Assembly: GCA_903926565.1 (NCBI GenBank)
Contig: CAIYJU010000163.1
Location: 1 to 64,000, forward strand
DNA: 64,000 bases
Direction: 5' to 3'
DNA from: an uncultured Bacteroidales bacterium
Lineage (GTDB): Bacteria; Bacteroidota; Bacteroidia; Bacteroidales; FEN-979
Part shown: piece by piece, positions 1 through 64,000 of the stretch
Position numbering within the stretch: position 1 is the first letter of the stretch
Layout: every line of letters starts with the position of its first letter
The notes under the pieces: generated by a model
Database searches by the model: none
Seen by the model: the letters and a program-made list of their open reading frames with translations, nothing else
What the model was told of the DNA's origin: nothing
Translations under genes and position numbers: made by a program

Positions 1-1
1 A

Positions 2-544
2 GGAGATGTTGTCGGATTTCTCCATTCCGACGACCTGTATGTCTCTGCAGATTCAGTTAAGCTGATCGCTGAGGCATTTATCCATTTTAATGTTGATTCA
101 GTTTATGGCGACCTTGTTTATGTTGACCAGGCAGATACATCTAGGATTGTCAGATTCTGGCGGTCGGGAAAATTTCATCGCAGCAAGGCGCTTACCGGCT
201 GGATGCCACCGCACCCGACATTTTACGCAAAGCGCAAGGTTTATGTCGATTACGGAGGGTTCAACACAACCTTCAGAATAGCTGCCGATTATGAATCGAT
301 CCTCCGGTTCCTGGTACGGTTCAAAATCAGCACATTTTATATACCTTTGGTGTTGGTTCGCATGAGGGTGGGGGGAGAGAGCAACAAGAGCATCAAAAAC
401 CTGATCAGGAAGAGCTGGGAAGATATAAGGGCCATGAACATCAACGGGGTGCTCTTCTTTGCAGCATTGTTCAGCAAGAACGCTTCAAAGTTCAAACAGT
501 TCATGCCCCCTGAATGGGTCAACCGGCAAATGAGAAACACTTAA
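2..544 (+). CDS. Family 2 glycosyltransferase, 5'-truncated by window edge
   Basis: The open frame runs from the first bases of the window, so the N-terminal part of the GT-A fold is missing. The visible part begins at the metal-binding motif region (GDVVGFLHSDD) and continues with a GWMPPHPTFY segment, an ADYE motif and a basic C-terminus. This pattern is typical of WcaA-like GT2 enzymes that add a sugar to a lipid-linked oligosaccharide at the cytoplasmic membrane. It is clearly paralogous to the gene at 22298-23068, which shares GDVVGFLHSDD, PPHPxFY, SADY and MRVGGxSN. The next gene starts 9 bases after the stop, so it belongs to the same polysaccharide operon. Donor and acceptor cannot be inferred. 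Confidence 0.88.
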   Translation, partial: GDVVGFLHSDDLYVSADSVKLIAEAFIHFNVDSVYGDLVYVDQADTSRIVRFWRSGKFHRSKALTGWMPPHPTFYAKRKVYVDYGGFNTTFRIAADYESILRFLVRFKISTFYIPLVLVRMRVGGESNKSIKNLIRKSWEDIRAMNINGVLFFAALFSKNASKFKQFMPPEWVNRQMRNT

Positions 545-553
545 AAAAGAGAT

Positions 554-1738
554 ATGTCCTACTTTATGTTCGTCAGGGATTTTATTGCAAAAGCCGACAC
601 CAGCGACATGTTGTTATCCGCGATTGCTTTTATCATCAGCTTTATTATCTGCTTCGTCCTGATACCGATCATCATCAAATTATCAATGCGGTATAATCTG
701 GTTGACAAACCCAATGAGCGGAAGGTGCATAAAGTTCCGATCAGCCGGTTGGGCGGGCTCGGTATTGTTCTCGGTATTCTTTCGTCGGCGCCACTTTGGT
801 TTTTAAAAGGGGATTCTTCCATGCTGATACACCTGCTTGTGGGAATGCTGATCCTGATCATGATCGGAGTGATTGATGATATCAGGGAGCTTCCACCCAA
901 GATTAAGTTTTTAGGGCAGATCGTAGCCGCCCTGTTGCTGGCACATGCCGGTTTGCTGATTGACAACATGTTTGGGATCTTCGGCATTGAGCAATTACCG
1001 ATTGTATTCCAGTACATCCTCACCGTTTTCATTGTTGCCGGGATTATCAATGCGTTCAACCTGATCGACGGCATTGACGGTTTGGCGGGCGGGCTTGCGC
1101 TGATCGACATGACTGGCTTTTTCGTACTGTTTTTCCTTGCCGGTGAAGTCAGCTCGGCCTTGATTGTGGCTTCAGCAGCAGGCGGGTTGCTTGCTTTTCT
1201 CAAGTACAACTACCATCCAGCCAGGATATTTATGGGCGATACAGGTTCCATGATCCTTGGCTTTTTGCTCGCGGCCATGGGCATCCTGGCACTTGTGATC
1301 AGCCGGACAACAACATCGTATTTCGTCTACAGCGAGGCTGCGATCATCGTCTTCAGCATTTTTATATTGCCTGTTTATGATACTTTACGCGTTTTCGCGG
1401 GGAGGGTCATCAACAAAAAGTCGCCATTCAGCCCCGATAAGACCCATATCCACCATGTGCTGATGAAAACGGGTTTCAATCACCCCAAATCAGCAAAGAT
1501 TCTGTATTTAACCAATATCGTTCTGATCGCGACAGGCTTTTTTCTGCGCTCGGAAAAACTTTTACTGGTGGCGCCTTTGCTGGTGCTTGAAGTGATCCTC
1601 TTTTCAGAATTCCTGACCCTTTACAAACTTATCAAGGCTTTATTCCAGGGAAAGAAACTGCAAAGTAAAGCGCTGGATATGCAAATCGATAACCGACTTT
1701 TAATCGATAACCTGGAAAACAAGGATGGAAAAGAATAG
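554..1738 (+). CDS. Undecaprenyl-phosphate sugar-1-phosphate transferase (WecA/TagO/MraY family)
   Basis: A 394-residue polytopic membrane protein of about eleven helices. It is predicted to start glycan synthesis by moving a HexNAc-1-phosphate from its UDP-sugar to undecaprenyl phosphate on the cytoplasmic face. The family signatures are present: DD at residues 108-109 followed by xxELPPKxK, the NAFNLIDGIDGLA block at about 167-178, the FMGDTGS block near 227-232, and a C-terminal DKTHIHH motif that binds the UDP-sugar in WecA-like members. The last 14 bases overlap the next gene. Its place near the start of the cluster fits an initiating enzyme. The exact HexNAc cannot be read from sequence. 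A copy serving general O-antigen or teichoic-like synthesis is possible, but the context favours this locus. Confidence 0.93.
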   Translation: MSYFMFVRDFIAKADTSDMLLSAIAFIISFIICFVLIPIIIKLSMRYNLVDKPNERKVHKVPISRLGGLGIVLGILSSAPLWFLKGDSSMLIHLLVGMLILIMIGVIDDIRELPPKIKFLGQIVAALLLAHAGLLIDNMFGIFGIEQLPIVFQYILTVFIVAGIINAFNLIDGIDGLAGGLALIDMTGFFVLFFLAGEVSSALIVASAAGGLLAFLKYNYHPARIFMGDTGSMILGFLLAAMGILALVISRTTTSYFVYSEAAIIVFSIFILPVYDTLRVFAGRVINKKSPFSPDKTHIHHVLMKTGFNHPKSAKILYLTNIVLIATGFFLRSEKLLLVAPLLVLEVILFSEFLTLYKLIKALFQGKKLQSKALDMQIDNRLLIDNLENKDGKE

Positions 1739-2234
1739 ACCAACAAGGATCTTCATTGTAGAAGACGATGAAATGTATTCCCTGATCCTGAAAAGAGCGC
1801 TTGAACAGGAGGGGTATGAGATTCATATTTTCAATTCCGGCGAACAGATGATCTCCTCCTGGGATGAGGATCCCGATATAATCCTGCTGGATTATTACAT
1901 TAACAGCAACCTCGGCATTGCCATGAATGGCGAAAAAATCCTGCGTTTCATCCGGCGGATCAGTAAAAGCCTGCCGGTCATCGCCCTTACGGCCGCTCCC
2001 GATATCACCAAAGCGACCAGCATGCTTAAACTTGGCGCCATCGATTTCATTGTGAAGGACATAGAAGGATTGCCAAATCTGCTGAAAACAATCAGCCAGG
2101 TGCTTGAGGCGGGAAAGCTTCGCGAAGAGATGGTGAAAAACAAGGTCATGATCAAAAAGTACAAGCAACATTTTTTAATCATCGTACTGTCCATTGCCCT
2201 AATGGCCATGACCCTTCTCTGGCTCTTTTCGTGA
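1725..2234 (+). CDS. Membrane-tethered single receiver-domain protein
   Basis: A 169-residue protein with a complete CheY-like receiver domain: acidic pair D14/D15, phospho-acceptor D56 in ILLDYY, T89 and K111. A short charged linker follows, possibly a coiled coil (about 120-148), then one C-terminal hydrophobic helix (about 150-168). There is no DNA-binding or enzymatic output domain. It overlaps the end of the wecA-like gene by 14 bases and precedes a hybrid kinase by 18, so the three are co-transcribed. Tail-anchoring would place a phosphorylatable switch at the inner membrane beside the glycan assembly machinery. A role in controlling polysaccharide synthesis is inference. The receiver fold itself is certain. 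Confidence 0.85.
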   Translation: MEKNRPTRIFIVEDDEMYSLILKRALEQEGYEIHIFNSGEQMISSWDEDPDIILLDYYINSNLGIAMNGEKILRFIRRISKSLPVIALTAAPDITKATSMLKLGAIDFIVKDIEGLPNLLKTISQVLEAGKLREEMVKNKVMIKKYKQHFLIIVLSIALMAMTLLWLFS

Positions 2235-2252
2235 GGCTGAAATTTACACTGC

Positions 2253-3824
2253 ATGGCTATCCGTTCTGTTTTTGGCAATCGTGACATCCGGGAAAAGAAG
2301 ATTCTCCCTAACCGCGATTATTATAAAACACTGATCGAAAATAAAAAAGAAGCAACTTTCCTTTGCGATGGTGAAGGAGATCTTTTCCTGCTGAATAAAA
2401 AAGCACAATTGATGACAGGTTACGGCGAGGAAGAGATTCGGGAATATCATATCCGGGATCTGTTCATCACCCTGAAAACTTCAGAAAATCAACTTGATTC
2501 GAGACAATATTCGGAATTTACCACAAAGTTGTTCCTTCTTGATTCACGCCGGTACCTTATGCCTGTTGTTTTTGATTTCAAAGAGATCGAAGGCCAGAAG
2601 TTCCTGTGTACCTGTGTCGAAACTGAAGACAATAACCCTCCTTCCGGTGGGCGTGAAGCCATTGTTCAGATGCAGGTTGAACCGGCGGCGGTTGTAACCC
2701 AGCCATCCAAACCCGAAACCCAGGCCCGCTGGACCGTTGATTTTGAACACAGGGTCAGGAACCTGCTGGGCAGCATCCTTGGCTTTGCTTCAATTCTGGC
2801 GCGGGAACCTGCCATTACCGGGGATAAAAAACTGGCAAATAACCTTGATTCGATTCTCAGGAGCAGTAACCAACTCAAGAAACTTTTCAATCAGAACAGT
2901 TTTAACGACAGCGAGTCTCATGAAGTAAACCGCACAGTCAGCTTTTTGTCGCCTGTCATTCAAAAAGCCGTGATCCTGCTGGAGCCCCTCGCTAACCTCA
3001 ACAACCAGACAATAGAGGTCGTAAAACATGCGGACATCAAGGTGGTTACTGACGAAACCCTGTTGCTTGACCTGCTCAAATTCCTGATCAGCAAGGCACT
3101 CATCTACACACGCCGGGAGGAAGTTCTCGTTGAAATATCGGAGGACAGGAACAACCGCAAGGTCATGATCAGCATTGATAATTTAGGGCAGGACATTCCA
3201 CAGGGAGTCATCAATTTCATCAAACGCGAGGCTTCAAAAGAAAAGTATGACCTGGAGAATCCCATCGTTGCTCAAAACAAGGAGATATCTTCGCTACTCC
3301 ATTCTCTCAACCGGATAGACGGGAAGATCACCTTTTCTGCCAGCCCGACACTGGGTGAGATCGCACAGGTAATCCTGCCACTCGCATCGGATGCAGACAG
3401 CATTGATGATATTGCGGTCCTGGAAAACTCAGTCAGAAGCAAATCACTGAAAATACTGATTATTGAAGATGAGAAATTCTCAGCAATGATCCTGCAGATT
3501 TACCTTGATAAGATAGCCGAAGTTTCAATTGCCTATTCAGGAAATGAAGCGCTGAACATTATCGAGATATTTTACAACAAAGGCATTATTTTCAATGCAG
3601 TGATCAGTGATATCGGATTGCCACCGCCATGGGATGGCATCATGCTGAAACTCGAGATAGAAAAAAGATGGCCTGAATATCAGGGTACCCCATTTCTTGC
3701 ACAGACAGCATATACGGCCAAGAGTTATGCAGACAGGATCATGGAGAGTAAGTTCAATGAAATGCTGATAAAACCGATCAACAGGACCGATGTTCTGTTG
3801 TTTCTCGATAAATACTGCAGGTAA
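2253..3824 (+). CDS. PAS / degenerate histidine kinase / receiver hybrid protein
   Basis: A 523-residue soluble protein with three parts. A PAS-like domain spans about residues 22-115. A HisKA-like dimerisation helix carries H166 in FEHRVRN, followed by LLGSILGFASIL. A region with HATPase outline spans about 240-375, and a receiver domain fills 398-523 with D406, acceptor D453 (VISDIGLP), a Thr in AQTAYT and K in LIKPI. The ATP-binding part looks eroded: the N-box position reads LISKALIYT rather than having the usual Asn, and the G1 box reads DNLGQDIP. It may therefore be a phosphotransfer or sensing scaffold rather than an active kinase. It lies directly downstream of the tethered receiver, a plausible partner. 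Confidence 0.85.
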   Translation: MAIRSVFGNRDIREKKILPNRDYYKTLIENKKEATFLCDGEGDLFLLNKKAQLMTGYGEEEIREYHIRDLFITLKTSENQLDSRQYSEFTTKLFLLDSRRYLMPVVFDFKEIEGQKFLCTCVETEDNNPPSGGREAIVQMQVEPAAVVTQPSKPETQARWTVDFEHRVRNLLGSILGFASILAREPAITGDKKLANNLDSILRSSNQLKKLFNQNSFNDSESHEVNRTVSFLSPVIQKAVILLEPLANLNNQTIEVVKHADIKVVTDETLLLDLLKFLISKALIYTRREEVLVEISEDRNNRKVMISIDNLGQDIPQGVINFIKREASKEKYDLENPIVAQNKEISSLLHSLNRIDGKITFSASPTLGEIAQVILPLASDADSIDDIAVLENSVRSKSLKILIIEDEKFSAMILQIYLDKIAEVSIAYSGNEALNIIEIFYNKGIIFNAVISDIGLPPPWDGIMLKLEIEKRWPEYQGTPFLAQTAYTAKSYADRIMESKFNEMLIKPINRTDVLLFLDKYCR

Positions 3825-3832
3825 ATTTTCTA

Positions 3833-3867
3833 TTTGCATCATTTGCATTTCAAATTTATTATATTTG
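3833..3867 (+). promoter_or_regulatory. Bacteroidota-type promoter candidate upstream of the export lipoprotein
   Basis: TATATTTG at 3860-3867 matches the -7 box TAnnTTTG of the Bacteroidota primary sigma factor. A TTTG lies at 3833-3836, 23 bases upstream, slightly wider than the usual spacing of about 20. The box lies 25 bases before the wza-like ATG in a 68-base gap between genes, so an internal promoter separating the regulators from the export genes is plausible. Confidence 0.45.
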
Positions 3868-3892
3868 TTCAACTTTAACTCAATTACTATTC

Positions 3893-4699
3893 ATGGCGTT
3901 TTTTAATACTCTCCGTGGCCTTCGCGATCATCTGCCATTACTTTTCATTTCCCTGATTGCGGGAATTCTCACCTCCTGTATTCCGCAGAAGAAAATGTTG
4001 CTGATGCAGTATGAAACTTTGATAGACAGTACATACGCGACCACATTCGAGGGAAAACATTTTGAAGACACCATTTACCGGATCCAACCCAATGATTACC
4101 TGTATATTAACGTTACTTCAGTTGAAAAGCCGATCACACAATTCGTGGAACCGGTAGCCGGCATCAACTATCTTAACAGTGAGAACCAGGCCCTGGTCGG
4201 ATATCATGTGTACGATGATGGCCGCATTTATTTCCCATATATCGGCATGATCCATCTTGGAGGGCTTACGCTGCTCCAGGCAAGAGACACTGTAAAAGCA
4301 AATGTGACGAAGCTTGTAGGCAGATGCAGGATTGAGATCACACTGATTAACAACACGATCTACATGGTGGGTGAATTCTCGAAACAGGGAACGTATAACA
4401 TGACACGAAACAAGCTTGGCATCTATGAAGTCATTGCTCTTGCAGGCGGACTTACCGATTATGCCAAGCGGGACAGAATCAAGATTTTGCGAACGGAACA
4501 TGGGGTTAGAAAAATGTATGTTGTGGATGTCAAAAGCGGAAACCAGATCGGGAAGAATATGTTTTATGTTTATCCCAACGACGTAATTTATGCGGAACCG
4601 ATGAAGGCTAAGTCTATCGGGGTTACACCAACATTCTCACTTGCAGTTTTAACAACGATCGTGTCATTCGCCATATTGGTAACAACGTTATTTAAATAG
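3893..4699 (+). CDS. Outer-membrane polysaccharide export lipoprotein (Wza-like, OPX family)
   Basis: A 268-residue protein with a signal peptide ending in a lipobox (ILTSC; lipidated C29). A Poly_export domain follows (about 65-150), beginning with the typical YRIQPNDYLYINV stretch. An SLBB segment (about 150-240) contains YMVGEFSKQGTY and EVIALAGGLTDYA. A hydrophobic C-terminal helix covers about 245-266, as is usual in Bacteroidota members of the family. It is expected to form the periplasmic and outer-membrane exit channel for the glycan, working with the Wzc-like protein that starts 9 bases downstream. It is shorter than Enterobacterial Wza, again normal for the phylum. Identity is firm at family level. 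Confidence 0.93.
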   Translation: MAFFNTLRGLRDHLPLLFISLIAGILTSCIPQKKMLLMQYETLIDSTYATTFEGKHFEDTIYRIQPNDYLYINVTSVEKPITQFVEPVAGINYLNSENQALVGYHVYDDGRIYFPYIGMIHLGGLTLLQARDTVKANVTKLVGRCRIEITLINNTIYMVGEFSKQGTYNMTRNKLGIYEVIALAGGLTDYAKRDRIKILRTEHGVRKMYVVDVKSGNQIGKNMFYVYPNDVIYAEPMKAKSIGVTPTFSLAVLTTIVSFAILVTTLFK

Positions 4700-4708
4700 T
4701 AATTTGTT

Positions 4709-7081
4709 GTGGGGAAAGCAGGAAATAACCTGACCAGCGGGATTGATTTCAAAAGGGTGCTGAATAAATACCTGAAAAACTGGTATTTGTTTGCCATTGC
4801 GATCGGGATTGCCTATATGGCCGCTTCCGTTAATAACCGGTATGTGATTCCCATTTACAGTTTGTCCACTTCGGTGCTGATCGAGGATAAGAGCAATAAA
4901 TCGATGCTTGACCAGCGGGGCTCGATCTCCGCCGATCCCTTGTTCCTGAATTCCAAACTTATCGATAACCAGATTGCGCTGTTAAAATCGTTTTCACAGA
5001 TCAAACTGATAATCCAGCACCTTAATTTCGACGTATCATATTATGCCAGAGGAAAATATGTCTGGGAAGAAGTGTATAAAAGGGCACCTTTTGTTGCCAG
5101 GTTTGATTCAGGGCATCCCCAGATCAAGGGGGTCAGACTTGATATCAGGTTTAAGGGGAATGGAAAGTTCCAGCTATGGTCCGAAAATCTTGGAATTTTC
5201 AAGGAACCAAGAAATTACTCCTTTGGGGAGACCATTTCGGGGAAGGATTATTCATTTTCGGTAATACTCAAGGACAGTATCAATCCGCTGGACTATTCGG
5301 GCCAGACTTATGGTTTTCAACTCAATGACATTAACCAGCTTACATCAGAGTACAGGAAAAAGACCAACATCAGCCCGGAAAAAGGGGCGTCAGTCATCGT
5401 CATTTCTTCCTCCGGCCCGAATAAGGACAAGGAGAAAGATTATCTCAACGAGCTGACGCGCATGTTCCTGCTTACGAACCTGGAGAAAAAGAATCGAATA
5501 CTGACCAGTACTATTGAGTTTATTGACAGGCAGTTACGCCAAATGGGAATCGAACTGGACACCGCTGAATCGAAGCTGGAGGAGTTCCGCAAGGACAACA
5601 AGTTCATGCAACTTTCCGCCAAGGCAGCAACTGTGCTGGCTGAAACCAACAACCTTGCCAAAGAACGGGCGAACCTGATCGCCGACAAGAAGTATTATGA
5701 GTATTTGCTGGAATACCTGACCTCTCACAATAGTTTCGAAGATGTGGTGATGCCTTCTACGGTCGGACTGAGCCTGCCATTGTTTTCGGATCTCGTGCTG
5801 AAACTGTCGACCGTAAGCCTGGAGAAAGCGGATCTCATTGCCAATTCGTCGCGGCAGAATCCATATATTCAAACGCTGGAGGAGCAGATTACAAACATGA
5901 AAGCTGCGCTGATTGAGAACATGCACAGCATTATTAAAACAACACAGCTGAAGATCGATGACCTCGAAGAACGTATCAATGTCAAAGAAGCCGACTTCGC
6001 CACTTTACCCGGAGTGGAACGGCAATACCTGGAAATTGAAAGGAAGTACAATGTTTTCAATAACATGTACGACTTCCTGCTCCGGAGAAAATCGGAAGTC
6101 GAGATTCAGCGGGCCGGGAATACCTCTGATCATGAGATCGTTGATTATGCCGGTAATACAGGGATCAGTATCGTTTCTGCAAGCCCGAAGACCGCCTTTG
6201 TCAACGCAATGATCTGGGCAATCCTGATTCCTGCTGTTTTCCTTTTCCTTGTTGTGATCCTGAACAACAGGATCATGTCAAGAGACGACATTGAAGCCCT
6301 TACCGATGTGCCCGTTATCGGCAGTCTGATCCGCAACACGGATAAGCGGACCGGGAAATTACTGCTCAATGCGAATTCTGTTTTTACCGAAACCCTTCGC
6401 ATTATTAAGATCAAACTCAACCTTGATCCTCACAATGGCGAGCAGGTCATCAAAGTCACTTCTGCCAATATTGGTGATGGCAAGACTTTTCTCGCGGTCA
6501 ACCTCGCGTCTATCTATGCCATGGCCGGAAAACGGACGCTTCTTCTTGGTTTTGACCTGCATCGCCCGCAGATTTCGGAGCACTTCAACCTGCCCATGAA
6601 TGAAGGCGTTACCAATTATCTGATCAATGACATCAGGGTTGAAGAGGTCATCCAGCGCACCTTCACCAAGAACCTTGATATTCTGCTGTCTGGTCCCATT
6701 CCACCAAATCCCGACGAGCTGATCGAATCGGATAAAACACGGCAACTGTTTGCCGAGTTGCGCGGAAAGTATGAGTTTATTATCATGGATACCCCTTCCA
6801 TTGGCCTCGTTGGGGATGCCTACTTACTTGACCGGCATTCGGATGTGACACTATTTGCTGTCAGGCAAAACCATACAACCAAGAAATCTTTTGCCGCATC
6901 GGTTGCGGAGGCAGTTGCAAACAGGATGAAGGCTCTGAACATCGTGTTTACAGACGTAAAGCAGAGCGTGAGGATCCAGGATGTTAATTTTACGGCCCCG
7001 GCTGAGGAAAATCATAATATAATCCTTCGTAATATCGCCCGCTTTCGGAAGGCGGTCATAAACAAGATCCGGAAATTTTAA
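4709..7081 (+). CDS. Polysaccharide chain-length determinant / BY-type tyrosine kinase (Wzc-like)
   Basis: A 790-residue inner-membrane protein starting at GTG. An N-terminal Wzz domain with a first membrane helix (about 24-42) is followed by a long periplasmic coiled-coil region (about 270-460) and a second helix (about 495-520). A cytoplasmic P-loop kinase domain has Walker A NIGDGKT near 588, Walker A' FDLHRP near 615 and Walker B IIMDTP near 691. It should control polymer length and gate the Wza-like channel. The usual C-terminal tyrosine cluster is absent: the tail ends in [12 protein letters not shown]. Regulation by tail autophosphorylation may therefore not apply. It follows the OPX gene by 9 bases and precedes gmd by 31. 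Confidence 0.92.
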
Positions 7082-7112
7082 TACATTTAACCAATCACCA
7101 AAACCCATACTC

Positions 7113-8228
7113 ATGAGCAAAGTTGCTTTAATTACCGGAGTTACAGGTCAGGACGGGGCTTACCTGTCGGAATACCTGTTGAAACTTGGATACACTGTAC
7201 ATGGTGTCAAACGCAGGTCATCACTCTTCAACACCGATCGGATCGACCATCTTTACCAGGATCCATTCATGACAAACAAGAATTTCTTCCTGCATTACGG
7301 CGATATGACGGATTCGACCAACCTGATCCGGATTGTTCAGGAAACCCAGCCCGATGAGATCTACAACATCGCGGCCATGTCGCATGTACAGGTCAGTTTT
7401 GAAACCGCAGAATATACGGCCAATGCCGATGCAATTGGGACCCTGCGCCTGCTGGAAGCGATCAGGCTGCTGAAAATGACCCACAAAACCAGGTTTTACC
7501 AGGCGTCGACGAGCGAACTTTACGGAAAGGTACAGGAGATCCCGCAAACGGAGAAAACACCATTTTATCCCCGCTCCCCTTATGCAGTGGCAAAATTATA
7601 CGGCTTCTGGATCGTGGTTAATTACCGGGAGGCCTACGATATGTTCGCCTGCAACGGGATCCTCTTCAACCATGAATCGCCGATCAGGGGGGAGACATTT
7701 GTTACACGCAAGATTACACGCGCAGTGGCGAAAATCGCACTGGGATTGCAGGATACAATTTATCTCGGAAACCTCTCTTCCAAGCGTGACTGGGGACATG
7801 CCAAGGATTACATTAAAGCCATGTACCTGATGCTTCAGCAGGACAAACCCGAAGATTTCGTCATTGCCACCGGGGTAACGACCGAAGTGCGGGAGTTTGT
7901 ACGTCTTGCCTTTAATGAACTCGGGATCATTGTTGGTTTTGAAGGCGAAGGAGTGGATGAACAGGGTGTTGTCATGGATTGCCTTAATCCGGAATATAAG
8001 TTGCCTAAGGGTAAAGTGGTGGTGCGGGTCGATTCCCGGTATTTCCGCCCGACAGAGGTTGAATTGCTGATCGGAGATGCCACCAAAGCGCGCGTGCAGC
8101 TGGGCTGGGTGCCTGAGCACGATCTCAACTCCCTGGTCAGGGACATGGTTAGCGGCGACCTGTTGATCATGAAAAGAGATAAGTACCTGAAAGAGGGCGG
8201 TTATGCAATAAAAAACTATTATGAATAA
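7113..8228 (+). CDS. gmd: GDP-mannose 4,6-dehydratase
   Basis: A 371-residue extended short-chain dehydrogenase/reductase. It converts GDP-D-mannose to GDP-4-keto-6-deoxy-D-mannose in the cytoplasm, the first step to GDP-L-fucose. Visible marks are the nucleotide-binding [10 protein letters not shown] at residues 9-18, the HGVKRRSS segment that contacts the cofactor phosphate, the active-site Ser/Thr in QASTSELYG, and the catalytic Y157xxxK161 in SPYAVAK. Length matches the family. The last 8 bases overlap fcl, the next enzyme in the pathway, which confirms the assignment. The glycan made here therefore probably contains L-fucose or a related 6-deoxyhexose. Confidence 0.97.
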
Positions 8229-9186
8229 AAATGATAAAATTCTGATCCTCGGATCAGCGGGGATGGTGGGCAGCGCCATCCTGAGAAACCTGATTGGAAA
8301 GGGTTACGAAAATATCGTTGGTACCGATTATCGTTCTGCAGGACAGAAGTTTGAAAAGGTAAGATACCGTAAGGTCGACCTGATGGATCCGGCTGCATGT
8401 CATTCACTGTTCGTGGAAGAAGAGCCTGATTATGTGTTCGTTGCAGCAGCCCGTGTTGGCGGGATTGTTGCCAACAATACGTACAGGGCGCAATTCCTGT
8501 ATGATAATCTCCTGATTCAGAACAACGTCATCCATCAGGCATATTTGTCGAAGGTGAAAAAACTGCTTTTCCTCGGCAGTTCATGTATTTATCCTAAAAA
8601 TGCACCACAGCCGATCAGGGAAGAGTACCTGCTGACCGGGCCGCTTGAATTCACCAACGAGCCCTATGCCATCGCCAAAATTACCGGGCTGAAGATGTGT
8701 GAGAATTACAACCTCACCTACGGAACAAACTTCATCGCCGCAATGCCGACAAATCTCTATGGTCCCAACGACAATTACGATCTCCAGAATTCGCATGTAC
8801 TGCCAGCGCTGATCCGTAAATTCCATGAAGCAAAGGTTTCAGGGGCGCCTGATGTAACCATCTGGGGAACAGGCACACCCTTGCGTGAGTTCATGCATGT
8901 GGATGACCTTGCAGCAGCCGTTATTTTCCTGATGGAAACTTATGATGGAAGCAAATTTGTGAACATCGGATGGGGAAAGGACATTACCATCAGGGATCTG
9001 GCATTCCTGATCAGGGATGTGGTCGGTTTCGAAGGGGAACTGGTTTTCGACCATTCCAAACCTGACGGTACCCCGCGCAAACTGCTGGATGTATCCCTCC
9101 TGACCTCTCTTGGCTTTACACCTTCCATTCACCTCAGGGAAGGCATCACGAGCACATATGCCGACTTTCAGAACAAACATGCTTAA
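8221..9186 (+). CDS. fcl: GDP-L-fucose synthase
   Basis: A 321-residue epimerase/reductase of the extended SDR family. It turns GDP-4-keto-6-deoxymannose into GDP-L-fucose with NADPH. The Rossmann motif [10 protein letters not shown] lies at residues 11-20 and the catalytic Y149xxxK153 in EPYAIAK. The family blocks [10 protein letters not shown] and [13 protein letters not shown] are intact. The start ATG lies within the 3' end of gmd (8-base overlap), so the two enzymes are translationally coupled. Four of the glycosyltransferases downstream are of families that can use GDP-sugars, but which one uses GDP-fucose cannot be told. Confidence 0.97.
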
Positions 9187-9212
9187 ATGGAAACAATTCG
9201 AGAAACTATCCT

Positions 9213-10091
9213 ATGAGTTCAATAAATACCGATCAACAGGTAAATACCCTGCCCGACGAGTGGACGATGATCCTCAGACCCAAGCGTAACCTGCTTGATA
9301 TCAACCTGCGTGAACTTTGGCAATATCGTGACCTGATCATGCTTTTTGTGAAGCGCGACTTTGTGTCAAAATTCAAGCAAACGATCCTTGGACCGTTATG
9401 GTTCATCATTCAACCCCTGCTGACCACCATCATGTTTACGGTTATTTTCGGAAATATTGCGGGCATTTCAACCAGCGGGATCCCGAAAATGCTCTTTTAC
9501 ATGTCGGGAATTGTCGGATGGACTTATTTCTCAACCTGTCTCAATGATACGTCCCAGACGTTCATCAAAAATGCCTCGATTTTTGGGAAAGTTTATTTTC
9601 CACGGCTGGCGCTGCCTATCTCGGTCGTTATCTCCAACCTGGTCAGTTTTGTCATCCAGTTTGCATTCCTGCTTGTTTTTCTTGCATATTTTATGATCAG
9701 CGGGTCTGATGTTTCCCCGAACATCAATGTGCTTTGGCTGCCTTTCCTCGTGCTGCTGATGGCCGGCCTAGGCCTCGGTTTCGGGATCATCATCTCTTCA
9801 CTGACAACAAAGTACCGCGACCTGACCCACCTTGTGACCTTCGGGGTTACTTTGTGGATGTACGCTACGCCCATCATATACCCGCTTTCCGAAATCCCTG
9901 AAAAGTACCAGATGCTGGTAATTGCGAATCCCATGACGCCGGTTGTTGAAACATTCAAGACAGCTTTACTGGGTGTGGGAGTGATCAATTACGGGCATAT
10001 TCTTTACAGTTTTTGCTTTACCATCTGCCTGCTCGCGATCGGGGTAGTGATCTTCAACAAGGTTGAGAAAACCTTCATGGATACAGTGTGA
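9213..10091 (+). CDS. ABC-2 type polysaccharide export permease (Wzm-like)
   Basis: A 292-residue integral membrane protein with a cytoplasmic N-terminal part, the amphipathic LREL(W)xYRDLIMLFVKRDF motif typical of Wzm/TagG permeases, and six membrane helices between about residues 60 and 285. It should form the membrane channel that flips an undecaprenyl-linked glycan across the inner membrane, powered by the Wzt-like ATPase that starts 57 bases downstream. The NPMTPVVETFK motif near the last helices is family-typical. It is unusual beside a Wzy-like protein, because ABC exporters normally act on chains completed in the cytoplasm. Confidence 0.93.
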   Translation: MSSINTDQQVNTLPDEWTMILRPKRNLLDINLRELWQYRDLIMLFVKRDFVSKFKQTILGPLWFIIQPLLTTIMFTVIFGNIAGISTSGIPKMLFYMSGIVGWTYFSTCLNDTSQTFIKNASIFGKVYFPRLALPISVVISNLVSFVIQFAFLLVFLAYFMISGSDVSPNINVLWLPFLVLLMAGLGLGFGIIISSLTTKYRDLTHLVTFGVTLWMYATPIIYPLSEIPEKYQMLVIANPMTPVVETFKTALLGVGVINYGHILYSFCFTICLLAIGVVIFNKVEKTFMDTV

Positions 10092-10148
10092 TCAGTTTTT
10101 TTCAGGGTCACTTTATTTAACTTCAATCATACGTAAAAAAACTGCAAA

Positions 10149-11405
10149 ATGTCGAATGTTGTCATAAAAGTTGAAAATGTATCCAAGCAATACAGATTGG
10201 GAAATGTTGGGACAGGAACCCTGAGCCATGACCTTAACCGTTTTTTTGCAAAAACCCTGGGAAAGGAAGACCCGCACGCAAAAGTTGGAGTTGCCAACCG
10301 GCTTGATACCGTTGACGGCCGGTATGTCTGGGCGTTGCGCAATATCAATCTTGAGATATGCGACGGTGAAGTGCTTGGTATCGTTGGAAAGAACGGAGCA
10401 GGGAAGTCAACCATGCTGAAGCTTTTATCGCGGGTAACTGCGCCTACCGAAGGTGAAATCAAGGTCAGGGGACGGATCGCCAGCCTGCTCGAGGTCGGAA
10501 CCGGATTTCACCCGGAACTGACCGGGAAGGAAAACATATTCCTGAATGGTGCCATCCTTGGCATGACAAAGAAGGAGATCAGTTCGAAATTTGATGAGAT
10601 TGTGGAGTTCTCAGGGGTGAAAAAATATGTGAACACTCCTGTAAAACGCTATTCTTCAGGAATGTACGTGAGGCTGGCGTTTGCAGTCGCTGCCCATCTT
10701 GAACCGGAGATCCTGATCGTGGATGAAGTTCTTGCGGTCGGCGATGCTGAATTCCAGAAAAAAGCCATCGGGAAAATGCAGGATGTATCCCGAAGCGGCC
10801 GGACGGTCCTCTTCGTCAGCCACAACCTCACAGCAGTGGAGCAACTTTGCACAAAAGGGGTGCTGATGCAAAACGGCATGCTGAAGATGGAAGGGAAAGT
10901 GCACGACATCACCTCGGCCTATAAGCAGATGTCTGTGGATGAGAATGAATTGCGCAGGAGCGGAACCCGGGTCATGGAGTTCCAGGAGTATAAAATGACC
11001 GACATGAATGGCCGGAAGACCGATGAAGTTTTTTTGGGCGATGATTTCAAAATATCGGCCACTGCCAAAGCGAAAGATCAGATCGATTTCTGTGACATGA
11101 CGCTTGACATACGAAACGATTCCAATGAATTCATCGGCCATGTAACCAACGCCGACGATCAGTTCGAAATTAAGAAACTGAACAATGGAGAATCGATGAC
11201 CATCGAAGTGGCCGTGAAAAATATCTGCTTCGCACCGGCCACCTACTACATCTCGCTTTGGCTTGGCAACTCATACGGCACCTTCGATTACATAGAAAAC
11301 TGCATCCGGTTTACCATCAAGCAGGGCGATAATTTCATCCACCGGCCTTATCCGTTTGATAAAAGAGCGAAAACAGTACTTCAGTCTTCCTGGCAATTTA
11401 AATAA
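10149..11405 (+). CDS. Polysaccharide ABC transporter ATPase with C-terminal carbohydrate-binding-type domain (Wzt-like)
   Basis: A 418-residue two-domain protein. Residues 1-265 are an ABC ATPase: Walker A GKNGAGKST near 80-88, the family region VGTGFHPELTGKENI, signature YSSGMYVRLAFA, Walker B ILIVDEVLAVGD and switch His in FVSHN. Residues about 275-418 form a beta-rich C-terminal domain like that of Wzt proteins, which recognise a chain-end modification before export. Its presence suggests the exported glycan carries a non-reducing-end mark. The hexapeptide acyltransferase at 15394 is a candidate source, though that link is inference. It starts 57 bases after the permease and ends 5 bases before a GT2 gene. 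Confidence 0.94.
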   Translation: MSNVVIKVENVSKQYRLGNVGTGTLSHDLNRFFAKTLGKEDPHAKVGVANRLDTVDGRYVWALRNINLEICDGEVLGIVGKNGAGKSTMLKLLSRVTAPTEGEIKVRGRIASLLEVGTGFHPELTGKENIFLNGAILGMTKKEISSKFDEIVEFSGVKKYVNTPVKRYSSGMYVRLAFAVAAHLEPEILIVDEVLAVGDAEFQKKAIGKMQDVSRSGRTVLFVSHNLTAVEQLCTKGVLMQNGMLKMEGKVHDITSAYKQMSVDENELRRSGTRVMEFQEYKMTDMNGRKTDEVFLGDDFKISATAKAKDQIDFCDMTLDIRNDSNEFIGHVTNADDQFEIKKLNNGESMTIEVAVKNICFAPATYYISLWLGNSYGTFDYIENCIRFTIKQGDNFIHRPYPFDKRAKTVLQSSWQFK

Positions 11406-11410
11406 CAAGC

Positions 11411-12445
11411 ATGGATACCACCCCACCACTGTTAAGCGTCCTTATGCCTGTTTACAATGGCCGTGATTATCTCCGGCCGGCCATCGACAGCATTCTGGCA
11501 CAAACGTTCAGGGATTTTGAACTGATCATTGTCAATGATGGTTCATCCGACGATACCCAATCGATCATTGAGGAGTATAAAGACCCGAGGATCGTTTGCG
11601 TGGTTCAGAAAAACCAGGGTGTTGCCCGATCGTTGAACAACGGACTGGACCTGGTACGCGGGAAATATGTCAGACGTCATGATGCCGATGATATTTCAAC
11701 CCCGGACTCCTTCCGGATCCAGGTCGATTTCATGGAAAGTCACCCCGAATATGTGATGGTCTGCAACCAGGAAGCTTTTATGACTGCCAGCGGAAAAATC
11801 GCCTGGAAGTACCGGGTCCCGAACAGTAAATTTTTCCAGGGGAAAGACCTTGTCGATCTTGATCTCAGCCATTTCAACATAAACAGTTCCAGTCCTGTCG
11901 TTCATGGAACCGCTTGTTTCAGGACAGAAGAGGTAATCCGGATCGGGAAATACCGGACAGAATTCACCGTGTCGGAAGACAACGACCTTTGGCTGCGTTT
12001 ACTTGAGAAATATAAAATTGCCGTCCTGAATCAATGTACCTATTTCATGCGGCTGCACGGATCATCGGCTACCCAGCGTCACGCAGGCAAGATAAAGTAT
12101 TTCAGGCAGTTGCTGATCGATTATTCCATACAGCGACGGGAAACAGGATCGGATCCCATCATGCGCGGCGAGCCGGTACCGCCTGCTCCCCAGGTTGTGG
12201 CAGCGGAAACGCCCGTTCAAACACTGAAACCAGGAAAAAATTTCAGGGAAGACCTTCGCTATATTTATGGTTTGGTTGTCAATGCAAGGGATTGGGGAGA
12301 AATTAAAAAGTACGCAGGTGAGATTATCCGCGATGGATGGAAAGACAAACGCACCTGGGAAATGTTGCTGTTTCCTGTCGTGGGCGATAATGTTGTCAAA
12401 GCCGGCGTTTCGGTGAAATCTCTCTTCCGTCGCAAGAATACTTAA
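11411..12445 (+). CDS. Family 2 glycosyltransferase
   Basis: A 344-residue GT-A enzyme. The N-terminal nucleotide-binding motif SVLMPVYNGRDYLRPAI is followed by IIVNDGSSDDT and the metal-binding motif RRHDADD near residue 95. A later SEDNDLWLRL block is the usual acceptor/catalytic-base region. The C-terminal 100 residues are not recognisable and contain a proline-rich stretch (about 250-265). It sits directly after the ABC exporter ATPase and begins the run of assembly glycosyltransferases. Donor sugar and linkage cannot be assigned from the sequence. Confidence 0.92.
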   Translation: MDTTPPLLSVLMPVYNGRDYLRPAIDSILAQTFRDFELIIVNDGSSDDTQSIIEEYKDPRIVCVVQKNQGVARSLNNGLDLVRGKYVRRHDADDISTPDSFRIQVDFMESHPEYVMVCNQEAFMTASGKIAWKYRVPNSKFFQGKDLVDLDLSHFNINSSSPVVHGTACFRTEEVIRIGKYRTEFTVSEDNDLWLRLLEKYKIAVLNQCTYFMRLHGSSATQRHAGKIKYFRQLLIDYSIQRRETGSDPIMRGEPVPPAPQVVAAETPVQTLKPGKNFREDLRYIYGLVVNARDWGEIKKYAGEIIRDGWKDKRTWEMLLFPVVGDNVVKAGVSVKSLFRRKNT

Positions 12446-12459
12446 GTAAAAGATAAACA

Positions 12460-13500
12460 ATGATTGCCGAACATCCACTCATATCCGTGATCATTCCGAA
12501 TTACAACCGGGGAGATCTGTTGCAGGAGACCCTCGGCTCAATGCTAAGGCAGGACTACACGGAGTGGGAAGCACTTGTGGTGGATGACGGATCGTCTGAC
12601 AACAGCGCAGAAGTGGGTCGCAAATACATGCAACAGGATCGGAGGATCCGGTATCTTGCAAGAGACAGGGAACCCCGTGGCGCTCCCACATGCCGGAATA
12701 TCGGCCTGACACAATCCAAAGGTGAATACATCATTTTTCTCGATTCCGACGATCTGCTGACCTCCGGCGCGTTATCGCAACGAATGGCAACGATAAAAAA
12801 AAATCCGGAACTCGATTTCTGGGTTTTCCCGATCCTGATGTTCCGCGATGAGCCCGGGAACGCAACGACACTCTGGAATATCGATAATGGAGAATCCGAC
12901 CTTCACCGTTTCCTGATCCTCGATGCGCCCTGGCAGACGACCGGCCCGATCTGGCGGAAAGAGCCTGTTTTGACGATCGGTGGATTTACCGAAGGTCTGA
13001 CTTGCTGGCAGGATGTGGATTTTCATCTGAAGGCGATTATCGCAGGGCTGAAAGGGCAGAAATTTTACAACCTGCCTCCGGATGTACTGTATCGCCAGCA
13101 TGAAACTCAAAGCATCAGCCAGGGCGAGATCAGCTCCCCGGCCAAGCTGAAGAGCCGGTTTGATGTTTTCAGGAAGCAAACACTTGCGATACAGGAAAAA
13201 AAAATCACTGCGAAAACTGCTGAAGAGCAAGTCATGTACGACCTTCAACTCCTTGGTGGTAATATTGCCATTGGTGCGGCAAAGGCACTCAACGCCGATA
13301 TTTGCGCTAAAGTGATCCGGTTTGGGTCGCAACAGGGGATTTTCTCTTCCGAAGTAGTCAGACAACTGTTGATGTTCCTTGCTTTTTATCAGTTGCGGCT
13401 GAACAAAATATCATCACTTGATGCAAGAGTAAAAGCCAAAACCCGGATGTACAGGCAGGATTCGAACATCGGAAAACATCAATACAAAAAAACAACCTGA
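12460..13500 (+). CDS. Family 2 glycosyltransferase
   Basis: A 346-residue GT-A enzyme with SVIIPNYNRGDLLQETL at the N-terminus, VVDDGSSDNS, a PTCRNIGL turn and the metal-binding FLDSDD motif near residue 95. A WQDVDFHLKA block near 190 probably carries the catalytic base. The last 120 residues are helical and rich in Lys/Gln, without a recognised fold. It lies in the same operon, 14 bases after the preceding gene, and its stop abuts the next gene, which starts with TTG one base later. Substrate unknown. Confidence 0.92.
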   Translation: MIAEHPLISVIIPNYNRGDLLQETLGSMLRQDYTEWEALVVDDGSSDNSAEVGRKYMQQDRRIRYLARDREPRGAPTCRNIGLTQSKGEYIIFLDSDDLLTSGALSQRMATIKKNPELDFWVFPILMFRDEPGNATTLWNIDNGESDLHRFLILDAPWQTTGPIWRKEPVLTIGGFTEGLTCWQDVDFHLKAIIAGLKGQKFYNLPPDVLYRQHETQSISQGEISSPAKLKSRFDVFRKQTLAIQEKKITAKTAEEQVMYDLQLLGGNIAIGAAKALNADICAKVIRFGSQQGIFSSEVVRQLLMFLAFYQLRLNKISSLDARVKAKTRMYRQDSNIGKHQYKKTT

Positions 13501-13501
13501 A

Positions 13502-14500
13502 TTGAACGAGAACCCGGTAGCAAAACCCCTGATTTCAATCGTCATTCCAGTGAAAAATGGCGCTGATACACTGTGTTCATGCCTCGACGGTATCTTCAGG
13601 CAATCCCTTCGCGACAAGATCGAAGTGATTGTGATCGATTCAGGATCAACCGACGGAACGTTGGAGCTGCTGAAAAAATACCCCGTCAGGGTCCATCATC
13701 TTCCGCCCGAGGAATTCAATCATGGAGAGACACGCAATCTCGGCATACGGTTAGCCCATGGTGAATTTGTGGTCATGACCGTCCAGGATGCAACCCCTGC
13801 GACCGGCAACTGGCTGGAGATCATGCATGAACATTTCAGCGATGCGGCTGTAATTGGTGTTTGTGGTCAGCAGATTGTGGGGCACGACAGTGACAAAAAT
13901 CCGTTGCAGTGGTTTTCCCCTGCGGGTGAAGCGAAGCCGGAAAAGATTGTATTTCCCGATCCGTCGCAATTCACCGGCCTGACCGGAAAAAAGCAACACG
14001 ACTTTTGCAACTGGGATGATGTGAACGCAATGTACCGCAAGTCGGCAAAAGATAAAATTCCTTTCAGGCAGCTCATGTTCTCCGAAGATACCCTGTGGGC
14101 CAAGGATGCACTGTCGCAGGGACAGACGCTGGTTTATGATTACCGGGCCAGGGTTTATCATTACCATCACCAGAATTTCAAGTTTTACTTCAAACGCACG
14201 TATATCATTCTATACCAGAACTATAAATTTTACGATTACATAAAGTTTCCCAAAAATCCTGTCATCCAGGTTCCACAGATCATCGTCAGGATGATCCGGA
14301 AAAATTTACCTTTGGGTGAGCGTATAAAATGGATCTCTTATAACCTGAAACTGGTTACAGCTGCCTGGTCGGCTGCGTTCATCTTCCTGCTGAATGCCCG
14401 TTTCAGGGGAATGCAAGGGGTCGAATCTTCCCAGAAATATTTCGTTGGCTACCCTCCACAGGGTGTCCAGTCAAAACTTAAACAGAAAAACGATGACTGA
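13502..14500 (+). CDS. Family 2 glycosyltransferase, rhamnosyltransferase-like
   Basis: A 332-residue GT-A protein that begins with TTG, chosen because it lies right after the upstream stop and gives the complete first strand (LISIVIPVKNGADTL). IDSGSTDGT and the FNHGETRNLGI turn resemble bacterial rhamnosyl/6-deoxyhexosyl transferases. In these the metal motif is replaced by a QDATP-type sequence, here VQDATP near residue 97, and a SEDTLWAKDAL block follows. It is thus a candidate user of a 6-deoxy sugar. A role with GDP-fucose is only inference. It overlaps the next gene by 8 bases. Confidence 0.88.
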   Translation: MNENPVAKPLISIVIPVKNGADTLCSCLDGIFRQSLRDKIEVIVIDSGSTDGTLELLKKYPVRVHHLPPEEFNHGETRNLGIRLAHGEFVVMTVQDATPATGNWLEIMHEHFSDAAVIGVCGQQIVGHDSDKNPLQWFSPAGEAKPEKIVFPDPSQFTGLTGKKQHDFCNWDDVNAMYRKSAKDKIPFRQLMFSEDTLWAKDALSQGQTLVYDYRARVYHYHHQNFKFYFKRTYIILYQNYKFYDYIKFPKNPVIQVPQIIVRMIRKNLPLGERIKWISYNLKLVTAAWSAAFIFLLNARFRGMQGVESSQKYFVGYPPQGVQSKLKQKNDD

Positions 14501-15383
14501 TCCGGAAAAACCAATGGTGAGCGTGCTCATGACAACCTACAACCGCGAGAAATATCTCGCCCAGGCTGTGGAAAGTGTCCTTGCGTCAACCTACCAGAAT
14601 TATGAACTGATCATTGTCGATGACCAGTCGAAAGACCGCAGTCTTGCTATTGCGAAGGAATTTGCAGAGAAAGATGCGAGGATCAGGGTGATCCTGAATG
14701 AGAAGAACCTGGGCGACTACCCGAACCGCAATAAGGCGGCGAGCCTGGCGCGGGGAAAGTACCTCAAGTATGTGGATGCTGACGACCTGATCTATCCGAC
14801 CGGTTTGCAGGTGCTTGTGGATAGTATGGAACGTTTTCCGGAGGCAGGCTATGGACTCGGATCCCTTCCGCAGGACAAGTTCCACATATTTCCCTTTGTA
14901 CTTTCACCTGTGGAAGCATACAAGCGGCACTATTTCAAAGAGCAGTTGTTTCATAAAGCGCCGTTGTCGGCGATCATGCGTAAGGACATCTTTGAGGCAG
15001 TGGGCGGTTTCACGGGTCGCAGGTATCTTGGCGACTTCGAGATGTGGCACGTCCTTTCCGCCCGCTACCCGGTCCTGTTAATGCCGCAGGGCATTGTCTG
15101 GTACCGCGAGCATGAGGAGCAGGAGATGCAGGACAACAGGACGGACTTTACCATTCCGTTCAAATACCTGAAATGCTCCGAGGAGATGATCAACAAGCCG
15201 GAATGCCCGCTCTCTCCCGAAGACCGGGCGAAGGCGTTGCAGAAAATACACTGGAACATGGCCAGGTACATCCTCGGCGTTGGGAAGAACCATTCGCGTA
15301 AAATCATGCGCGAACTTCGGAAACAGACACCGTTCTCCTATCTGACTTTGTTAAAACTGGCATGGAAAGAACCAAAATTTTAA
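14493..15383 (+). CDS. Family 2 glycosyltransferase
   Basis: A 296-residue GT-A enzyme. The ATG at 14493 is chosen because it overlaps the upstream stop by 8 bases and puts the first beta strand (VSVLMTTYNREKYLAQAV) at the normal distance from the N-terminus. The frame extends further upstream but without homology. Motifs: IIVDDQSKDRS, NLGDYPNRNKAA, and metal-binding YVDADD near residue 94. A GDFEMWHVLSARY block follows. The substrate cannot be predicted. It precedes the acyltransferase gene by 10 bases. Confidence 0.9.
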   Translation: MTDPEKPMVSVLMTTYNREKYLAQAVESVLASTYQNYELIIVDDQSKDRSLAIAKEFAEKDARIRVILNEKNLGDYPNRNKAASLARGKYLKYVDADDLIYPTGLQVLVDSMERFPEAGYGLGSLPQDKFHIFPFVLSPVEAYKRHYFKEQLFHKAPLSAIMRKDIFEAVGGFTGRRYLGDFEMWHVLSARYPVLLMPQGIVWYREHEEQEMQDNRTDFTIPFKYLKCSEEMINKPECPLSPEDRAKALQKIHWNMARYILGVGKNHSRKIMRELRKQTPFSYLTLLKLAWKEPKF

Positions 15384-15393
15384 TTCCCGGTTT

Positions 15394-16173
15394 ATGAGTA
15401 CAGCAGGAAATTTAATCAGGATAAAACTGATGTACATAAAATACATCGGTCAGCGCTTTGCACGGTTCATTTACTGGAATATCAGGCTGGCACAGGCCAA
15501 TCTTGGCCCCGGCGTGAGGATCCACTTTCCGGTAATTGTGGAGGGAAATGGCCGCCTGACAATCGGTGCAGGAGCGGAGCTCATGAAACGTGTTTCGATC
15601 GGTTTGTCGCCCGGAAGCCACGTTATCATGGGTCCCGGATCAAGAATCCATCCTGAGGCCAACATCCATGCCGGAAAGGATACCACCATTATCCTTGGAG
15701 AAAAGTGCTCGGTGCTTACCCATGCAGTTGTCCGCAACGGGAAGGGCGTTGAGATGGGCGACAAGAGTTCCATCTCCAGCTATTGCAATATCTTTCCGCG
15801 GGAGCCGGGGTATGACGGAAAACTGATCATCGGGAAGGGCTCAAATATTGGAGATAATACCATCATTGACACAAGCGACGACGTCATCATCGGTGACATG
15901 GTCGCACTGGGTCCCCATGACATCATTTATACCCACGATCATGATTACCGTTCCGACTCCTTTGCTGCCTGGAAAGGTGGTGTTCATACCGGGAAAGTCG
16001 TGGTGGAGGATGGCGCCTGGGTGGGGGCAAGGGTGACCCTGCTGCCGGGTGTGACGATCGGCAAACGTGCCATCGTTGCCGCTGGTTCCGTGGTGACGAA
16101 AAATGTTGCCCCGGGAGATATTGTCGGTGGCATTCCGGCTAAATCGATCCTTAAAAAGAAAAATGATGAGTGA
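15394..16173 (+). CDS. Hexapeptide-repeat O-acyltransferase (left-handed beta-helix)
   Basis: A 259-residue protein of the WbbJ/LacA/serine-acetyltransferase superfamily. From about residue 55 onward it consists of imperfect hexapeptide turns such as IGKGSNIGDN and IGDMVALGP. The active-site loop THDHDY carries the catalytic His near 183-186. The usual end block is VGARVTLLPGVTIGKRAIVAAGSVV and GGIPAK. It probably transfers an acetyl or other acyl group from CoA to a sugar of the nascent glycan. The Wzt C-terminal domain makes a chain-end modification plausible. The 3' end overlaps the next gene by 8-11 bases. Confidence 0.92.
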   Translation: MSTAGNLIRIKLMYIKYIGQRFARFIYWNIRLAQANLGPGVRIHFPVIVEGNGRLTIGAGAELMKRVSIGLSPGSHVIMGPGSRIHPEANIHAGKDTTIILGEKCSVLTHAVVRNGKGVEMGDKSSISSYCNIFPREPGYDGKLIIGKGSNIGDNTIIDTSDDVIIGDMVALGPHDIIYTHDHDYRSDSFAAWKGGVHTGKVVVEDGAWVGARVTLLPGVTIGKRAIVAAGSVVTKNVAPGDIVGGIPAKSILKKKNDE

Positions 16174-17152
16174 GGAAAATCCGGTTGTTTCCATCGTCAT
16201 CCCTGCGTATAATGCAGGTTCCTGCATTGCTGAAACGCTTGATTCGGTCGTAGGGCAAACCTACCCCAATATTGAAGTTTTCGTGGTTGACGATGGCTCA
16301 TCCGACAATACAGTCGCCGTTGCCCGGCAGTTTGAATCCGGCAATCTGACGGTGATTGAACAGAAGAACAGCGGCGCCTGCGTTGCCAGGAACCTGGGAC
16401 TTTCAATGTCAAAGGGCAAATATATCCAGTTTCTTGATGCTGATGATATTTTGAGTCACGATAAGATCGAATTGCAGGTTGATGTGTTGGAGAAAAACCC
16501 CGGTTTTCTGGCGGTATGTCCTACGGTGCATTTTATGAACGGTGAAGATTATCTGAAAATGGCGCCCCGCGAGGAATCTTACTGGATCCACGATACAGAC
16601 GATCCTGTTGATTTTCTGACCAGGTTATATGGTGGTGACGGGGAGCGTTGGATGGTGCAGACAAGTGCCTGGCTGACCCCCCGGACGATCACCGACCGGA
16701 TTGGTCCCTGGAACAATAAATTGCTGCTCGATCAGGATGGCGAATATTTCGCCCGTGCCGCGCTGGCTTCAAAAGGAATCAGGACTACCGGAGGGATCAA
16801 CTATTACCGCCGGTTCACCCATGGCAGCAGTATCTCCGGGAAAGCTGACAAGAAGGAGAACCTCCAGAGTGCGTTGCTCGCACTCAGCCTGAAAGCTGAA
16901 TACCTTGGAAAACACACCCGTTCAGATCGCTATTTGCAGGCGATGGCTACCCTCTACCTCGAAATAGCCATCAATGCATATCCCCGGTTTCCTGACCTTG
17001 TGAAAATCTGCGAGGAGCAGGTTGCAAAAACCGGCAAGAACCCTGTTGTACCGGTGCTTGGCGGAAAGATGATAGAGGTCACAAGGCAGTTGTTCGGCTG
17101 GAAAGCCGCGAAATCACTCAGGAAAACCATTCATAACATCCTGAAAAAGTAG
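16163..17152 (+). CDS. Family 2 glycosyltransferase
   Basis: A GT-A enzyme of about 329 residues. Two adjacent ATGs (16163, 16166) overlap the acyltransferase stop. Either gives the expected N-terminus ahead of VVSIVIPAYNAGSCIAETL. The upstream extension of the frame only shadows the acyltransferase. Motifs: FVVDDGSSDNT, GACVARNLGLS, metal-binding FLDADD near 90, and a DQDGEYFARA block near residue 190. The C-terminal part is helical, with a KKxxR tail. It belongs to the assembly set, with a gap of 7 bases to the next gene. Specificity unknown. Confidence 0.91.
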   Translation: MMSEENPVVSIVIPAYNAGSCIAETLDSVVGQTYPNIEVFVVDDGSSDNTVAVARQFESGNLTVIEQKNSGACVARNLGLSMSKGKYIQFLDADDILSHDKIELQVDVLEKNPGFLAVCPTVHFMNGEDYLKMAPREESYWIHDTDDPVDFLTRLYGGDGERWMVQTSAWLTPRTITDRIGPWNNKLLLDQDGEYFARAALASKGIRTTGGINYYRRFTHGSSISGKADKKENLQSALLALSLKAEYLGKHTRSDRYLQAMATLYLEIAINAYPRFPDLVKICEEQVAKTGKNPVVPVLGGKMIEVTRQLFGWKAAKSLRKTIHNILKK

Positions 17153-17159
17153 TGGCGCC

Positions 17160-18401
17160 ATGAAGAAAAAGATATGCATACTCACCCAAAGCCACCTTTG
17201 CCGTAATCCCAGGGTTGTGAAGGAATCGACGGCCCTTGCAGAAGCAGGGTACGAAGTAGTGATCCTGACGACTTTCACCTTTCCCGATTTGCTCGTGGAG
17301 GATCTGAAGCTGATCGAAAATTCAGGGGTTGTGTTAAAAGGTGTTGTGAACATGATCCCGTCGGAGGCATCGAAATGGTACAGGCTGAAAGAGAGGCTGG
17401 TACGCAGGGTCAGTGGCGAAGTAATAGCACGGTTCCACTATGAAAATGTTTACGCGCTGGGATACGACTATGGTAAAAACCTCAGTGCAGCGATCCGTGA
17501 AAAAGCAGAATTGTATATCTGCCACCAGGAGGTCAGTACGGTGATCGGTTGTAAACTGATTGAAAAGGGTTTCAGGGTTGCCTTCGATTTCGAAGACTGG
17601 TACTCACATGATTTGTTGCCCGAAGCCAACAGATCCCGACCGGTAGGGTTACTTGAAAAATATGAGAAGTATGCGCTGAACAGAGGTGTTCTGACCTACA
17701 CGACCTCCCGGGCGATGGCCGCTGCCATGGCTGAATTTGCCGGTTCCGTGGAACCCCGGGTACTGCAGAATGTCTTCCCGTTTACCGACCGGGATCATCT
17801 CGACCACAGGATCAAAGACCGCGTGGATATCGCCATACCTTCGATTCATTGGTATTCCCAGACAATCGGACCCGGCCGGGGGATTGAATTCCTCGTACAA
17901 AGTCTTGAGGATGTGGAAGTCCCTGTTGAGTTTCATCTTAGGGGTAACCTTTTCCAGGATTTCGGACGTGCATTGACCGACCTGTTTCCGCATCACAAAG
18001 GGCATCAGCTCTATTTTCATCCGCTGGTGCCGCACCGTGAACTGTTATCACGCATTGCCGAGCATGACATCGGGCTGGCCACGGAAGAATATACTCCCGA
18101 CAGCCGCAACCTGACGATTACCAATAAGATCCTGCAATACCTCCAGGGCGGAATCGCCGTAGTGGCTACAGATACACTTGGCCAGCAGGAGGTTGCAAAA
18201 GAAGCTCCGGATGCCGTCATGATGTTTAAAAACAAAGACAGGCAGGGACTCTCCTCATTGCTCAACAGTTTGCTTAAAGACCCTGACAGGCTCCGGCAGG
18301 CAAAACAGGCCGCACTTCAGGCCGCACGGGATCAATTCTGCTGGGAACACCAGCAGCCCTGGCTTGTGAGCTGGATCTCTGATGTGTTACAATCAAAATG
18401 A
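17160..18401 (+). CDS. GT-B fold glycosyltransferase (family 4-like)
   Basis: A 413-residue protein with the N-terminal Rossmann start KICILTQSHLCRNPRVVKES, where CRNPRV resembles the acceptor loop of GT4-like enzymes. The C-terminal half holds GIGLATEEYTPDSRNLTITNK, which fills the position of the EX7E donor-binding motif. YLQGGIAVVATDTLGQQEV follows, the typical block that closes the nucleotide site. It should add a sugar on the cytoplasmic side of the membrane. It starts 7 bases after the upstream stop, and its TGA shares bases with the next ATG (ATGA), indicating tight translational coupling. Confidence 0.88.
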   Translation: MKKKICILTQSHLCRNPRVVKESTALAEAGYEVVILTTFTFPDLLVEDLKLIENSGVVLKGVVNMIPSEASKWYRLKERLVRRVSGEVIARFHYENVYALGYDYGKNLSAAIREKAELYICHQEVSTVIGCKLIEKGFRVAFDFEDWYSHDLLPEANRSRPVGLLEKYEKYALNRGVLTYTTSRAMAAAMAEFAGSVEPRVLQNVFPFTDRDHLDHRIKDRVDIAIPSIHWYSQTIGPGRGIEFLVQSLEDVEVPVEFHLRGNLFQDFGRALTDLFPHHKGHQLYFHPLVPHRELLSRIAEHDIGLATEEYTPDSRNLTITNKILQYLQGGIAVVATDTLGQQEVAKEAPDAVMMFKNKDRQGLSSLLNSLLKDPDRLRQAKQAALQAARDQFCWEHQQPWLVSWISDVLQSK

Positions 18402-19696
18402 CCATGAAAAAAGTACTGATCATATCTCCCAATTTTCCCCCCGTCAACGCGGCCGACATGCACAGGGTCAGGCAGAGCCTTCAGTATTTTCCGCAAATTG
18501 GCTGGCAGGCAACAGTTGTCGCCGTTGAACCTTCTTTTGTGGAGATGAGCGAAGACCCGATCCTGCTGCAAACCTTTCCTGCAGATTCGGAGATTGTGCG
18601 GATCAGGGCCTGGCACCCGCAAAAAACCCGGAAGTTCGGGCTCGGGAACCTGGGTTACCGCTCACTGAAATTCTACCGGGATACCTGCAATCCATTGATC
18701 CGCAAGAATAAATACGACCTCATCTATTTTTCCACGACCGCCTTCCCGGTGATGGTTCTGGGAAGGTACTGGAAGAAAAAGTTCGGAATCCCCTACATCA
18801 TCGACATGCAGGATCCATGGCGGAACGATTTCTATCTTGACAAACCCAGGCATGAGCGACCACCGAAGTTCATGATGGCATACACCATGGATAAATACAT
18901 GGAAGCCTGGGCCATGAAAAAAGTCGATGGGATCATCTCTGTTTCTGCCGGTTATCCCAAAACCCTGATGGAACGGTATCCGAACATCAAACCGGAGATG
19001 TGTACGGTGATTCCCTTTGGCGGTGCATCCGTTGATTTTGAAGTACTTGAGAAGGTGCAGCTGAAAAACCCCTTATTCACCCCCGACAAGGAAACCATTA
19101 ATTTTGTGTACATCGGCCGGGGCGGGCATGATATGGCGCCTGCTGTAAGCGGCATCTTTTCCGCTGTAAAACAGGGCTTACAGTCCTATCCGGATTTGTT
19201 CTCCGGAATAAGGTTTTACTTCGTCGGCACAAGCTATGCGGCTGACGGACAGGGGCAAAAGACCATCGAACCTATTGCTGCCAGGTTTGGGGTTGAAAGC
19301 CATGTGACCGAGATCACTGACCGGCTTCCCTATTTTACCGCCCTCCAGGTGTTGCACGATGCCGACATTCTGATTATTCCGGGGTCAACAGACACCAACT
19401 ATACGGCTTCCAAACTTTATCCTTATATACTGGCAAACAAGCCGTTAATTGCCGTTTTTAATGAAAATAGCAGTGTGGTGGAGATCCTTGGCAAAACGAA
19501 ATCTGGTACCTGTGTTACATTTAAAAATGATGATCCTGTTGAGGAGATCGGGAGAAAAACGCTTGAGGTGATGCATGAATTCCTGGTAAAGATCCCCTTT
19601 ACCCCTGAAACCGACTGGAAAGAATTTGAACCTTACACTGCCAGGGAAGCCACCCGGAAGCAGGTTGAATTTTTCAATAAAATCACCGGATCATGA
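18398..19696 (+). CDS. GT-B fold glycosyltransferase (family 4-like)
   Basis: A 432-residue protein that opens with KVLIISPNFPPVNAADMHRVRQ, the usual first strand and acceptor loop of GT4 enzymes. IIDMQDPWRND follows in the N-terminal domain and VISVSAGYPKTLMERYPN in the inter-domain region. The donor half carries ILIIPGSTDTNYTASKLYPYILANKPLIA, in which the typical EX7E glutamates are not obvious, so it may belong to a GT4 subgroup without them. It is linked to both neighbours by ATGA overlaps. Donor and acceptor are unknown. Confidence 0.88.
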   Translation: MTMKKVLIISPNFPPVNAADMHRVRQSLQYFPQIGWQATVVAVEPSFVEMSEDPILLQTFPADSEIVRIRAWHPQKTRKFGLGNLGYRSLKFYRDTCNPLIRKNKYDLIYFSTTAFPVMVLGRYWKKKFGIPYIIDMQDPWRNDFYLDKPRHERPPKFMMAYTMDKYMEAWAMKKVDGIISVSAGYPKTLMERYPNIKPEMCTVIPFGGASVDFEVLEKVQLKNPLFTPDKETINFVYIGRGGHDMAPAVSGIFSAVKQGLQSYPDLFSGIRFYFVGTSYAADGQGQKTIEPIAARFGVESHVTEITDRLPYFTALQVLHDADILIIPGSTDTNYTASKLYPYILANKPLIAVFNENSSVVEILGKTKSGTCVTFKNDDPVEEIGRKTLEVMHEFLVKIPFTPETDWKEFEPYTAREATRKQVEFFNKITGS

Positions 19697-20871
19697 AAAC
19701 CAAACTTGCCATCATAACTTCCCACCCGATCCAGTACAACGCCCCGATGTTCGCTTTGCTTGGCAAATCAGCCATTCTCGATATCAAGGTTTTCTATACC
19801 TGGAGTCAAAGCAGGGAGTCATTGTTTGACAAGGATTTCGGAAAGACCATCCAGTGGGATATCCCGCTTTTGGACGGCTATACCCATGAATTTGTTGAGA
19901 ATATATCAAAAACCCCGGGACCCGGTTCATACAGGGGAATGGTTTGCCCGGACCTTAACAGGGAAATTGAATCCTGGGGTGCACAGGCAATCCTCGTTTA
20001 CGGGTGGAACTACCATGCGCATTATCATGCCATGAAACATTTCAGGAATCGCATCCCTGTCTGGTTCAGGGGCGATTCAACATTGCTGGATGAAGCAGGT
20101 GGTGCGAAGCAGATCCTGCGCAGGACCTTTCTTAAGTATGTATACCGTAGTGTGGATTTTGCCTTATACGTGGGAGAGAACAACCGGCAGTACTACCTGA
20201 AGCATGGTTTTAGCACAGAGAGACTGTTCTTTGCCCCGCATGCCATTGACAATCATCGTTTCGGCGACCCGGGTGGCAGGATGCGGGAGGAGGCCGGTAA
20301 ATGGAGGGCCGAACTGGGAATCGGGGAGGAGGATATCGCGGTGTTGTTCGTTGGCAAATTTGAACATAAAAAAGATCCGGAATTGCTCATCCGGGCGGCA
20401 TTACTCATGGACAAACCAGGGGTTCATTATATATTCACTGGCAACGGGGCGCTGGAAACCAGCATGCAAGCAATGACACAGGGGAAGAGCCGGTTTCATT
20501 TCATTCCGTTCCAAAACCAGAGCCGGATGCCGGTCGTCTATAACCTTGGCGACATCCTGGCGCTGCCTTCACAGGGACCCGGAGAAACCTGGGGGCTGGC
20601 CGTCAATGAAGCGATGGCCTGCGGGAAAGCCATCCTGGTAAGCAACAGGTGTGGCTGCGCTATCGACCTGGTGGATCCAGGGAAAAACGGATTTGTCTTC
20701 GAAGCCGGAAATACGGCAAAATGCGCAGGGGTGCTTGATCAAATGACCGTTTCGAGAGAACAGACAGCGAAAATGGGCGAATTTTCAAAAAAGCTGGTCA
20801 CATCCTGGTCATTTGAAGCGGTTTGCCGGAGCTTTGAAGAGAATATTCCAAATAAGACCAGACATTCATAA
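19693..20871 (+). CDS. GT-B fold glycosyltransferase (family 4)
   Basis: A 392-residue protein with KLAIITSHPIQYNAPMF at the N-terminus, the acceptor-side GWNYHAHYHAM segment, and a clear GT4 C-terminal domain. VLFVGKFEHKKDPELLI begins the donor half. ETWGLAVNEAMACGKAILVS gives the EX7E motif, and NGFVFEAGN follows. It is the best-defined GT4 of the three consecutive GT-B genes. It overlaps the upstream gene by the ATGA junction and ends 9 bases before the Wzy-like gene. The sugar specificity cannot be read. Confidence 0.93.
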   Translation: MKTKLAIITSHPIQYNAPMFALLGKSAILDIKVFYTWSQSRESLFDKDFGKTIQWDIPLLDGYTHEFVENISKTPGPGSYRGMVCPDLNREIESWGAQAILVYGWNYHAHYHAMKHFRNRIPVWFRGDSTLLDEAGGAKQILRRTFLKYVYRSVDFALYVGENNRQYYLKHGFSTERLFFAPHAIDNHRFGDPGGRMREEAGKWRAELGIGEEDIAVLFVGKFEHKKDPELLIRAALLMDKPGVHYIFTGNGALETSMQAMTQGKSRFHFIPFQNQSRMPVVYNLGDILALPSQGPGETWGLAVNEAMACGKAILVSNRCGCAIDLVDPGKNGFVFEAGNTAKCAGVLDQMTVSREQTAKMGEFSKKLVTSWSFEAVCRSFEENIPNKTRHS

Positions 20872-20880
20872 CCATTCCTA

Positions 20881-22290
20881 ATGTATTTTTCAGCCAGAGC
20901 AATCCGGATATTTTTTATAGGTCTGTTTGTTTTCACTTTCTTCCAGGTAAGTACCGATCTCTATTTTATGTCAGCTATCGGTATTGCAATGTTTGCCGGT
21001 GTGGCTGTAAAATTTTTCGAGGATCTCGGCAACCGTATCGAGATCCGCGACATGATTACCTTCATGTCGGTTCTGCAGTGGGTGGTTGGACCGGTTCTTG
21101 CTTACAATTTTCTTCCCTACGACGAGCTTTACTATATGGCCGTACCCGAAGAGGTTTATATGGGGTACATCGTTCCCTTCTCCTTTGCAATGATCATTGG
21201 ATTGTACTTCCCGCTTGCCGATGAGCGGATTGTTAACTTTGAAGATGTAACCCGTGTGAAGGCATACCTTGCAGAGAACCCGATGCTTGGTTATATTTTC
21301 ACCGGTATCGGTCTTGTTTCCGGGTTTACCAGCCACTACCTGCCACACAGCCTGACCTTCCTGATGTTCCTTCTCACCAATCTGCAATATGTTGGCGTAT
21401 ATATGATCCTTTTCGGACCGTCAAAGATCAAATGGCTGCTTTTCGGTGGCATCATGGGACTGGCCACTTCGGCAGCCGTTTTACAGGGTATGTTCGGGGA
21501 GCTTTTACAATGGTTCATGCTTTCGTTCCTGATTGTGGCCATCGTGGTGAAAATCCCGATGTGGGCAAAGATCACGATGATAAGTGTCGGGATGTTCTTG
21601 ATCTCCCTGATACAATCTACCAAACAGGAATATCGGATGGCAACATGGTATGCCGAAAGTAGCCAGAGCAATTCCGAAATCTATCAGGAGATCATGATTT
21701 CGAGGCTTTCAAATCCATCGATGCTTTTATCGCAAGAGACCACCCAGAATCTGGGCGCCCGCCTCAACCAGGGATGGATCATCGCAAGGATCATGGAACA
21801 CATGCCGGCGAAGCTGCAGTTTGTGAGGGGGGAGACGATAAACACAGCACTGATGGCTGCACTTCTGCCCCGTATCCTTGCTCCCGACAAAGCACAGGCG
21901 GGAGGGAGGGCCAATTTCGAACGGTTCACCGGAACTCCTTTACCTGAAACCACAAGTATGGATATCTCTCTGGCTGGTGAAGGTTATGCAAACTTTGGCA
22001 TCCTGGGTGGTTGTGCGTTTATTTTCCTGGTTTCACTGTTTTATAACATAATTATAATCAGGATTGTATCGATCTCGAAAAAACATCCTGCCTTAATTCT
22101 ATGGATCCCGTTTTTATTTTTCCAGGTCATGAAAGCCGAGACTGATTTCGCGACAGTCTTCAATTACATTACCAAAGCAGTGCTGGTTTGCTGGCTAGTT
22201 TTCTATGTCCAGAAAGTCGTTATGTCATACCTGGCGAAAAATAAAAGGATCAGTGTTGAAGCCAACAGACCAGTAAAGAATCTGTCGTAA
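20881..22290 (+). CDS. Polytopic membrane protein, candidate repeat-unit polymerase (Wzy-like)
   Basis: A 469-residue protein with about eleven hydrophobic segments and a large loop (about residues 240-370) rich in charged and polar residues. The loop ends in TSMDISLAGEGYANFGILGG, resembling the SPSxxGExYxNFG block of oligosaccharide-repeat polymerases. Wzy proteins diverge strongly and are usually recognised by topology and context, as here. An O-antigen ligase or other membrane glycan-handling protein is the main alternative. It sits between the GT-B genes and two GT2 genes. Its presence beside a Wzm/Wzt exporter, without a visible Wzx flippase, is unusual. Confidence 0.72.
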   Translation: MYFSARAIRIFFIGLFVFTFFQVSTDLYFMSAIGIAMFAGVAVKFFEDLGNRIEIRDMITFMSVLQWVVGPVLAYNFLPYDELYYMAVPEEVYMGYIVPFSFAMIIGLYFPLADERIVNFEDVTRVKAYLAENPMLGYIFTGIGLVSGFTSHYLPHSLTFLMFLLTNLQYVGVYMILFGPSKIKWLLFGGIMGLATSAAVLQGMFGELLQWFMLSFLIVAIVVKIPMWAKITMISVGMFLISLIQSTKQEYRMATWYAESSQSNSEIYQEIMISRLSNPSMLLSQETTQNLGARLNQGWIIARIMEHMPAKLQFVRGETINTALMAALLPRILAPDKAQAGGRANFERFTGTPLPETTSMDISLAGEGYANFGILGGCAFIFLVSLFYNIIIIRIVSISKKHPALILWIPFLFFQVMKAETDFATVFNYITKAVLVCWLVFYVQKVVMSYLAKNKRISVEANRPVKNLS

Positions 22291-22297
22291 TTAAAAC

Positions 22298-23068
22298 ATG
22301 AGCATGAAGATATCGGTCATCACCGTTTGCTATAACAGCGAAAAGTACCTCGGCGATACCATTGGCTCGGTTGCTGCTCAGACTTATGGAAATATTGAAT
22401 ATATTGTGATTGACGGGAAGTCAACGGATGGTACCATAAATATTATCCGGACCAGCGAAGGCAGGATCAGCAAATGGATCTCCGAGCCAGATAACGGGCT
22501 TTACGATGCCATGAATAAAGGCATCGCCATGGCCACCGGTGATGTTGTCGGTTTTTTACATTCCGATGATTTTTTTCCGCACAGGCAAGTGATCGGAAAG
22601 ATAGTGGAAGTGTTCGGGCGTACCGGAACTGACGCTGTGTTCGGCGATATCAGATACGTTGATCAATCAAACCCCTTAAAGGTGCTGACCAGCCGGAAAT
22701 ATGGAAAATACAAGCGCTGGAAGATGCAACTGGGCTGGCACCCTCCTCACCCTGCCTTTTATGTGAAACGGGAGTTTTTAGTGAACGGCGGATTGTTCGA
22801 CACATCCTTTCACATTTCAGCGGATTATGATCACATGCTGCTGCTGCTGATCGGGAAAAAGATTCGGACTGAATACATTCCTGAGGTTCTGGTAATGATG
22901 CGCGTTGGCGGAGTGAGCAACCGGACGATGAGTAACGTGCGGAAAAAATGGCGTGAGGATTATCGCGCTTTGCGGAAAAACCATTTTGGCACACCACTCA
23001 CCATCTTCCTGAAAACAATGCGCCCTGTATCCCATTTTCTGCAATCACCCCGATATTTGTTTGAATGA
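22298..23068 (+). CDS. Family 2 glycosyltransferase (WcaA-like)
   Basis: A 256-residue GT-A enzyme containing the full set of motifs: KISVITVCYNSEKYLGDTI, IDGKSTDGT, SEPDNGLYDAMNKGI and metal-binding FLHSDD near residue 90. HPPHPAFY and SADYD follow in the acceptor half. It is paralogous to the truncated gene at the left edge of the window, so two copies bracket the cluster. Similar enzymes add the second or third sugar of repeating units. It overlaps the next gene by ATGA. Confidence 0.93.
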   Translation: MSMKISVITVCYNSEKYLGDTIGSVAAQTYGNIEYIVIDGKSTDGTINIIRTSEGRISKWISEPDNGLYDAMNKGIAMATGDVVGFLHSDDFFPHRQVIGKIVEVFGRTGTDAVFGDIRYVDQSNPLKVLTSRKYGKYKRWKMQLGWHPPHPAFYVKREFLVNGGLFDTSFHISADYDHMLLLLIGKKIRTEYIPEVLVMMRVGGVSNRTMSNVRKKWREDYRALRKNHFGTPLTIFLKTMRPVSHFLQSPRYLFE

Positions 23069-23922
23069 AAGGCGGCGAAAGACATATCCGGGCCCTGATT
23101 GCCATCCCTGCTTACAATGAAGCGCAACGCATTGGCAATTTACTGTTGCAACTTGAACAGTGGAAGGATGATGTTTTCGTGATTGACGACGGTAGTGCCG
23201 ATCAAACAGCCAGACTGGTTTCGGGACTGGGTTTCAGGTGTCACTCACAACAAGTTAATTCAGGGTTGACAGCTTCTTATTCCCTGGCAGAAAAATTTGC
23301 ATTGAAGAATGGCTACACGCACATCCTTGCCATCGATGCCGACGGACAGCATGATCCACGATGTATTCCGGCTTTTCTGGAGGCGATGACAAGGTTTGAC
23401 CTGGTTTCGGGCAACCGTTTTCATGAAACCACCCTGATTCCTGATCCGAAAATTGCCTCCAACCTTTTCGCCATACTGCTTTTCCGCGAGGTTCTGAACA
23501 TTTCCCTGCCGGATGTTTCCTGCGGCTACAAGGGGTGGAAAACCGGATTGTTTTTCCCTGAAGGCGAACATGCAAATCAACCTGCGATTAATCTGCGCTA
23601 CGGCGTGGTCTATGAAATGCTCCTGAAACACATACTGGGCGGTAATAAGGCCGGTTTCGTGAAGATACCTGCAATTTATCATAAAAACGACCCGCTGAAT
23701 ACAAAAATATCTGAGATAATCGGTTTATTATCAATGGTATATAAATACCTAAACTCAACTGTTATTCAATCTGTCATGGATGATGTTTTGAACAGAAGAA
23801 ATTTCAGGTTAAATTTGTCCGGGTTCACATTCGATGTAAGTTTGGTTTCCGATGACGCATTTGTTTTTAAAACAGATATGACCCGTGCCAGGCAAGTTTT
23901 TCAAAACATTCAAAATCAATGA
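23065..23922 (+). CDS. Polyprenyl-phosphate glycosyltransferase-like GT2 (DPM1/DPG-synthase type)
   Basis: A 285-residue protein whose first 160 residues match the DPM1-like GT2 subgroup: ALIAIPAYNEAQRIGNLL, VFVIDDGSADQTA, NSGLTASYSLAEKFAL and the catalytic AIDADGQHDP. A VSGNRF block and a conserved DVSCGYKGWK segment follow. Enzymes of this subgroup make polyprenyl-phosphate-linked monosaccharides. No C-terminal membrane helices are seen, so it resembles soluble DPM1 rather than ArnC/GtrB. It lies directly upstream of a cis-prenyltransferase homologue. This suggests a lipid-carrier-linked sugar made for this locus, perhaps used by the GT-C protein at 25559. That chain is inference. Confidence 0.88.
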   Translation: MKGGERHIRALIAIPAYNEAQRIGNLLLQLEQWKDDVFVIDDGSADQTARLVSGLGFRCHSQQVNSGLTASYSLAEKFALKNGYTHILAIDADGQHDPRCIPAFLEAMTRFDLVSGNRFHETTLIPDPKIASNLFAILLFREVLNISLPDVSCGYKGWKTGLFFPEGEHANQPAINLRYGVVYEMLLKHILGGNKAGFVKIPAIYHKNDPLNTKISEIIGLLSMVYKYLNSTVIQSVMDDVLNRRNFRLNLSGFTFDVSLVSDDAFVFKTDMTRARQVFQNIQNQ

Positions 23923-23926
23923 GGTA

Positions 23927-24619
23927 ATGAGAATGGATGAGATCCCCAATTTTCATCCGATGCCCGGGAATAACCTGTTGCATGTGGGAATCATTCCCGA
24001 TGGCGGACGCCGCTGGGCCCTCGAAAATAAATGCTCTTTAAACGAGGGTTACACACGTTCGAGGCAATTAATGAATCTTCATGTGGAAAGATTACTCGCT
24101 TACGGAGTGACAGATTTCAGTATTTTCATTTCAAGTATCCAGAATTTCTGCAGGGATTATCAGGAGATTAACGCCATGCTGGAAGCTGTCAGTTCTTCGC
24201 TGGAGAATGAGATCGACAAACTGTCGGGGCAGCATGGACTCCGGGTTGTGGTTGCAGGAAAACGATCGATGCTGCCTGTTTCCCTCATCAAAGCTGTTGA
24301 AAATGCCGAGGAGCGAACCCGCGGGAACCGGAAAGGCACCTTAAACCTGCTTCTCGCATATGATCCGATTGAAGAGATCCTCCATGCTTTCAACTCCAGC
24401 GCCAATCATGAGCGGTTTTACGAAGACCTGTGGATAACCAAACCTGTTGATCTCGTCATACGCACAGGAGGCGCCATATTGCTCAGCAACTTCCTTCCGC
24501 TTCAGTGCGGCTATGCGCGACTATACTGCTATGACAAGCTGTTCAACGATTTTACCACCGAAGATCTCGACGAAGTCGTGCATCAGTTTTCGATGATCGA
24601 AAGGAAATTCGGGAGATGA
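23927..24619 (+). CDS. Divergent cis-prenyltransferase (UppS-like) homologue
   Basis: About 230 residues from ATG 23927. A GTG at 23885 would overlap the upstream gene, and ATG 23933 is also possible. The UppS fold is recognisable: HVGIIPDGGRRWA matches the HxAIIMDGNGRWA active-site block with Asp kept (D25), GTLNLLLAYD matches the LNIAxNYG strand, and DLVIRTGG..LSNF with GYARLYCYD matches the C-terminal block. Several key residues differ. The Glu and Arg after RTGG are Ala and Leu (RTGGAILLSNF), the Mg-binding Glu of AYAELY is Arg, and the SSENWNRP loop reads SSIQNFCRD. Activity may be altered or lost, as in regulatory cis-prenyltransferase subunits. Its place in the glycan operon is unusual. 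Confidence 0.85.
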   Translation: MRMDEIPNFHPMPGNNLLHVGIIPDGGRRWALENKCSLNEGYTRSRQLMNLHVERLLAYGVTDFSIFISSIQNFCRDYQEINAMLEAVSSSLENEIDKLSGQHGLRVVVAGKRSMLPVSLIKAVENAEERTRGNRKGTLNLLLAYDPIEEILHAFNSSANHERFYEDLWITKPVDLVIRTGGAILLSNFLPLQCGYARLYCYDKLFNDFTTEDLDEVVHQFSMIERKFGR

Positions 24620-24643
24620 TGTTATCAGGCTCATAATGAAGTT

Positions 24644-25483
24644 TTACGGAAACATAAACTTAAACCCCACCCTCAGATCCACCCCCGAAAAATTCAGCGA
24701 AACGGGTTCATCATTACTGTATGGGTTGGTGAATGAAACCCCTGCATCATCCTGAAGTGTTTTGATCATGGCATATTTCCCGTTCAGCATCAGTTCGAGT
24801 TCGAGAAAGTGCCAGGGGACAAAGGTGAGCCCGACAGTTCCGTGCCAGGCATTGGTGGTTCCCTTGAATGTCCTGGTGCCATCAAGGCTGGTTTTAGTGC
24901 CTGTTACACGTTCATAACCAGTGACCGATTCCGTAAATTCTCCCTGTAGTACCCCAAATCCTCCTCCGACAGTCAAAAAGATGTTTTTTTGTTTCGACCC
25001 TGGCACCCAGAGCAATGATACACCTTTTTCATTGTATGACATTTTGAAGGTATAAGTAGCCTGGATCGCATAATGTCCGAATTGTCCGCCAGGTGCTTCA
25101 TCAAACATGACCTCGAGGGGAAATGCGTAAAAATGGTCCCAATAGGGTTCCAATTGGAGGAAGTTGAAAATCCTGACGTCTGCTTTTAGTGTATAACCAT
25201 ATCCCCAATGCATCTCTTTTGGCTCATGACCTGAATTATAACCAGCGTATTTACGTTTGATCGCAGAATAAAGATCCTTGGTGTAAGCGTTGACGTCTGA
25301 CGGGTAAAAAACACTGAGCATCCCCTGCATGCCGATCCCGCCACGGATGAAATAACGCTCCTCCTGTTTTTGCTCCTCCCGGGCGCTTTTAGAAACAGGA
25401 ATTGTGTCGGATGAAAACACAGAGGCAAATCCGCCCAAAAACAGGATCATTGTCAAAGCCAGTGATTTTATGGTTGTTGTCAT
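24644..25483 (-). CDS. Secreted protein, probable outer-membrane beta-barrel
   Basis: A 279-residue protein from ATG at 25483, which places a clean signal peptide (TTIKSLALTMILFLGGFASVFSS) at the N-terminus. A further upstream ATG (25537) would add a charged extension. The mature part alternates hydrophobic and polar residues with aromatic girdles and ends in VDLRVGFKFMFP, a C-terminal strand with terminal aromatic as in barrel proteins. The many Gly/Thr/Tyr-rich strands support an OmpW/OmpA-like barrel. No specific family is recognised. It follows the GT-C gene by 75 bases on the same strand and converges on the cis-prenyltransferase homologue. Confidence 0.75.
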   Translation of the reverse strand: MTTTIKSLALTMILFLGGFASVFSSDTIPVSKSAREEQKQEERYFIRGGIGMQGMLSVFYPSDVNAYTKDLYSAIKRKYAGYNSGHEPKEMHWGYGYTLKADVRIFNFLQLEPYWDHFYAFPLEVMFDEAPGGQFGHYAIQATYTFKMSYNEKGVSLLWVPGSKQKNIFLTVGGGFGVLQGEFTESVTGYERVTGTKTSLDGTRTFKGTTNAWHGTVGLTFVPWHFLELELMLNGKYAMIKTLQDDAGVSFTNPYSNDEPVSLNFSGVDLRVGFKFMFP

Positions 25484-25558
25484 TTGATGATTGTTAATGA
25501 AGTATCTCAGAGTGTCAATTTGCAAGTGTGATTTCATATTTCATCCGGGTAACAGTTG

Positions 25559-27421
25559 TCATGGATCGGTGTGCAAAGGTTTCCTTGCAGCAATGTCTTT
25601 CAGTTTTGCCGAAATCTCACGTTCCCGGCCGGCACCTTCGGAGTCCTTCGCATTAACAAGAACCTGGGCCAGGTTGGCATGCATGCCGGAAAAGTATTCG
25701 AATATTCCGGCTTCGTTCTGATCAGCACACCGATAGGAAGTGGATGCCCCTGATACTTTCCCGGGTTCATACCTGGTGATGAAATCAGACAACTCCCTGG
25801 CAACCTTATCCCATTGTTTGTGGTCCAATTGCTCCTTTACCTTGTTAACATAATGACCGGACCAGATTCCGACATAATCATAGCTGTTTATTTGACTGAC
25901 ATTTGCGCTCCCGGTTGTCGAAACCCAAAAGCCCAGGATAATAATTGCAAAGACAACCAGGTAGTTTTTCCAACCTTTCCACGTCTTCAGCAGCTCGGTT
26001 ATCGTTAATGCGGCAAAAGGGATCAGCACAGGAACCAGGATGATCCGGTAGCGTGCCAAAACCATGAATGCCAGCATGGCAAAGAGGTATGTGAGGATAA
26101 GCAGGTACAATGGCCAGGCATGGAGCCGGTAGTTCCAGCTTAGGAATATTCCGGTAATTGCCAGGGGAGAAAGGATAAGAAATGTGATAAATGTCAGGAA
26201 CAGAATCGGGGTGCTTTCACGGACCAGATAGTAATTGACGTTGTTTGATATTTCATGTGAACTGAATGTTGCATGTAATTTATCCCAAACCTGCAACAGG
26301 TAGCTGCTGAACGATTTGTGCGTCCTGATTGTCGGAATGATGACGTTCAGCAATTTGCCGTCCGCCTGGTCCATAATGTCTGCCAGGTGCTGAACATCCA
26401 TGTTCCACCCGGTGAAACTTTTAAAATTTATATTGTTCATCGTAACAAAGCTCACTGCAGCCGTACTGCTCAGGCTCAGTGGCGGGGTGTCAACAGAAAT
26501 GTTACGAATCACAGCAGGGGAGATGGTGAGGAAAACTCCGGCCACCATACTGGCAGAAAAGAGGATTCCGGTTGAAAGTTTTTTCCTGTTTTGAATCAGA
26601 AGAATTATTGCGATTCCCAGTACATACAGAATAAAGAAGGAGTGGACCAGTATCGCAAGCCCCGCTGCGATTCCCGTAAGTATCCACCACGAAAAGCTGT
26701 TTTTCCGGAGTGCAGTTCCGGTGAGGTAAATGAGCAGAATCCCTAAAAATACTGCAATGGATGAACGAAGGAGTACCATTTCGAAAAAGAGCATGGGTCC
26801 GAAAAAAAGAGCCAGGAGGGAGGCGACAACTGCGGTAAGTGCACCAAAATAACGGTATGTAACGAAGAAAATAAGCAGGTTGGTGAGGATCCCGAAAAGA
26901 AGCTGAAAGAAGAAGACCCATCGGACGTTTTTTCCGAACAGTGAGTAATTTAATGCTACAAAATAAGGATACAAAGGTTCCTGCTGAAAAGTGTGTTTCC
27001 CATACCATTGATTCCAAAGCATTTTTGTGGGATTGTTTTTCAGGGTGTCGGTCCCGATGGCTGTTTTGAATTGTTCCAGTTTGTCAGGGTGAGCAAGAAA
27101 ATACCGGCCGGAAACCCATTCCATCCACTTGTGCTGCGGATGCTCTATTGTTTTTGAAAGCAAATCCCCGGCAGCAATTTTACTGGCTCCGAGATGGAAA
27201 AATGACATGTCTGTCTCCAGGTTCGTGTGCTCATCAATAAACAGGGTTTTAGCGGTTTGCTGAAAATAGACGATCCGTAAAATCACTGACGAAATGATGA
27301 TGAAGACAATGACCCACAACTGGTTTTTCTTACACCATTGATCAAGTTTTTCCCGGGTACCTGTTTGATTCCCCGTTACTGCCGTTTTTGAAACAGGGAC
27401 CTTATGCTTTGGTTTCTTCAT
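25559..27421 (-). CDS. GT-C membrane glycosyltransferase (ArnT/PMT, GT39/GT83-like)
   Basis: A 620-residue protein with one N-terminal membrane helix and a periplasmic loop holding the FIDEHTNLETDMSFFHLGA segment, whose acidic residues match the catalytic loop of PMT/ArnT enzymes. About ten more helices run between residues 150 and 500. A TFQQEPLYPYFVALNYSLFG motif is family-typical (the PLY(P)YF block). The last 110 residues are soluble and helical, with a TPR-like look (VKEQLDHKQWDKVAREL). Such enzymes transfer a sugar from a polyprenyl-phosphate donor to a protein or lipid outside the inner membrane. The DPM1-like protein at 23065 could supply the donor. The acceptor is unknown. Confidence 0.88.
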   Translation of the reverse strand: MKKPKHKVPVSKTAVTGNQTGTREKLDQWCKKNQLWVIVFIIISSVILRIVYFQQTAKTLFIDEHTNLETDMSFFHLGASKIAAGDLLSKTIEHPQHKWMEWVSGRYFLAHPDKLEQFKTAIGTDTLKNNPTKMLWNQWYGKHTFQQEPLYPYFVALNYSLFGKNVRWVFFFQLLFGILTNLLIFFVTYRYFGALTAVVASLLALFFGPMLFFEMVLLRSSIAVFLGILLIYLTGTALRKNSFSWWILTGIAAGLAILVHSFFILYVLGIAIILLIQNRKKLSTGILFSASMVAGVFLTISPAVIRNISVDTPPLSLSSTAAVSFVTMNNINFKSFTGWNMDVQHLADIMDQADGKLLNVIIPTIRTHKSFSSYLLQVWDKLHATFSSHEISNNVNYYLVRESTPILFLTFITFLILSPLAITGIFLSWNYRLHAWPLYLLILTYLFAMLAFMVLARYRIILVPVLIPFAALTITELLKTWKGWKNYLVVFAIIILGFWVSTTGSANVSQINSYDYVGIWSGHYVNKVKEQLDHKQWDKVARELSDFITRYEPGKVSGASTSYRCADQNEAGIFEYFSGMHANLAQVLVNAKDSEGAGREREISAKLKDIAARKPLHTDP

Positions 27422-27537
27422 GCTGAGAGGTGAATATATCAGGCAATGTGAGCAAAATCAGGTGCTAAATATACTAATTTATCGCAAAAAACACGGATGG
27501 GATTTCCAGCAAAGAGAATCGGGAAAAATAATTAGTA

Positions 27538-27569
27538 TTTGGATTTAATAAAAATAAGATGTATATTTG
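27538..27569 (+). promoter_or_regulatory. Bacteroidota-type promoter for the tail-collar/subtilase genes
   Basis: TTTG at 27538-27541 and TATATTTG at 27562-27569 are separated by 20 bases, matching the -33/-7 consensus (TTTG, TAnnTTTG) of the phylum's primary sigma factor. The box is 127 bases upstream of the ATG at 27697, leaving a leader of about 120 bases. The rest of the 275-base gap is AT-rich and shows no other clear signal. Confidence 0.6.
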
Positions 27570-27696
27570 TTTGGTCATTTATCTTGTGTTCTTTGTCGTA
27601 AACCCGGTACATTCAGCAGGCAGCTGTGCCGGAATTTCCAAATAGATAAGATAGATGTTGGTTGTTAATCAGTAAGTTACAGTAAAAAAATCACAG

Positions 27697-28455
27697 ATGA
27701 AAATTTCCATAATATTTGCAGCCGCTGCACTGTTAATCAGCCAGTTTTCCCTGGCCCAGGTGGCAGTCACTACGGATGGCAGCGGTCCGGATGCATCAGC
27801 CATGCTCGATGTGAAATCAACAACAAAGGGCGTTCTTGTACCCCGTATGACAGCCGCGCAGCGCGCCCTCATTGCCACTCCTGCAGCAGGTCTCCTGGTT
27901 TATCAGACAGATATTCCTGCTGGTTATTATTACTATAATGCGGGATGGAGAAAGGTGATTGACGGACTGGCAACTCCGGCCAATCCCGCGACCGGAAGCC
28001 TGCTGACATTTGACGGGACAAACTGGGTAGCGAAATCACTGGCTGTTGCCACGGCAGGAGGGAGTCAGCCGGTAGCCATCATGCAGCCCTACCTGGCAAT
28101 GAATTATTGTATTGCCGTGGAGGGTATTTTTCCGCAGCAGAATGGGGCTAATCCGTTTATCGGGGAGGTTGAACTTTTTGGGTTTAATTTTGCACCCATC
28201 GGCTGGGTATTCTGCAACGGGCAGTTGTTATCCATCAGCGAGTACGTTGCCCTGTTTTCCTTGATTGGCACCACGTATGGCGGGGATGGCATGACCACAT
28301 TCGGGGTGCCTGATTTACGCGGCCGTGTTCCCATTCACCAGGGGCAGGGCCCGGGGCTGACTAATAAAGTTATCGGACAAAATGGTGGCAGCGAAACGAT
28401 AACCCTCACGGTCCCTCAGCTTCCTGTGCATACCCACGCAATTCAGTATCAGTAA
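27697..28455 (+). CDS. Secreted tail-collar domain protein (microcystin-dependent-protein-like)
   Basis: A 252-residue protein with a signal peptide ([19 protein letters not shown]). The N-terminal module [19 protein letters not shown]...GLLVYQTD...GYYYYNAGW is common on Bacteroidota surface proteins. A C-terminal phage tail-collar domain (about 150-245) has [54 protein letters not shown] and a terminal LPVHTHAI. Collar domains trimerise at the tips of phage tail fibres, but no other phage genes are present and the protein is exported by Sec. It is paralogous to the next gene, about 70 bases downstream. Confidence 0.92.
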
Positions 28456-28524
28456 TCACAACAACCAGGTGCCGGTATCTTGTGCACGGCAGGTGATGAG
28501 TTTAACAGGTTAACTATAAAAGAT

Positions 28525-29292
28525 ATGAAAATCAAATTGTTACTGGCAATATCGGCATTGTTTATTAATTTGGTCTCACAAGCCCAGTTGGCTGTAAACA
28601 CGGATGGCAGCGCACCGGTGACTTCTGCGATGCTCGATGTGAAATCCACCTCCAAAGGATTGCTTGCACCGAGGATGACAGCGGCCCAGCGGGCACTGAT
28701 TGTAAGTCCTGCAGCAGGCCTGACGGTTTATCAAACCGATGCACAGGCAGGGTATTATTTCTATACAGGTGCCTACTGGAAAAAATTAATCAATGTGTTG
28801 TCAACACCTGCCAACCCTCCAACCAACGACCTTTTGACATTTGACGGGACAAACTGGATTGCAAAAAACCTGGTTCTTGGAAATACCGGGGGCAGCCAGC
28901 CTGTCAGCATCGCGAAACCCTATGTTGCGATGAATTATTGCATCGCCTATGCTGGCATTTATCCGGCCAGGAGCGGAATTGACCAATTTCTCGGAGAGGT
29001 GGAACTTGTCGGATTTGCTTTTCCTCCGAAGTATTTTTATGCGTGCAATGGACAACTCCTGGCAATTTCAGCCAATAGTGCCCTGTTTTCATTGCTTGGC
29101 ACCTACTATGGCGGAAATGGAGCCACTACCTTTGCCCTGCCTGATTTGCGGGGACGGGATGCCATAAACCAGGGGCAGGGAAACGGGCTGACACCGCATT
29201 TCATCGGGGAGTCTGGCGGCAGTGAAAACACAACCCTGACTGTTCCGCAAATTCCCATACATTCGCATCCGGTAACTTTCACTGCTAATTGA
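28525..29292 (+). CDS. Secreted tail-collar domain protein, paralogue
   Basis: A 255-residue protein from ATG 28525, chosen because the signal peptide (KIKLLLAISALFINLVSQA) starts there. The frame opens 15 codons earlier without homology. The architecture is the same as the upstream paralogue: [27 protein letters not shown], a GYYFYTGAYWKK strand, then a collar domain with GEVELVGFAFPPKYFYACNGQLLAIS, LFSLLGTYYGGNGATTFALPDLRGR and IPIHSHPV. The two are closest in the N-terminal module and in the PDLRGR core. The stop overlaps the TTG start of the protease gene. A surface fibre or adhesin role is inference. Confidence 0.91.
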   Translation: MKIKLLLAISALFINLVSQAQLAVNTDGSAPVTSAMLDVKSTSKGLLAPRMTAAQRALIVSPAAGLTVYQTDAQAGYYFYTGAYWKKLINVLSTPANPPTNDLLTFDGTNWIAKNLVLGNTGGSQPVSIAKPYVAMNYCIAYAGIYPARSGIDQFLGEVELVGFAFPPKYFYACNGQLLAISANSALFSLLGTYYGGNGATTFALPDLRGRDAINQGQGNGLTPHFIGESGGSENTTLTVPQIPIHSHPVTFTAN

Positions 29293-30983
29293 AAAGACTT
29301 CCCTTAATTGCATTTTTCCTGGTTGAAATTCTCATGAAAACTCATGCGGGCGCCTATAATGCGTTGCCGCATGATACTGTTCGGAACGGAATCCCCGATT
29401 GCAGGGCATATGAAATGATGAATATTGTCCGGCAGAAATTGATGACAGGTGCGACTGTTAAGGTTGCCGTGGTTGATGACGGATTCAGGCTCACACACAA
29501 AACCCTGAAGCGTTTTATCTTCACCAACGAAAAGGAGATTCCCGGGAATTTCCAGGATGATGACAACAATGGGTTTGTTGATGATATCCATGGTTGGGAC
29601 ATTTCCGACAACGACAATAATGTCTCTGTACCTAATGGGAAAGAGAATATCTATTATCACGGAACCTTTATTGCCGGGATCATTGCAGCTGTTTTTGATA
29701 AATGTTACGGAGAGGATGCTTCCCGGTCATTGCAGATCATACCGGTAAAAGTACTCTCCGACCAGGCGCACAGTACCTATCTGGCAGATGGATACAAGGG
29801 AATAAAATATGCCTGTGACATTGGGGCAGACATCATCTGCTGTGCATGGAGTGGCGGACAGTTTTCAGAGGAGGAGAGGTCCATCCTGGACGCTGCGATA
29901 CGCAAAGGAATCATCATCATTGGTTCTACAGGAAACTTTTTTACGGAAAAAGCCGAACCTCCTTCTTCTTTTCCCGGTGTGTTTTGTGTTGCAGCGGTAG
30001 ATTCCATGCTGAGAAAAAGTAAATATTCAAATTTTGGAATGAGAACAGACGTTGTTGCACCGGGTGATTCGGTTTACGGGCCGCATCCGCTGGCCGACAA
30101 TGCCTTTATCCATGAAAACGGCACCTCGCCTGCAGCCGCAATTATTGCAGGTTGTGCAGCGATTTTGCGGGCCGCCAACCCCAAAGCCACGGCATCTGAA
30201 ATCTTTGACGCCCTCAGAAATACGGCCTTGCCGCTTGACAGCCTGAATCTGACCTGGTGCGGTAAACTTGGGGCAGGGTTACCTGATATGGCAAAAGCAT
30301 TCGAATACCTCAAAAATCCTGATTATAAATTATGGTCTTTCTCTCCTTCCGGAACCAAAGGGGAGATGTTTTTCAAAAAAAACAAAAGCCCTCATTCCTG
30401 GGAAATTCATCCGCATGGTGCGTTTAAAGGAGTTCACTTAGCTTCGGGAAGCCCATCGGAAAAGAAGAAAATTAAAATCTTTTCAGGTGATTCGCTATGT
30501 TTTTCAGGTCCGGCCGGAGGCATTTCAAAATGGATTTTTATCCCGGGAAGCAGGTTTAAGGTTGAACTGCAGCCCGAAAGCGGACTTCCAAAGGAGATGA
30601 ACCTGAAATACTATATGGAGACCATAGATTCCACAACCCTTTATTGCCATGATCTCCGGGAAATTAACCAGGATGAAGGATTCGTGGAGGATGGAAGCGG
30701 CAGCGAAAACTATGCGAACAACAGTTCCTGCAAGTGGCAGCTGAATGCTGCAGATAACAGGCGGATCAGGATAGAATTCACCAGTATAGATACCCAGCCG
30801 AATGTAGACTTTATCTGGATATTCGACGGGACATCCACCCTGCCCGAGAACCTCCTTGCGAAATTTTCGGGTACCAGCATGCCTCCTGTCATCACCTCCT
30901 ATACGAACAAGGTGCTGGTATGGTTTTTAACTGATGGGAATTCAACAGGCAAAGGATGGGAGATGAAATTTACTGCTCAATAA
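29289..30983 (+). CDS. Secreted subtilisin-like serine protease (S8) with C-terminal CUB domain
   Basis: A 564-residue protein beginning with TTG that overlaps the preceding stop. The short hydrophobic N-terminus (RLPLIAFFLVEILMKTHA) works as a signal peptide, and an ATG at 29334 would remove it. The catalytic triad is visible: D63 in VAVVDDGF, H124 in YYHGTFIAGI and S280 in ENGTSPAAAIIAG. A CUB domain follows (about 450-564), with IRIEFTSIDTQPNVDFIWIFDG. It probably processes surface or extracellular proteins. Co-expression with two collar proteins suggests it matures or releases them, which is inference. There is no T9SS sorting domain. Confidence 0.9.
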   Translation: MKRLPLIAFFLVEILMKTHAGAYNALPHDTVRNGIPDCRAYEMMNIVRQKLMTGATVKVAVVDDGFRLTHKTLKRFIFTNEKEIPGNFQDDDNNGFVDDIHGWDISDNDNNVSVPNGKENIYYHGTFIAGIIAAVFDKCYGEDASRSLQIIPVKVLSDQAHSTYLADGYKGIKYACDIGADIICCAWSGGQFSEEERSILDAAIRKGIIIIGSTGNFFTEKAEPPSSFPGVFCVAAVDSMLRKSKYSNFGMRTDVVAPGDSVYGPHPLADNAFIHENGTSPAAAIIAGCAAILRAANPKATASEIFDALRNTALPLDSLNLTWCGKLGAGLPDMAKAFEYLKNPDYKLWSFSPSGTKGEMFFKKNKSPHSWEIHPHGAFKGVHLASGSPSEKKKIKIFSGDSLCFSGPAGGISKWIFIPGSRFKVELQPESGLPKEMNLKYYMETIDSTTLYCHDLREINQDEGFVEDGSGSENYANNSSCKWQLNAADNRRIRIEFTSIDTQPNVDFIWIFDGTSTLPENLLAKFSGTSMPPVITSYTNKVLVWFLTDGNSTGKGWEMKFTAQ

Positions 30984-32376
30984 TAATTATTCTGACATTG
31001 GATTTCGTTCCTGTATTGACTTTTAACAAGTAGGTGCCTTCGTCATGGCCTGAGAAATCAATTTCGTCCGAAGGTTTGTGCCGGATGTTAAAATCCTTAT
31101 AAATCATATTCCCCTGTATATCATAAATCTCAATCGACCCTAAATTACGTTTGCTGCTTATCGTAAATTTCCCTGTGTTTGGATTAGGATAAACAAGAAG
31201 GTCGCCTTCACTAGCTATAAGGTCGTTGATTCCGATGGTGGTGTGGAAAAAGAGGTAATTGCTGTCCCCGGAAGCTACTTTGACGCCGGTATAATCATAC
31301 GTTTTATTTGTCGTAGTCTTCAGAAAGTTGTTATCATCGTAGGTGGAGGAAACCTGGTAATAATTCACCCAGGCTGCCCCGTTCCACGTCTGTTGCAGGT
31401 CTCCGGCGAGGTTGTTGCCGGCATCATAGGTATAAAGCGTTTGCTCATAGTTGATCCAGTCGCCCCCGTTCCACATTTGCCTCAATATGCGGGTCAGGTT
31501 ATTTGTGACATCATACATGTACCGGTTTTGGTTTGAATTCACCCAGGTATTGCCAAAGTATGCCTGTGCTGTGTAGGTTATCAGTTTGTTACTGGCATTA
31601 TAGGTTGACACTGCTTTATGTGAATCTATCCATGCTGTGCCAGTCCAAGTCTGGCCCAAAATGTCAGTCCGGTTGTTAAAGGCATCATAGGTGTATAAAG
31701 CTTGACTCGTGTTTCTCCACATGCTGCCATCCCAGTTTTGCCTCAAGTTCTTTGTTTGGTTATGACTGACATCATACGTGTATACATCCTGATATACATT
31801 CACCCAGATGGCGCCATTCCAGGTCTGATGCAAGTTGTTTGTGTGATTGTTGTCATTGTCGTAAGTGTCGGTAATCTGATATGAGTTTTGCCAGGCGGTA
31901 CCATCCCAGGTTTGCTCCTGTTGTGCAGTCTGATTGTTGTTGGCATCATACGTGTAAATGCCCTGGTAGGTGTTCACCCATGCACTATTATCCCAAACCA
32001 TGTCAGTGTATTTTATCCGGTTGTTATTGCCATCGAAGAGATAGATGCTTTTATCGTTGTTCACCCATGCAATTCCATCCCAGAATTGGCCGGTGTAACC
32101 GGTCATGTTATTGCGGGAATCATATGTGATGTTGATGACCTTGTATCCCAGTGCCCATACATTGCCGGTGGTGTCCCATTGCCACGATCGGACACTGTCA
32201 TATATCTGGATTAAATCGCGCCCTGAGAATTTGTCCCTCCTGGCATCTCCGTTTCCTTCACCACGGCCAATAACGGAAGCTGATGATTGATAATGCCGCA
32301 AAGACAGCGGTTGTTTGATTTGTGCAATTGCACTAAATGATATTGCGAGAATTGCAAAAAGTAACATTTTTTTCAT
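30970..32376 (-). CDS. T9SS-secreted repeat protein (W/YD repeats)
   Basis: A 468-residue protein with a signal peptide (KMLLFAILAISFSAIAQ), about eight tandem repeats of 34 residues and a C-terminal T9SS type A sorting domain (LLVYPNPNTGKFTIS... to RIIIIEQ). The repeat consensus is roughly TWNGxxWVNxYQxxYTYDAxNNxT, with invariant Trp and a YDxxNN turn. It resembles but is not equal to RHS/YD repeats of polymorphic toxins, and no toxin or core domain is present. It should be displayed on or released from the cell surface through the type IX system. It converges on the protease gene with a 14-base overlap of 3' ends. Confidence 0.85.
   Translation of the reverse strand: MKKMLLFAILAISFSAIAQIKQPLSLRHYQSSASVIGRGEGNGDARRDKFSGRDLIQIYDSVRSWQWDTTGNVWALGYKVINITYDSRNNMTGYTGQFWDGIAWVNNDKSIYLFDGNNNRIKYTDMVWDNSAWVNTYQGIYTYDANNNQTAQQEQTWDGTAWQNSYQITDTYDNDNNHTNNLHQTWNGAIWVNVYQDVYTYDVSHNQTKNLRQNWDGSMWRNTSQALYTYDAFNNRTDILGQTWTGTAWIDSHKAVSTYNASNKLITYTAQAYFGNTWVNSNQNRYMYDVTNNLTRILRQMWNGGDWINYEQTLYTYDAGNNLAGDLQQTWNGAAWVNYYQVSSTYDDNNFLKTTTNKTYDYTGVKVASGDSNYLFFHTTIGINDLIASEGDLLVYPNPNTGKFTISSKRNLGSIEIYDIQGNMIYKDFNIRHKPSDEIDFSGHDEGTYLLKVNTGTKSNVRIIIIEQ
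31290..32130 (-). repeat. Coding tandem repeats of about 102 bp
   Basis: Inside the T9SS protein gene, units of about 34 codons recur. Each encodes a Trp-x-Asn pair and a YDxxNN turn. The DNA copies have diverged, so the array is old and kept by selection on the protein rather than by recent slippage. Confidence 0.75.
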
Positions 32377-32649
32377 GGTTGTCAGGTTTTACGTTCACCT
32401 ATTGATAAATCATCCCAAAAATGGCCCGGATGCCAGGTCGGTATAAACAGTATAAAAGTACAAATTAAATCAGCATTTTTCCACATTTGGAAATACATTT
32501 TTTTTATTGCATACACAACTATTGACGGTCCTGTTATGCTTGATGGTTGTTTTTTTATTGAGACTTTGTATAAATTAACATTCAGGTATTGATATATTTA
32601 TATATTGTATAAATTTAACGCCAATTAAATCTCTAAAATCAATCGCTTT

Positions 32650-33765
32650 ATGGAGAATCAGAGACTGTCATTTTATGAGGAAGCCAAAGGGAACGGTGTT
32701 TCCCGAAGGGACTTCCTTAAATTTTGTGCGACCATGGCGGCTTTCCTCGGGCTGGAAGCCAGCGGCATTGGCCAGATCGTCAAGGCACTTGAATCAAAAC
32801 CAAGGCTGCCGGTCATCTGGTTTCATTTCCAGGAGTGCACCTGTTGCAGCGAGTCGTTCATCAGGGCATCACATCCGCTTGTTGCCGATATCGTGCTGAA
32901 CAAAATATCGCTCGATTACCAGGAAACCCTGATGGCAGCCTCCGGCGTTCAGGCTGAAGATGCTTATAAGGCTGTGATGGCAAAGTATCCCGGTGAATAT
33001 ATTGTGATGGTAGAAGGATCAATTCCTACTGAGAATGAAGCATATTGTTGTATCGGAGGCCGCAGTGCCCTTCAGATACTGGAAGAGGCTGTAAAGAACT
33101 GCAAAGCCGTGGTTGCCTGGGGCAACTGCGCCTCTGCGGGATGTGTACAGGCTGCCAGCCCCAATCCCACGGGAGCACAGCCGGTTCACAAGGTCATCAG
33201 CGGAAAACCGGTCATCAACGTGCAGGGTTGTCCGCCCATTGCCGATGTAATGGCTGGTGTTGTGGTACATCTGCTTACATTCGACCGGATTCCCCAGCTC
33301 GACGGGTTGGGCAGGCCGAAAGCATTTTATTCACGCAGGGTGCACGATACCTGTTATCGCAGGGCAAACTTCGATGCAGGTTTGTTTGTGGAGTCGTTCG
33401 ACGACGAAGGCGCAAAGCGTGGTTATTGCCTCTATAAAATGGGATGTAAAGGCCCTGTTACCTATAACTCCTGCGGGATCATCAAATGGAATGATGGCGT
33501 CAGCTATCCCATTCAGTCGGGTCACCCGTGCATCGGGTGTTCTGAAGCAGGATTCTGGGACAATGGTCCCTTCTACCAGCATCTGCCGGAAGTGGCAGGC
33601 TTTGGCATCGAGACCACGGCCGACAAGATCGGTCTGGGCCTGGGAATTGCAACGGCGGTCGGAATTGCCGGGCATGCCATTGTCACCAACATACGCAAGC
33701 ATAAAGAGATAACCAATACTGAGCCTGAAGAAGGTTCCAAAATCGAAACCACGAAAGAATCATAG
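32650..33765 (+). CDS. hyaA: [NiFe] hydrogenase small subunit, group 1, six-cysteine (O2-tolerant) type
   Basis: A 371-residue protein with a Tat signal (SRRDFLKFCATMAAFLGL) and a C-terminal membrane anchor (about 330-348). It carries electrons from the active site through three Fe-S clusters to the cytochrome b. The proximal-cluster ligands are C63, C66, C160 and C194, plus two extra cysteines, C65 (ECTCCSESF) and C165 (CASAGC). The extra pair is the mark of the [4Fe-3S] cluster of O2-tolerant membrane-bound enzymes. Medial and distal ligands (SCG, GHPCIGCSE) are present. The gene starts an operon with hyaB two bases after its stop. Confidence 0.96.
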   Translation: MENQRLSFYEEAKGNGVSRRDFLKFCATMAAFLGLEASGIGQIVKALESKPRLPVIWFHFQECTCCSESFIRASHPLVADIVLNKISLDYQETLMAASGVQAEDAYKAVMAKYPGEYIVMVEGSIPTENEAYCCIGGRSALQILEEAVKNCKAVVAWGNCASAGCVQAASPNPTGAQPVHKVISGKPVINVQGCPPIADVMAGVVVHLLTFDRIPQLDGLGRPKAFYSRRVHDTCYRRANFDAGLFVESFDDEGAKRGYCLYKMGCKGPVTYNSCGIIKWNDGVSYPIQSGHPCIGCSEAGFWDNGPFYQHLPEVAGFGIETTADKIGLGLGIATAVGIAGHAIVTNIRKHKEITNTEPEEGSKIETTKES

Positions 33766-33767
33766 CC

Positions 33768-35489
33768 ATGGCAGAAAGAATCGTAATAGATCCCATCACC
33801 CGCATTGAAGGTCACCTGCGGGTTGAAATTGAAGTCACCAACGGTAAAATTACCGATGCCTGGAGTGCAGGCACCATGGTTCGGGGTATTGAGACCATCC
33901 TGAAAGGCCGTGATCCGCGGGATGCATGGGCTTTTGTAGGCCGTGTTTGCGGAGTTTGCACCTCAACCCATTCGCTCACTTCTGTGCGAACCGTGGAGAA
34001 TGCACTCGGCATTTCGGTGCCACCCAACGCAGAGCTCATCAGGAACCTGATGGCCAATGCCTTGTATATCCAGGACCACGTGGTTCATTTTTATCAGCTG
34101 CATGCCCTCGACTGGGTCGATGTGGTTTCAGCGCTTAAGGCCAACCCGGCTGAAGCATCACGGATTGCACAGAGTATCTCCTCCTGGCCCAAAAGCTCGG
34201 TTGGGTATTTCACAGACATCCAGAAAAAGTTTAAAAATTTCGTTGAAAGCGGTCAGCTGGGGATTTTCGCCAATGGTTACTGGGGACACAAAGCCTATAA
34301 ACTTCCGCCGGAAGTGAACCTTATTGCCGTGGCACATTACCTTGAAGCCCTTGAATGGCAAAAGGAACTGGTGAAAGTGCACACTATTTTCGGCGGGAAG
34401 AACCCCCACCCGAACTATCTTGTGGGCGGGGTTCCATGTTCCATCAACATCGAAGAGGCAAACGCTGTTAATGCTGAAAGGCTTGCCTTTGTTGGCAAAC
34501 TATTCGAAGATGCAAAAACGTTCGTGGATCAGGTTTATATTCCTGACCTGGTTGCCATCGCCGGTTTTTATAAGAGTGACTGGGGTGCCATCGGCGGCGG
34601 TCTGACAAACTACCTTTCATTTGGTGATTTCCCATCAAACGGGTACGATAACCCTGAGAGTTTCAAAATGCCACGCGGAGCCATACTGGGCCGTGACCTG
34701 AGTAAAATCCATGAGGTTAAAGCTGACGATCCGGAACAGATCCAGGAGTATGTCAACAACTCATGGTATGAGTATTCCAAAGGCGATAAGACAGGTCTTC
34801 ATCCGTGGGAAGGGGAGACCAAGTTTAACTATACAGGACCCAAACCACCTTATGAGCATCTTGATTTCTCACAGAAATACAGCTGGGTGAAGACTCCCCG
34901 CTGGAAAGGGAATGCAATGGAAGTGGGCCCGTTATCGCGCATGCTTGTGGGCTATGCCTCGGGCCGTGCCGATTATAAGGAGGTGATTGAAAGTACGCTG
35001 AAAGCCCTGGATGTGCCTGTGGCAGCATTGTTCTCCACGCTTGGCCGCACTGCAGCCCGTGGCCTGGAGACCAAACTGGTTTGCGGCTGGGCCCTGGAGT
35101 TTTATCAGCAGCTTCTTGCCAACATCAAAAATGGGGATAGCCGTACCCAGAACAACGCCAAATGGGAGCCTGAAACATGGCCCAAACAGGCAAAAGGCAT
35201 CGGCATGGTGGAAGCTCCCCGTGGCGCTCTTTCGCATTTTATCGTGATTGAGGATAAGAAAATTGCCAACTATCAGCTTGTCGTACCCACAACCTGGAAT
35301 GCTTCTCCACGCGACCTTAAAGGTCAGCGCTCGGCATTTGAAGAGTCGCTCATCGGAACTCCGGTTGCCGACCCGAAAATCCCACTGGAGGTATTGCGAA
35401 CCATCCACTCATTCGACCCTTGCCTGGCCTGTGCCGTGCATTTATACGACGAAAACGGAACCACAATTCATGATCTGAAAACCTATTAG
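33768..35489 (+). CDS. hyaB: [NiFe] hydrogenase large subunit
   Basis: A 573-residue catalytic subunit for H2 oxidation on the periplasmic side. The nickel site is formed by the L1 motif RVCGVCTSTH (C61, C64) and the L2 motif DPCLACAVH (C552, C555, H558). Fifteen residues after H558 form the C-terminal peptide that the endopeptidase HyaD removes once the metal centre is loaded. The mature subunit is carried through Tat as a complex with the small subunit. Length and motifs fit group 1 membrane-bound enzymes. It is tightly linked to hyaA and hyaC. Confidence 0.97.
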   Translation: MAERIVIDPITRIEGHLRVEIEVTNGKITDAWSAGTMVRGIETILKGRDPRDAWAFVGRVCGVCTSTHSLTSVRTVENALGISVPPNAELIRNLMANALYIQDHVVHFYQLHALDWVDVVSALKANPAEASRIAQSISSWPKSSVGYFTDIQKKFKNFVESGQLGIFANGYWGHKAYKLPPEVNLIAVAHYLEALEWQKELVKVHTIFGGKNPHPNYLVGGVPCSINIEEANAVNAERLAFVGKLFEDAKTFVDQVYIPDLVAIAGFYKSDWGAIGGGLTNYLSFGDFPSNGYDNPESFKMPRGAILGRDLSKIHEVKADDPEQIQEYVNNSWYEYSKGDKTGLHPWEGETKFNYTGPKPPYEHLDFSQKYSWVKTPRWKGNAMEVGPLSRMLVGYASGRADYKEVIESTLKALDVPVAALFSTLGRTAARGLETKLVCGWALEFYQQLLANIKNGDSRTQNNAKWEPETWPKQAKGIGMVEAPRGALSHFIVIEDKKIANYQLVVPTTWNASPRDLKGQRSAFEESLIGTPVADPKIPLEVLRTIHSFDPCLACAVHLYDENGTTIHDLKTY

Positions 35490-35491
35490 CC

Positions 35492-36211
35492 ATGAGAAAC
35501 CGATCTGTTCCTTTGCGGGAAGTGCATGTATGGGAGATGCCTGTACGAGTCTACCACTGGATCAATGCGCTGTGTATTGTCGTACTCTGTGCCACCGGTT
35601 ATCTGATCGGCAGCCCGCTCGCCTTTATGAATGGTACCGAAGCCTATTTTAATTATTGGTTCGGAACGGTACGGTTCATTCATTTTGTAAGTGCATTCCT
35701 GTTCTTCTTCAATTTTGTGTTCCGTCTTTACTGGGGTTTCACCGGAAATGAGTTTTCGCGGTGGTACAATTATATCCCGTTAAAGCGTTGCCAGTGGAAG
35801 GAGATGATGGAGGTGATCAAAGTGGATATCCTGCAGCTGACCAATAAAAAAATAGATTCCATCGGTCATAATTCGCTGGCGAGTTTCATCTATTTTATCA
35901 CTTTTCTGATCTTCCTGTTGCAGTGTCTTACCGGTTTTGGAATGTATGCGGCCATGAGCAATGCTTTTTTACCAAAGCTTTTTGCATGGATTGTGCCATT
36001 TCTGGGCGGAGATATGCAGGTACGACAAATCCATCATATCCTGATGTGGGGGTTCATCCTCTTTGCCATGGTGCACATGTACCTGGTGTTTTATCACGAT
36101 TATATTGAGCGGAGAGGGGTAACCTCTTCCATGATCGGAGGATGGAAGTTCATCGAAGAAGATGTGATCGAACGTCACGACAACAGAACGGAGGAGTGCC
36201 CGAAAGATTAA
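35492..36211 (+). CDS. hyaC: Ni/Fe-hydrogenase b-type cytochrome subunit
   Basis: A 239-residue integral membrane protein with four hydrophobic helices (about 22-42, 63-85, 130-152, 185-205) and conserved His residues for two b hemes, including VYHWINA in helix 1, RFIHF before helix 2 and QIHHILMW before helix 4. It anchors the hydrogenase heterodimer and passes electrons to the quinone pool. It starts two bases after hyaB and is followed 19 bases later by the maturation protease. The position and length match HyaC/HupC of uptake hydrogenases. Confidence 0.94.
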   Translation: MRNRSVPLREVHVWEMPVRVYHWINALCIVVLCATGYLIGSPLAFMNGTEAYFNYWFGTVRFIHFVSAFLFFFNFVFRLYWGFTGNEFSRWYNYIPLKRCQWKEMMEVIKVDILQLTNKKIDSIGHNSLASFIYFITFLIFLLQCLTGFGMYAAMSNAFLPKLFAWIVPFLGGDMQVRQIHHILMWGFILFAMVHMYLVFYHDYIERRGVTSSMIGGWKFIEEDVIERHDNRTEECPKD

Positions 36212-36230
36212 CCGCTCAATAAACTGACTT

Positions 36231-36701
36231 TTGACTGATACGCTGAACAGCATCCTGGTGCTCGGGATTGGAAATCTATTGATGAATGATGAAGGCATTG
36301 GCATCCATGTCGTGAACCGGCTGGAGAAAGATGGCGGTATCCCGGGTGTTGACCTCATGGATGGCGGTACCGGTGGATTTCACCTGCTTGGGTTTATCCA
36401 GTCCTATAAAACCATTATCATCGTTGATGCTTCTTTAGACGAACACCCACCGGGGCATGTCCGGGTTTTGCAGCCCCGCTATGCAAGGGATTTCCCAAAA
36501 CAGCTCAGTGCACACGAAATCGGGCTGAAAGACCTGATCGATTCGGCCATCCTGCTGGGAAATATGCCGCAACTTCACCTGATAGCCATATCTGTGAAGG
36601 ATTTCCAGGATATGGGGCTTGAACTATCTGCAGAAGTGGAGGCTTCAATTCCGGTTGCAATCACTTATGTCAAGGATATCGTTTATCGGGTAATCAATTA
36701 A
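36231..36701 (+). CDS. hyaD: Hydrogenase maturation endopeptidase
   Basis: A 156-residue protein starting with TTG, the only start that includes the first strand (SILVLGIGNLLMNDEGIGIHV). The nickel-sensing residues of the HybD/HyaD family are present: Glu in NDEGIG, Asp in MDGGTGG and His in SAHEIGL. It cleaves the C-terminal peptide of the large subunit after nickel insertion. Its last about 95 bases and 20 bases of 3' flank recur in a diverged copy at 48483, beside hypB, which suggests a past duplication or recombination here. Confidence 0.92.
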   Translation: MTDTLNSILVLGIGNLLMNDEGIGIHVVNRLEKDGGIPGVDLMDGGTGGFHLLGFIQSYKTIIIVDASLDEHPPGHVRVLQPRYARDFPKQLSAHEIGLKDLIDSAILLGNMPQLHLIAISVKDFQDMGLELSAEVEASIPVAITYVKDIVYRVIN

Positions 36702-36739
36702 TGTAAAATACAGACATTCAATATATTAAAAAAAGTTCT

Positions 36740-36836
36740 CGCAGATTTTCGCAGATTAGTTTCGCAGATTCACGCAGATTTTTTTAATGTATTTGATACA
36801 GGTTTTATTGTTTTTATTTTCTGCGAAAATCTGCCG
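36740..36836. repeat. CGCAGATT short-repeat element with inverted copy
   Basis: Four CGCAGATT units stand at 36740, 36750, 36763 and 36773. An inverted counterpart (TCTGCGAAAATCTGC) lies at 36820-36834, so the region could fold into a hairpin. It fills the gap after hyaD and ends where the T9SS domain remnant begins. It looks like a small intergenic repeat family, though its copy number cannot be seen from one window. Confidence 0.7.
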
Positions 36837-36847
36837 AATTATTTGAC

Positions 36848-37096
36848 TTGCACGTGTACCCGAATCCTGTCAGCAACGTCTGCAATGTGACATTTGCACT
36901 CGATCAGCCTGGCAACGTGAAGCTTACGCTGACCTCACCGATGGGGCAGACAGTTTCCACCCTGATAAACATGCATCTCTTACAAGGTAAACATTCCTTT
37001 CGTTATAACACTTATGCACTTATTCCTGGTTTATACCAATTTTTACTGCAACAGGGAGAAAAGATATCTGTCCGAAAAATCATCCAGGTAAGATAG
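36848..37096 (+). pseudogene. T9SS C-terminal sorting domain remnant
   Basis: An 82-codon frame encoding only a type A sorting domain: it begins with VYPNPVSN and ends with GEKISVRKIIQV. There is no signal peptide or passenger domain. The reading frame runs upstream straight into the CGCAGATT repeat, so the passenger was probably lost by deletion at that repeat. TTG at 36848 is the only nearby start. It is best read as the 3' remnant of a secreted-protein gene. Confidence 0.72.
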
Positions 37097-37131
37097 CCCT
37101 AAAATTTCCGATACTTATTTTTAGAAAATAA

Positions 37132-37162
37132 TTGATTTTCGCTCTTTTATCGCTTATCTTTA
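37132..37162 (+). promoter_or_regulatory. Bacteroidota-type promoter candidate for the LytTR regulator
   Basis: TTG at 37132-37134 and TATCTTTA at 37155-37162 (one mismatch to TAnnTTTG) are 20 bases apart. They lie 63 bases before the ATG at 37226. Confidence 0.45.
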
Positions 37163-37225
37163 TCGGGTTTTTTAAGCCTGATGTACAGGTAGTTTTTCCC
37201 ATTTGGCAACCAACCCGATTCAGTT

Positions 37226-37978
37226 ATGGTGCGAGTAGTCCTTATTGATGACGAAGATCACATCCGTGATTCACTGGTAAAGCTTCTGGAACGGAATTGC
37301 CAGCAAGTTTCGGTTATCGGAACCGCATCCGGAGTTCACAGCGGCATCAGGATCATCCGGGAACTGAACCCCGATCTTGTTTTACTTGACATCCAGATGA
37401 ATGATGGCACCGGCTTCGACTTGTTGCAAGCCTTTCCCAGGGTCGATTTTAAAGTTATTTTTATCACGGCGTATGATCAATATGCGCTTCAGGCGTTTCG
37501 TTTCAGCGCCATCGACTACCTCCTTAAACCGGTAAATCCTGAACACCTTGTTTCCGCAATCGGCCGTGCAGCGCTGTTTATCAGAGATCACTTCAACATG
37601 CAGATAGAGGCATTGTATGAGAACCTCAGATCTGTTTCAAGGCAGGACAAGAAAATCATATTAAAAACCACGGAACAGATACATCTGCTTGATCTGAAAA
37701 ACATTGTAACCTGCGAATCCGACAGTTGTTACACCACCGTTCATACCATTGAAGGAGAACACATTATGGTGGCGAAAACGCTGAAAGAATACGAAGAGAT
37801 GCTGGCAGGATGCGGATTCTACCGGGCTCATAAATCGCATTTGATCAACCTGGCGCACATCAAGCGGTTTGACAGGCAGGATGGCGGGTATATTGTGCTG
37901 ACCAATGATATGAAGATACCGGTTGCATCAAGGAAACGGGAGGAGATGATGGCGTTGCTGGAGAAAATGGCGGAGTGA
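37226..37978 (+). CDS. LytTR-family response regulator
   Basis: A 250-residue regulator. The receiver domain (1-120) has the acidic pair at residues 8-9, phospho-acceptor D55 in LVLLDIQ, Thr in FITAYD and Lys in YLLKPV. The LytTR DNA-binding domain (about 150-248) has ILKTTEQIHLLDLKNIVTCESD and FYRAHKSHLINLAHI. It is followed 27 bases later by a LytS-like kinase, so the two form a two-component system. Such pairs control surface and secreted proteins in this phylum. A related but degenerate receiver lies at 47609. Confidence 0.94.
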   Translation: MVRVVLIDDEDHIRDSLVKLLERNCQQVSVIGTASGVHSGIRIIRELNPDLVLLDIQMNDGTGFDLLQAFPRVDFKVIFITAYDQYALQAFRFSAIDYLLKPVNPEHLVSAIGRAALFIRDHFNMQIEALYENLRSVSRQDKKIILKTTEQIHLLDLKNIVTCESDSCYTTVHTIEGEHIMVAKTLKEYEEMLAGCGFYRAHKSHLINLAHIKRFDRQDGGYIVLTNDMKIPVASRKREEMMALLEKMAE

Positions 37979-38005
37979 GGTATCATAACAGTTATTGTAT
38001 TCATC

Positions 38006-39904
38006 ATGCGCAAATTTCTGATCGTTTCCCTTATTCTGATTCCAAGCCTGATGTCTGCCAATAAAGGTTTGCGCCTTGCCAAAGGCCAGGAAAACTCCGT
38101 TAACATTGCCCTGGAGAAAGTCAATGTTGGGAATGCCTATTATAATAAATTGGATTTCAAAAATGCCCTGCTGGCATACTTGTCCGCCTTGAAAATCCTT
38201 GAAGACAATAAAATTTTTAAAGCATCCGCAGAGGTGTGTCTGCAACTTGGCAATATAAATTTCTTTATCATGAGAAGTGATAAAGCGATCTCTTATTACC
38301 ACAAAGCGATTTCGTATTATCAGGCTGCAGGTGATGAAACATCCCTGCCAATCGTTTACGATGCCATGGGGCTCTCCATGTTTTTTTTGAGATATGGACC
38401 CATTGACAGCGCACTTATTTATGGGAATAAATTATTGAATTATTCACGAACGTTTCCTGATCGCTCACTGGAGGCTTACGCGCTGATGGTGGTAGGAATG
38501 TATTATCTGGATGAAACCAGGTCAGTGTCCAGAAAACAAAAAGTGCTGACATACAGTGATTCCGCATTAAACCGGGCGGTGGAACTTCATAATAATGAAC
38601 TTATTTCTATCATCTACAGCAACTTTGCAGGCTTTTATGACCGCACTTCGCCGCTTTTCGAATTGACCGGGAATCTGTCCTTTTCGCGACATTATTATGA
38701 TAAAGCGTACCATGCCGCCAAACAGGCAGCAAGCAGTTATTTGCAGGCCAGGATACTGAATTATCTGGCCGCAATCGACATAGAGGAGGGGAAGTATGAC
38801 ATGGCAGAAAACCGCCTGGAATTAAGTGAAACCAAGCTGAATGAACCATTTCAGTTTTCTGAAAACAGCATTCCCTTCACCCTCAATTCGCAGTTCCACA
38901 AAATATTTCAGTACTTTTTGATTCAGCTACAACGAACAGATATGTATGAGGCCCGGTTTAAGCTGGCTATGGCAAAAGGAGAATTCAGGAAAGCAGTGGA
39001 TTACCTGCAATTCTACCATCGGTCACAAGATACGATTACCGCCTCGCACCAGGGGCGGCAACTCGAATTGCTGATGGCAGAGGACGAGGCTTATAAACAG
39101 GATCAAAAGATCAGGACGCTTGCACAGGCCAACGAATTGAATAATCTTAGATTATCTCAATCCCGGACTCGGTTCATTGTTACCGGTACCGGCATTGCAT
39201 TGGTCAGCATTATTCTGCTGTTGTTTCTCCAACGGAGGAAATTACGGGCGGAGCAACAATCAATTGCCACGGAACAGCGCTTGCTCAGGGCGCAAATGAA
39301 TCCCCATTTCATCTTCAACTCCCTGGCCAGCATCCAGAATTTCGTGATCAACGAAGAATCCGGCAAAGCAAGCATTTACCTGTCCCGGTTCTCTCAATTG
39401 GTCCGAAATATCCTTGACAATTCAACAGAGGAATATGTGACCCTTGAAAAAGAGATCAGTACGATTGAAAATTACCTGGTTTTGCAAAAGGTGCGGTATG
39501 CCGGTAAATTCGATTACAAGATCGCTGTTGATGAAACGCTCCGTACAGAAGATCTGCTGATTCCCCCGATGCTGGCACAACCATTCATTGAAAATGCGAT
39601 CGAGCACGGGATCCGGCACAAATCAACATCCGGACAAATTGAAGTCCGCTTCCAGCAAAAAGGCGGAATTATCAGGGTGGAAGTGGAGGACAATGGTGTT
39701 GGCCGGGAAAAGGCACTCGAAATTGAATCTAAACATAACATCAGGCACCGTTCCATGGCGATATCTATAACGAGAGACCGCCTCGATCTTCTCAACAAAA
39801 AGCTGAAAAACAAAATCCGTATGAATATCGTCGATCTCAAAGACGCTGATGGTCAAGCCTGTGGGACACGGGTGGAGTTTGGGATACCGTTGGTGAAAAA
39901 TTAA
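38006..39904 (+). CDS. LytS-type sensor histidine kinase with TPR sensor region
   Basis: A 632-residue protein. The N-terminal signal-like segment (FLIVSLILIPSLMSA) precedes a helical TPR region (about 30-370) that would lie in the periplasm. A membrane helix follows at about 390-410, and the cytoplasmic His_kinase domain carries the phospho-acceptor H434 in QMNPHFIFNSL. The HATPase domain has an N-box (PFIENAIEHGI) and a DNGVG block. The kinase pairs with the LytTR regulator upstream. The signal is unknown. TPRs suggest a protein or peptide ligand. Confidence 0.92.
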   Translation: MRKFLIVSLILIPSLMSANKGLRLAKGQENSVNIALEKVNVGNAYYNKLDFKNALLAYLSALKILEDNKIFKASAEVCLQLGNINFFIMRSDKAISYYHKAISYYQAAGDETSLPIVYDAMGLSMFFLRYGPIDSALIYGNKLLNYSRTFPDRSLEAYALMVVGMYYLDETRSVSRKQKVLTYSDSALNRAVELHNNELISIIYSNFAGFYDRTSPLFELTGNLSFSRHYYDKAYHAAKQAASSYLQARILNYLAAIDIEEGKYDMAENRLELSETKLNEPFQFSENSIPFTLNSQFHKIFQYFLIQLQRTDMYEARFKLAMAKGEFRKAVDYLQFYHRSQDTITASHQGRQLELLMAEDEAYKQDQKIRTLAQANELNNLRLSQSRTRFIVTGTGIALVSIILLLFLQRRKLRAEQQSIATEQRLLRAQMNPHFIFNSLASIQNFVINEESGKASIYLSRFSQLVRNILDNSTEEYVTLEKEISTIENYLVLQKVRYAGKFDYKIAVDETLRTEDLLIPPMLAQPFIENAIEHGIRHKSTSGQIEVRFQQKGGIIRVEVEDNGVGREKALEIESKHNIRHRSMAISITRDRLDLLNKKLKNKIRMNIVDLKDADGQACGTRVEFGIPLVKN

Positions 39905-39939
39905 ATGACGAAATAGGCCTGACAATTTAGCAAAACCAG

Positions 39940-39970
39940 TTGCATTTCCTGAATAAACATATTAAATTTG
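39940..39970 (+). promoter_or_regulatory. Bacteroidota-type promoter candidate for the DUF4143 ATPase
   Basis: TTG at 39940-39942 and TAAATTTG at 39963-39970 (a full TAnnTTTG match) have 20-base spacing. The ATG is 47 bases downstream. A second partial box, CATATTTG, lies closer to the gene. Confidence 0.5.
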
Positions 39971-40016
39971 TCCTTGAAATTTAAACACTCATATTTGTAT
40001 TTTCAAGGAACATTGC

Positions 40017-41150
40017 ATGATTCTTCGATCTCTTCTCAAGGAAAAAATTGAGCACTCACTTTTGGTTTCACCCGTTACAGCACTCCTGGGGCCAAGGCAA
40101 TGCGGCAAAACCACTATCAGCAGGCTGATTGCCGAAAATCATGACACTGTAATTTTCGATCTTGAAAATCCGGTAGATTTTCAACAGTTGTCTGTGGCGC
40201 CGATGATCACACTACAACCATTAACGGGCCTTATCATTATTGATGAGATTCAGCAACTCCCTGAACTGGCTGGCATTATCAGGGTTTTGGCCGACCGCAG
40301 GGAGCATCCGGCAAAATTCCTGATCCTTGGCAGTGCTTCCCCTTTCATGATGAAGTATGCTTCGGAATCTTTAGCCGGAAGAGTGGCCTTTATTGATATG
40401 TCTGGTTTTAATCTGCAGGAAGTTGGTTCCCGGCAACTTAGAAAACTTTGGATCCGGGGTGGGTTTCCGCGTTCGTTCTTAAGCGAAGATGAGCGGACAA
40501 GTTTTCAATGGAGGCAGGATTTTATACGTACGTTCCTTGAACGTGACATACCCCAGCTTGGAATTTCCATTCCTTCTGCTTCAATGAGAAGGTTTTGGAC
40601 CATGCTTGCCCATTATCATGGACAGGTATGGAACGGGTCAGAATTTGCACGTTCAATCGGGACTTCAGAACCAACAGCAAGAAGATATCTTGATATTCTT
40701 ACCGGTGCATTTGTAGTCAATCAACTGCAACCGTGGCATGAAAATATAAAGAAACGCCAGGTGAAATCGCCGAAAGTATATATCAGGGATACGGGAATGC
40801 TGCATGCATTGCTCTTTCTGGACAAAGATGCCATTTTACAGCATCCGAAACTCGGCTTGTCATGGGAAGGATTTATCATCGAAGAAATGATAAACATGTT
40901 GCAAACCCCTTGTTATTTCTGGGCCACCCACGCCGGAGCAGAGCTTGATTTGTTTACCATTCAAAAAGGTAAAAGAATTGGGTTCGAAATCAAATATTCA
41001 GATGCTCCGCAAATAACAAAGTCCATGCTGCATGCTATAGAAGATCTTTCGTTGGAACAATTATTCATCCTTTACCCGGGAGATAAAAATTATACAATCC
41101 ATGAAAAAATTCAAGTTATTGCAGCACAGAAAATGTACTCCGTTTTTTAA
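40017..41150 (+). CDS. AAA-type ATPase with DUF4143 domain
   Basis: A 377-residue protein of the widespread bacterial AAA_14/DUF4143 family. The ATPase half has Walker A LLGPRQCGKTT (about 24-34), Walker B LIIIDEIQQL and a sensor-like LGSASP. A winged-helix-like linker follows (about 205-245), then a C-terminal part with GFIIEEMI and ELDLFTIQKGKRIGFEIKYSD, which resembles a PD-(D/E)xK-type nuclease core (Asp, Glu and Lys in place). Its role in cells is not established. The gene stands alone between a two-component system and secreted-protein genes, and such genes are often recently acquired. Confidence 0.9.
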   Translation: MILRSLLKEKIEHSLLVSPVTALLGPRQCGKTTISRLIAENHDTVIFDLENPVDFQQLSVAPMITLQPLTGLIIIDEIQQLPELAGIIRVLADRREHPAKFLILGSASPFMMKYASESLAGRVAFIDMSGFNLQEVGSRQLRKLWIRGGFPRSFLSEDERTSFQWRQDFIRTFLERDIPQLGISIPSASMRRFWTMLAHYHGQVWNGSEFARSIGTSEPTARRYLDILTGAFVVNQLQPWHENIKKRQVKSPKVYIRDTGMLHALLFLDKDAILQHPKLGLSWEGFIIEEMINMLQTPCYFWATHAGAELDLFTIQKGKRIGFEIKYSDAPQITKSMLHAIEDLSLEQLFILYPGDKNYTIHEKIQVIAAQKMYSVF

Positions 41151-41231
41151 CCCTTCCCCCATTCACTAAATCACACACCTCGTTCACTAAACAGTTTCAG
41201 GCGTTCTCTTAACGGAGTCCATTCTGCATTT

Positions 41232-41267
41232 CAGAGATATTACATTTGATAACAACCAAAATCTCTG
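41232..41267 (+). promoter_or_regulatory. -7 box inside a small inverted repeat upstream of the beta-propeller gene
   Basis: TACATTTG at 41241-41248 matches TAnnTTTG. It is enclosed by the inverted pair CAGAGAT (41232-41238) and ATCTCTG (41261-41267), just before the ATG at 41271. No -33 TTTG is visible at the right distance, so an activator may be needed or the match may be chance. Confidence 0.35.
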
Positions 41268-41270
41268 ATT

Positions 41271-42584
41271 ATGAAAAAACAAGTTACTCTTTTAGTATTT
41301 AGTGCAATCCTGCATTCCTTCACTGGATTGAACGGAACCTTGGCGCAGGAAGCCCTGCAATTCAATGCAAATCCAAACAACCCGGCTTTGACCCATGGCG
41401 CCCCGGGAACATACGATGGTGAATTTTGCGTTTTGCCATATCCGCTATGGGATAACGGTACCTTCTACCTTTTTTACACCGGCAATGCGGGGGTTTGTTT
41501 TGCCACTTCTACCAACGGTTATAACTTTACCAAGTTTACCGGGAATCCTGTTTTGACAGCATCGGGCAGCGGATTCGACTCCCTGGGGGCTGCGCAGGCT
41601 GTCGTGCTGAAAGTCGGCCCGCAATGGGTGATGTATTACAATGCCCGCCAGTTTCCCGGATGGGGACCGGGTGAATCCATCGGCAGGGCAACTGCCGACA
41701 GCCTGACCGGCGCCTGGGATCGGTCTTTGGCACCGGTGCTGACCCTGGGCAGCCCGGGAGAATGGGATGCCGGCCTGATCACTCCGAACAATGTGTTTCC
41801 ATTGGCATCCGGCGGTTTTATCATGTATTATTATGCTTCAACTGATTTCAACGGTACATGGCTGATGGGAATGGCAACCTCCCCGGATGGAATAAACTGG
41901 ACGAAATACAACGATCCGGCCACAACCCAGGCGCCTTATGCCGAAAGCGACCCAATCTTACCAGCCGGTGAATCCGGCGAGTTTGACGAATGGGGTGTAC
42001 TTGGGGCCGGTGTTTTTAAAAAAGGCGGCTTTTATCACATGTATTACTCCGGGGTAGGTCCCGGCCCGGGCGGTTACCGGACTGACATTGGATTTGCCTA
42101 TAGCGCCGACGGCATCACGTGGCAAAAATGGGCGGAAAACCCGGTTTATGTCCAGGAAGATGACCCGTATTTCAATGCTAGCACCATGATATTTGAACAA
42201 CCGGGTGTACTGCTCTATAATTCAACTGTTTTCATCTATTATGATTACGGTGTGCAGGAAAATTCGCTCGGAATGGCCACCGATGATTTTACGGATAAAA
42301 TCAGCGAATGGGAACTTTCTGATTACGCATTGCGCATCACGAATTCGCCCAACCCTGTGACTCAGTCAACCACATTCTCCTACAATTTAGAGGAGTCGGG
42401 GCAAGTATCACTTGATATATTCGACAGTTTCGGCAGACTCATCGCCACGCCGGTAAATGAATGGCAGCAGAAGGGCGAAAAGCATGTTTTGTGGAATGCA
42501 GGCGAAGTTCCGGCAGGGGTTTACTTCCTCCGGCTCCATTCCGGGAAAAAGGAGGGGAATCGCAAGATGCTGGTGGTAAAATAA
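41271..42584 (+). CDS. Secreted five-bladed beta-propeller glycosidase-like protein with T9SS sorting domain
   Basis: A 437-residue protein with a signal peptide and a propeller region (about 45-345) whose blades repeat the pattern GxFYLFYTG, WVMYYNA, FIMYYYAST, YHMYYSG and VFIYYDYG. This is typical of the GH43/GH32/GH130-type folds. Acidic residues at blade starts (YDGEF, EWDAG, DEWGV) could be the catalytic pair. The last 80 residues are a T9SS type A domain (NSPNPVTQSTTFSYN to NRKMLVVK). A plant or algal glycan could be the substrate, but the family cannot be pinned down. The next gene follows after 12 bases. Confidence 0.82.
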   Translation: MKKQVTLLVFSAILHSFTGLNGTLAQEALQFNANPNNPALTHGAPGTYDGEFCVLPYPLWDNGTFYLFYTGNAGVCFATSTNGYNFTKFTGNPVLTASGSGFDSLGAAQAVVLKVGPQWVMYYNARQFPGWGPGESIGRATADSLTGAWDRSLAPVLTLGSPGEWDAGLITPNNVFPLASGGFIMYYYASTDFNGTWLMGMATSPDGINWTKYNDPATTQAPYAESDPILPAGESGEFDEWGVLGAGVFKKGGFYHMYYSGVGPGPGGYRTDIGFAYSADGITWQKWAENPVYVQEDDPYFNASTMIFEQPGVLLYNSTVFIYYDYGVQENSLGMATDDFTDKISEWELSDYALRITNSPNPVTQSTTFSYNLEESGQVSLDIFDSFGRLIATPVNEWQQKGEKHVLWNAGEVPAGVYFLRLHSGKKEGNRKMLVVK

Positions 42585-42596
42585 ACTCTCAAAAAG

Positions 42597-44768
42597 ATGA
42601 AACGAACCACCATCATCGTCCTTGCAGCAATCCTGCTTACAATCTGGTCATGGGGTCAGAATCCTGTCATCCTGTCCTGCCTCGAACAGGTCAGATCTGA
42701 TAGCATCCGTGCCACCATGGAGCATCTTCAGTCATTCGGAACACGGTATGCGTTGTCTGCGAACCGGAAAAATATCGCCACCTGGATATCGAATAAATTT
42801 TCCTCATTCGGATATCCCGATGTAAAGCTGGATTCCTTCCAGGTTGCGAACAACGATTCATCATACTGGCAGTACAACGTGGTCTGCACAATCACAGGGG
42901 CCTCTTCTCCCGGAGAAATTTGCATCATTGGCGGGCATTACGATTCATATTGCGAACCGGATCCTTTCATCGCGGCGCCGGGTGCCGACGATAACGGTTC
43001 GGCAGTGGCTGCCACCCTTGAAGCTGCACGCGTAATGAAGCTTATGAATTTTCAGCCTGAATCAACGATCCGGTTCATTCTCTTTGCAGCCGAAGAATTG
43101 GGTTTATCCGGCGCTTATCACCAGGCGAATGAATCCATAGAGAATGGTGAAGATGTCCGGCTGGTGTTCAACATGGACATGATCTCCAGCAACCCCGACA
43201 GCGTGAACAAGGTTTTCCTTTTCCGATACCGAAATGTTGAAAGCACATTTAACATAGCCTCGGATGCCTTCCGGCAATACACAAATCTGTCCGTATTTCC
43301 CGGCCTTCCCGAAATGGAATACCGATCGGATTCCTACGCATTCTGGATGAAGGGGTTCCCGGCAACCTGGGCGTTCGAATATGACTTCTGCCCCAACTAC
43401 CACACTGTAGCCGATATTGTATCGAATTGCAACATGGAATATTGTGCAGAGATCACAAAAGGGGCGCTTGCAACCATCATGGAAATGCAGTTCCGGCCAT
43501 TTCCTCCGGGTATCTCGTCGAAATCCTCCTCTGAAAATGTTACGATCAGGTGGAAACCTACGGAGAATAAACACCTGTCGGGATATAAAGTCTACCGGAG
43601 CGGGAACGACAGTGCCGGCTTTGTGCAGATTAATTCCGCATTGGTAACCGATACCTTTTATGTAGATCAGGCCGTGGAGACCAGAAAGGATTACTATTAC
43701 CTGGTAAGGCTGGTCAACGATCTGCAACAGGAAAGTGCGGCATCCAATACGGTGCACGGCGTGCGCTTTGGCTTCACCGACACGTTACTGGTAGTGGCCT
43801 GTATGAAAGGACAGCAAACCACCCCCGACAGCATCCGGCAATTCTATGCGTCGGTACTTGACAGCATCCCCTTCCGCTGGTTCGACCTCAACCAGTTGAG
43901 CCCCCTCACCCTTGGAACACTTTCACAACACAGGAACACTCTGTGGGTCATCAATTCCCTTGAATACAATGCGATTTCAGACGAGATGAAGGGAAACCTG
44001 CAATCCTTTTTTGAAAACAACGGGAACATGATGTTTGCAGGATTTTCCTTCTCAAGGTTTATCAACGGGAGCATAGGATTTCCATACAAACACCCGGAAA
44101 GTTCGATCGGTCGTACGTACTTTAAGGTTGATTCAACGCATAAAGCGATCAGCAGCTACATGTACCAGGCTTATCCTGACGAGGACGGATACGACACGTT
44201 GCGCCTGGATCCGGCAAAAGCCATGAAAGCAGGTTATCCGGGCGAATTAAACAATATCGAGGTGTTTATCCCGGTTTCAGGCGGAAATCCGGTTTATCGC
44301 TTCGATTCAAAGTACGATCCCGGAACGCCTCAAGGATCGCAACAGGACAAGATTGTCGGAGTGGAATATATGGGCGATGATTTCAAAACCATCCTGTTAA
44401 GCTTCCCCTTGTATTATCTCGACACTTCCGACGCCCGAACGATTATGAAACATGTGATCAGAAAGAAATTCGGAAGCCTGCAGGATATTCCAGCAACGGA
44501 AGGTCCCGGAGTTCTCGCAGTCCGGGTTTTTCCCAATCCATGTAAAAATGAAGCCACCTTATCATTCTCAGCACCTGACACCAGGCAAATCCAGGTTCAG
44601 ATTTACAATTTGTATGGTACAAAGGTCATTCAATTGATCAATCAGAGGCTGGACTTAGAGAAGCAATCCATTCGTTTTTCAACACGTGACCTGCCGTCAG
44701 GAATGTATTTCATCCGACTCCAGGCCGGGAGTAAAACAGGAACGGGTAAAATAGTGGTCGTAAAATGA
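42597..44768 (+). CDS. Secreted M28-family metallopeptidase with FN3 and T9SS sorting domain
   Basis: A 723-residue protein. After the signal peptide, an M28 aminopeptidase-like domain (about 35-300) shows all five zinc ligands: His in GGHYDS, Asp in PGADDNGSA, Glu pair in AAEELGLSG, Asp in FNMDMIS and His in PNYHTVAD. A fibronectin type III-like domain follows (about 310-390), then an unassigned region and a T9SS type A domain (VFPNPCKNEATLSFS to TGKIVVVK). It should act outside the cell on peptides. It lies in a series of co-directed secreted-protein genes. Confidence 0.92.
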   Translation: MKRTTIIVLAAILLTIWSWGQNPVILSCLEQVRSDSIRATMEHLQSFGTRYALSANRKNIATWISNKFSSFGYPDVKLDSFQVANNDSSYWQYNVVCTITGASSPGEICIIGGHYDSYCEPDPFIAAPGADDNGSAVAATLEAARVMKLMNFQPESTIRFILFAAEELGLSGAYHQANESIENGEDVRLVFNMDMISSNPDSVNKVFLFRYRNVESTFNIASDAFRQYTNLSVFPGLPEMEYRSDSYAFWMKGFPATWAFEYDFCPNYHTVADIVSNCNMEYCAEITKGALATIMEMQFRPFPPGISSKSSSENVTIRWKPTENKHLSGYKVYRSGNDSAGFVQINSALVTDTFYVDQAVETRKDYYYLVRLVNDLQQESAASNTVHGVRFGFTDTLLVVACMKGQQTTPDSIRQFYASVLDSIPFRWFDLNQLSPLTLGTLSQHRNTLWVINSLEYNAISDEMKGNLQSFFENNGNMMFAGFSFSRFINGSIGFPYKHPESSIGRTYFKVDSTHKAISSYMYQAYPDEDGYDTLRLDPAKAMKAGYPGELNNIEVFIPVSGGNPVYRFDSKYDPGTPQGSQQDKIVGVEYMGDDFKTILLSFPLYYLDTSDARTIMKHVIRKKFGSLQDIPATEGPGVLAVRVFPNPCKNEATLSFSAPDTRQIQVQIYNLYGTKVIQLINQRLDLEKQSIRFSTRDLPSGMYFIRLQAGSKTGTGKIVVVK

Positions 44769-44814
44769 CATTTCAATTCCAGAGTTGAATACAATAAGTC
44801 TAAAAACAGAACCG

Positions 44815-46155
44815 ATGAAAATAAAAATTTTACTTTTTCTGATGGCACTTACCCTGACGTTCAGTGTAAACAGCCAGAATATTACAGTCAACCTGTCCTT
44901 TAATGCCGTCAACAACACGGCTGCCACACGGCTCGACAGTGTGAAGATCGTGAACCTGACCCAGGATACTGAAACTGTCATATACTATCCTGACACAGCA
45001 TTGGCGCTTGGAATCACAACTGGAGACACATTACTTTACGTAGGGTATTCGAAAGGATTTGCGGTAGGAATTCATGAGATGGATCAGGTGAAGAAACAAT
45101 TTCAAGTGTATCAAAATTATCCAAACCCGGTAAAAGATCAAAGCGTTATCTCAATGTTTGTTCCCGGAAAAGGACTGGTTAGTTTACTGATTACCGATAT
45201 CTCAGGAAGGACGCTATTCAGTTCTGCCAGGCAACTTGAAGAAGGCACTCATTCATTCAGGTTCACTCCCGGAGATGGCCGGTTGTTTTTCCTCTCAGCC
45301 ACCTGGAACGGGATAGACCAGCGTGTCAAAATTCTTGCGGGTGAAACAAGGGTTGGCAACAGATGCACATTGGAATATGCGGGAACAGTTAACGGGAATC
45401 AATCCATAAAATCATCAACACAGGTTTCCACCGCTTCGCTGGAATCAGGGATTATCGATGCGCCGATCACGAATAAAAACTATACTTTTCAATTTGCTGC
45501 CAACATTCCCTGCCCGGGAACACCGTCAGTTACCTACGAAGGACAAACCTACAACACGGTTCAGATCTTCAGCCAGTGCTGGATCAAGGAAAACCTGAAT
45601 GTGGGAACCATGATCCAGGGAATGCAAAATATGGCAAATAACGGGATCATTGAAAAATACTGCTACAACAACCAGCCCGACAGTTGCACCAAATATGGCG
45701 GTTTGTACCAATGGGATGAAATGATGCAATATGTCACACAACAGGGGGTGCAGGGCATCTGCCCGCCGGGCTGGCACCTGCCAACCGATGAAGACTGGAA
45801 AATCATGGAAGGAGCGATGGACAGCCAGTATGGTATGGGAGCCAATATCTGGGACTACAGTGGATTGCGGGGTTTTGATGTTGGCAAGAATCTGAAAACC
45901 ACCAGTGGATGGAAGAACAACGGAAACGGCACCGACCTGCTTGGTTTCTCGGCTTTACCGGGAAGCTACAGGATCTTATCCGGCACTTTCGATTTAACAG
46001 GCTATGAAGGGGTCTGGTGGATGTCTACAGCCTCCGCGATCAACTACGCATGGTACCGAAATCTATGGTTCTCCAGCCCGAAGGCAGGCCGGTTCAACGA
46101 CTCATACAGCTTCAAGGATTACGGTTTCAGTGTTCGCTGTTTAAAGGATGATTAG
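44815..46155 (+). CDS. Secreted FISUMP-domain protein with internal sorting-domain-like module
   Basis: A 446-residue protein from ATG 44815, where the signal peptide (KIKILLFLMALTLTFSVNS) begins. An earlier TTG adds nothing homologous. A T9SS-like YPNPVKDQSVISM...LITDISGRTLFS module lies in the middle (about 95-170) instead of at the end. The C-terminal 210 residues are a FISUMP domain: YEGQTYNTVQIFSQCWIKENL, YGGLYQWDEMM, GICPPGWHLPTDEDW, and a terminal FSVRCLKD. FISUMP proteins are surface or secreted lipoprotein-like proteins of uncertain role. The displaced sorting-type module is odd. Confidence 0.87.
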   Translation: MKIKILLFLMALTLTFSVNSQNITVNLSFNAVNNTAATRLDSVKIVNLTQDTETVIYYPDTALALGITTGDTLLYVGYSKGFAVGIHEMDQVKKQFQVYQNYPNPVKDQSVISMFVPGKGLVSLLITDISGRTLFSSARQLEEGTHSFRFTPGDGRLFFLSATWNGIDQRVKILAGETRVGNRCTLEYAGTVNGNQSIKSSTQVSTASLESGIIDAPITNKNYTFQFAANIPCPGTPSVTYEGQTYNTVQIFSQCWIKENLNVGTMIQGMQNMANNGIIEKYCYNNQPDSCTKYGGLYQWDEMMQYVTQQGVQGICPPGWHLPTDEDWKIMEGAMDSQYGMGANIWDYSGLRGFDVGKNLKTTSGWKNNGNGTDLLGFSALPGSYRILSGTFDLTGYEGVWWMSTASAINYAWYRNLWFSSPKAGRFNDSYSFKDYGFSVRCLKDD

Positions 46156-46250
46156 TCGGCCCGACATAAATTTCCTGTATCCGGGGCGGAATCAGGACAA
46201 ACCAGAATCTTCGATCGATGAATTTCAATTCAACTTTAAACTCAAAGACC

Positions 46251-47573
46251 ATGAAAAAAACAATTCTGCTTTCAGTATTTCTTCTGTGCAATGCATTATT
46301 TTCTTTCGGACAGTGGCCGACCTCTGATTTATCTGAGGCTAAAAAAAACATGGGCACAGCGGTACTTGGTACAAAGGTTTATTATGCAGGAGGGAATAAT
46401 GGAACAAATTCCCTGTCAACCGTAGAAGTTTATGACATCGCAACCGGAACATGCTCTGTTGCCGGCAATTTATCTAATGCCAGGGAGATAATATCAGGGG
46501 TTTCCTGCGGCTCAAAGGTGCTGTTTGCCGGAGGGATGGATTGGAGCACAAACTATGCAACTGTAGATATATTTGATGCCGTGACCCAGTTATGGACCGT
46601 CGAACAACTATCTGTTCCGCGATTTTCGATGGCTGCGGTAAGCCATGACACCAGGGTTATGTTTGCCGGGGGAATTCAGATTTTCACAAATAATTGGAGC
46701 AGCCTGGTAAATATTTTCGATATCCAAACCGGCGGGTGGTCAACAACCAACCTGTCGCAGCCCAGAGAAGGTATTGCGGCCGTAGTTGTGGGAGACCGTG
46801 CGCTCTTTGCCGGCGGGTTTGGATTTGGAATGACGACCAACCGGGTGGACATCTACAACTTTGCCACGAATACCTGGAGTAAGGATTCACTTTCCCTGGC
46901 AAGGGGCTTTGCAAGTGCCACTACCGTGGGCAACAAGGTGATCATTGCAGGCGGCATCACCAGTTTGAATAATACTACCAACAGGGTGGACATTTACGAT
47001 GCATTGACAGGAACATGGGATACTGCAAGTCTTTCCTTTCCCAGGGCTTCACAGGGAAATGCAGCCACCTGCAATGGCAAGGCGTATTTTGCCGGTGGTG
47101 GTGTTTTCATGGGAAGCGGCTATTATTCCCCCTCGGATGTCATTGATATTTATAACCCTGCAAATGACACCTGGACCGTGACGAGCCTAAATGAACCGCT
47201 TTTGGAACATTCAGTTGCCGGGGTCGGAAATTTCATCCTGGTTGCAGGAGGAAAAAATGGCCAGGGAAACTTTGTTTCAACCATTGAAATATTGGATTTT
47301 GTCGGTGGCATTGCCCCTTCATCAAAGGACAATACACTTTTCAGGGTCCATCCGAACCCCAGTTCCGGCAACATCCGCCTGGATTTGCCAAAAGAAAATC
47401 ATCAGAAGCCAATCACAGCAATCGTATACAACTTGCAGGGACAGGTGGTTTTCTCTCAGATAATCGAAACTGCCAACCCCGGGTTGAATATGAATCTGGC
47501 AGATGGCATATACCTGTTGAAAGTCATTTCGGGAACTGCTGCACACACTGAGTTGATTGCAATTCAGAATTAA
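46251..47573 (+). CDS. Secreted kelch-repeat protein with T9SS sorting domain
   Basis: A 440-residue protein from ATG 46251, the start of a clear signal peptide (KKTILLSVFLLCNALFSFG). Seven kelch-like blades of about 47 residues share the pattern GxKVxFAGGxxxxxxxxxVDIYDxxTxTW, giving one complete beta-propeller (about 30-350). The C-terminus is a T9SS type A domain (VHPNPSSGNIRLDLP to ELIAIQN). Kelch propellers usually bind proteins or glycans. A catalytic role is not visible. It is the last of four secreted-protein genes and ends 35 bases before a degenerate receiver gene. Confidence 0.9.
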   Translation: MKKTILLSVFLLCNALFSFGQWPTSDLSEAKKNMGTAVLGTKVYYAGGNNGTNSLSTVEVYDIATGTCSVAGNLSNAREIISGVSCGSKVLFAGGMDWSTNYATVDIFDAVTQLWTVEQLSVPRFSMAAVSHDTRVMFAGGIQIFTNNWSSLVNIFDIQTGGWSTTNLSQPREGIAAVVVGDRALFAGGFGFGMTTNRVDIYNFATNTWSKDSLSLARGFASATTVGNKVIIAGGITSLNNTTNRVDIYDALTGTWDTASLSFPRASQGNAATCNGKAYFAGGGVFMGSGYYSPSDVIDIYNPANDTWTVTSLNEPLLEHSVAGVGNFILVAGGKNGQGNFVSTIEILDFVGGIAPSSKDNTLFRVHPNPSSGNIRLDLPKENHQKPITAIVYNLQGQVVFSQIIETANPGLNMNLADGIYLLKVISGTAAHTELIAIQN

Positions 47574-47608
47574 TCTGCAAATTGTAAAATGCACAATAGA
47601 AACTCAAC

Positions 47609-47977
47609 ATGCTGCGCGTGCTCATCATCGATGATGAATCTGATATCCGGCACACCCTTTCCGATATGATTGCAAGACATTGTCCCCAGATAAGCCTGGT
47701 GGGAACTGTAACTTGCATGGAAGACGGTGTTAATGCCATACGAACAATGCAGCCTGATCTTGTTTTCCTGAACATCGGCAGGAAAAATCAAACAAAAATT
47801 AATCTGCTTTGTGCAGTGAGGACCATCGAATTCAAAGTAATCGCCATATCTGCCTTCGATAAAGCCAGGATCCAGGCATTAAAATTAAGCGGCATCGAAT
47901 ACCTGTTGAAACCCATTGACCCTACGGTGCTGGAAAGCGCGGTAAGACGCATTCAGGCAACTTCAATCAATAACTGA
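47609..47977 (+). CDS. Receiver-only protein lacking the phospho-acceptor Asp
   Basis: A 122-residue protein closely similar in outline to the receiver of the LytTR regulator at 37226. The acidic pair (IDDE) and Lys (LLKPI) are kept. The phospho-acceptor is Asn (N55 in LVFLNIG) where the relative has D55, and the stop follows the receiver with no LytTR domain. It could be a truncated, decaying regulator or a phosphorylation-independent adaptor. The adjacent IS and hyaD remnants favour decay by rearrangement. Confidence 0.8.
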   Translation: MLRVLIIDDESDIRHTLSDMIARHCPQISLVGTVTCMEDGVNAIRTMQPDLVFLNIGRKNQTKINLLCAVRTIEFKVIAISAFDKARIQALKLSGIEYLLKPIDPTVLESAVRRIQATSINN

Positions 47978-48031
47978 GATTGCTGCAATTTTGAGACAAG
48001 GGCATAGAGACCACAACATTGTGTTATTTTC

Positions 48032-48062
48032 AAAAAAAAACCCCCGAAAAAAAATCCGGAGG
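48032..48062 (-). terminator. Rho-independent terminator-like hairpin (- strand)
   Basis: Read on the - strand, CCTCCG and CGGGGG can pair (one G-T) around a T-rich loop, and a run of nine T follows. It lies downstream of the transposase remnant and is probably its original terminator. Confidence 0.5.
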
Positions 48063-48063
48063 C

Positions 48064-48477
48064 TCATGAAGATAATTTCAGGGGGTTATTCCAATTCCTT
48101 GATTGATCTCCGGATAATCTCAAGCGCCTCCTGTTTTCAGCGTTGCAACACCCTGAAAATATTTGTGGATTTTGATGGTTGCCATCTTTGCTAAAGCCTG
48201 TTTTACGCAAATCATCTTCGTTGCTTGCCTCAAAATAAAGCATCGTCGTATCATGAAAAACCACGCTGATATTGCCTTGTAAAACCATTTTTGTGTGGGC
48301 GAAAGCTATCTGTTCAACCTGGGCTTGCAGTTTGCTATTTAGCTTATCTAAAAACCGATAAACCGCATCAATATCAAGCATTACTCCTTGAAAACGGAAC
48401 AAATAATCAATACCCATTTTCAAAAATCATCGCAATAAAATCAAGAGTTTTGGAGCGCTTTTTTTAAAAGTGCGGAA
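48064..48477 (-). pseudogene. IS1634-type transposase remnant, internally deleted and frameshifted
   Basis: On the - strand a 119-codon frame encodes the early part of an IS4/IS1634-like transposase: DIDAVYRFLDKLN, HTKMVLQGNISVVFHDTTMLYFE and DDLRKTGFSKDGNHQNPQI. After this point the frame breaks. A typical transposase C-terminus (EALEIIRRSIKELE, stop at 48086) follows in another frame with no catalytic middle. Upstream of 48423 the sequence RSKTLDFIAMIFENG continues in a third frame. The element has lost most of its length and both ends. It lies exactly between the degenerate receiver and the hyaD fragment, so it probably mediated the rearrangement of the hydrogenase locus. Confidence 0.82.
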
Positions 48478-48482
48478 AACAG

Positions 48483-48578
48483 GAGGATATGGGGCTTGAA
48501 CTTTCTCCGGAAGTGGAGGCTGCAATTCCGGTTGCCATCAGGCATGTAAAGGATATTGCAGAATTCACAAACAATTAA
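48483..48578 (+). pseudogene. 3' fragment of a second hyaD-type maturation protease
   Basis: Thirty-one codons plus stop read EDMGLELSPEVEAAIPVAIR and HVKDIAEFTNN, matching the end of HyaD (QDMGLELSAEVEASIPVAIT, then YVKDIVYRVIN). The DNA match continues about 20 bases past the stop (TTAATGTAAAA, then CAG). No upstream part exists: the transposase remnant begins a few bases away. It converges on hypB, whose stop is 17 bases further. Confidence 0.85.
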
Positions 48579-48594
48579 TGTAAAACGCAGGTAT

Positions 48595-49443
48595 TTATCG
48601 CTGTTTTTCCAGCCAGTCGTACCATCCTTGCATCCCGTCCCCCGTTTTTGCCGACATCAGGATAAATTCAAGGTTCGGGTTTAGTTCCCGGGCATATTTT
48701 ATGGCAGATTCCACGCTGAAATCAACATAAGGCAAAAGGTCGGTTTTATTGATGATGCAGAGGTTGGATGATTGAAACATATAGGGATATTTCATGGGTT
48801 TATCATCACCTTCGGTTACACTGATGACAACCACCCTTTTCTGTTCTCCAAGGTCGAACATTGCCGGGCAAACCAGGTTTCCCACATTTTCAATAAACAG
48901 GATTGCGTCGTTTTCAACCTCCATTTTTTTCAAGGCATTGTGAATCATTTTGGCATCGAGGTGACATCCCGACCCGGTGTTGATCTGGATGGCCGGAGCG
49001 CCTGATTTTTCAATCCGTTCGGCATCCCTCGTGGTTTGTTGATCTCCCTCAATCACGAAGATTTTATGTGCAGAGATCAACTGACGGATTGTTTTTTCAA
49101 GGATGGTGGTTTTTCCTGAACCGGGGGAACTCACCATGTTCAGGGTAAGAACCTGTTTTCCTTCGAAATAACCCCTGTTTCGTTCGGCCAGGCGGTTGTT
49201 CTCCGAGAGGATATCCATATTGAGATTGATCACTTTTTTCTCTTCATGGCCATGGTGATGGGAGTGCCCGTGGGCATGATCATGATCATGGGAGTGACCA
49301 TGGTCATGCAGGTGATCGTGTCCATGATCGTGTCCATGATCGTGTCCATGTGTGTTATGGTGTCCATGGTGATGACCGTGACCATGCTGAGGGTCGTTTA
49401 TCTTAAAATCGTCGGGGTTTCCGCATCCGCATGTTTCGCACAT
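48595..49443 (-). CDS. hypB: Hydrogenase nickel incorporation GTPase, His-rich
   Basis: A 282-residue protein from ATG 49443, which gives the N-terminal MCETCGCG nickel-binding motif. A His-rich segment of about 50 residues follows (about 18-68) and can store nickel or zinc. The GTPase domain has Walker A SPGSGKTT, the ENVGNLVCP metal/switch region (Cys for Ni/Zn) and NKTDLL. With HypA it inserts nickel into the large subunit. It is the last gene of the hyp operon (- strand). Reading further upstream to 49590 would add an unrelated extension. Confidence 0.96.
49255..49400 (-). repeat. Low-complexity His/Asp codon repeats in hypB
   Basis: Repeated CATGATCATGG- and CCATGATCGTGT-type 12-base units encode HGHDHGHD runs. 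The near-identical tandem copies suggest slippage-prone growth of the metal-binding tract. Confidence 0.75.
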
Positions 49444-49520
49444 AATAGATGATTTATTAGTTATAAAAATGTCTGCCTGTGATTGAATATGCCTTGTTGA
49501 AAATACTGATTCATAAGTGT

Positions 49521-49862
49521 TTATACGGTAACCAGTGACAAGACCCTGAACTCCTGCCCACCAGATATTTCCGCCGGAAAACAATTGCATTCCGGGCAGG
49601 TATCAAGCCTGTGTTTCATCTCAAATTCCACGCTGCATGCGCTGCATTTACCAGTTCCCGGAGTATGGACCATTTTAATTATGGCCTCTTCAAGTAAGGT
49701 GTTTTTTACAAGGAGTTCCAGTGCTGAAAGAAAGGCATCTGCCTCAACACCGCAGAGACTGCCCACTTCTATCTCAATTTCGTGAATGGCAGAAACATTG
49801 CTTTTCCGCGCTTCACGTTGTACCAGTTCAATAACCTCCATGGCCAGGGAAAGTTCATGCAT
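49521..49862 (-). CDS. hypA: Hydrogenase nickel metallochaperone
   Basis: A 113-residue protein. ATG 49862 is chosen because HypA must begin with MHE, whose His2 binds nickel. A start at 49898 would hide it. The zinc site is formed by two CxxC pairs (CSAC, CPEC) in the C-terminal half. It works with HypB in nickel delivery. It lies 10 bases after hypE and 77 before hypB. Confidence 0.96.
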
Positions 49863-49872
49863 CAGCTTAAGT

Positions 49873-50895
49873 TTAACAGATTCGTGGAAGAGGGTCACCG
49901 GTGAGCATATCGATGATCCGTTTGCCTCCTGTTCCGGTTTTCAACACCACCTTTCCCGGGTGATCAGTCACAACATGCCCGATAATGGCACTCTCCTTTC
50001 CCAGGGGATGACTTTTCATGATATTGAGCAGATGCAGGCTTTCGGCTTCGGACGTCACGACCAGAACCTTCCCTTCATTGGCAATGTGGAGCGGGTCAAA
50101 CCCGAGAATCTCGCACATGGCGCTCACACCTTTGCTTACCGGCAAATCCTGCTCATTTACTTCAATTCCGAGGGTTGTTTTTGCTGCAAGCTCATTGAGA
50201 ACTGTTGCCACCCCGCCCCGTGTCGGATCCCGCATGAATTTTATCTCACCCGACTGATCAAGCATGCTCCGGATCAAATGGTTCAGGGAGGCGCAATCGG
50301 AGGATATTGTTGATTTGAAATTAAACGATTCACGGGCACTCATCACCGCCATGCCATGATCGCCGATGGTACCGTTGATGATGATGACATCCCCCGGCTG
50401 GATGTTCTGTGCCTTTGCAACCAACTGATCCTCTTTTCTGACGGTGCCAATCCCTGCAGTATTAATGAATAATTTGTCGCATTTGCCTTTATTAACCACC
50501 TTGGTATCACCGGTAACGATTTTCACGCCTGCATACCGGGCTTCATCTGCGAGGGATTTTACGATCAGCTCCAGTTCCCCGATTGGAAATCCCTCCTCAA
50601 TGATGAATGAAACGCTCAGATAGAGCGGCACAGCTCCGGAAACAGCCAGGTCGTTCACTGTGCCGCATACGGCCAGTTTACCGATGTTCCCCCCGGGAAA
50701 AAAGAGCGGGTCGATCACAAACGAGTCGGTGGTAAAAGCCAGGAAAGGAGCATCGACCGGCAGAATGGCTGCATCTGTCTGTTCTTCCAGGATCTCATTT
50801 CCAAAATGTTTAAGGAACAGGTTTTCAATCAGATTGTGCATCATGCGGCCGCCATTGCCATGGCTCAGCAATATTTTTTCGCTCTTCAGGTTCAT
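49873..50895 (-). CDS. hypE: Carbamoyl-dehydratase of CN ligand synthesis
   Basis: A 340-residue PurM/AIR-synthase-like ATPase. HypE takes the carbamoyl group from HypF on its C-terminal Cys and dehydrates it to a thiocyanate for the Fe(CN)2CO centre. The C-terminal PRIC tail with the reactive Cys is intact, as are LSHGNGG, TDSFVIDPLFFPGGNIGKLA and the GTVNDLAVSGA block. Its ATG overlaps the hypD stop by four bases (ATGA). Confidence 0.97.
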   Translation of the reverse strand: MNLKSEKILLSHGNGGRMMHNLIENLFLKHFGNEILEEQTDAAILPVDAPFLAFTTDSFVIDPLFFPGGNIGKLAVCGTVNDLAVSGAVPLYLSVSFIIEEGFPIGELELIVKSLADEARYAGVKIVTGDTKVVNKGKCDKLFINTAGIGTVRKEDQLVAKAQNIQPGDVIIINGTIGDHGMAVMSARESFNFKSTISSDCASLNHLIRSMLDQSGEIKFMRDPTRGGVATVLNELAAKTTLGIEVNEQDLPVSKGVSAMCEILGFDPLHIANEGKVLVVTSEAESLHLLNIMKSHPLGKESAIIGHVVTDHPGKVVLKTGTGGKRIIDMLTGDPLPRIC

Positions 50896-51971
50896 GACCG
50901 GTATTTATAATATGTTGCACATGTTCCCTCCCCCGAAACCATACATGCCCCAACCGGATCTGACGGAGTGCAGGCGGTAGCAAACAATTTGCAATCGTTG
51001 GGTGTTTTCAGCCCCCTCAGAACTGACCCGCAGATACAACCCTTCGGATCGGGTGGTACAGGAACATTAAGAGGGTATTTCGTCCCGGCATCATATTCCG
51101 AGAACTCCTTAGTGATTTTCAGTCCGCTGGAGGGGATTACACCCAGTCCGCGCCAGGTGTCGTCCTGTAATTCAAAAGCCTGGGCAAGCAGTCCGCGTGC
51201 AATGAGGTTCCCTTCCGGATGAACAATCCGCTTATATTGGATTTCAACTTTTGGAGCAGATGCCTCAAATTGTCTGACCAGCATCAGTATGGACTGCATC
51301 ATGTCAACCGGTTCGAAGCCGGATACAACCACTCCCAACCCATGTTTCCCTGCAAGTTCATTGTAGATGGAGGTGCCAGTGATTGCGCTGACATGGCCCG
51401 GTGCGATGAATCCATCAATTTTTACCCCTTCAATAACCAGCGCCTTCATCACCGGAGGCATGATTTTATGCGCACTCAGCACGAAAAAATTGTCAATGCC
51501 CTCTTTTTTTGCCCGGATAATCGCAGCTGCTGTAGCCGGAGACGTGGTTTCAAAACCGATGCCCAGGAAAAATACCGGATTTGCAGGATTGTTTTTTGCA
51601 ATTTCAAGAACTTCAAGGACTGAATAGATGATCCGTATATCGGCTCCGTTGGCCTTCTCTTTTTCAAGAGAGGTTGCTGAACCCGGAACACGGATCAGAT
51701 CACCATAAGTGGTAATGATGGCACCGGGTATTTTACTGTATGCAATGGCTGTATCAATGAAATGCTGGCCGGAGACACATACGGGGCAACCGGGACCGGA
51801 GAGCAGGTGTATGTTGGCTGGCAGCAGGGAGTGAAGGCCGAACCGGTGAATTGCCATGGTGTGGCCGCCGCAGACTTCCATCAGGGTAATCTCTTTTTTG
51901 GAACTCCTTTTAATCTCCTCTGAGACAGCAAGGATCAGATCTTTTTTTCGGTATTCGTCGATGTATTGCAT
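50892..51971 (-). CDS. hypD: Hydrogenase Fe-centre assembly scaffold, Fe-S protein
   Basis: A 359-residue protein with the conserved redox and iron-binding motifs MEVCGGHTM, GPGCPVC and the C-terminal cysteine set CICGSVLRG...DCKLF...CTPSDPVGACMVS...GTC that holds a [4Fe-4S] cluster. With HypC it forms the scaffold on which Fe(CN)2CO is built. It lies 39 bases downstream of hypC and overlaps hypE by four bases. Confidence 0.97.
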   Translation of the reverse strand: MQYIDEYRKKDLILAVSEEIKRSSKKEITLMEVCGGHTMAIHRFGLHSLLPANIHLLSGPGCPVCVSGQHFIDTAIAYSKIPGAIITTYGDLIRVPGSATSLEKEKANGADIRIIYSVLEVLEIAKNNPANPVFFLGIGFETTSPATAAAIIRAKKEGIDNFFVLSAHKIMPPVMKALVIEGVKIDGFIAPGHVSAITGTSIYNELAGKHGLGVVVSGFEPVDMMQSILMLVRQFEASAPKVEIQYKRIVHPEGNLIARGLLAQAFELQDDTWRGLGVIPSSGLKITKEFSEYDAGTKYPLNVPVPPDPKGCICGSVLRGLKTPNDCKLFATACTPSDPVGACMVSGEGTCATYYKYRS

Positions 51972-52010
51972 GGGCCGGTTTTATTACTTCTCACCCCGTC
52001 AGGGTCCATT

Positions 52011-52235
52011 TTACTGCGGACTGTTATCAGCAATTTCATTCAGGAGCCGCAAGGTTTCTGCTGCTTCATCTGCATCCACTTTCTCGATGGCGAACCCGGC
52101 ATGAAGCATGATAAAATCACCCGGCTTTACATCGTCAAGCAGCATCAGGCTTGCTTTGTATTCAACGTCTTCGATAGTTACCAGGGCATTTGACCCCTCT
52201 ATGCTGATCACCTTTGCAGGTATGGCTAAACACAT
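52011..52235 (-). CDS. hypC: Hydrogenase assembly chaperone
   Basis: A 74-residue HypC/HupF-type protein starting MCLAIPAKV, where Cys2 carries the Fe(CN)2CO unit with HypD. The DVKPGDFIMLHAGFAIEKV segment is typical. It overlaps the hypF 3' end by 10 bases, so the genes are translationally coupled. Confidence 0.97.
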   Translation of the reverse strand: MCLAIPAKVISIEGSNALVTIEDVEYKASLMLLDDVKPGDFIMLHAGFAIEKVDADEAAETLRLLNEIADNSPQ

Positions 52236-54502
52236 TTCAATTCCCTCCTTTTTGATGCAACTGCCAGTTGTCCCAGTGCGATTCCTCCATCGTTGCAGGG
52301 AACAGCAGCATGGGTATAAACGATAAAATGATGCTCATTCAGCAAGGAGATCGTCCTTTCAAGCAGGTATTTATTCTGAAAAACCCCTCCGGAAAGTACG
52401 ACTTTATCTATCCCTTCCGCACTGCGAATCATATTTACTGCTTCAAAGATAACAGAAATTATGGTATTGTGGAACTTTGATGCAATTATTGTGGGGTGTA
52501 CTTCCAGCATAAGATCATCCACGATTCCCCTGATAACCGGTCCGAAACAGATGGTCTGGCCTATATCAAATGGATAGGACTCTTTACAATTTTCAAGAAC
52601 CAATGACTCAAGGCGCATAGGGCCCTCTGCCTGGAACGACGCCACCTGGCATAAACCCAGGAGTGAGGCAACAGCGTCAAACAGCCTGCCGGCGCCGGAG
52701 GTCAGCGGACAATTGATCTTTTTGTCGATCATGTTGACAAGGAGTTGAATTTTTTCAGAATCCAATTCCTTGTATAAAGGAAGTTTAAGGGTGGTGAAAT
52801 CTTTTCCATATACATGATAGAGCCATGAAACCGCCATTCGCCAGGGTTCTTCTGCTGCCATGTCGCCTCCCGGCAAGGGGATGTACTCGAAATGGTTCAT
52901 CCTGGTATAATCATTGAGATCGCATAAAAAGAATTCTGCTCCCCAGATATTCCCGTCGTCGCCATACCCGGTGCCATCGAGTGCTACACCTATGACCATT
53001 TCATCCAGGTTATGCTCTGCCATGCAGGATGCAATATGCGCATGGTGATGCTGTACGGCAACAACTGGCATGTGACCGAAATTCTGAGCTGTCCGGGTGG
53101 AGATATAGTCCGGGTGTAAATCTACTGCGAGTAACGAAGGTTTGACCCGAAACAACTTCAGGAACCGGGAGATCGTCTCTTCATAAAATTGTGTGGTTTC
53201 ATATCCTTTGAGATCACCGATGTGCTGACTTAAAAAAGCTTTCCGCCCCTTGCCAATGCAAAAGCAATTGGTCAGCTCGGCCCCGAAGGCAAGGATGCCA
53301 TCTGTATTCAGCCTGGTTCTGACAGGGGCAGGGACATACCCGCGTGAGCGGCGCAGGATCCGTTCTTTACCAGCAATGATTCGGACAATCGAGTCGTCTG
53401 TCCGGTTAAATATACCACGGTTGTGCAAGAGGATGGCCTCAACGGAAGCGGAAAATTGTGATATTGCTTCCTGGTTTTCGGTCAGGATCGGCTCACTGCT
53501 GAAATTTCCGCTGGTAAGCACGATGGCAGCGGTTTGCAGCTGCTGAAAAAGCAGGTAGTGAATCGGCATATAGGGCAACATGACCCCGATCAGATTGAGT
53601 CCGGAATTGATGCTTTTAGCCGGTACAGGCTGGTTGGCAAGCCGTTTCATCTCAAGTAAGACAATCGGCCGGCGCCAGGATAACAAGGATTGTTCCTCAG
53701 TAACATCGGTAACTGCATACCGCCTCAGCGCTTCAATATCGCGGAACATCACGGCAAATGGTTTTCCATCGCGCTTTTTAATATTCCTGATTTTTTCGAC
53801 TGCATCCTCGTTGAAGGCATCACAAGCCAGGTGCATGCCCCCGAGTCCTTTCACGAGCAACACTCCGCCATTCATGATGGTTTGGGCGATGTTGCTTACG
53901 ATGAAACCGGATGATTCGCTGATCTTCTTCCCCCGGGCAAACAATTCATAAGCCGGGCCACAGTGTTCGCAGGCAACAGGTTGTGCATGAAACCTTCTGT
54001 CGTGGAGATTTTCGTATTCCATCCTGCAATCATGGCACATCGGGAACTCCTGCATGGTTGTTTTGGCCCTGTCATAGGGAAGATCGCGGATGATGGTAAA
54101 CCGCGGACCGCAATTGGTGCAGTTTACGAAGGCATAATTCAGACGGTTTCCGGCAATGGCAATATCTTCCATACATTCATGGCAAACTGCAATATCCGGG
54201 CTGATTTCAGTTATTTCATCGGAAATGTCATTGCTTTTCAGGATCACAAATCCTGTAAAGGCCTCGTATGAAATCTCTTCAGGGGTGATTTTCTCAATCA
54301 TGGCTGCAAGGGGAGTCTCCTTTTCAAGTGATTCCAGAAAAAGATCTATGGCCTCTTTATTCCCGCTGACCCTGATCAGGACATTTTCATTGGTGTTCAA
54401 CACCCAGCCATTCAGTCCATGGTTTATGGCCATGCGGTAAACGAACGGCCTGAATCCGACTCCCTGAACCAGGCCAGTAACAGTTATTTGCAGTGTTTTG
54501 AT
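52226..54502 (-). CDS. hypF: Carbamoyltransferase of CN ligand synthesis; noncanonical start
   Basis: About 758 residues. The domains are in the normal order: an acylphosphatase domain (1-90), two zinc-finger-like regions (CHEC/CTNC and CHDC/CEHC), a YrdC-like domain, and a Kae1-like carbamoyltransferase part with HHHAHIASCMAEH and GVALDGTGYG. The first ATG (54433) would cut off the acylphosphatase core. The same frame continues upstream and encodes KTLQITVTGLVQGVGFRPFV, the diagnostic motif with catalytic Arg. No in-frame ATG, GTG or TTG is present, so ATC at 54502 (or a nearby CTG/ATA) is proposed. First hyp gene, behind the DUF4197 gene on the same strand. Confidence 0.9.
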   Translation of the reverse strand: MKTLQITVTGLVQGVGFRPFVYRMAINHGLNGWVLNTNENVLIRVSGNKEAIDLFLESLEKETPLAAMIEKITPEEISYEAFTGFVILKSNDISDEITEISPDIAVCHECMEDIAIAGNRLNYAFVNCTNCGPRFTIIRDLPYDRAKTTMQEFPMCHDCRMEYENLHDRRFHAQPVACEHCGPAYELFARGKKISESSGFIVSNIAQTIMNGGVLLVKGLGGMHLACDAFNEDAVEKIRNIKKRDGKPFAVMFRDIEALRRYAVTDVTEEQSLLSWRRPIVLLEMKRLANQPVPAKSINSGLNLIGVMLPYMPIHYLLFQQLQTAAIVLTSGNFSSEPILTENQEAISQFSASVEAILLHNRGIFNRTDDSIVRIIAGKERILRRSRGYVPAPVRTRLNTDGILAFGAELTNCFCIGKGRKAFLSQHIGDLKGYETTQFYEETISRFLKLFRVKPSLLAVDLHPDYISTRTAQNFGHMPVVAVQHHHAHIASCMAEHNLDEMVIGVALDGTGYGDDGNIWGAEFFLCDLNDYTRMNHFEYIPLPGGDMAAEEPWRMAVSWLYHVYGKDFTTLKLPLYKELDSEKIQLLVNMIDKKINCPLTSGAGRLFDAVASLLGLCQVASFQAEGPMRLESLVLENCKESYPFDIGQTICFGPVIRGIVDDLMLEVHPTIIASKFHNTIISVIFEAVNMIRSAEGIDKVVLSGGVFQNKYLLERTISLLNEHHFIVYTHAAVPCNDGGIALGQLAVASKRRELKCV

Positions 54503-54534
54503 GGTGGAATTCCCGGATGATAAGAATGGATAGA

Positions 54535-55260
54535 TTATTTTCCGAACACTTTTTTTAGCAGTTCTGTGGCCTGTGCTGCCGGGTCTTTCCTGATTTTCGC
54601 CTCCTCCTTTGCCACCATCACAAACAGTCCGCCGATGGCTTTATCAGTAACATAGCCTGTAAGATCAGGGTTTTGTTTCTTGACAAACGGGATCTGGTTG
54701 TATTGCCTGATCAGATCAGCCCATAAACGGGTTGCATCAACTTTATCGAGGGATGCCTTGATAATGGGAGTGAATTTTACTTTCAATTCCGGGGATGTGG
54801 TTTTCTCCAGATAGCGGGTTGCCGCATCATTGTTGCCTTTGACGATATTAATGGCATCGGTGACGTTCATCCCGTTGATGGCAGCGACAAAAACCGGTTC
54901 AGCACTTTTTGCTGCATCTTCCGCAGCACGGTTGAGCGAGGTAACCACCTCATCAACCTGGGCCCCCAGGCCGATGCCCCGAAGTTTTGTTTCTATGTCT
55001 TTGGCTTCCTGGGGGAATGGAATTTTAATTGCAGGGTTGGCGAAGTACCCGTTCACCTGTGACACAATTTTAACGCCTTCTCCGGTTCCTTTAATGAGAG
55101 CCTCCCGGATGCCGGCTACCGCATCTTTTTCGGTCAGGCCGCCTTTTGCCGGGTCAAGAACCTGCTTGATCGATATCGGGAACTGGGCATTGCAGACATT
55201 CATTCCGGCCAGCATCAGCAATGCTGCCATGATGATAGGTTTAATTTTTATCAGTTGCAT
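54535..55260 (-). CDS. Secreted DUF4197 family protein
   Basis: A 241-residue protein with a signal peptide (IKPIIMAALLMLAGMNVCNA). The mature helical domain has the family's GLTEKDAVAGIREALIKGTGEGV at the start, DEVVTSLNRAAEDAA in the middle and YVTDKAIGGLFVMVAKEEA near the end. Its function is unknown. It is presumed periplasmic. The stop lies about 30 bases before the proposed hypF start on the same strand, so it may share a transcript with the maturation genes, although no functional link to hydrogenase is known. Confidence 0.88.
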   Translation of the reverse strand: MQLIKIKPIIMAALLMLAGMNVCNAQFPISIKQVLDPAKGGLTEKDAVAGIREALIKGTGEGVKIVSQVNGYFANPAIKIPFPQEAKDIETKLRGIGLGAQVDEVVTSLNRAAEDAAKSAEPVFVAAINGMNVTDAINIVKGNNDAATRYLEKTTSPELKVKFTPIIKASLDKVDATRLWADLIRQYNQIPFVKKQNPDLTGYVTDKAIGGLFVMVAKEEAKIRKDPAAQATELLKKVFGK

Positions 55261-55371
55261 TTCGAATTGTTTATTGATGATCAGAGATTAAACGTATTTA
55301 TTTCGCGTTTGTTTTATTTTGCATGGCAGTTTACTGATTCGTTTTGAAAATGATTACCTTTAGGAGTGTTT

Positions 55372-55480
55372 TTCACCACAATAGGCACAATAATAAACAA
55401 TAGGAAGGCACATTAGGTTTATCGACAGAGATTTTCTATTGTGTTTTTCCTATGTGTCCTATTGTGTCTATTGTGGTAAA
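55372..55480. repeat. Palindromic CACAATAG element
   Basis: The left arm (55372-55417) and right arm (55435-55480) are inverted copies. The outer 20 bases match almost perfectly (ACCACAATAGGCACAATA against ACCACAATAGACACAATA read in reverse). Both arms are made of short words such as CACAATAG and CACATAGG. It could form a long hairpin and ends 20 bases before the heparinase-like ATG. It looks like a small non-coding mobile or structural repeat. Confidence 0.75.
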
Positions 55481-55499
55481 TTTTAATCGGGTTTGATCC

Positions 55500-58157
55500 A
55501 TGAGAAAGTTCCTTTTTTTTATAATATTGACTGTTTTAATTCCGTGCCGGTTTTTTGCCCAGGGGAGCTGGAATCCTCCGGGACTTGATCCCACGTTTCC
55601 ACGGACATTGCTCGACAGTGTCGCTGTTCCTGATGTCAGGGCCACCTTGTCCGATCCTGAGTACCTCGGGTTGTACGGGAGTATCTGGTCGAATGCCAAT
55701 TCAGCCATCCCGGCAGGTAATTCCACCAATGAAGACCGGGCTGCCCGTTCCATGATTGCAAGGGATGCCGCATTTGTTTACCTGATGGATCGTAAAGTGT
55801 CCGCCAACACCATCCTTCCATTGTCAGCGGCCGGCAGGGACTCCCTGCTAACCCGTGTGCTGACCTTGCTTGAACAAATAAATACCGTTGTGGATGTGGG
55901 GACAGGCTGGACTTTTTATAATCCCTGGCAGCACCGCTCCAAGGAGCTCATTTCTTATCTCATTGCGTATGATTTGCTCAAGGGTGCCGGAACTACCCCT
56001 GCACAACTTGAGACATCAAAGGCAAAACTGCTTGAATACAGTGCAAACCTGTATCAGAAGTCGATGGCGTCCTATGTGGTTTATCTCTTCATCACCATGA
56101 AGTTTTTCACTTTTCAGTATAACAATCACAGCATCATGACTGCTTCGGCCCTGGGGCTGGCGGCGGTGTTATTTAACGATTATTCCAGTGCCAACATCAA
56201 TTACCAGCCTCAAAACTGGATCAATGCCGGACTTTATAACCTCGACAACACCCTTTGGGTGGAGAACGGGTCCTATCCGCGTGTTTCTGAACCAGATACG
56301 CTGGCAGGCTATGCCGAAGGTCCGAACTACTTTAAATACGCGTTCGAAAATGCATTCCCTTTTATCCGTTCCATGGGGAATTTTCTGCCTGATGGAAATT
56401 ATACAGCGACCTTCAACAATACCACACGAAGCATCCGGAACCCCTGGTTTGATCCGCGTTACGACCGGCTGTACGACTGGATGAACAAGATCAGGATGCC
56501 GGACGGGAGTTGTCCTGCAATCCACGATTGTTACATGGGTTTCGGTACGGCGATCATGGCTTTATCAGGCAAACCCCAATTCAACCTGGTCAATCCGGGG
56601 TTCTCCCCCGATGAGACCACCATGCGTACCCAATACCTGGCTACCAATATACAACACGGCACAATCACCGACAGCCTTTTTCAGGCGCTTCCGGCTGCCG
56701 GAAGTCTGATATTCAGGTCATCCTGGGCATCTTCGGCCATTTATATGCATTTTATCGGGAAGCATGGGGTTGCCCTGACCGGGGCCAAATCCCATCACCA
56801 GGCTGATGCCTCAAGCTTTTCAATTGCAGCTTACGGAGAACTTCTTGCTGTGGATCCGGGGTATCCGGGCGCATCTCTGGCTGACCTTGAAAATAAAGCT
56901 ATCGATCACAGCCTCATTCTTGTAAATGGAGCCGGGCCGTTGCCTCCAACCGGGGAATTTGTAAGTGCTTCAACAAATGCCGCATACATCGAACACAGTT
57001 TTGACACACCCCTTCTCGATTACGGGGAGGTCCGGGTAACTTACCAGGGAGCAGATATCATCCGTAAAAACCTGTTTGTCAGGAATAAGTATTTCCTGTT
57101 GTCGGATTTTGTCACTGCTGTCAGCGCCAAAAATTACACATTTCAGTTGCATGGGAATGGACTATATGGTAATACACCGGCGATGGCGACCGGAGCATTT
57201 GTACCTGATTTTGGAAACCAGAGGGCAATTTATTCAAGAAACAGTGTGTCGTTGCTGGCCAGAATTGTTGCAGCAGGAAATGCATCAGGATATACGTATG
57301 AAGCTGACAGTATGGTTATTAACGGAGGATTCAGGAAGTATTCTAAGATGCTGGTTCAGAAAAACAACGTAGCGACAACCTTGTTTCTTTCTACGCTCTT
57401 TCCATATAATGCCACGCTACCACAGGTTTTGAATGCCAGCCAGGGGAGTACGGTCGCCTCTGCAAGAATTGGGGCAGATGGTTTCAACGACCTTGTCTTT
57501 TGTTCCCAAAACAATGTTTTATTCACAGTATCAGCGGATTCCTCAGGAATGAACAAGGCAGTAAAAGGCAATGGAAAGATCAATTTTATGTCGGAGGCTA
57601 TGAATGGTCAGTTTTCCTGCTCATTTCTTCAAAATGGCGACAGTATCATTTCAGCTGGCCAGGTTGTTATTCAGGCCAATAAAAAGATGGATGTTGCCTG
57701 GATGCAGATCGATTCTGTCCTTTCGGGTGGTTATGTGTCCGATTTTGGTATTGTAAAGGTTTTTTCCGGTCGGCCATTGCAACTGCTCATGGGGCAGGTA
57801 ACCACACTTTCGTATGATTCCATGCACCATCTGGCAGTTATTACCTTCAGTGGCAAAGGAAATTTCACAGTCGGGCGGGTTGACCTGACCTGGGTCTGGA
57901 CGGGTGAGCAGGATACAGACTGGCATAACCAGGCAAACTGGCAACTGTTGAATCATTCATCCATCAAAGGGATTCCGGTCGCAACCAACAACGTAATTAT
58001 CCCTGCAGGAGTAAGCCATATCCCGCATGTCTCTTCGGGTAATACAGCCGTTTGTCACGATCTTACGATCCTTCCTGATGCTTCTTTGTCGATCGATACA
58101 CTGAAATTTCTGACAGTAGAAGGAACCTTAACCATTGGTGCCAGTCAGCAATACTGA
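55500..58157 (+). CDS. Secreted heparinase II/III-like polysaccharide lyase
   Basis: An 885-residue protein with a signal peptide (KFLFFIILTVLIPCRFFA), a helical (alpha/alpha) domain (about 30-400) and a beta-sandwich domain starting near residue 410. The family's GKHGVALTGAKSHHQADASSFSI block (metal or substrate His) leads to LLAVDPGYPG. The helical part holds FKYAFENAFPFIRSMG and Tyr/His candidates for catalysis (EGPNYFKY, IHDCYMGFG). A substrate such as alginate or a glycosaminoglycan is plausible. The C-terminal part (about 790-885) is like the pre-sorting domain of T9SS proteins, but the sorting domain itself is missing. Confidence 0.88.
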   Translation: MRKFLFFIILTVLIPCRFFAQGSWNPPGLDPTFPRTLLDSVAVPDVRATLSDPEYLGLYGSIWSNANSAIPAGNSTNEDRAARSMIARDAAFVYLMDRKVSANTILPLSAAGRDSLLTRVLTLLEQINTVVDVGTGWTFYNPWQHRSKELISYLIAYDLLKGAGTTPAQLETSKAKLLEYSANLYQKSMASYVVYLFITMKFFTFQYNNHSIMTASALGLAAVLFNDYSSANINYQPQNWINAGLYNLDNTLWVENGSYPRVSEPDTLAGYAEGPNYFKYAFENAFPFIRSMGNFLPDGNYTATFNNTTRSIRNPWFDPRYDRLYDWMNKIRMPDGSCPAIHDCYMGFGTAIMALSGKPQFNLVNPGFSPDETTMRTQYLATNIQHGTITDSLFQALPAAGSLIFRSSWASSAIYMHFIGKHGVALTGAKSHHQADASSFSIAAYGELLAVDPGYPGASLADLENKAIDHSLILVNGAGPLPPTGEFVSASTNAAYIEHSFDTPLLDYGEVRVTYQGADIIRKNLFVRNKYFLLSDFVTAVSAKNYTFQLHGNGLYGNTPAMATGAFVPDFGNQRAIYSRNSVSLLARIVAAGNASGYTYEADSMVINGGFRKYSKMLVQKNNVATTLFLSTLFPYNATLPQVLNASQGSTVASARIGADGFNDLVFCSQNNVLFTVSADSSGMNKAVKGNGKINFMSEAMNGQFSCSFLQNGDSIISAGQVVIQANKKMDVAWMQIDSVLSGGYVSDFGIVKVFSGRPLQLLMGQVTTLSYDSMHHLAVITFSGKGNFTVGRVDLTWVWTGEQDTDWHNQANWQLLNHSSIKGIPVATNNVIIPAGVSHIPHVSSGNTAVCHDLTILPDASLSIDTLKFLTVEGTLTIGASQQY

Positions 58158-58160
58158 TGG

Positions 58161-58598
58161 TTATAATGAAATGGTGTAGTTGTAGACAACAGGTTCAGGG
58201 TTATTCTGATCTTTTTCACTGTTTTTTTTAACTTCATCTTTTGGAGCAGATGTGTAATTTATCTGTACTCCTCCGGGGGGCAGTTTGAAGTTAATGGTCG
58301 TTTTTGTGGTCATTTTAACCCGCACACCCCTGTTTTTAACAGTTTCGAAACGAAGCAAACCCACAACGCGCAAGGCCTCTTCATCGCAGCCATGACCGAT
58401 CCCTTTCAACACATGTGCATGCCTGACCGTTCCATTGTCGTGAATATCATATTCAACAATCACCGATCCTTCAACCCTGGCTTCAAGCGCAGCTTCGGGG
58501 TAACGCAGGCTGGATGCAATAAACTCCCTGAAAGCGGAACTGCCGCCACTGTACTTTGGCAATTTCAGAAACGTCTTTTTATTGTGATGATCGGGCAT
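58161..58598 (-). CDS. Small TonB C-terminal-domain-like protein
   Basis: A 145-residue protein containing one TonB-C fold (about 18-103): FREFIASSLRYPEAALEA, GSVIVEYDIHDNGTVRHAHV, KGIGHGCDEEALRVV and VKMTTKTTINFKLP. Unlike TonB, it has no membrane helix or Pro-rich spacer and no signal peptide, so it seems to be cytoplasmic. The C-terminus is charged and low in complexity. Such stand-alone domains occur in Bacteroidota. Their role is unknown. It faces away from the sensor kinase gene. Confidence 0.85.
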   Translation of the reverse strand: MPDHHNKKTFLKLPKYSGGSSAFREFIASSLRYPEAALEARVEGSVIVEYDIHDNGTVRHAHVLKGIGHGCDEEALRVVGLLRFETVKNRGVRVKMTTKTTINFKLPPGGVQINYTSAPKDEVKKNSEKDQNNPEPVVYNYTISL

Positions 58599-58969
58599 TG
58601 ATTCCGGTTTGGTTCGTAAATAAGGCGATTATATTGTAAAAGTAAACAATATTTATTTTGATTCATCGAAGAAACATCATATAAACATCATTCCCGGCAT
58701 ATAGGTGGATTATACATTCCATTTACGTTCATCGGACAAAACTTAAACAAAACTTAACAGAGACTTAAGGAAGTACTTAAATGGGACTTAATTGACAAGT
58801 CGAGGATGTCCGCTTTTGTGAGTACTATTTCGATGGTGGATGCCATATGACAATTTATTGCTTAATCGGATTTTTTCGAAAAGGTGGCAGGTGAAAGTGC
58901 ATTTTTTTCTGCCTATACTGGATCAAAGTTGAGGGGAGTGTTCAATTATTTTTACCTTTACTCAGCAAC
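58599..58969. other. 371-base divergent intergenic region
   Basis: It separates the TonB-C-like gene (-) and the sensor kinase (+). It holds the phased ACTTAA array and a weak promoter-like pair for the kinase, TTG 58929-58931 and TACCTTTA 58953-58960, with 21-base spacing. No small ORF or RNA gene is recognised. Confidence 0.6.
58741..58791 (+). repeat. Phased ACTTAA hexamer array
   Basis: ACTTAA occurs five times, starting at 58741, 58752, 58763, 58775 and 58786 (steps of 11, 11, 12 and 11 bases), with a degenerate AAGT-type remnant after the last. The spacing is about one helical turn, so the sites lie on one face of the DNA. This is the layout expected of a cooperative regulator-binding site. 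Confidence 0.75.
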
Positions 58970-61900
58970 ATGCCAGGAATGGAGCAAAGTAAATTTTTTT
59001 CCCTTTTTAACCTTTCAGGAAATACAGGCATCGCCTTCAGATGGTTGCTGTTAACAATGATTATATGGCTATGGAGCAATGAGTTGTTAAATTCACAAAC
59101 ATTTACAAGGGTTAATTCAGGAACCAAATCAGATATTGGCCAGATTAAGGTGACGAATGACGGGAGTGCCTTTTTTCTTACCGACAAAATTTACACACTG
59201 GAAGATGACGTCTGGAAAAAGGTTGATTTTCCCGTTGCAGGTAAAATTGCCGCGTTTGATGCGATCTCCAGGGATGATATCTGGTTCAGCACTACCCTGG
59301 AGATAAGTACTTCATTATTATACCATTACCATAACGGAATTACCGAGAACATACATTCCCCGTTTGCAAACAGCATAAGTGCAGTGAGTTTTGAATCAAA
59401 AAACCTGGGGTTTTTTGCCAGCTATTCTGATGTTGTGGTTTACAACAATGGTGGTTTCGGGAAAGTAAATCCGGTTACCACGCGTGGTTTTATTTTCAAG
59501 TCGCATGGGATGAGTGCCGATAAATTTTGGGTTTTAAGCCAGTTTAACGAGTTTTTTATCTTTGAAAAGGGCCGCTATACCCGGATGTTTCCCGATAAAA
59601 CCGTGGTTGATTTTCAGTTTATCAATTCAGAACATGGATTTGTGTTATGTGACGATGCGATTCTTGAGGTCGATGGAATGAATGTAATCCATCAATACAA
59701 AAATACATTGTTTAAAAAAGCCAGAAAAATCTATGTCCGTGACAATGAAATATGGGTGATCGGCGATGCAGGTCTTATCCTTGTTCAGCAAAGCGGTTTA
59801 TTGCGCCAGGTGAATTTTGAGGGAAAAGAGAATCTCATCGCACTTGAATTCGGCAGAAATAATGACATCTGGATCACCGGAAAGGATGGGTTGCTGTTAT
59901 ACAGCGGATCAAGGAAATTCCGGTCATATAATGAACGTTATCCTGGTTTTGCCGCAAAGAAGTTAATTCCGTTCGGTATAGAACTGGATAACGAATATGG
60001 TGTAGCGCTGGCCGATTTCAACGGGGATGGTAAAACTGACATCTACACTGTCTGCATCTCTGATCCTGACAAATTATATATCAACCAGATCAATCCAAAG
60101 GAGGAACTCCAAAGTCTGGCATTGTTTGTCGATGAGGCGACCAAGCGTGGTGCTTTGCGGTTGCCAGGGCACAAAGTCTCAGTCAGCCCTTCAGAATTAA
60201 AACTGGGTGTTGCAGTTGCTGATATTGACAATGATGGGGATGAAGATATTTATCTGACCTCCCTGAATGGGAAAAACAAGTTGCTTCTGAACAACGGAAA
60301 AGGATATTTCAGGAGTGTTTCAGACCAGCATCATCGCGCCTCTGAGGATATTAACCGTTCCAATGCAGCAGCCTTTGCTGATGTTGATCTTGACGGAGAC
60401 CCCGATCTCTTTGTGACAAGTGAAAACGGAACAAACAGATTGTATCTCAACGACGGGAACGGTTACTTCACAGATGTTACAGATAATACCGGGCTTATCT
60501 CAACCGGCGGAGGAATGTGTGCTTCCTTCAGTGATGTAAATGAAGACGGGTATCCCGACCTATGTGTCACCTTCTGGTATCCTTCAAACAAAATATATCT
60601 CAATGAAACAAAAAACGGGATCGTTAAATTCCGTGATATCACTGCAAACACAGATCTGGCGAGATCGGAACCGGCAAAAAGCAACGGGGTGGTATTCGCT
60701 GATGTCAACAATGATGGTCATTCAGATCTTTTTATCGCAAACAGGCATACCTCAAACAAACTCTATCTCAATGATGGCAAAGGTAATTTCAGGGATGTGA
60801 CAGATGTTTTTTTTGAAAACAAAGTATTCATGACCAATGGCGCTGTATTTGCCGATTTCGATCTTGATGGCTACCAGGATCTGTACATTACCAACGTAGG
60901 TGAAAATGTGATGTACAGGAATATCAACGGTACCCGTTTCGAAGATGTTACCGGGAAATTCGGGACAGAACTCAGTGGTTACTGCACCGGATGCGCGGCA
61001 GGTGATATTGACAATGACGGTGATGTTGATTTTTACGCCGCGAATTACATCAATGGCAGCAGCATGTTGTTTCTGAATAAGATGGAGAAAAAAAATGCAG
61101 TTACATTTAAGATTTCCGGAACTCACTCCAACAGGAATGCAATTGGGGCAAAGATTTTTCTGTACCGGGCTAATCCTGGTCACTCAAAGGATACGCTTGC
61201 CGGTTTTCGTGAAATCAGCGGAGGAGGAGGGTATGGCTCTGTTTCAGCCAAAGAGGCGATTTTCGCGCTCACACCGGGGTTGGACTATTATGCGCTTGTT
61301 CAATTCCCTGCATCAGGGAAAACGGTAAGAGTAAACAAGATATTGGCTGGAAGTATGATCAGGGTAAATGAAGAGACAGGATTTGCCGCTTTCCTCACGT
61401 TGTCGGAAAAGGCTGTGATCCGGTTCTTTACTGATCCTGAGATGCAGCTTGAATTTGTCAAGTATGTCGCGGTTTTAATGATCCTGATCATTTACCTGGT
61501 CATTCAGCATAATGCCACGGCGCGGATTGCGGCAATGAGATGGATGATGTGCCTTGCCCTGTTACTGCTTTTTGCGGTGATTAACCAGGTTTTTCTGTTC
61601 AGTTCTGATCCTGTTTTATTTTTCATATCACCGGTCATTGCCATTGTAGGACTGGTGATCCTGCACCTTATTACTGAAAGGATCATGTTAAAACGCCAGT
61701 CTCAGCGGGAGAAGATGGAACTGCGGGAGAAGATTTCACGCGACCTGCACGACGACCTTGCTTCCACGCTTGGAAGTATCTCTATCTATTCCAGCACCCT
61801 TAAAGAGATGGATAGTTCCAGCCAGGTAAATTTCCGGAAACTGAGCGCTAAAATTTCAGAGCTGACCCAGACAGCCCTGCAATCAATTACTGACATTATC

Positions 61901-62329
61901 TGGATGACCTCTCCCCGGAATGATACCCTCCGAAGCCTTTTGTCAAAGGTGAGTGCACTCATGTTTGATGTATTAACAGATAATGGGATCAGATTTGATG
62001 AAAAGGTCGAACTTCCCGAACAGCAGGTTATTTTGGATGAGAAATTGAGACACAATACTTTTCTTATTCTGAAGGAGGCACTGAACAATGTTATCCGTCA
62101 TGCAAACGCCCGGAGTGTGACCCTGCGGGCACATCAAAAAGATAAAACCTGCTTCATTCAGTTTGCCGACGACGGCACCGGCTTCGACATTCATGAACTT
62201 AAGCGCGAAGGGGCGCATGGGAATGGCCTGGTAAACATGCGAAGGAGAGCCTCAGAATCAGGAATTGAATTTCGGATTCAGACAACAATTGGTTTGGGAA
62301 GTGTTATCGAATTATCTTTCAAAATATGA
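58970..62329 (+). CDS. Sensor histidine kinase with FG-GAP/VCBS-repeat ectodomain
   Basis: A 1119-residue protein (ATG 58979 also possible). A signal or anchor helix (about 24-40) is followed by a propeller-like sensor region (about 45-320). Seven calcium-binding FG-GAP-type repeats with DxNxDGxxDxY motifs come next (about 345-690), such as ADFNGDGKTDIY and ADIDNDGDEDIY. Three membrane helices follow (about 825-905), then a NarX/DesK-type kinase with H927 in SRDLHDDLASTLGS, N-box ALNNVIRHANA and G-boxes DDGTGFD and GNGLVNM. The NarL-type regulator downstream is its evident partner. It could sense a surface ligand or glycan, which is inference. Confidence 0.93.
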   Translation: MPGMEQSKFFSLFNLSGNTGIAFRWLLLTMIIWLWSNELLNSQTFTRVNSGTKSDIGQIKVTNDGSAFFLTDKIYTLEDDVWKKVDFPVAGKIAAFDAISRDDIWFSTTLEISTSLLYHYHNGITENIHSPFANSISAVSFESKNLGFFASYSDVVVYNNGGFGKVNPVTTRGFIFKSHGMSADKFWVLSQFNEFFIFEKGRYTRMFPDKTVVDFQFINSEHGFVLCDDAILEVDGMNVIHQYKNTLFKKARKIYVRDNEIWVIGDAGLILVQQSGLLRQVNFEGKENLIALEFGRNNDIWITGKDGLLLYSGSRKFRSYNERYPGFAAKKLIPFGIELDNEYGVALADFNGDGKTDIYTVCISDPDKLYINQINPKEELQSLALFVDEATKRGALRLPGHKVSVSPSELKLGVAVADIDNDGDEDIYLTSLNGKNKLLLNNGKGYFRSVSDQHHRASEDINRSNAAAFADVDLDGDPDLFVTSENGTNRLYLNDGNGYFTDVTDNTGLISTGGGMCASFSDVNEDGYPDLCVTFWYPSNKIYLNETKNGIVKFRDITANTDLARSEPAKSNGVVFADVNNDGHSDLFIANRHTSNKLYLNDGKGNFRDVTDVFFENKVFMTNGAVFADFDLDGYQDLYITNVGENVMYRNINGTRFEDVTGKFGTELSGYCTGCAAGDIDNDGDVDFYAANYINGSSMLFLNKMEKKNAVTFKISGTHSNRNAIGAKIFLYRANPGHSKDTLAGFREISGGGGYGSVSAKEAIFALTPGLDYYALVQFPASGKTVRVNKILAGSMIRVNEETGFAAFLTLSEKAVIRFFTDPEMQLEFVKYVAVLMILIIYLVIQHNATARIAAMRWMMCLALLLLFAVINQVFLFSSDPVLFFISPVIAIVGLVILHLITERIMLKRQSQREKMELREKISRDLHDDLASTLGSISIYSSTLKEMDSSSQVNFRKLSAKISELTQTALQSITDIIWMTSPRNDTLRSLLSKVSALMFDVLTDNGIRFDEKVELPEQQVILDEKLRHNTFLILKEALNNVIRHANARSVTLRAHQKDKTCFIQFADDGTGFDIHELKREGAHGNGLVNMRRRASESGIEFRIQTTIGLGSVIELSFKI

Positions 62330-62389
62330 CCTGAATGGGCTATAGTTTTTCCCTGCTATATTTCTTTAATTTGTGGTCAAATCTTTTCA

Positions 62390-63022
62390 ATGGAAATTAC
62401 GGTCGGAATTGTTGAGGATCATTTTGAGTTCAGGGTAAGTCTGGTATTCCTGGTTTCATCAATTGCGGAATACAGGGTTTTGTGGGCGGTTGGATCGGTG
62501 GAGGAGGCTATCGGCAATCAGTTGCAGGCCGATATCATCCTGCTTGACATCAGCCTTCCTAACCTTTCCGGAATCGAGGCCATTCCTTTATTCAAAGCCA
62601 AACACCCCGGGCAAAAGATCATCATGCTTACTATTCAGGACGATGAAGAGAGCATCATAAACGCCATCAGGGCAGGGGCAGACGGATATATCCTGAAAAA
62701 AACCAGTCCGCAAAAAATTCTCGAAGCCATCCAGCAGGTATATGAAGGGGGAGCTGCCCTCACGCCGATGGTGGCAAAGCAGGTTCTTTCCATGTTTATG
62801 CCTCAAAAGGCAGTCATTGAACTCGTAAATCCACTGACAACCAGGGAGAAAGAAATATTGACCCTGATCACCCAGGGCATGAGCACCGTGGTGATTGCTG
62901 AAACACTGTTCATCAGTTCACAAACTGTCAGAAATCATATTAAGAATATTTACGAAAAACTCCAGGTACACTCAAAAGCGCAGGCTGTTGCCAAAGCGCT
63001 CAAGGAAAATATTGTCGGATAG
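62390..63022 (+). CDS. NarL/LuxR-family response regulator
   Basis: A 210-residue regulator. The receiver domain has the acidic ED pair at 9-10, phospho-acceptor D53 in ILLDIS, Thr in MLTIQD and Lys in YILKKTSP. The LuxR-type HTH (about 148-205) has PLTTREKEILTLITQGMSTVVIAETLFIS and TVRNHIKNIYEKLQV. It follows the kinase by 61 bases and should be phosphorylated by it. The ACTTAA array upstream of the kinase is a candidate target, which would make the pair autoregulated. Confidence 0.95.
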   Translation: MEITVGIVEDHFEFRVSLVFLVSSIAEYRVLWAVGSVEEAIGNQLQADIILLDISLPNLSGIEAIPLFKAKHPGQKIIMLTIQDDEESIINAIRAGADGYILKKTSPQKILEAIQQVYEGGAALTPMVAKQVLSMFMPQKAVIELVNPLTTREKEILTLITQGMSTVVIAETLFISSQTVRNHIKNIYEKLQVHSKAQAVAKALKENIVG

Positions 63023-63112
63023 AAAATCACGACAGCCAATTACCGAAATTATAAAATAAATCATTTATTATAAAAACAGTTAACCTGCCAACTAATTTAA
63101 AAACAAATTGTT

Positions 63113-64000
63113 ATGAAAAACTATCTACATTTTCGGATCAACAGACTTTATTTTAAAGTTTTGTTCCTGGGATTTATTTCTTTCATTTTTACAGGTATTG
63201 TAACGGTGACGGCCCAGGTGAACTTTACCCAAACCCTCACGGCTGACTTCAATAAAGGGGTGGTGAACAATGCAATTGTGGCAAGTGACAATGTTTCACT
63301 GCAATTTGCTGCAAGTGATGTGGGCACCTGGCTAACCACCACCGTACTTCCCCAGACACTGGCCGGTCATAAAACCGTGTCGTGGAATGACAGATATGTT
63401 TACATGGTTGGAGGTTACAACAATACGAACTATGTAAACACCGTGTATGTTGCGACAATACAGGCTGGCGGGATCACCGGATGGACCGCCATTAACCCGT
63501 TGCCGGTGGCATTGCGCGACCCGGCCGTGGTGATCGGTACCAATACGATTTATGTTATGGGAGGCCGTGATGGTTCCCAGGTGTATAATACGATTTATTA
63601 TGCCAGCCTTAACACAGATGGAACCATTGGTGCCTGGCAGACCTCAGCGGTCACGCTTCCTGCCAATTTATGGGGGCATACGGCAACCTACCTTATGGGA
63701 TATATATATGTGATCGGCGGAACCAGTTCGATGACGGAAAACACCGCCCTGAACACCGTATACTATGCCAAGGTCAATGCATTAAATACATTATCTTCTT
63801 TTACAACCGGGTTAGCGTTATCAGCAGCCGTTAACAGGCACAGTACTGTTACCTATAACAATAAATTATATGTGATCGGGGGATATAATAACATCGGGAC
63901 CAAGTCCAGCTCGGTTTACTATGCAACACCAGCAATTAACGGAGCAATAGCCTCCTGGACTTTGGCTGCTGCCACATTGCCTGTAGCGCTCAGCAACCAT
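63113..64000 (+). CDS. Secreted kelch-like beta-propeller protein, 3'-truncated by window edge
   Basis: From ATG 63113 an open frame of 296 codons runs to the window end without a stop. After the signal region (FLGFISFIFTGIVTVTAQ) it has propeller blades of about 60 residues that each hold a YVMGG- or YVIGG-type strand (YMVGGYNN, YVMGGRDG, YVIGGTSS, YVIGGYNN), followed by NTVYYAxxxxxGxxxxW. This is a kelch-like repeat unlike that of the gene at 46251. The lack of a stop is why it can be missed. It lies 90 bases after the NarL-type regulator and may be under its control. A T9SS domain may lie beyond the edge. Confidence 0.85.
   Translation, partial: MKNYLHFRINRLYFKVLFLGFISFIFTGIVTVTAQVNFTQTLTADFNKGVVNNAIVASDNVSLQFAASDVGTWLTTTVLPQTLAGHKTVSWNDRYVYMVGGYNNTNYVNTVYVATIQAGGITGWTAINPLPVALRDPAVVIGTNTIYVMGGRDGSQVYNTIYYASLNTDGTIGAWQTSAVTLPANLWGHTATYLMGYIYVIGGTSSMTENTALNTVYYAKVNALNTLSSFTTGLALSAAVNRHSTVTYNNKLYVIGGYNNIGTKSSSVYYATPAINGAIASWTLAAATLPVALSNH

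Follow-up and report, generated by a model that had tools for sequence, protein, structure and literature searches.

A composite block between the convergent hya and hyp hydrogenase genes of an uncultured Bacteroidales bacterium

The hydrogenase locus and its gene order in relatives

How did the structural and the maturation genes of a [NiFe]-hydrogenase come to lie about 11.77 kb apart in an uncultured Bacteroidales bacterium (GenBank assembly GCA_903926565.1), with a copy of the same gene end on either side of the intervening block? The window, i.e. the whole stretch of DNA that was analysed, comprises the first 64,000 nucleotides of contig CAIYJU010000163.1. Its forward strand carries hyaA, hyaB and hyaC (32650..36211) for the small subunit, the large subunit and the cytochrome b of the hydrogenase (NCBIfam hydA, Ni/Fe large subunit models and CytB-hydogenase), followed by hyaD (36231..36701), an intact maturation protease gene of 156 codons (NCBIfam hydrog_prot, 3.8e-38; full-length alignment with relatives). 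On the opposite strand are found the maturation genes hypB, hypA, hypE, hypD, hypC and hypF (48595..54433), assigned by NCBIfam models for hypB, A, E, D and F; the 74 amino acid ORF at 52011-52235 on the same strand is presumably hypC, as judged from its start motif MCLAIPAK. Since whole genes are kept in both operons, the hydrogenase should still work.

Trees of the hya and of the hyp genes from 14 genomes had the same topology, ((window,G018),G016), with a support for the pairing of the window and G018 of 0.95 (hya) and 0.97 (hyp), and for the joining of G016 of 0.74 (hya) and 0.999 (hyp). As the two trees agree, both flanks look native and co-inherited, and a separate origin of hya and hyp, with one half imported, is not supported. 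DUF4197 lies beyond hypF in the window and likewise in G018 and G016. Not all genes of the genus share one history: in the rocD tree the genome of the window is not paired with G018.

An earlier note, made from the sequence without database searches, had proposed that hya and hyp would be convergent neighbours if the block were removed. This is the arrangement of the relatives, where hyaABCD directly faces the hyp genes: hyaD and hypB are adjacent and convergent in 15 of 17 same-family loci (G038 and G041, which have a large-subunit match, were left out), and in G018 and G016, the genomes nearest to that of the window in both trees, the matched stretches are 5 and 22 bp apart. A second, partly overlapping scan covered the 49 closest loci and found the two genes on the same contig in 39, with a gap of 300 bp or less in 35 and of 0.6-1.2 kb in four; of the remaining ten loci, eight lacked hypB over the 1.3-10 kb available and two were cut off. 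Because the relatives, G018 and G016 nearest among them, have hyaD and hypB adjacent, the block is, judged from this gene order, a lineage-specific insertion. Smaller inserts at the hyaD-hypB junction were seen in four other loci. No title listed in a literature search dealt with this hydrogenase locus.

The duplicated hyaD end

The left copy (36607..36718, forward strand) consists of the last ~95 bases of hyaD and the hyaD-hypB spacer. The right copy (48484..48595, forward strand) is a stub of 31 sense codons which runs in frame through the hyaD stop and then, as spacer, into the hypB stop. The recurrence of 36607-36717 at 48484-48590 had been noticed from the sequence alone, and alignment bore it out (80% over 102 bp). 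When the whole genome was searched with the left copy as query, the only matches were that copy and, at E 1.3e-20, the right one, so the two stretches are homologous and not alike by chance.

The longest exact word common to both copies is 19 bp and encodes a conserved protein motif of HyaD. The two tails are 86% identical over 24 codons, and the highest value found for any tail against 48 relatives is 76%; being closer to each other than to any of the 48, they seem to have been duplicated after the split from the sampled relatives. Downstream of hyaD in the relatives, within the stretch covered, 67 of the 72 loci tested, including 47 of the 49 closest, showed no duplicated end at E<=0.01 apart from words of 20-22 bp, and in G012 and G015 the loci on the hyp side were free of hyaD matches at E<=1e-4.

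Duplication of a gene end, with the complete gene on one side and a stub on the other, is what integrative elements of the prophage or island type leave behind. Such elements target gene 3' ends, for example that of icd, and put a copy of their own in place of the native end. An element of this kind, with a diverged copy of the gene end, would have entered the hyaD 3' end, the left tail being element-borne and the right one native. Consistent with this are the close spacing of the right copy to hypB, as in the relatives, the homology that begins at the identical 19-bp core with diverged sequence past it, and the nearest-tail comparison, in which 41 of the 48 relatives are nearer to the right tail, three to the left and four are tied, in rows that are related and not independent. 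However, no integrase was recognised among the ten block ORFs that were searched (Pfam; one ORF also NCBIfam), its content is not element-like, and the core coincides with the conserved HyaD motif and may be held by constraint. We regard site-specific entry as unlikely.

A further explanation is that two full hyaD genes, by tandem duplication or import of a duplicate, once flanked the block and that later, along with IS1634 activity, the greater part of the right one disappeared. The stub keeps the reading frame up to its stop, the remnant of an insertion sequence lies just upstream of it, and it bears no sign of faster decay than the complete gene: at the 21 sites that differ between the copies, the right copy has the majority base of the relatives at eight and the left copy at five (48 relatives) or four (13 nearer ones), neither having it at eight or nine, although a relative-rate comparison of 8 vs 4 (p 0.39) has too few sites for significance. 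Two proteases side by side were seen in none of the loci examined (the two of G008 sit in separate loci, and the second matches of G025 and G032, at 28-29% identity, are distant ones elsewhere), so this explanation needs an extra and unseen duplication, and we consider it improbable. The earlier note had left the choice between insertion or recombination and loss of a second protease gene; the relatives support the former, and the latter is not preferred.

Composition and edges of the block

The block is composite and contains, from left to right, a palindromic repeat, the end of an M28 peptidase gene (M28'), a LytTR cluster, the end of rocD, a scrap of IS1634 and the hyaD stub. The CGCAGATT repeat reported at the left boundary is real and belongs to a family dispersed in this genome. 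It is an intergenic palindrome of CGCAGATTTT units with inverted arms (36734..36836; hairpin z -3.9), for which 38 matching stretches were found in the genome at E<=1, counting the site in the window and both arms of some copies; several copies are inverted pairs. Rfam gave no match at gathering scores over 36000-49000.

Next to the repeat is the M28' stub (36824..37096, forward strand), the last ~90 codons of the peptidase gene with its T9SS sorting tail (Por_Secre_tail, E 2.3e-07), in agreement with the beheaded T9SS domain noticed before. At the amino acid level it is 60% identical over 78 residues to the M28' of G012, 50% over 86 to that of G018 and 38% over 90 to the copy in its own genome. 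The rocD stub (48034..48133, reverse strand; blastn and base comparison), a piece absent from the first list of boundary features, retains the last 15 sense codons of ornithine aminotransferase (named from TIGR01885), the stop and the terminator, with a terminator-like stem at 48038-48065. Its 48 coding bases agree with those of G012 and G014 at 42 positions, of G018 at 39 and of the genome's own rocD at 37, and blastn gave 74% over 100 bp against G018; with so few bases and such close values the stub hardly separates import from internal copying. A survey of 30 rocD loci, with flanks of 1.5 kb or less, found M28' and rocD as convergent neighbours in four, those of G018, G012, G002 and the genome's own contig C91. 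The two stubs are thought to be the left and right edges of an imported segment. The M28' stub, closer to G012 and G018 than to its own genome's copy, suggests import, and the same values disfavour an origin within the genome by duplication of the M28'-rocD locus on C91. With no more than 60% identity between the M28' tail and that of the best relative, the source would not be a sampled species.

Right of the rocD stub lies a decayed IS1634-family transposase (48133..48411, reverse strand), which upholds the identification made in the earlier note: the NCBIfam IS1634 model is matched at E 6.3e-16 over positions 98-167 of 483, with 58.5 bits, short of the curated cut-off of 100 as the remnant is a fragment, and tblastx matched it to IS1634 copies of other genomes. 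This remnant might point to IS1634-driven composite transposition, but no insertion sequence was seen at the left boundary, the remnant being the only one in the block; the stretch 47980-48484 matches only itself in the genome, where no IS1634 was matched at E<=1e-20; and a target duplication of 105 bp far exceeds that of IS1634-type elements. Such a transposition is highly improbable.

The junctions of the block rest on one draft assembly of 210 contigs, and with a dispersed repeat at the left boundary a chimera of two genomes has to be considered. The longest exact words shared between the left junction and the 17 loci of the genome tested were 26 bp or less, and those at the two right-hand junctions 14 bp or less; each flank shows synteny with relatives, and the two lie on one 120-kb contig. 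We hold a chimera to be very unlikely.

The LytTR cluster and the history of the block

The cluster, all on the forward strand, opens with a response regulator (37226..37978; Response_reg and LytTR) adjoining a sensor kinase (38006..39904; His_kinase/HATPase domains and a TPR-like region, with a weak FimS-type match) and an AAA_14/DUF4143 ATPase (40017..41150). These are followed by a secreted glycosidase-like protein with a T9SS tail (41271..42584; a weak, sub-threshold GH130 match), an M28 peptidase with a T9SS tail (42597..44768), a Fib_succ_major (FISUMP) domain protein (44785..46155), a kelch-repeat protein with a T9SS tail (46218..47573) and a response regulator with the REC domain only (47609..47977; Response_reg). 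The domains were assigned by Pfam. Of the four putative secreted proteins, three have Por_Secre_tail, FISUMP being the exception, and the M28' stub has it too. The REC-only gene is probably not truncated, as a form of 140 aa occupies the corresponding place in the cluster of G015; truncation is disfavoured by this short form and by matches in G002 and G008 that span only the first ~135 residues.

The cluster was found in G015, G002 and G008, at sites other than the hyaD-hypB junction, its nearest relative being G015 (kinase identity 69%) and not G012 or G018. Ahead of its secreted-protein genes is a triple direct repeat, CGTTCACTAAA, with a 21-bp period (41160..41212, forward strand), which is kept ahead of cluster genes in the same three genomes. 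It is the only site of its pattern in this genome and occurs in four of 19 genomes of the genus, exactly those carrying the kinase, being absent from the 15 others; the second kinase locus of G002 (L145) has no such site. We propose it as the putative LytTR operator of the cluster. LytTR two-component regulons of the AgrA/LytSR type likewise combine a REC-LytTR regulator, a His_kinase/HATPase sensor and a direct-repeat site with a period of about 21 bp, but the present genome has a single site, with three repeats, in front of genes for T9SS-exported cargo.

The account that we favour is that a segment of about 11.77 kb, probably from a related species, was inserted at the ancestral convergent hyaD-hypB junction and duplicated the hyaD end. 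In the donor, a LytTR-regulated secreted-protein cluster would have lain between an M28 peptidase gene and rocD; this arrangement we infer, since no genome was found with the cluster between M28' and rocD. In the lineage of the window, after the split from G018, the segment would have arrived with the ends of M28' and rocD carried along, about 105 bases of target (hyaD 3' end and spacer) being duplicated so that the left copy completes a full hyaD and the right one is left as the stub before hypB. A circular or sister DNA molecule with a common hyaD end may have been joined in by recombination rather than by transposition.

As in a genomic island at a convergent junction, a foreign-looking block stands between two convergent operons, neither of them broken; unlike in such islands, it has stubs of the genes of another junction and a duplicated end of a host gene, and its only recognised mobility gene is the IS1634 scrap. 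As an insertion it is of an ordinary sort, with a history that can be read unusually well, and it most likely works as an independent, self-contained set of secreted proteins under its own sensor. More tentatively, it could be a portable regulon, a single unit travelling from one convergent gene junction of Bacteroidales to another; its LytTR sensor-regulator pair, single private triple-repeat operator and T9SS-exported cargo would form that unit, which would pick up the tails of the genes it last lay between.

The case illustrates how a hydrogenase locus can be split without harm to either half, and the scars at the two ends of the block hint at an earlier location of the inserted DNA. The cluster with its private putative operator offers a ready regulator-target prediction for a two-component system of Bacteroidales, and the movements of the cluster could be traced through a genus.

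The hyaD-hypB junction in relatives

The structural genes hyaABCD and the hyp genes are directly convergent and adjacent in 15 of the 17 same-family relatives compared (G038 and G041 were left out), and the two exceptions, the genomes G012 and G015, carry hya and hyp on separate contigs. In the window the two sets are separated by a block of about 11.77 kb, between hyaD (36231..36701, forward strand) and hypB, the nearest of the hyp genes (48595..54433, reverse strand). The earlier note had offered two readings, insertion or recombination between two hyaD copies, and loss of most of a second protease gene; the adjacency in relatives supports the first. Matches to the large subunit were found in 27 of 149 genomes, including the window's own, at E<=1e-60, to hyaD in 51 of 149, again including its own, at E<=0.001 with many distant matches among them, and to hypB in 30 of 46 at E<=1e-40. 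The genome G002 has hyp genes without a large-subunit match at E<=1e-60. Among the seven order-level relatives compared hypB follows hyaD in none; hypE lies upstream of hyaA in six, five of which also have hypD there, within the stretch taken.

A second scan, of named genomes partly overlapping with the first set, gave 72 loci. The closest 49 (L152-L200) were tallied by hand, with gaps measured between matched stretches: a convergent hypB is present on the same contig in 39 (35 within 300 bp, four with 0.6-1.2 kb between), eight have no hypB in the 1.3 to 10 kb past hyaD, and two end at a contig edge. Genes for a Bro-N protein, a GxxExxY nuclease-fold protein and a DUF1801 protein are inserted at the junction (L172, L174, L185), which is thus a repeated recipient of DNA. 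A duplicated hyaD end was found in none of the 67 of these 72 loci tested.

Other features of these junctions were seen by eye. The GxxExxY (PDDEXK_3) gene (L174:3194-3850) has inverted CGCAGAG-type repeats on either side and may with them form a mobile unit related to the window's palindromic repeat family; short tandem repeats, e.g. GTGACAC and ACAATGT units, lie inside the spacers of L093, L104, L105 and L108; and in G012 (L094, L095) a thiL-like gene follows hyaD and a threonine aldolase-like gene follows hypB. The genome G008 has two hya-hyp loci (L104, L105) on two short contigs, either a second locus or a strain mixture.

The flanks and the duplicated hyaD end

Both flanks of the block look native. 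The trees of hyaABCD and hypBAEDF, each of 14 genomes, pair the window's genome with G018 (support 0.95 and 0.97), followed by G016 (0.74 and 0.999). The hyaD-hypB gap is 5 bp in G018 and 22 bp in G016, both of which share with the window the divergent gene upstream of hyaA (homologues of 30970-32376, 43% and 40%) and DUF4197 beyond hypF. The insertion is therefore most likely later than the split from G018. The small subunit (32650-33765) carries ECTCCSESF, a motif known from oxygen-tolerant group 1 hydrogenases.

The recurrence of the hyaD 3' end (36607-36717) before hypB (48484-48590), noticed earlier, was confirmed at 80% identity over 102 bp, with a longest identical word of 19 bp. Against its own genome the left copy matched its own site and the right copy alone (E 1.3e-20). 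The right copy keeps the reading frame up to the stop, followed by a spacer running into the hypB stop. The two tails are 86% identical over 24 codons, while either one reaches at best 76% with any of 48 relatives; in the 22-base stretch that begins at the stop and enters the spacer they are identical at 17 positions, 47 relatives reaching at most 15 and shuffled sequences 14. The doubling thus seems young in the window's lineage and probably part of the insertion of the block. At the 21 sites which differ between the tails the majority state is found in the right copy at 8, in the left at 4 or 5 and in neither at 8 or 9, so that the stub does not appear to have decayed visibly quicker than the complete hyaD, although right against left gives p 0.39.

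Exact words common to the junctions and the 17 loci compared in the own genome measure at most 26 bp for the left junction and 14 bp for the two on the right, too short for the usual assembly mis-join. Profile searches of ten of the block's ORFs and IS searches of the own genome found no integrase or second IS, and for the joining mechanism we lean towards recombination of a circular or sister molecule.

Contents and source of the block

From left to right the block contains one member of a dispersed family of palindromic repeats, the final 90 or so codons of a gene for an M28 peptidase with a T9SS tail (M28', 36824..37096, forward strand), genes for a LytTR regulator, a kinase, an AAA/DUF4143 ATPase, a glycosidase-like protein, an M28 peptidase, a FISUMP protein, a kelch protein and a REC-only regulator, the end of the ornithine aminotransferase gene rocD on the opposite strand with its own terminator (48034..48133), an IS1634 scrap and the hyaD stub. 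The IS1634 transposase remnant and beheaded T9SS tail of the earlier note were both recovered by profile search, and its CGCAGATT repeat is present and dispersed in the own genome. The palindromic family has CGCAGATTTT units in inverted arms (36734-36836 in the window; L276-L287 and L121 elsewhere in the genome), spaced by 0 to about 1,700 bp, the widest of which may be separate copies; the hairpins of two copies are strong (z -9.4 and -5.2).

Convergent M28' and rocD genes lie next to each other in G018, G012, G002 and contig C91 of the own genome, i.e. in four of 30 rocD loci (flanks of up to 1.5 kb). Since the M28' remnant is nearer to G012 (60%) and G018 (50%) than to the own copy (38%), it speaks for import from a relative rather than for duplication inside the own genome. 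To this question the rocD remnant adds little, its 48 coding bases agreeing at 42 with G012 and G014, 39 with G018 and 37 with the own gene. The rocD tree of 13 genomes does not pair the window's genome with G018, so gene histories across the genus are not uniform. The whole cluster was found between M28' and rocD in no genome examined; the M28'-rocD gap of G012 holds an opposite-strand fragment matching the kinase (39 residues, 46%). The LytTR cluster is located elsewhere in G015, where an Eco57I-type methylase adjoins it and an AAA ATPase gene lies further on, in G002 and in G008.

A putative LytTR operator

LytTR regulators bind direct repeats at about 21-bp spacing. At 41160-41212, ahead of the glycosidase-like gene, a CGTTCACTAAA-like element recurs three times in direct orientation at 21-bp intervals and forms a putative LytTR operator. 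G015, G002 and G008 have comparable sites in front of a cluster gene, the triple repeats being at L142:4727, L143:593 and 5590, and L144:6378; no such site arose in 20 trials with shuffled 13-kb stretches. A two-repeat pattern occurs once in the own genome, the reversed control giving no match. Among 19 genomes of the genus the pattern is present in four, always within the cluster, and the same four carry the kinase; a second kinase locus of G002 (L145) is without the site. As the pattern for the 19 genomes was slightly unlike that for the own genome, and both were picked after the sites had been seen, this co-occurrence is a matter of consistency and not an independent discovery. We infer that the block is a self-contained regulon of secreted proteins, unconnected with the hydrogenase. 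Its main interest lies in a history that can still be read and a regulon that can be put to the test.
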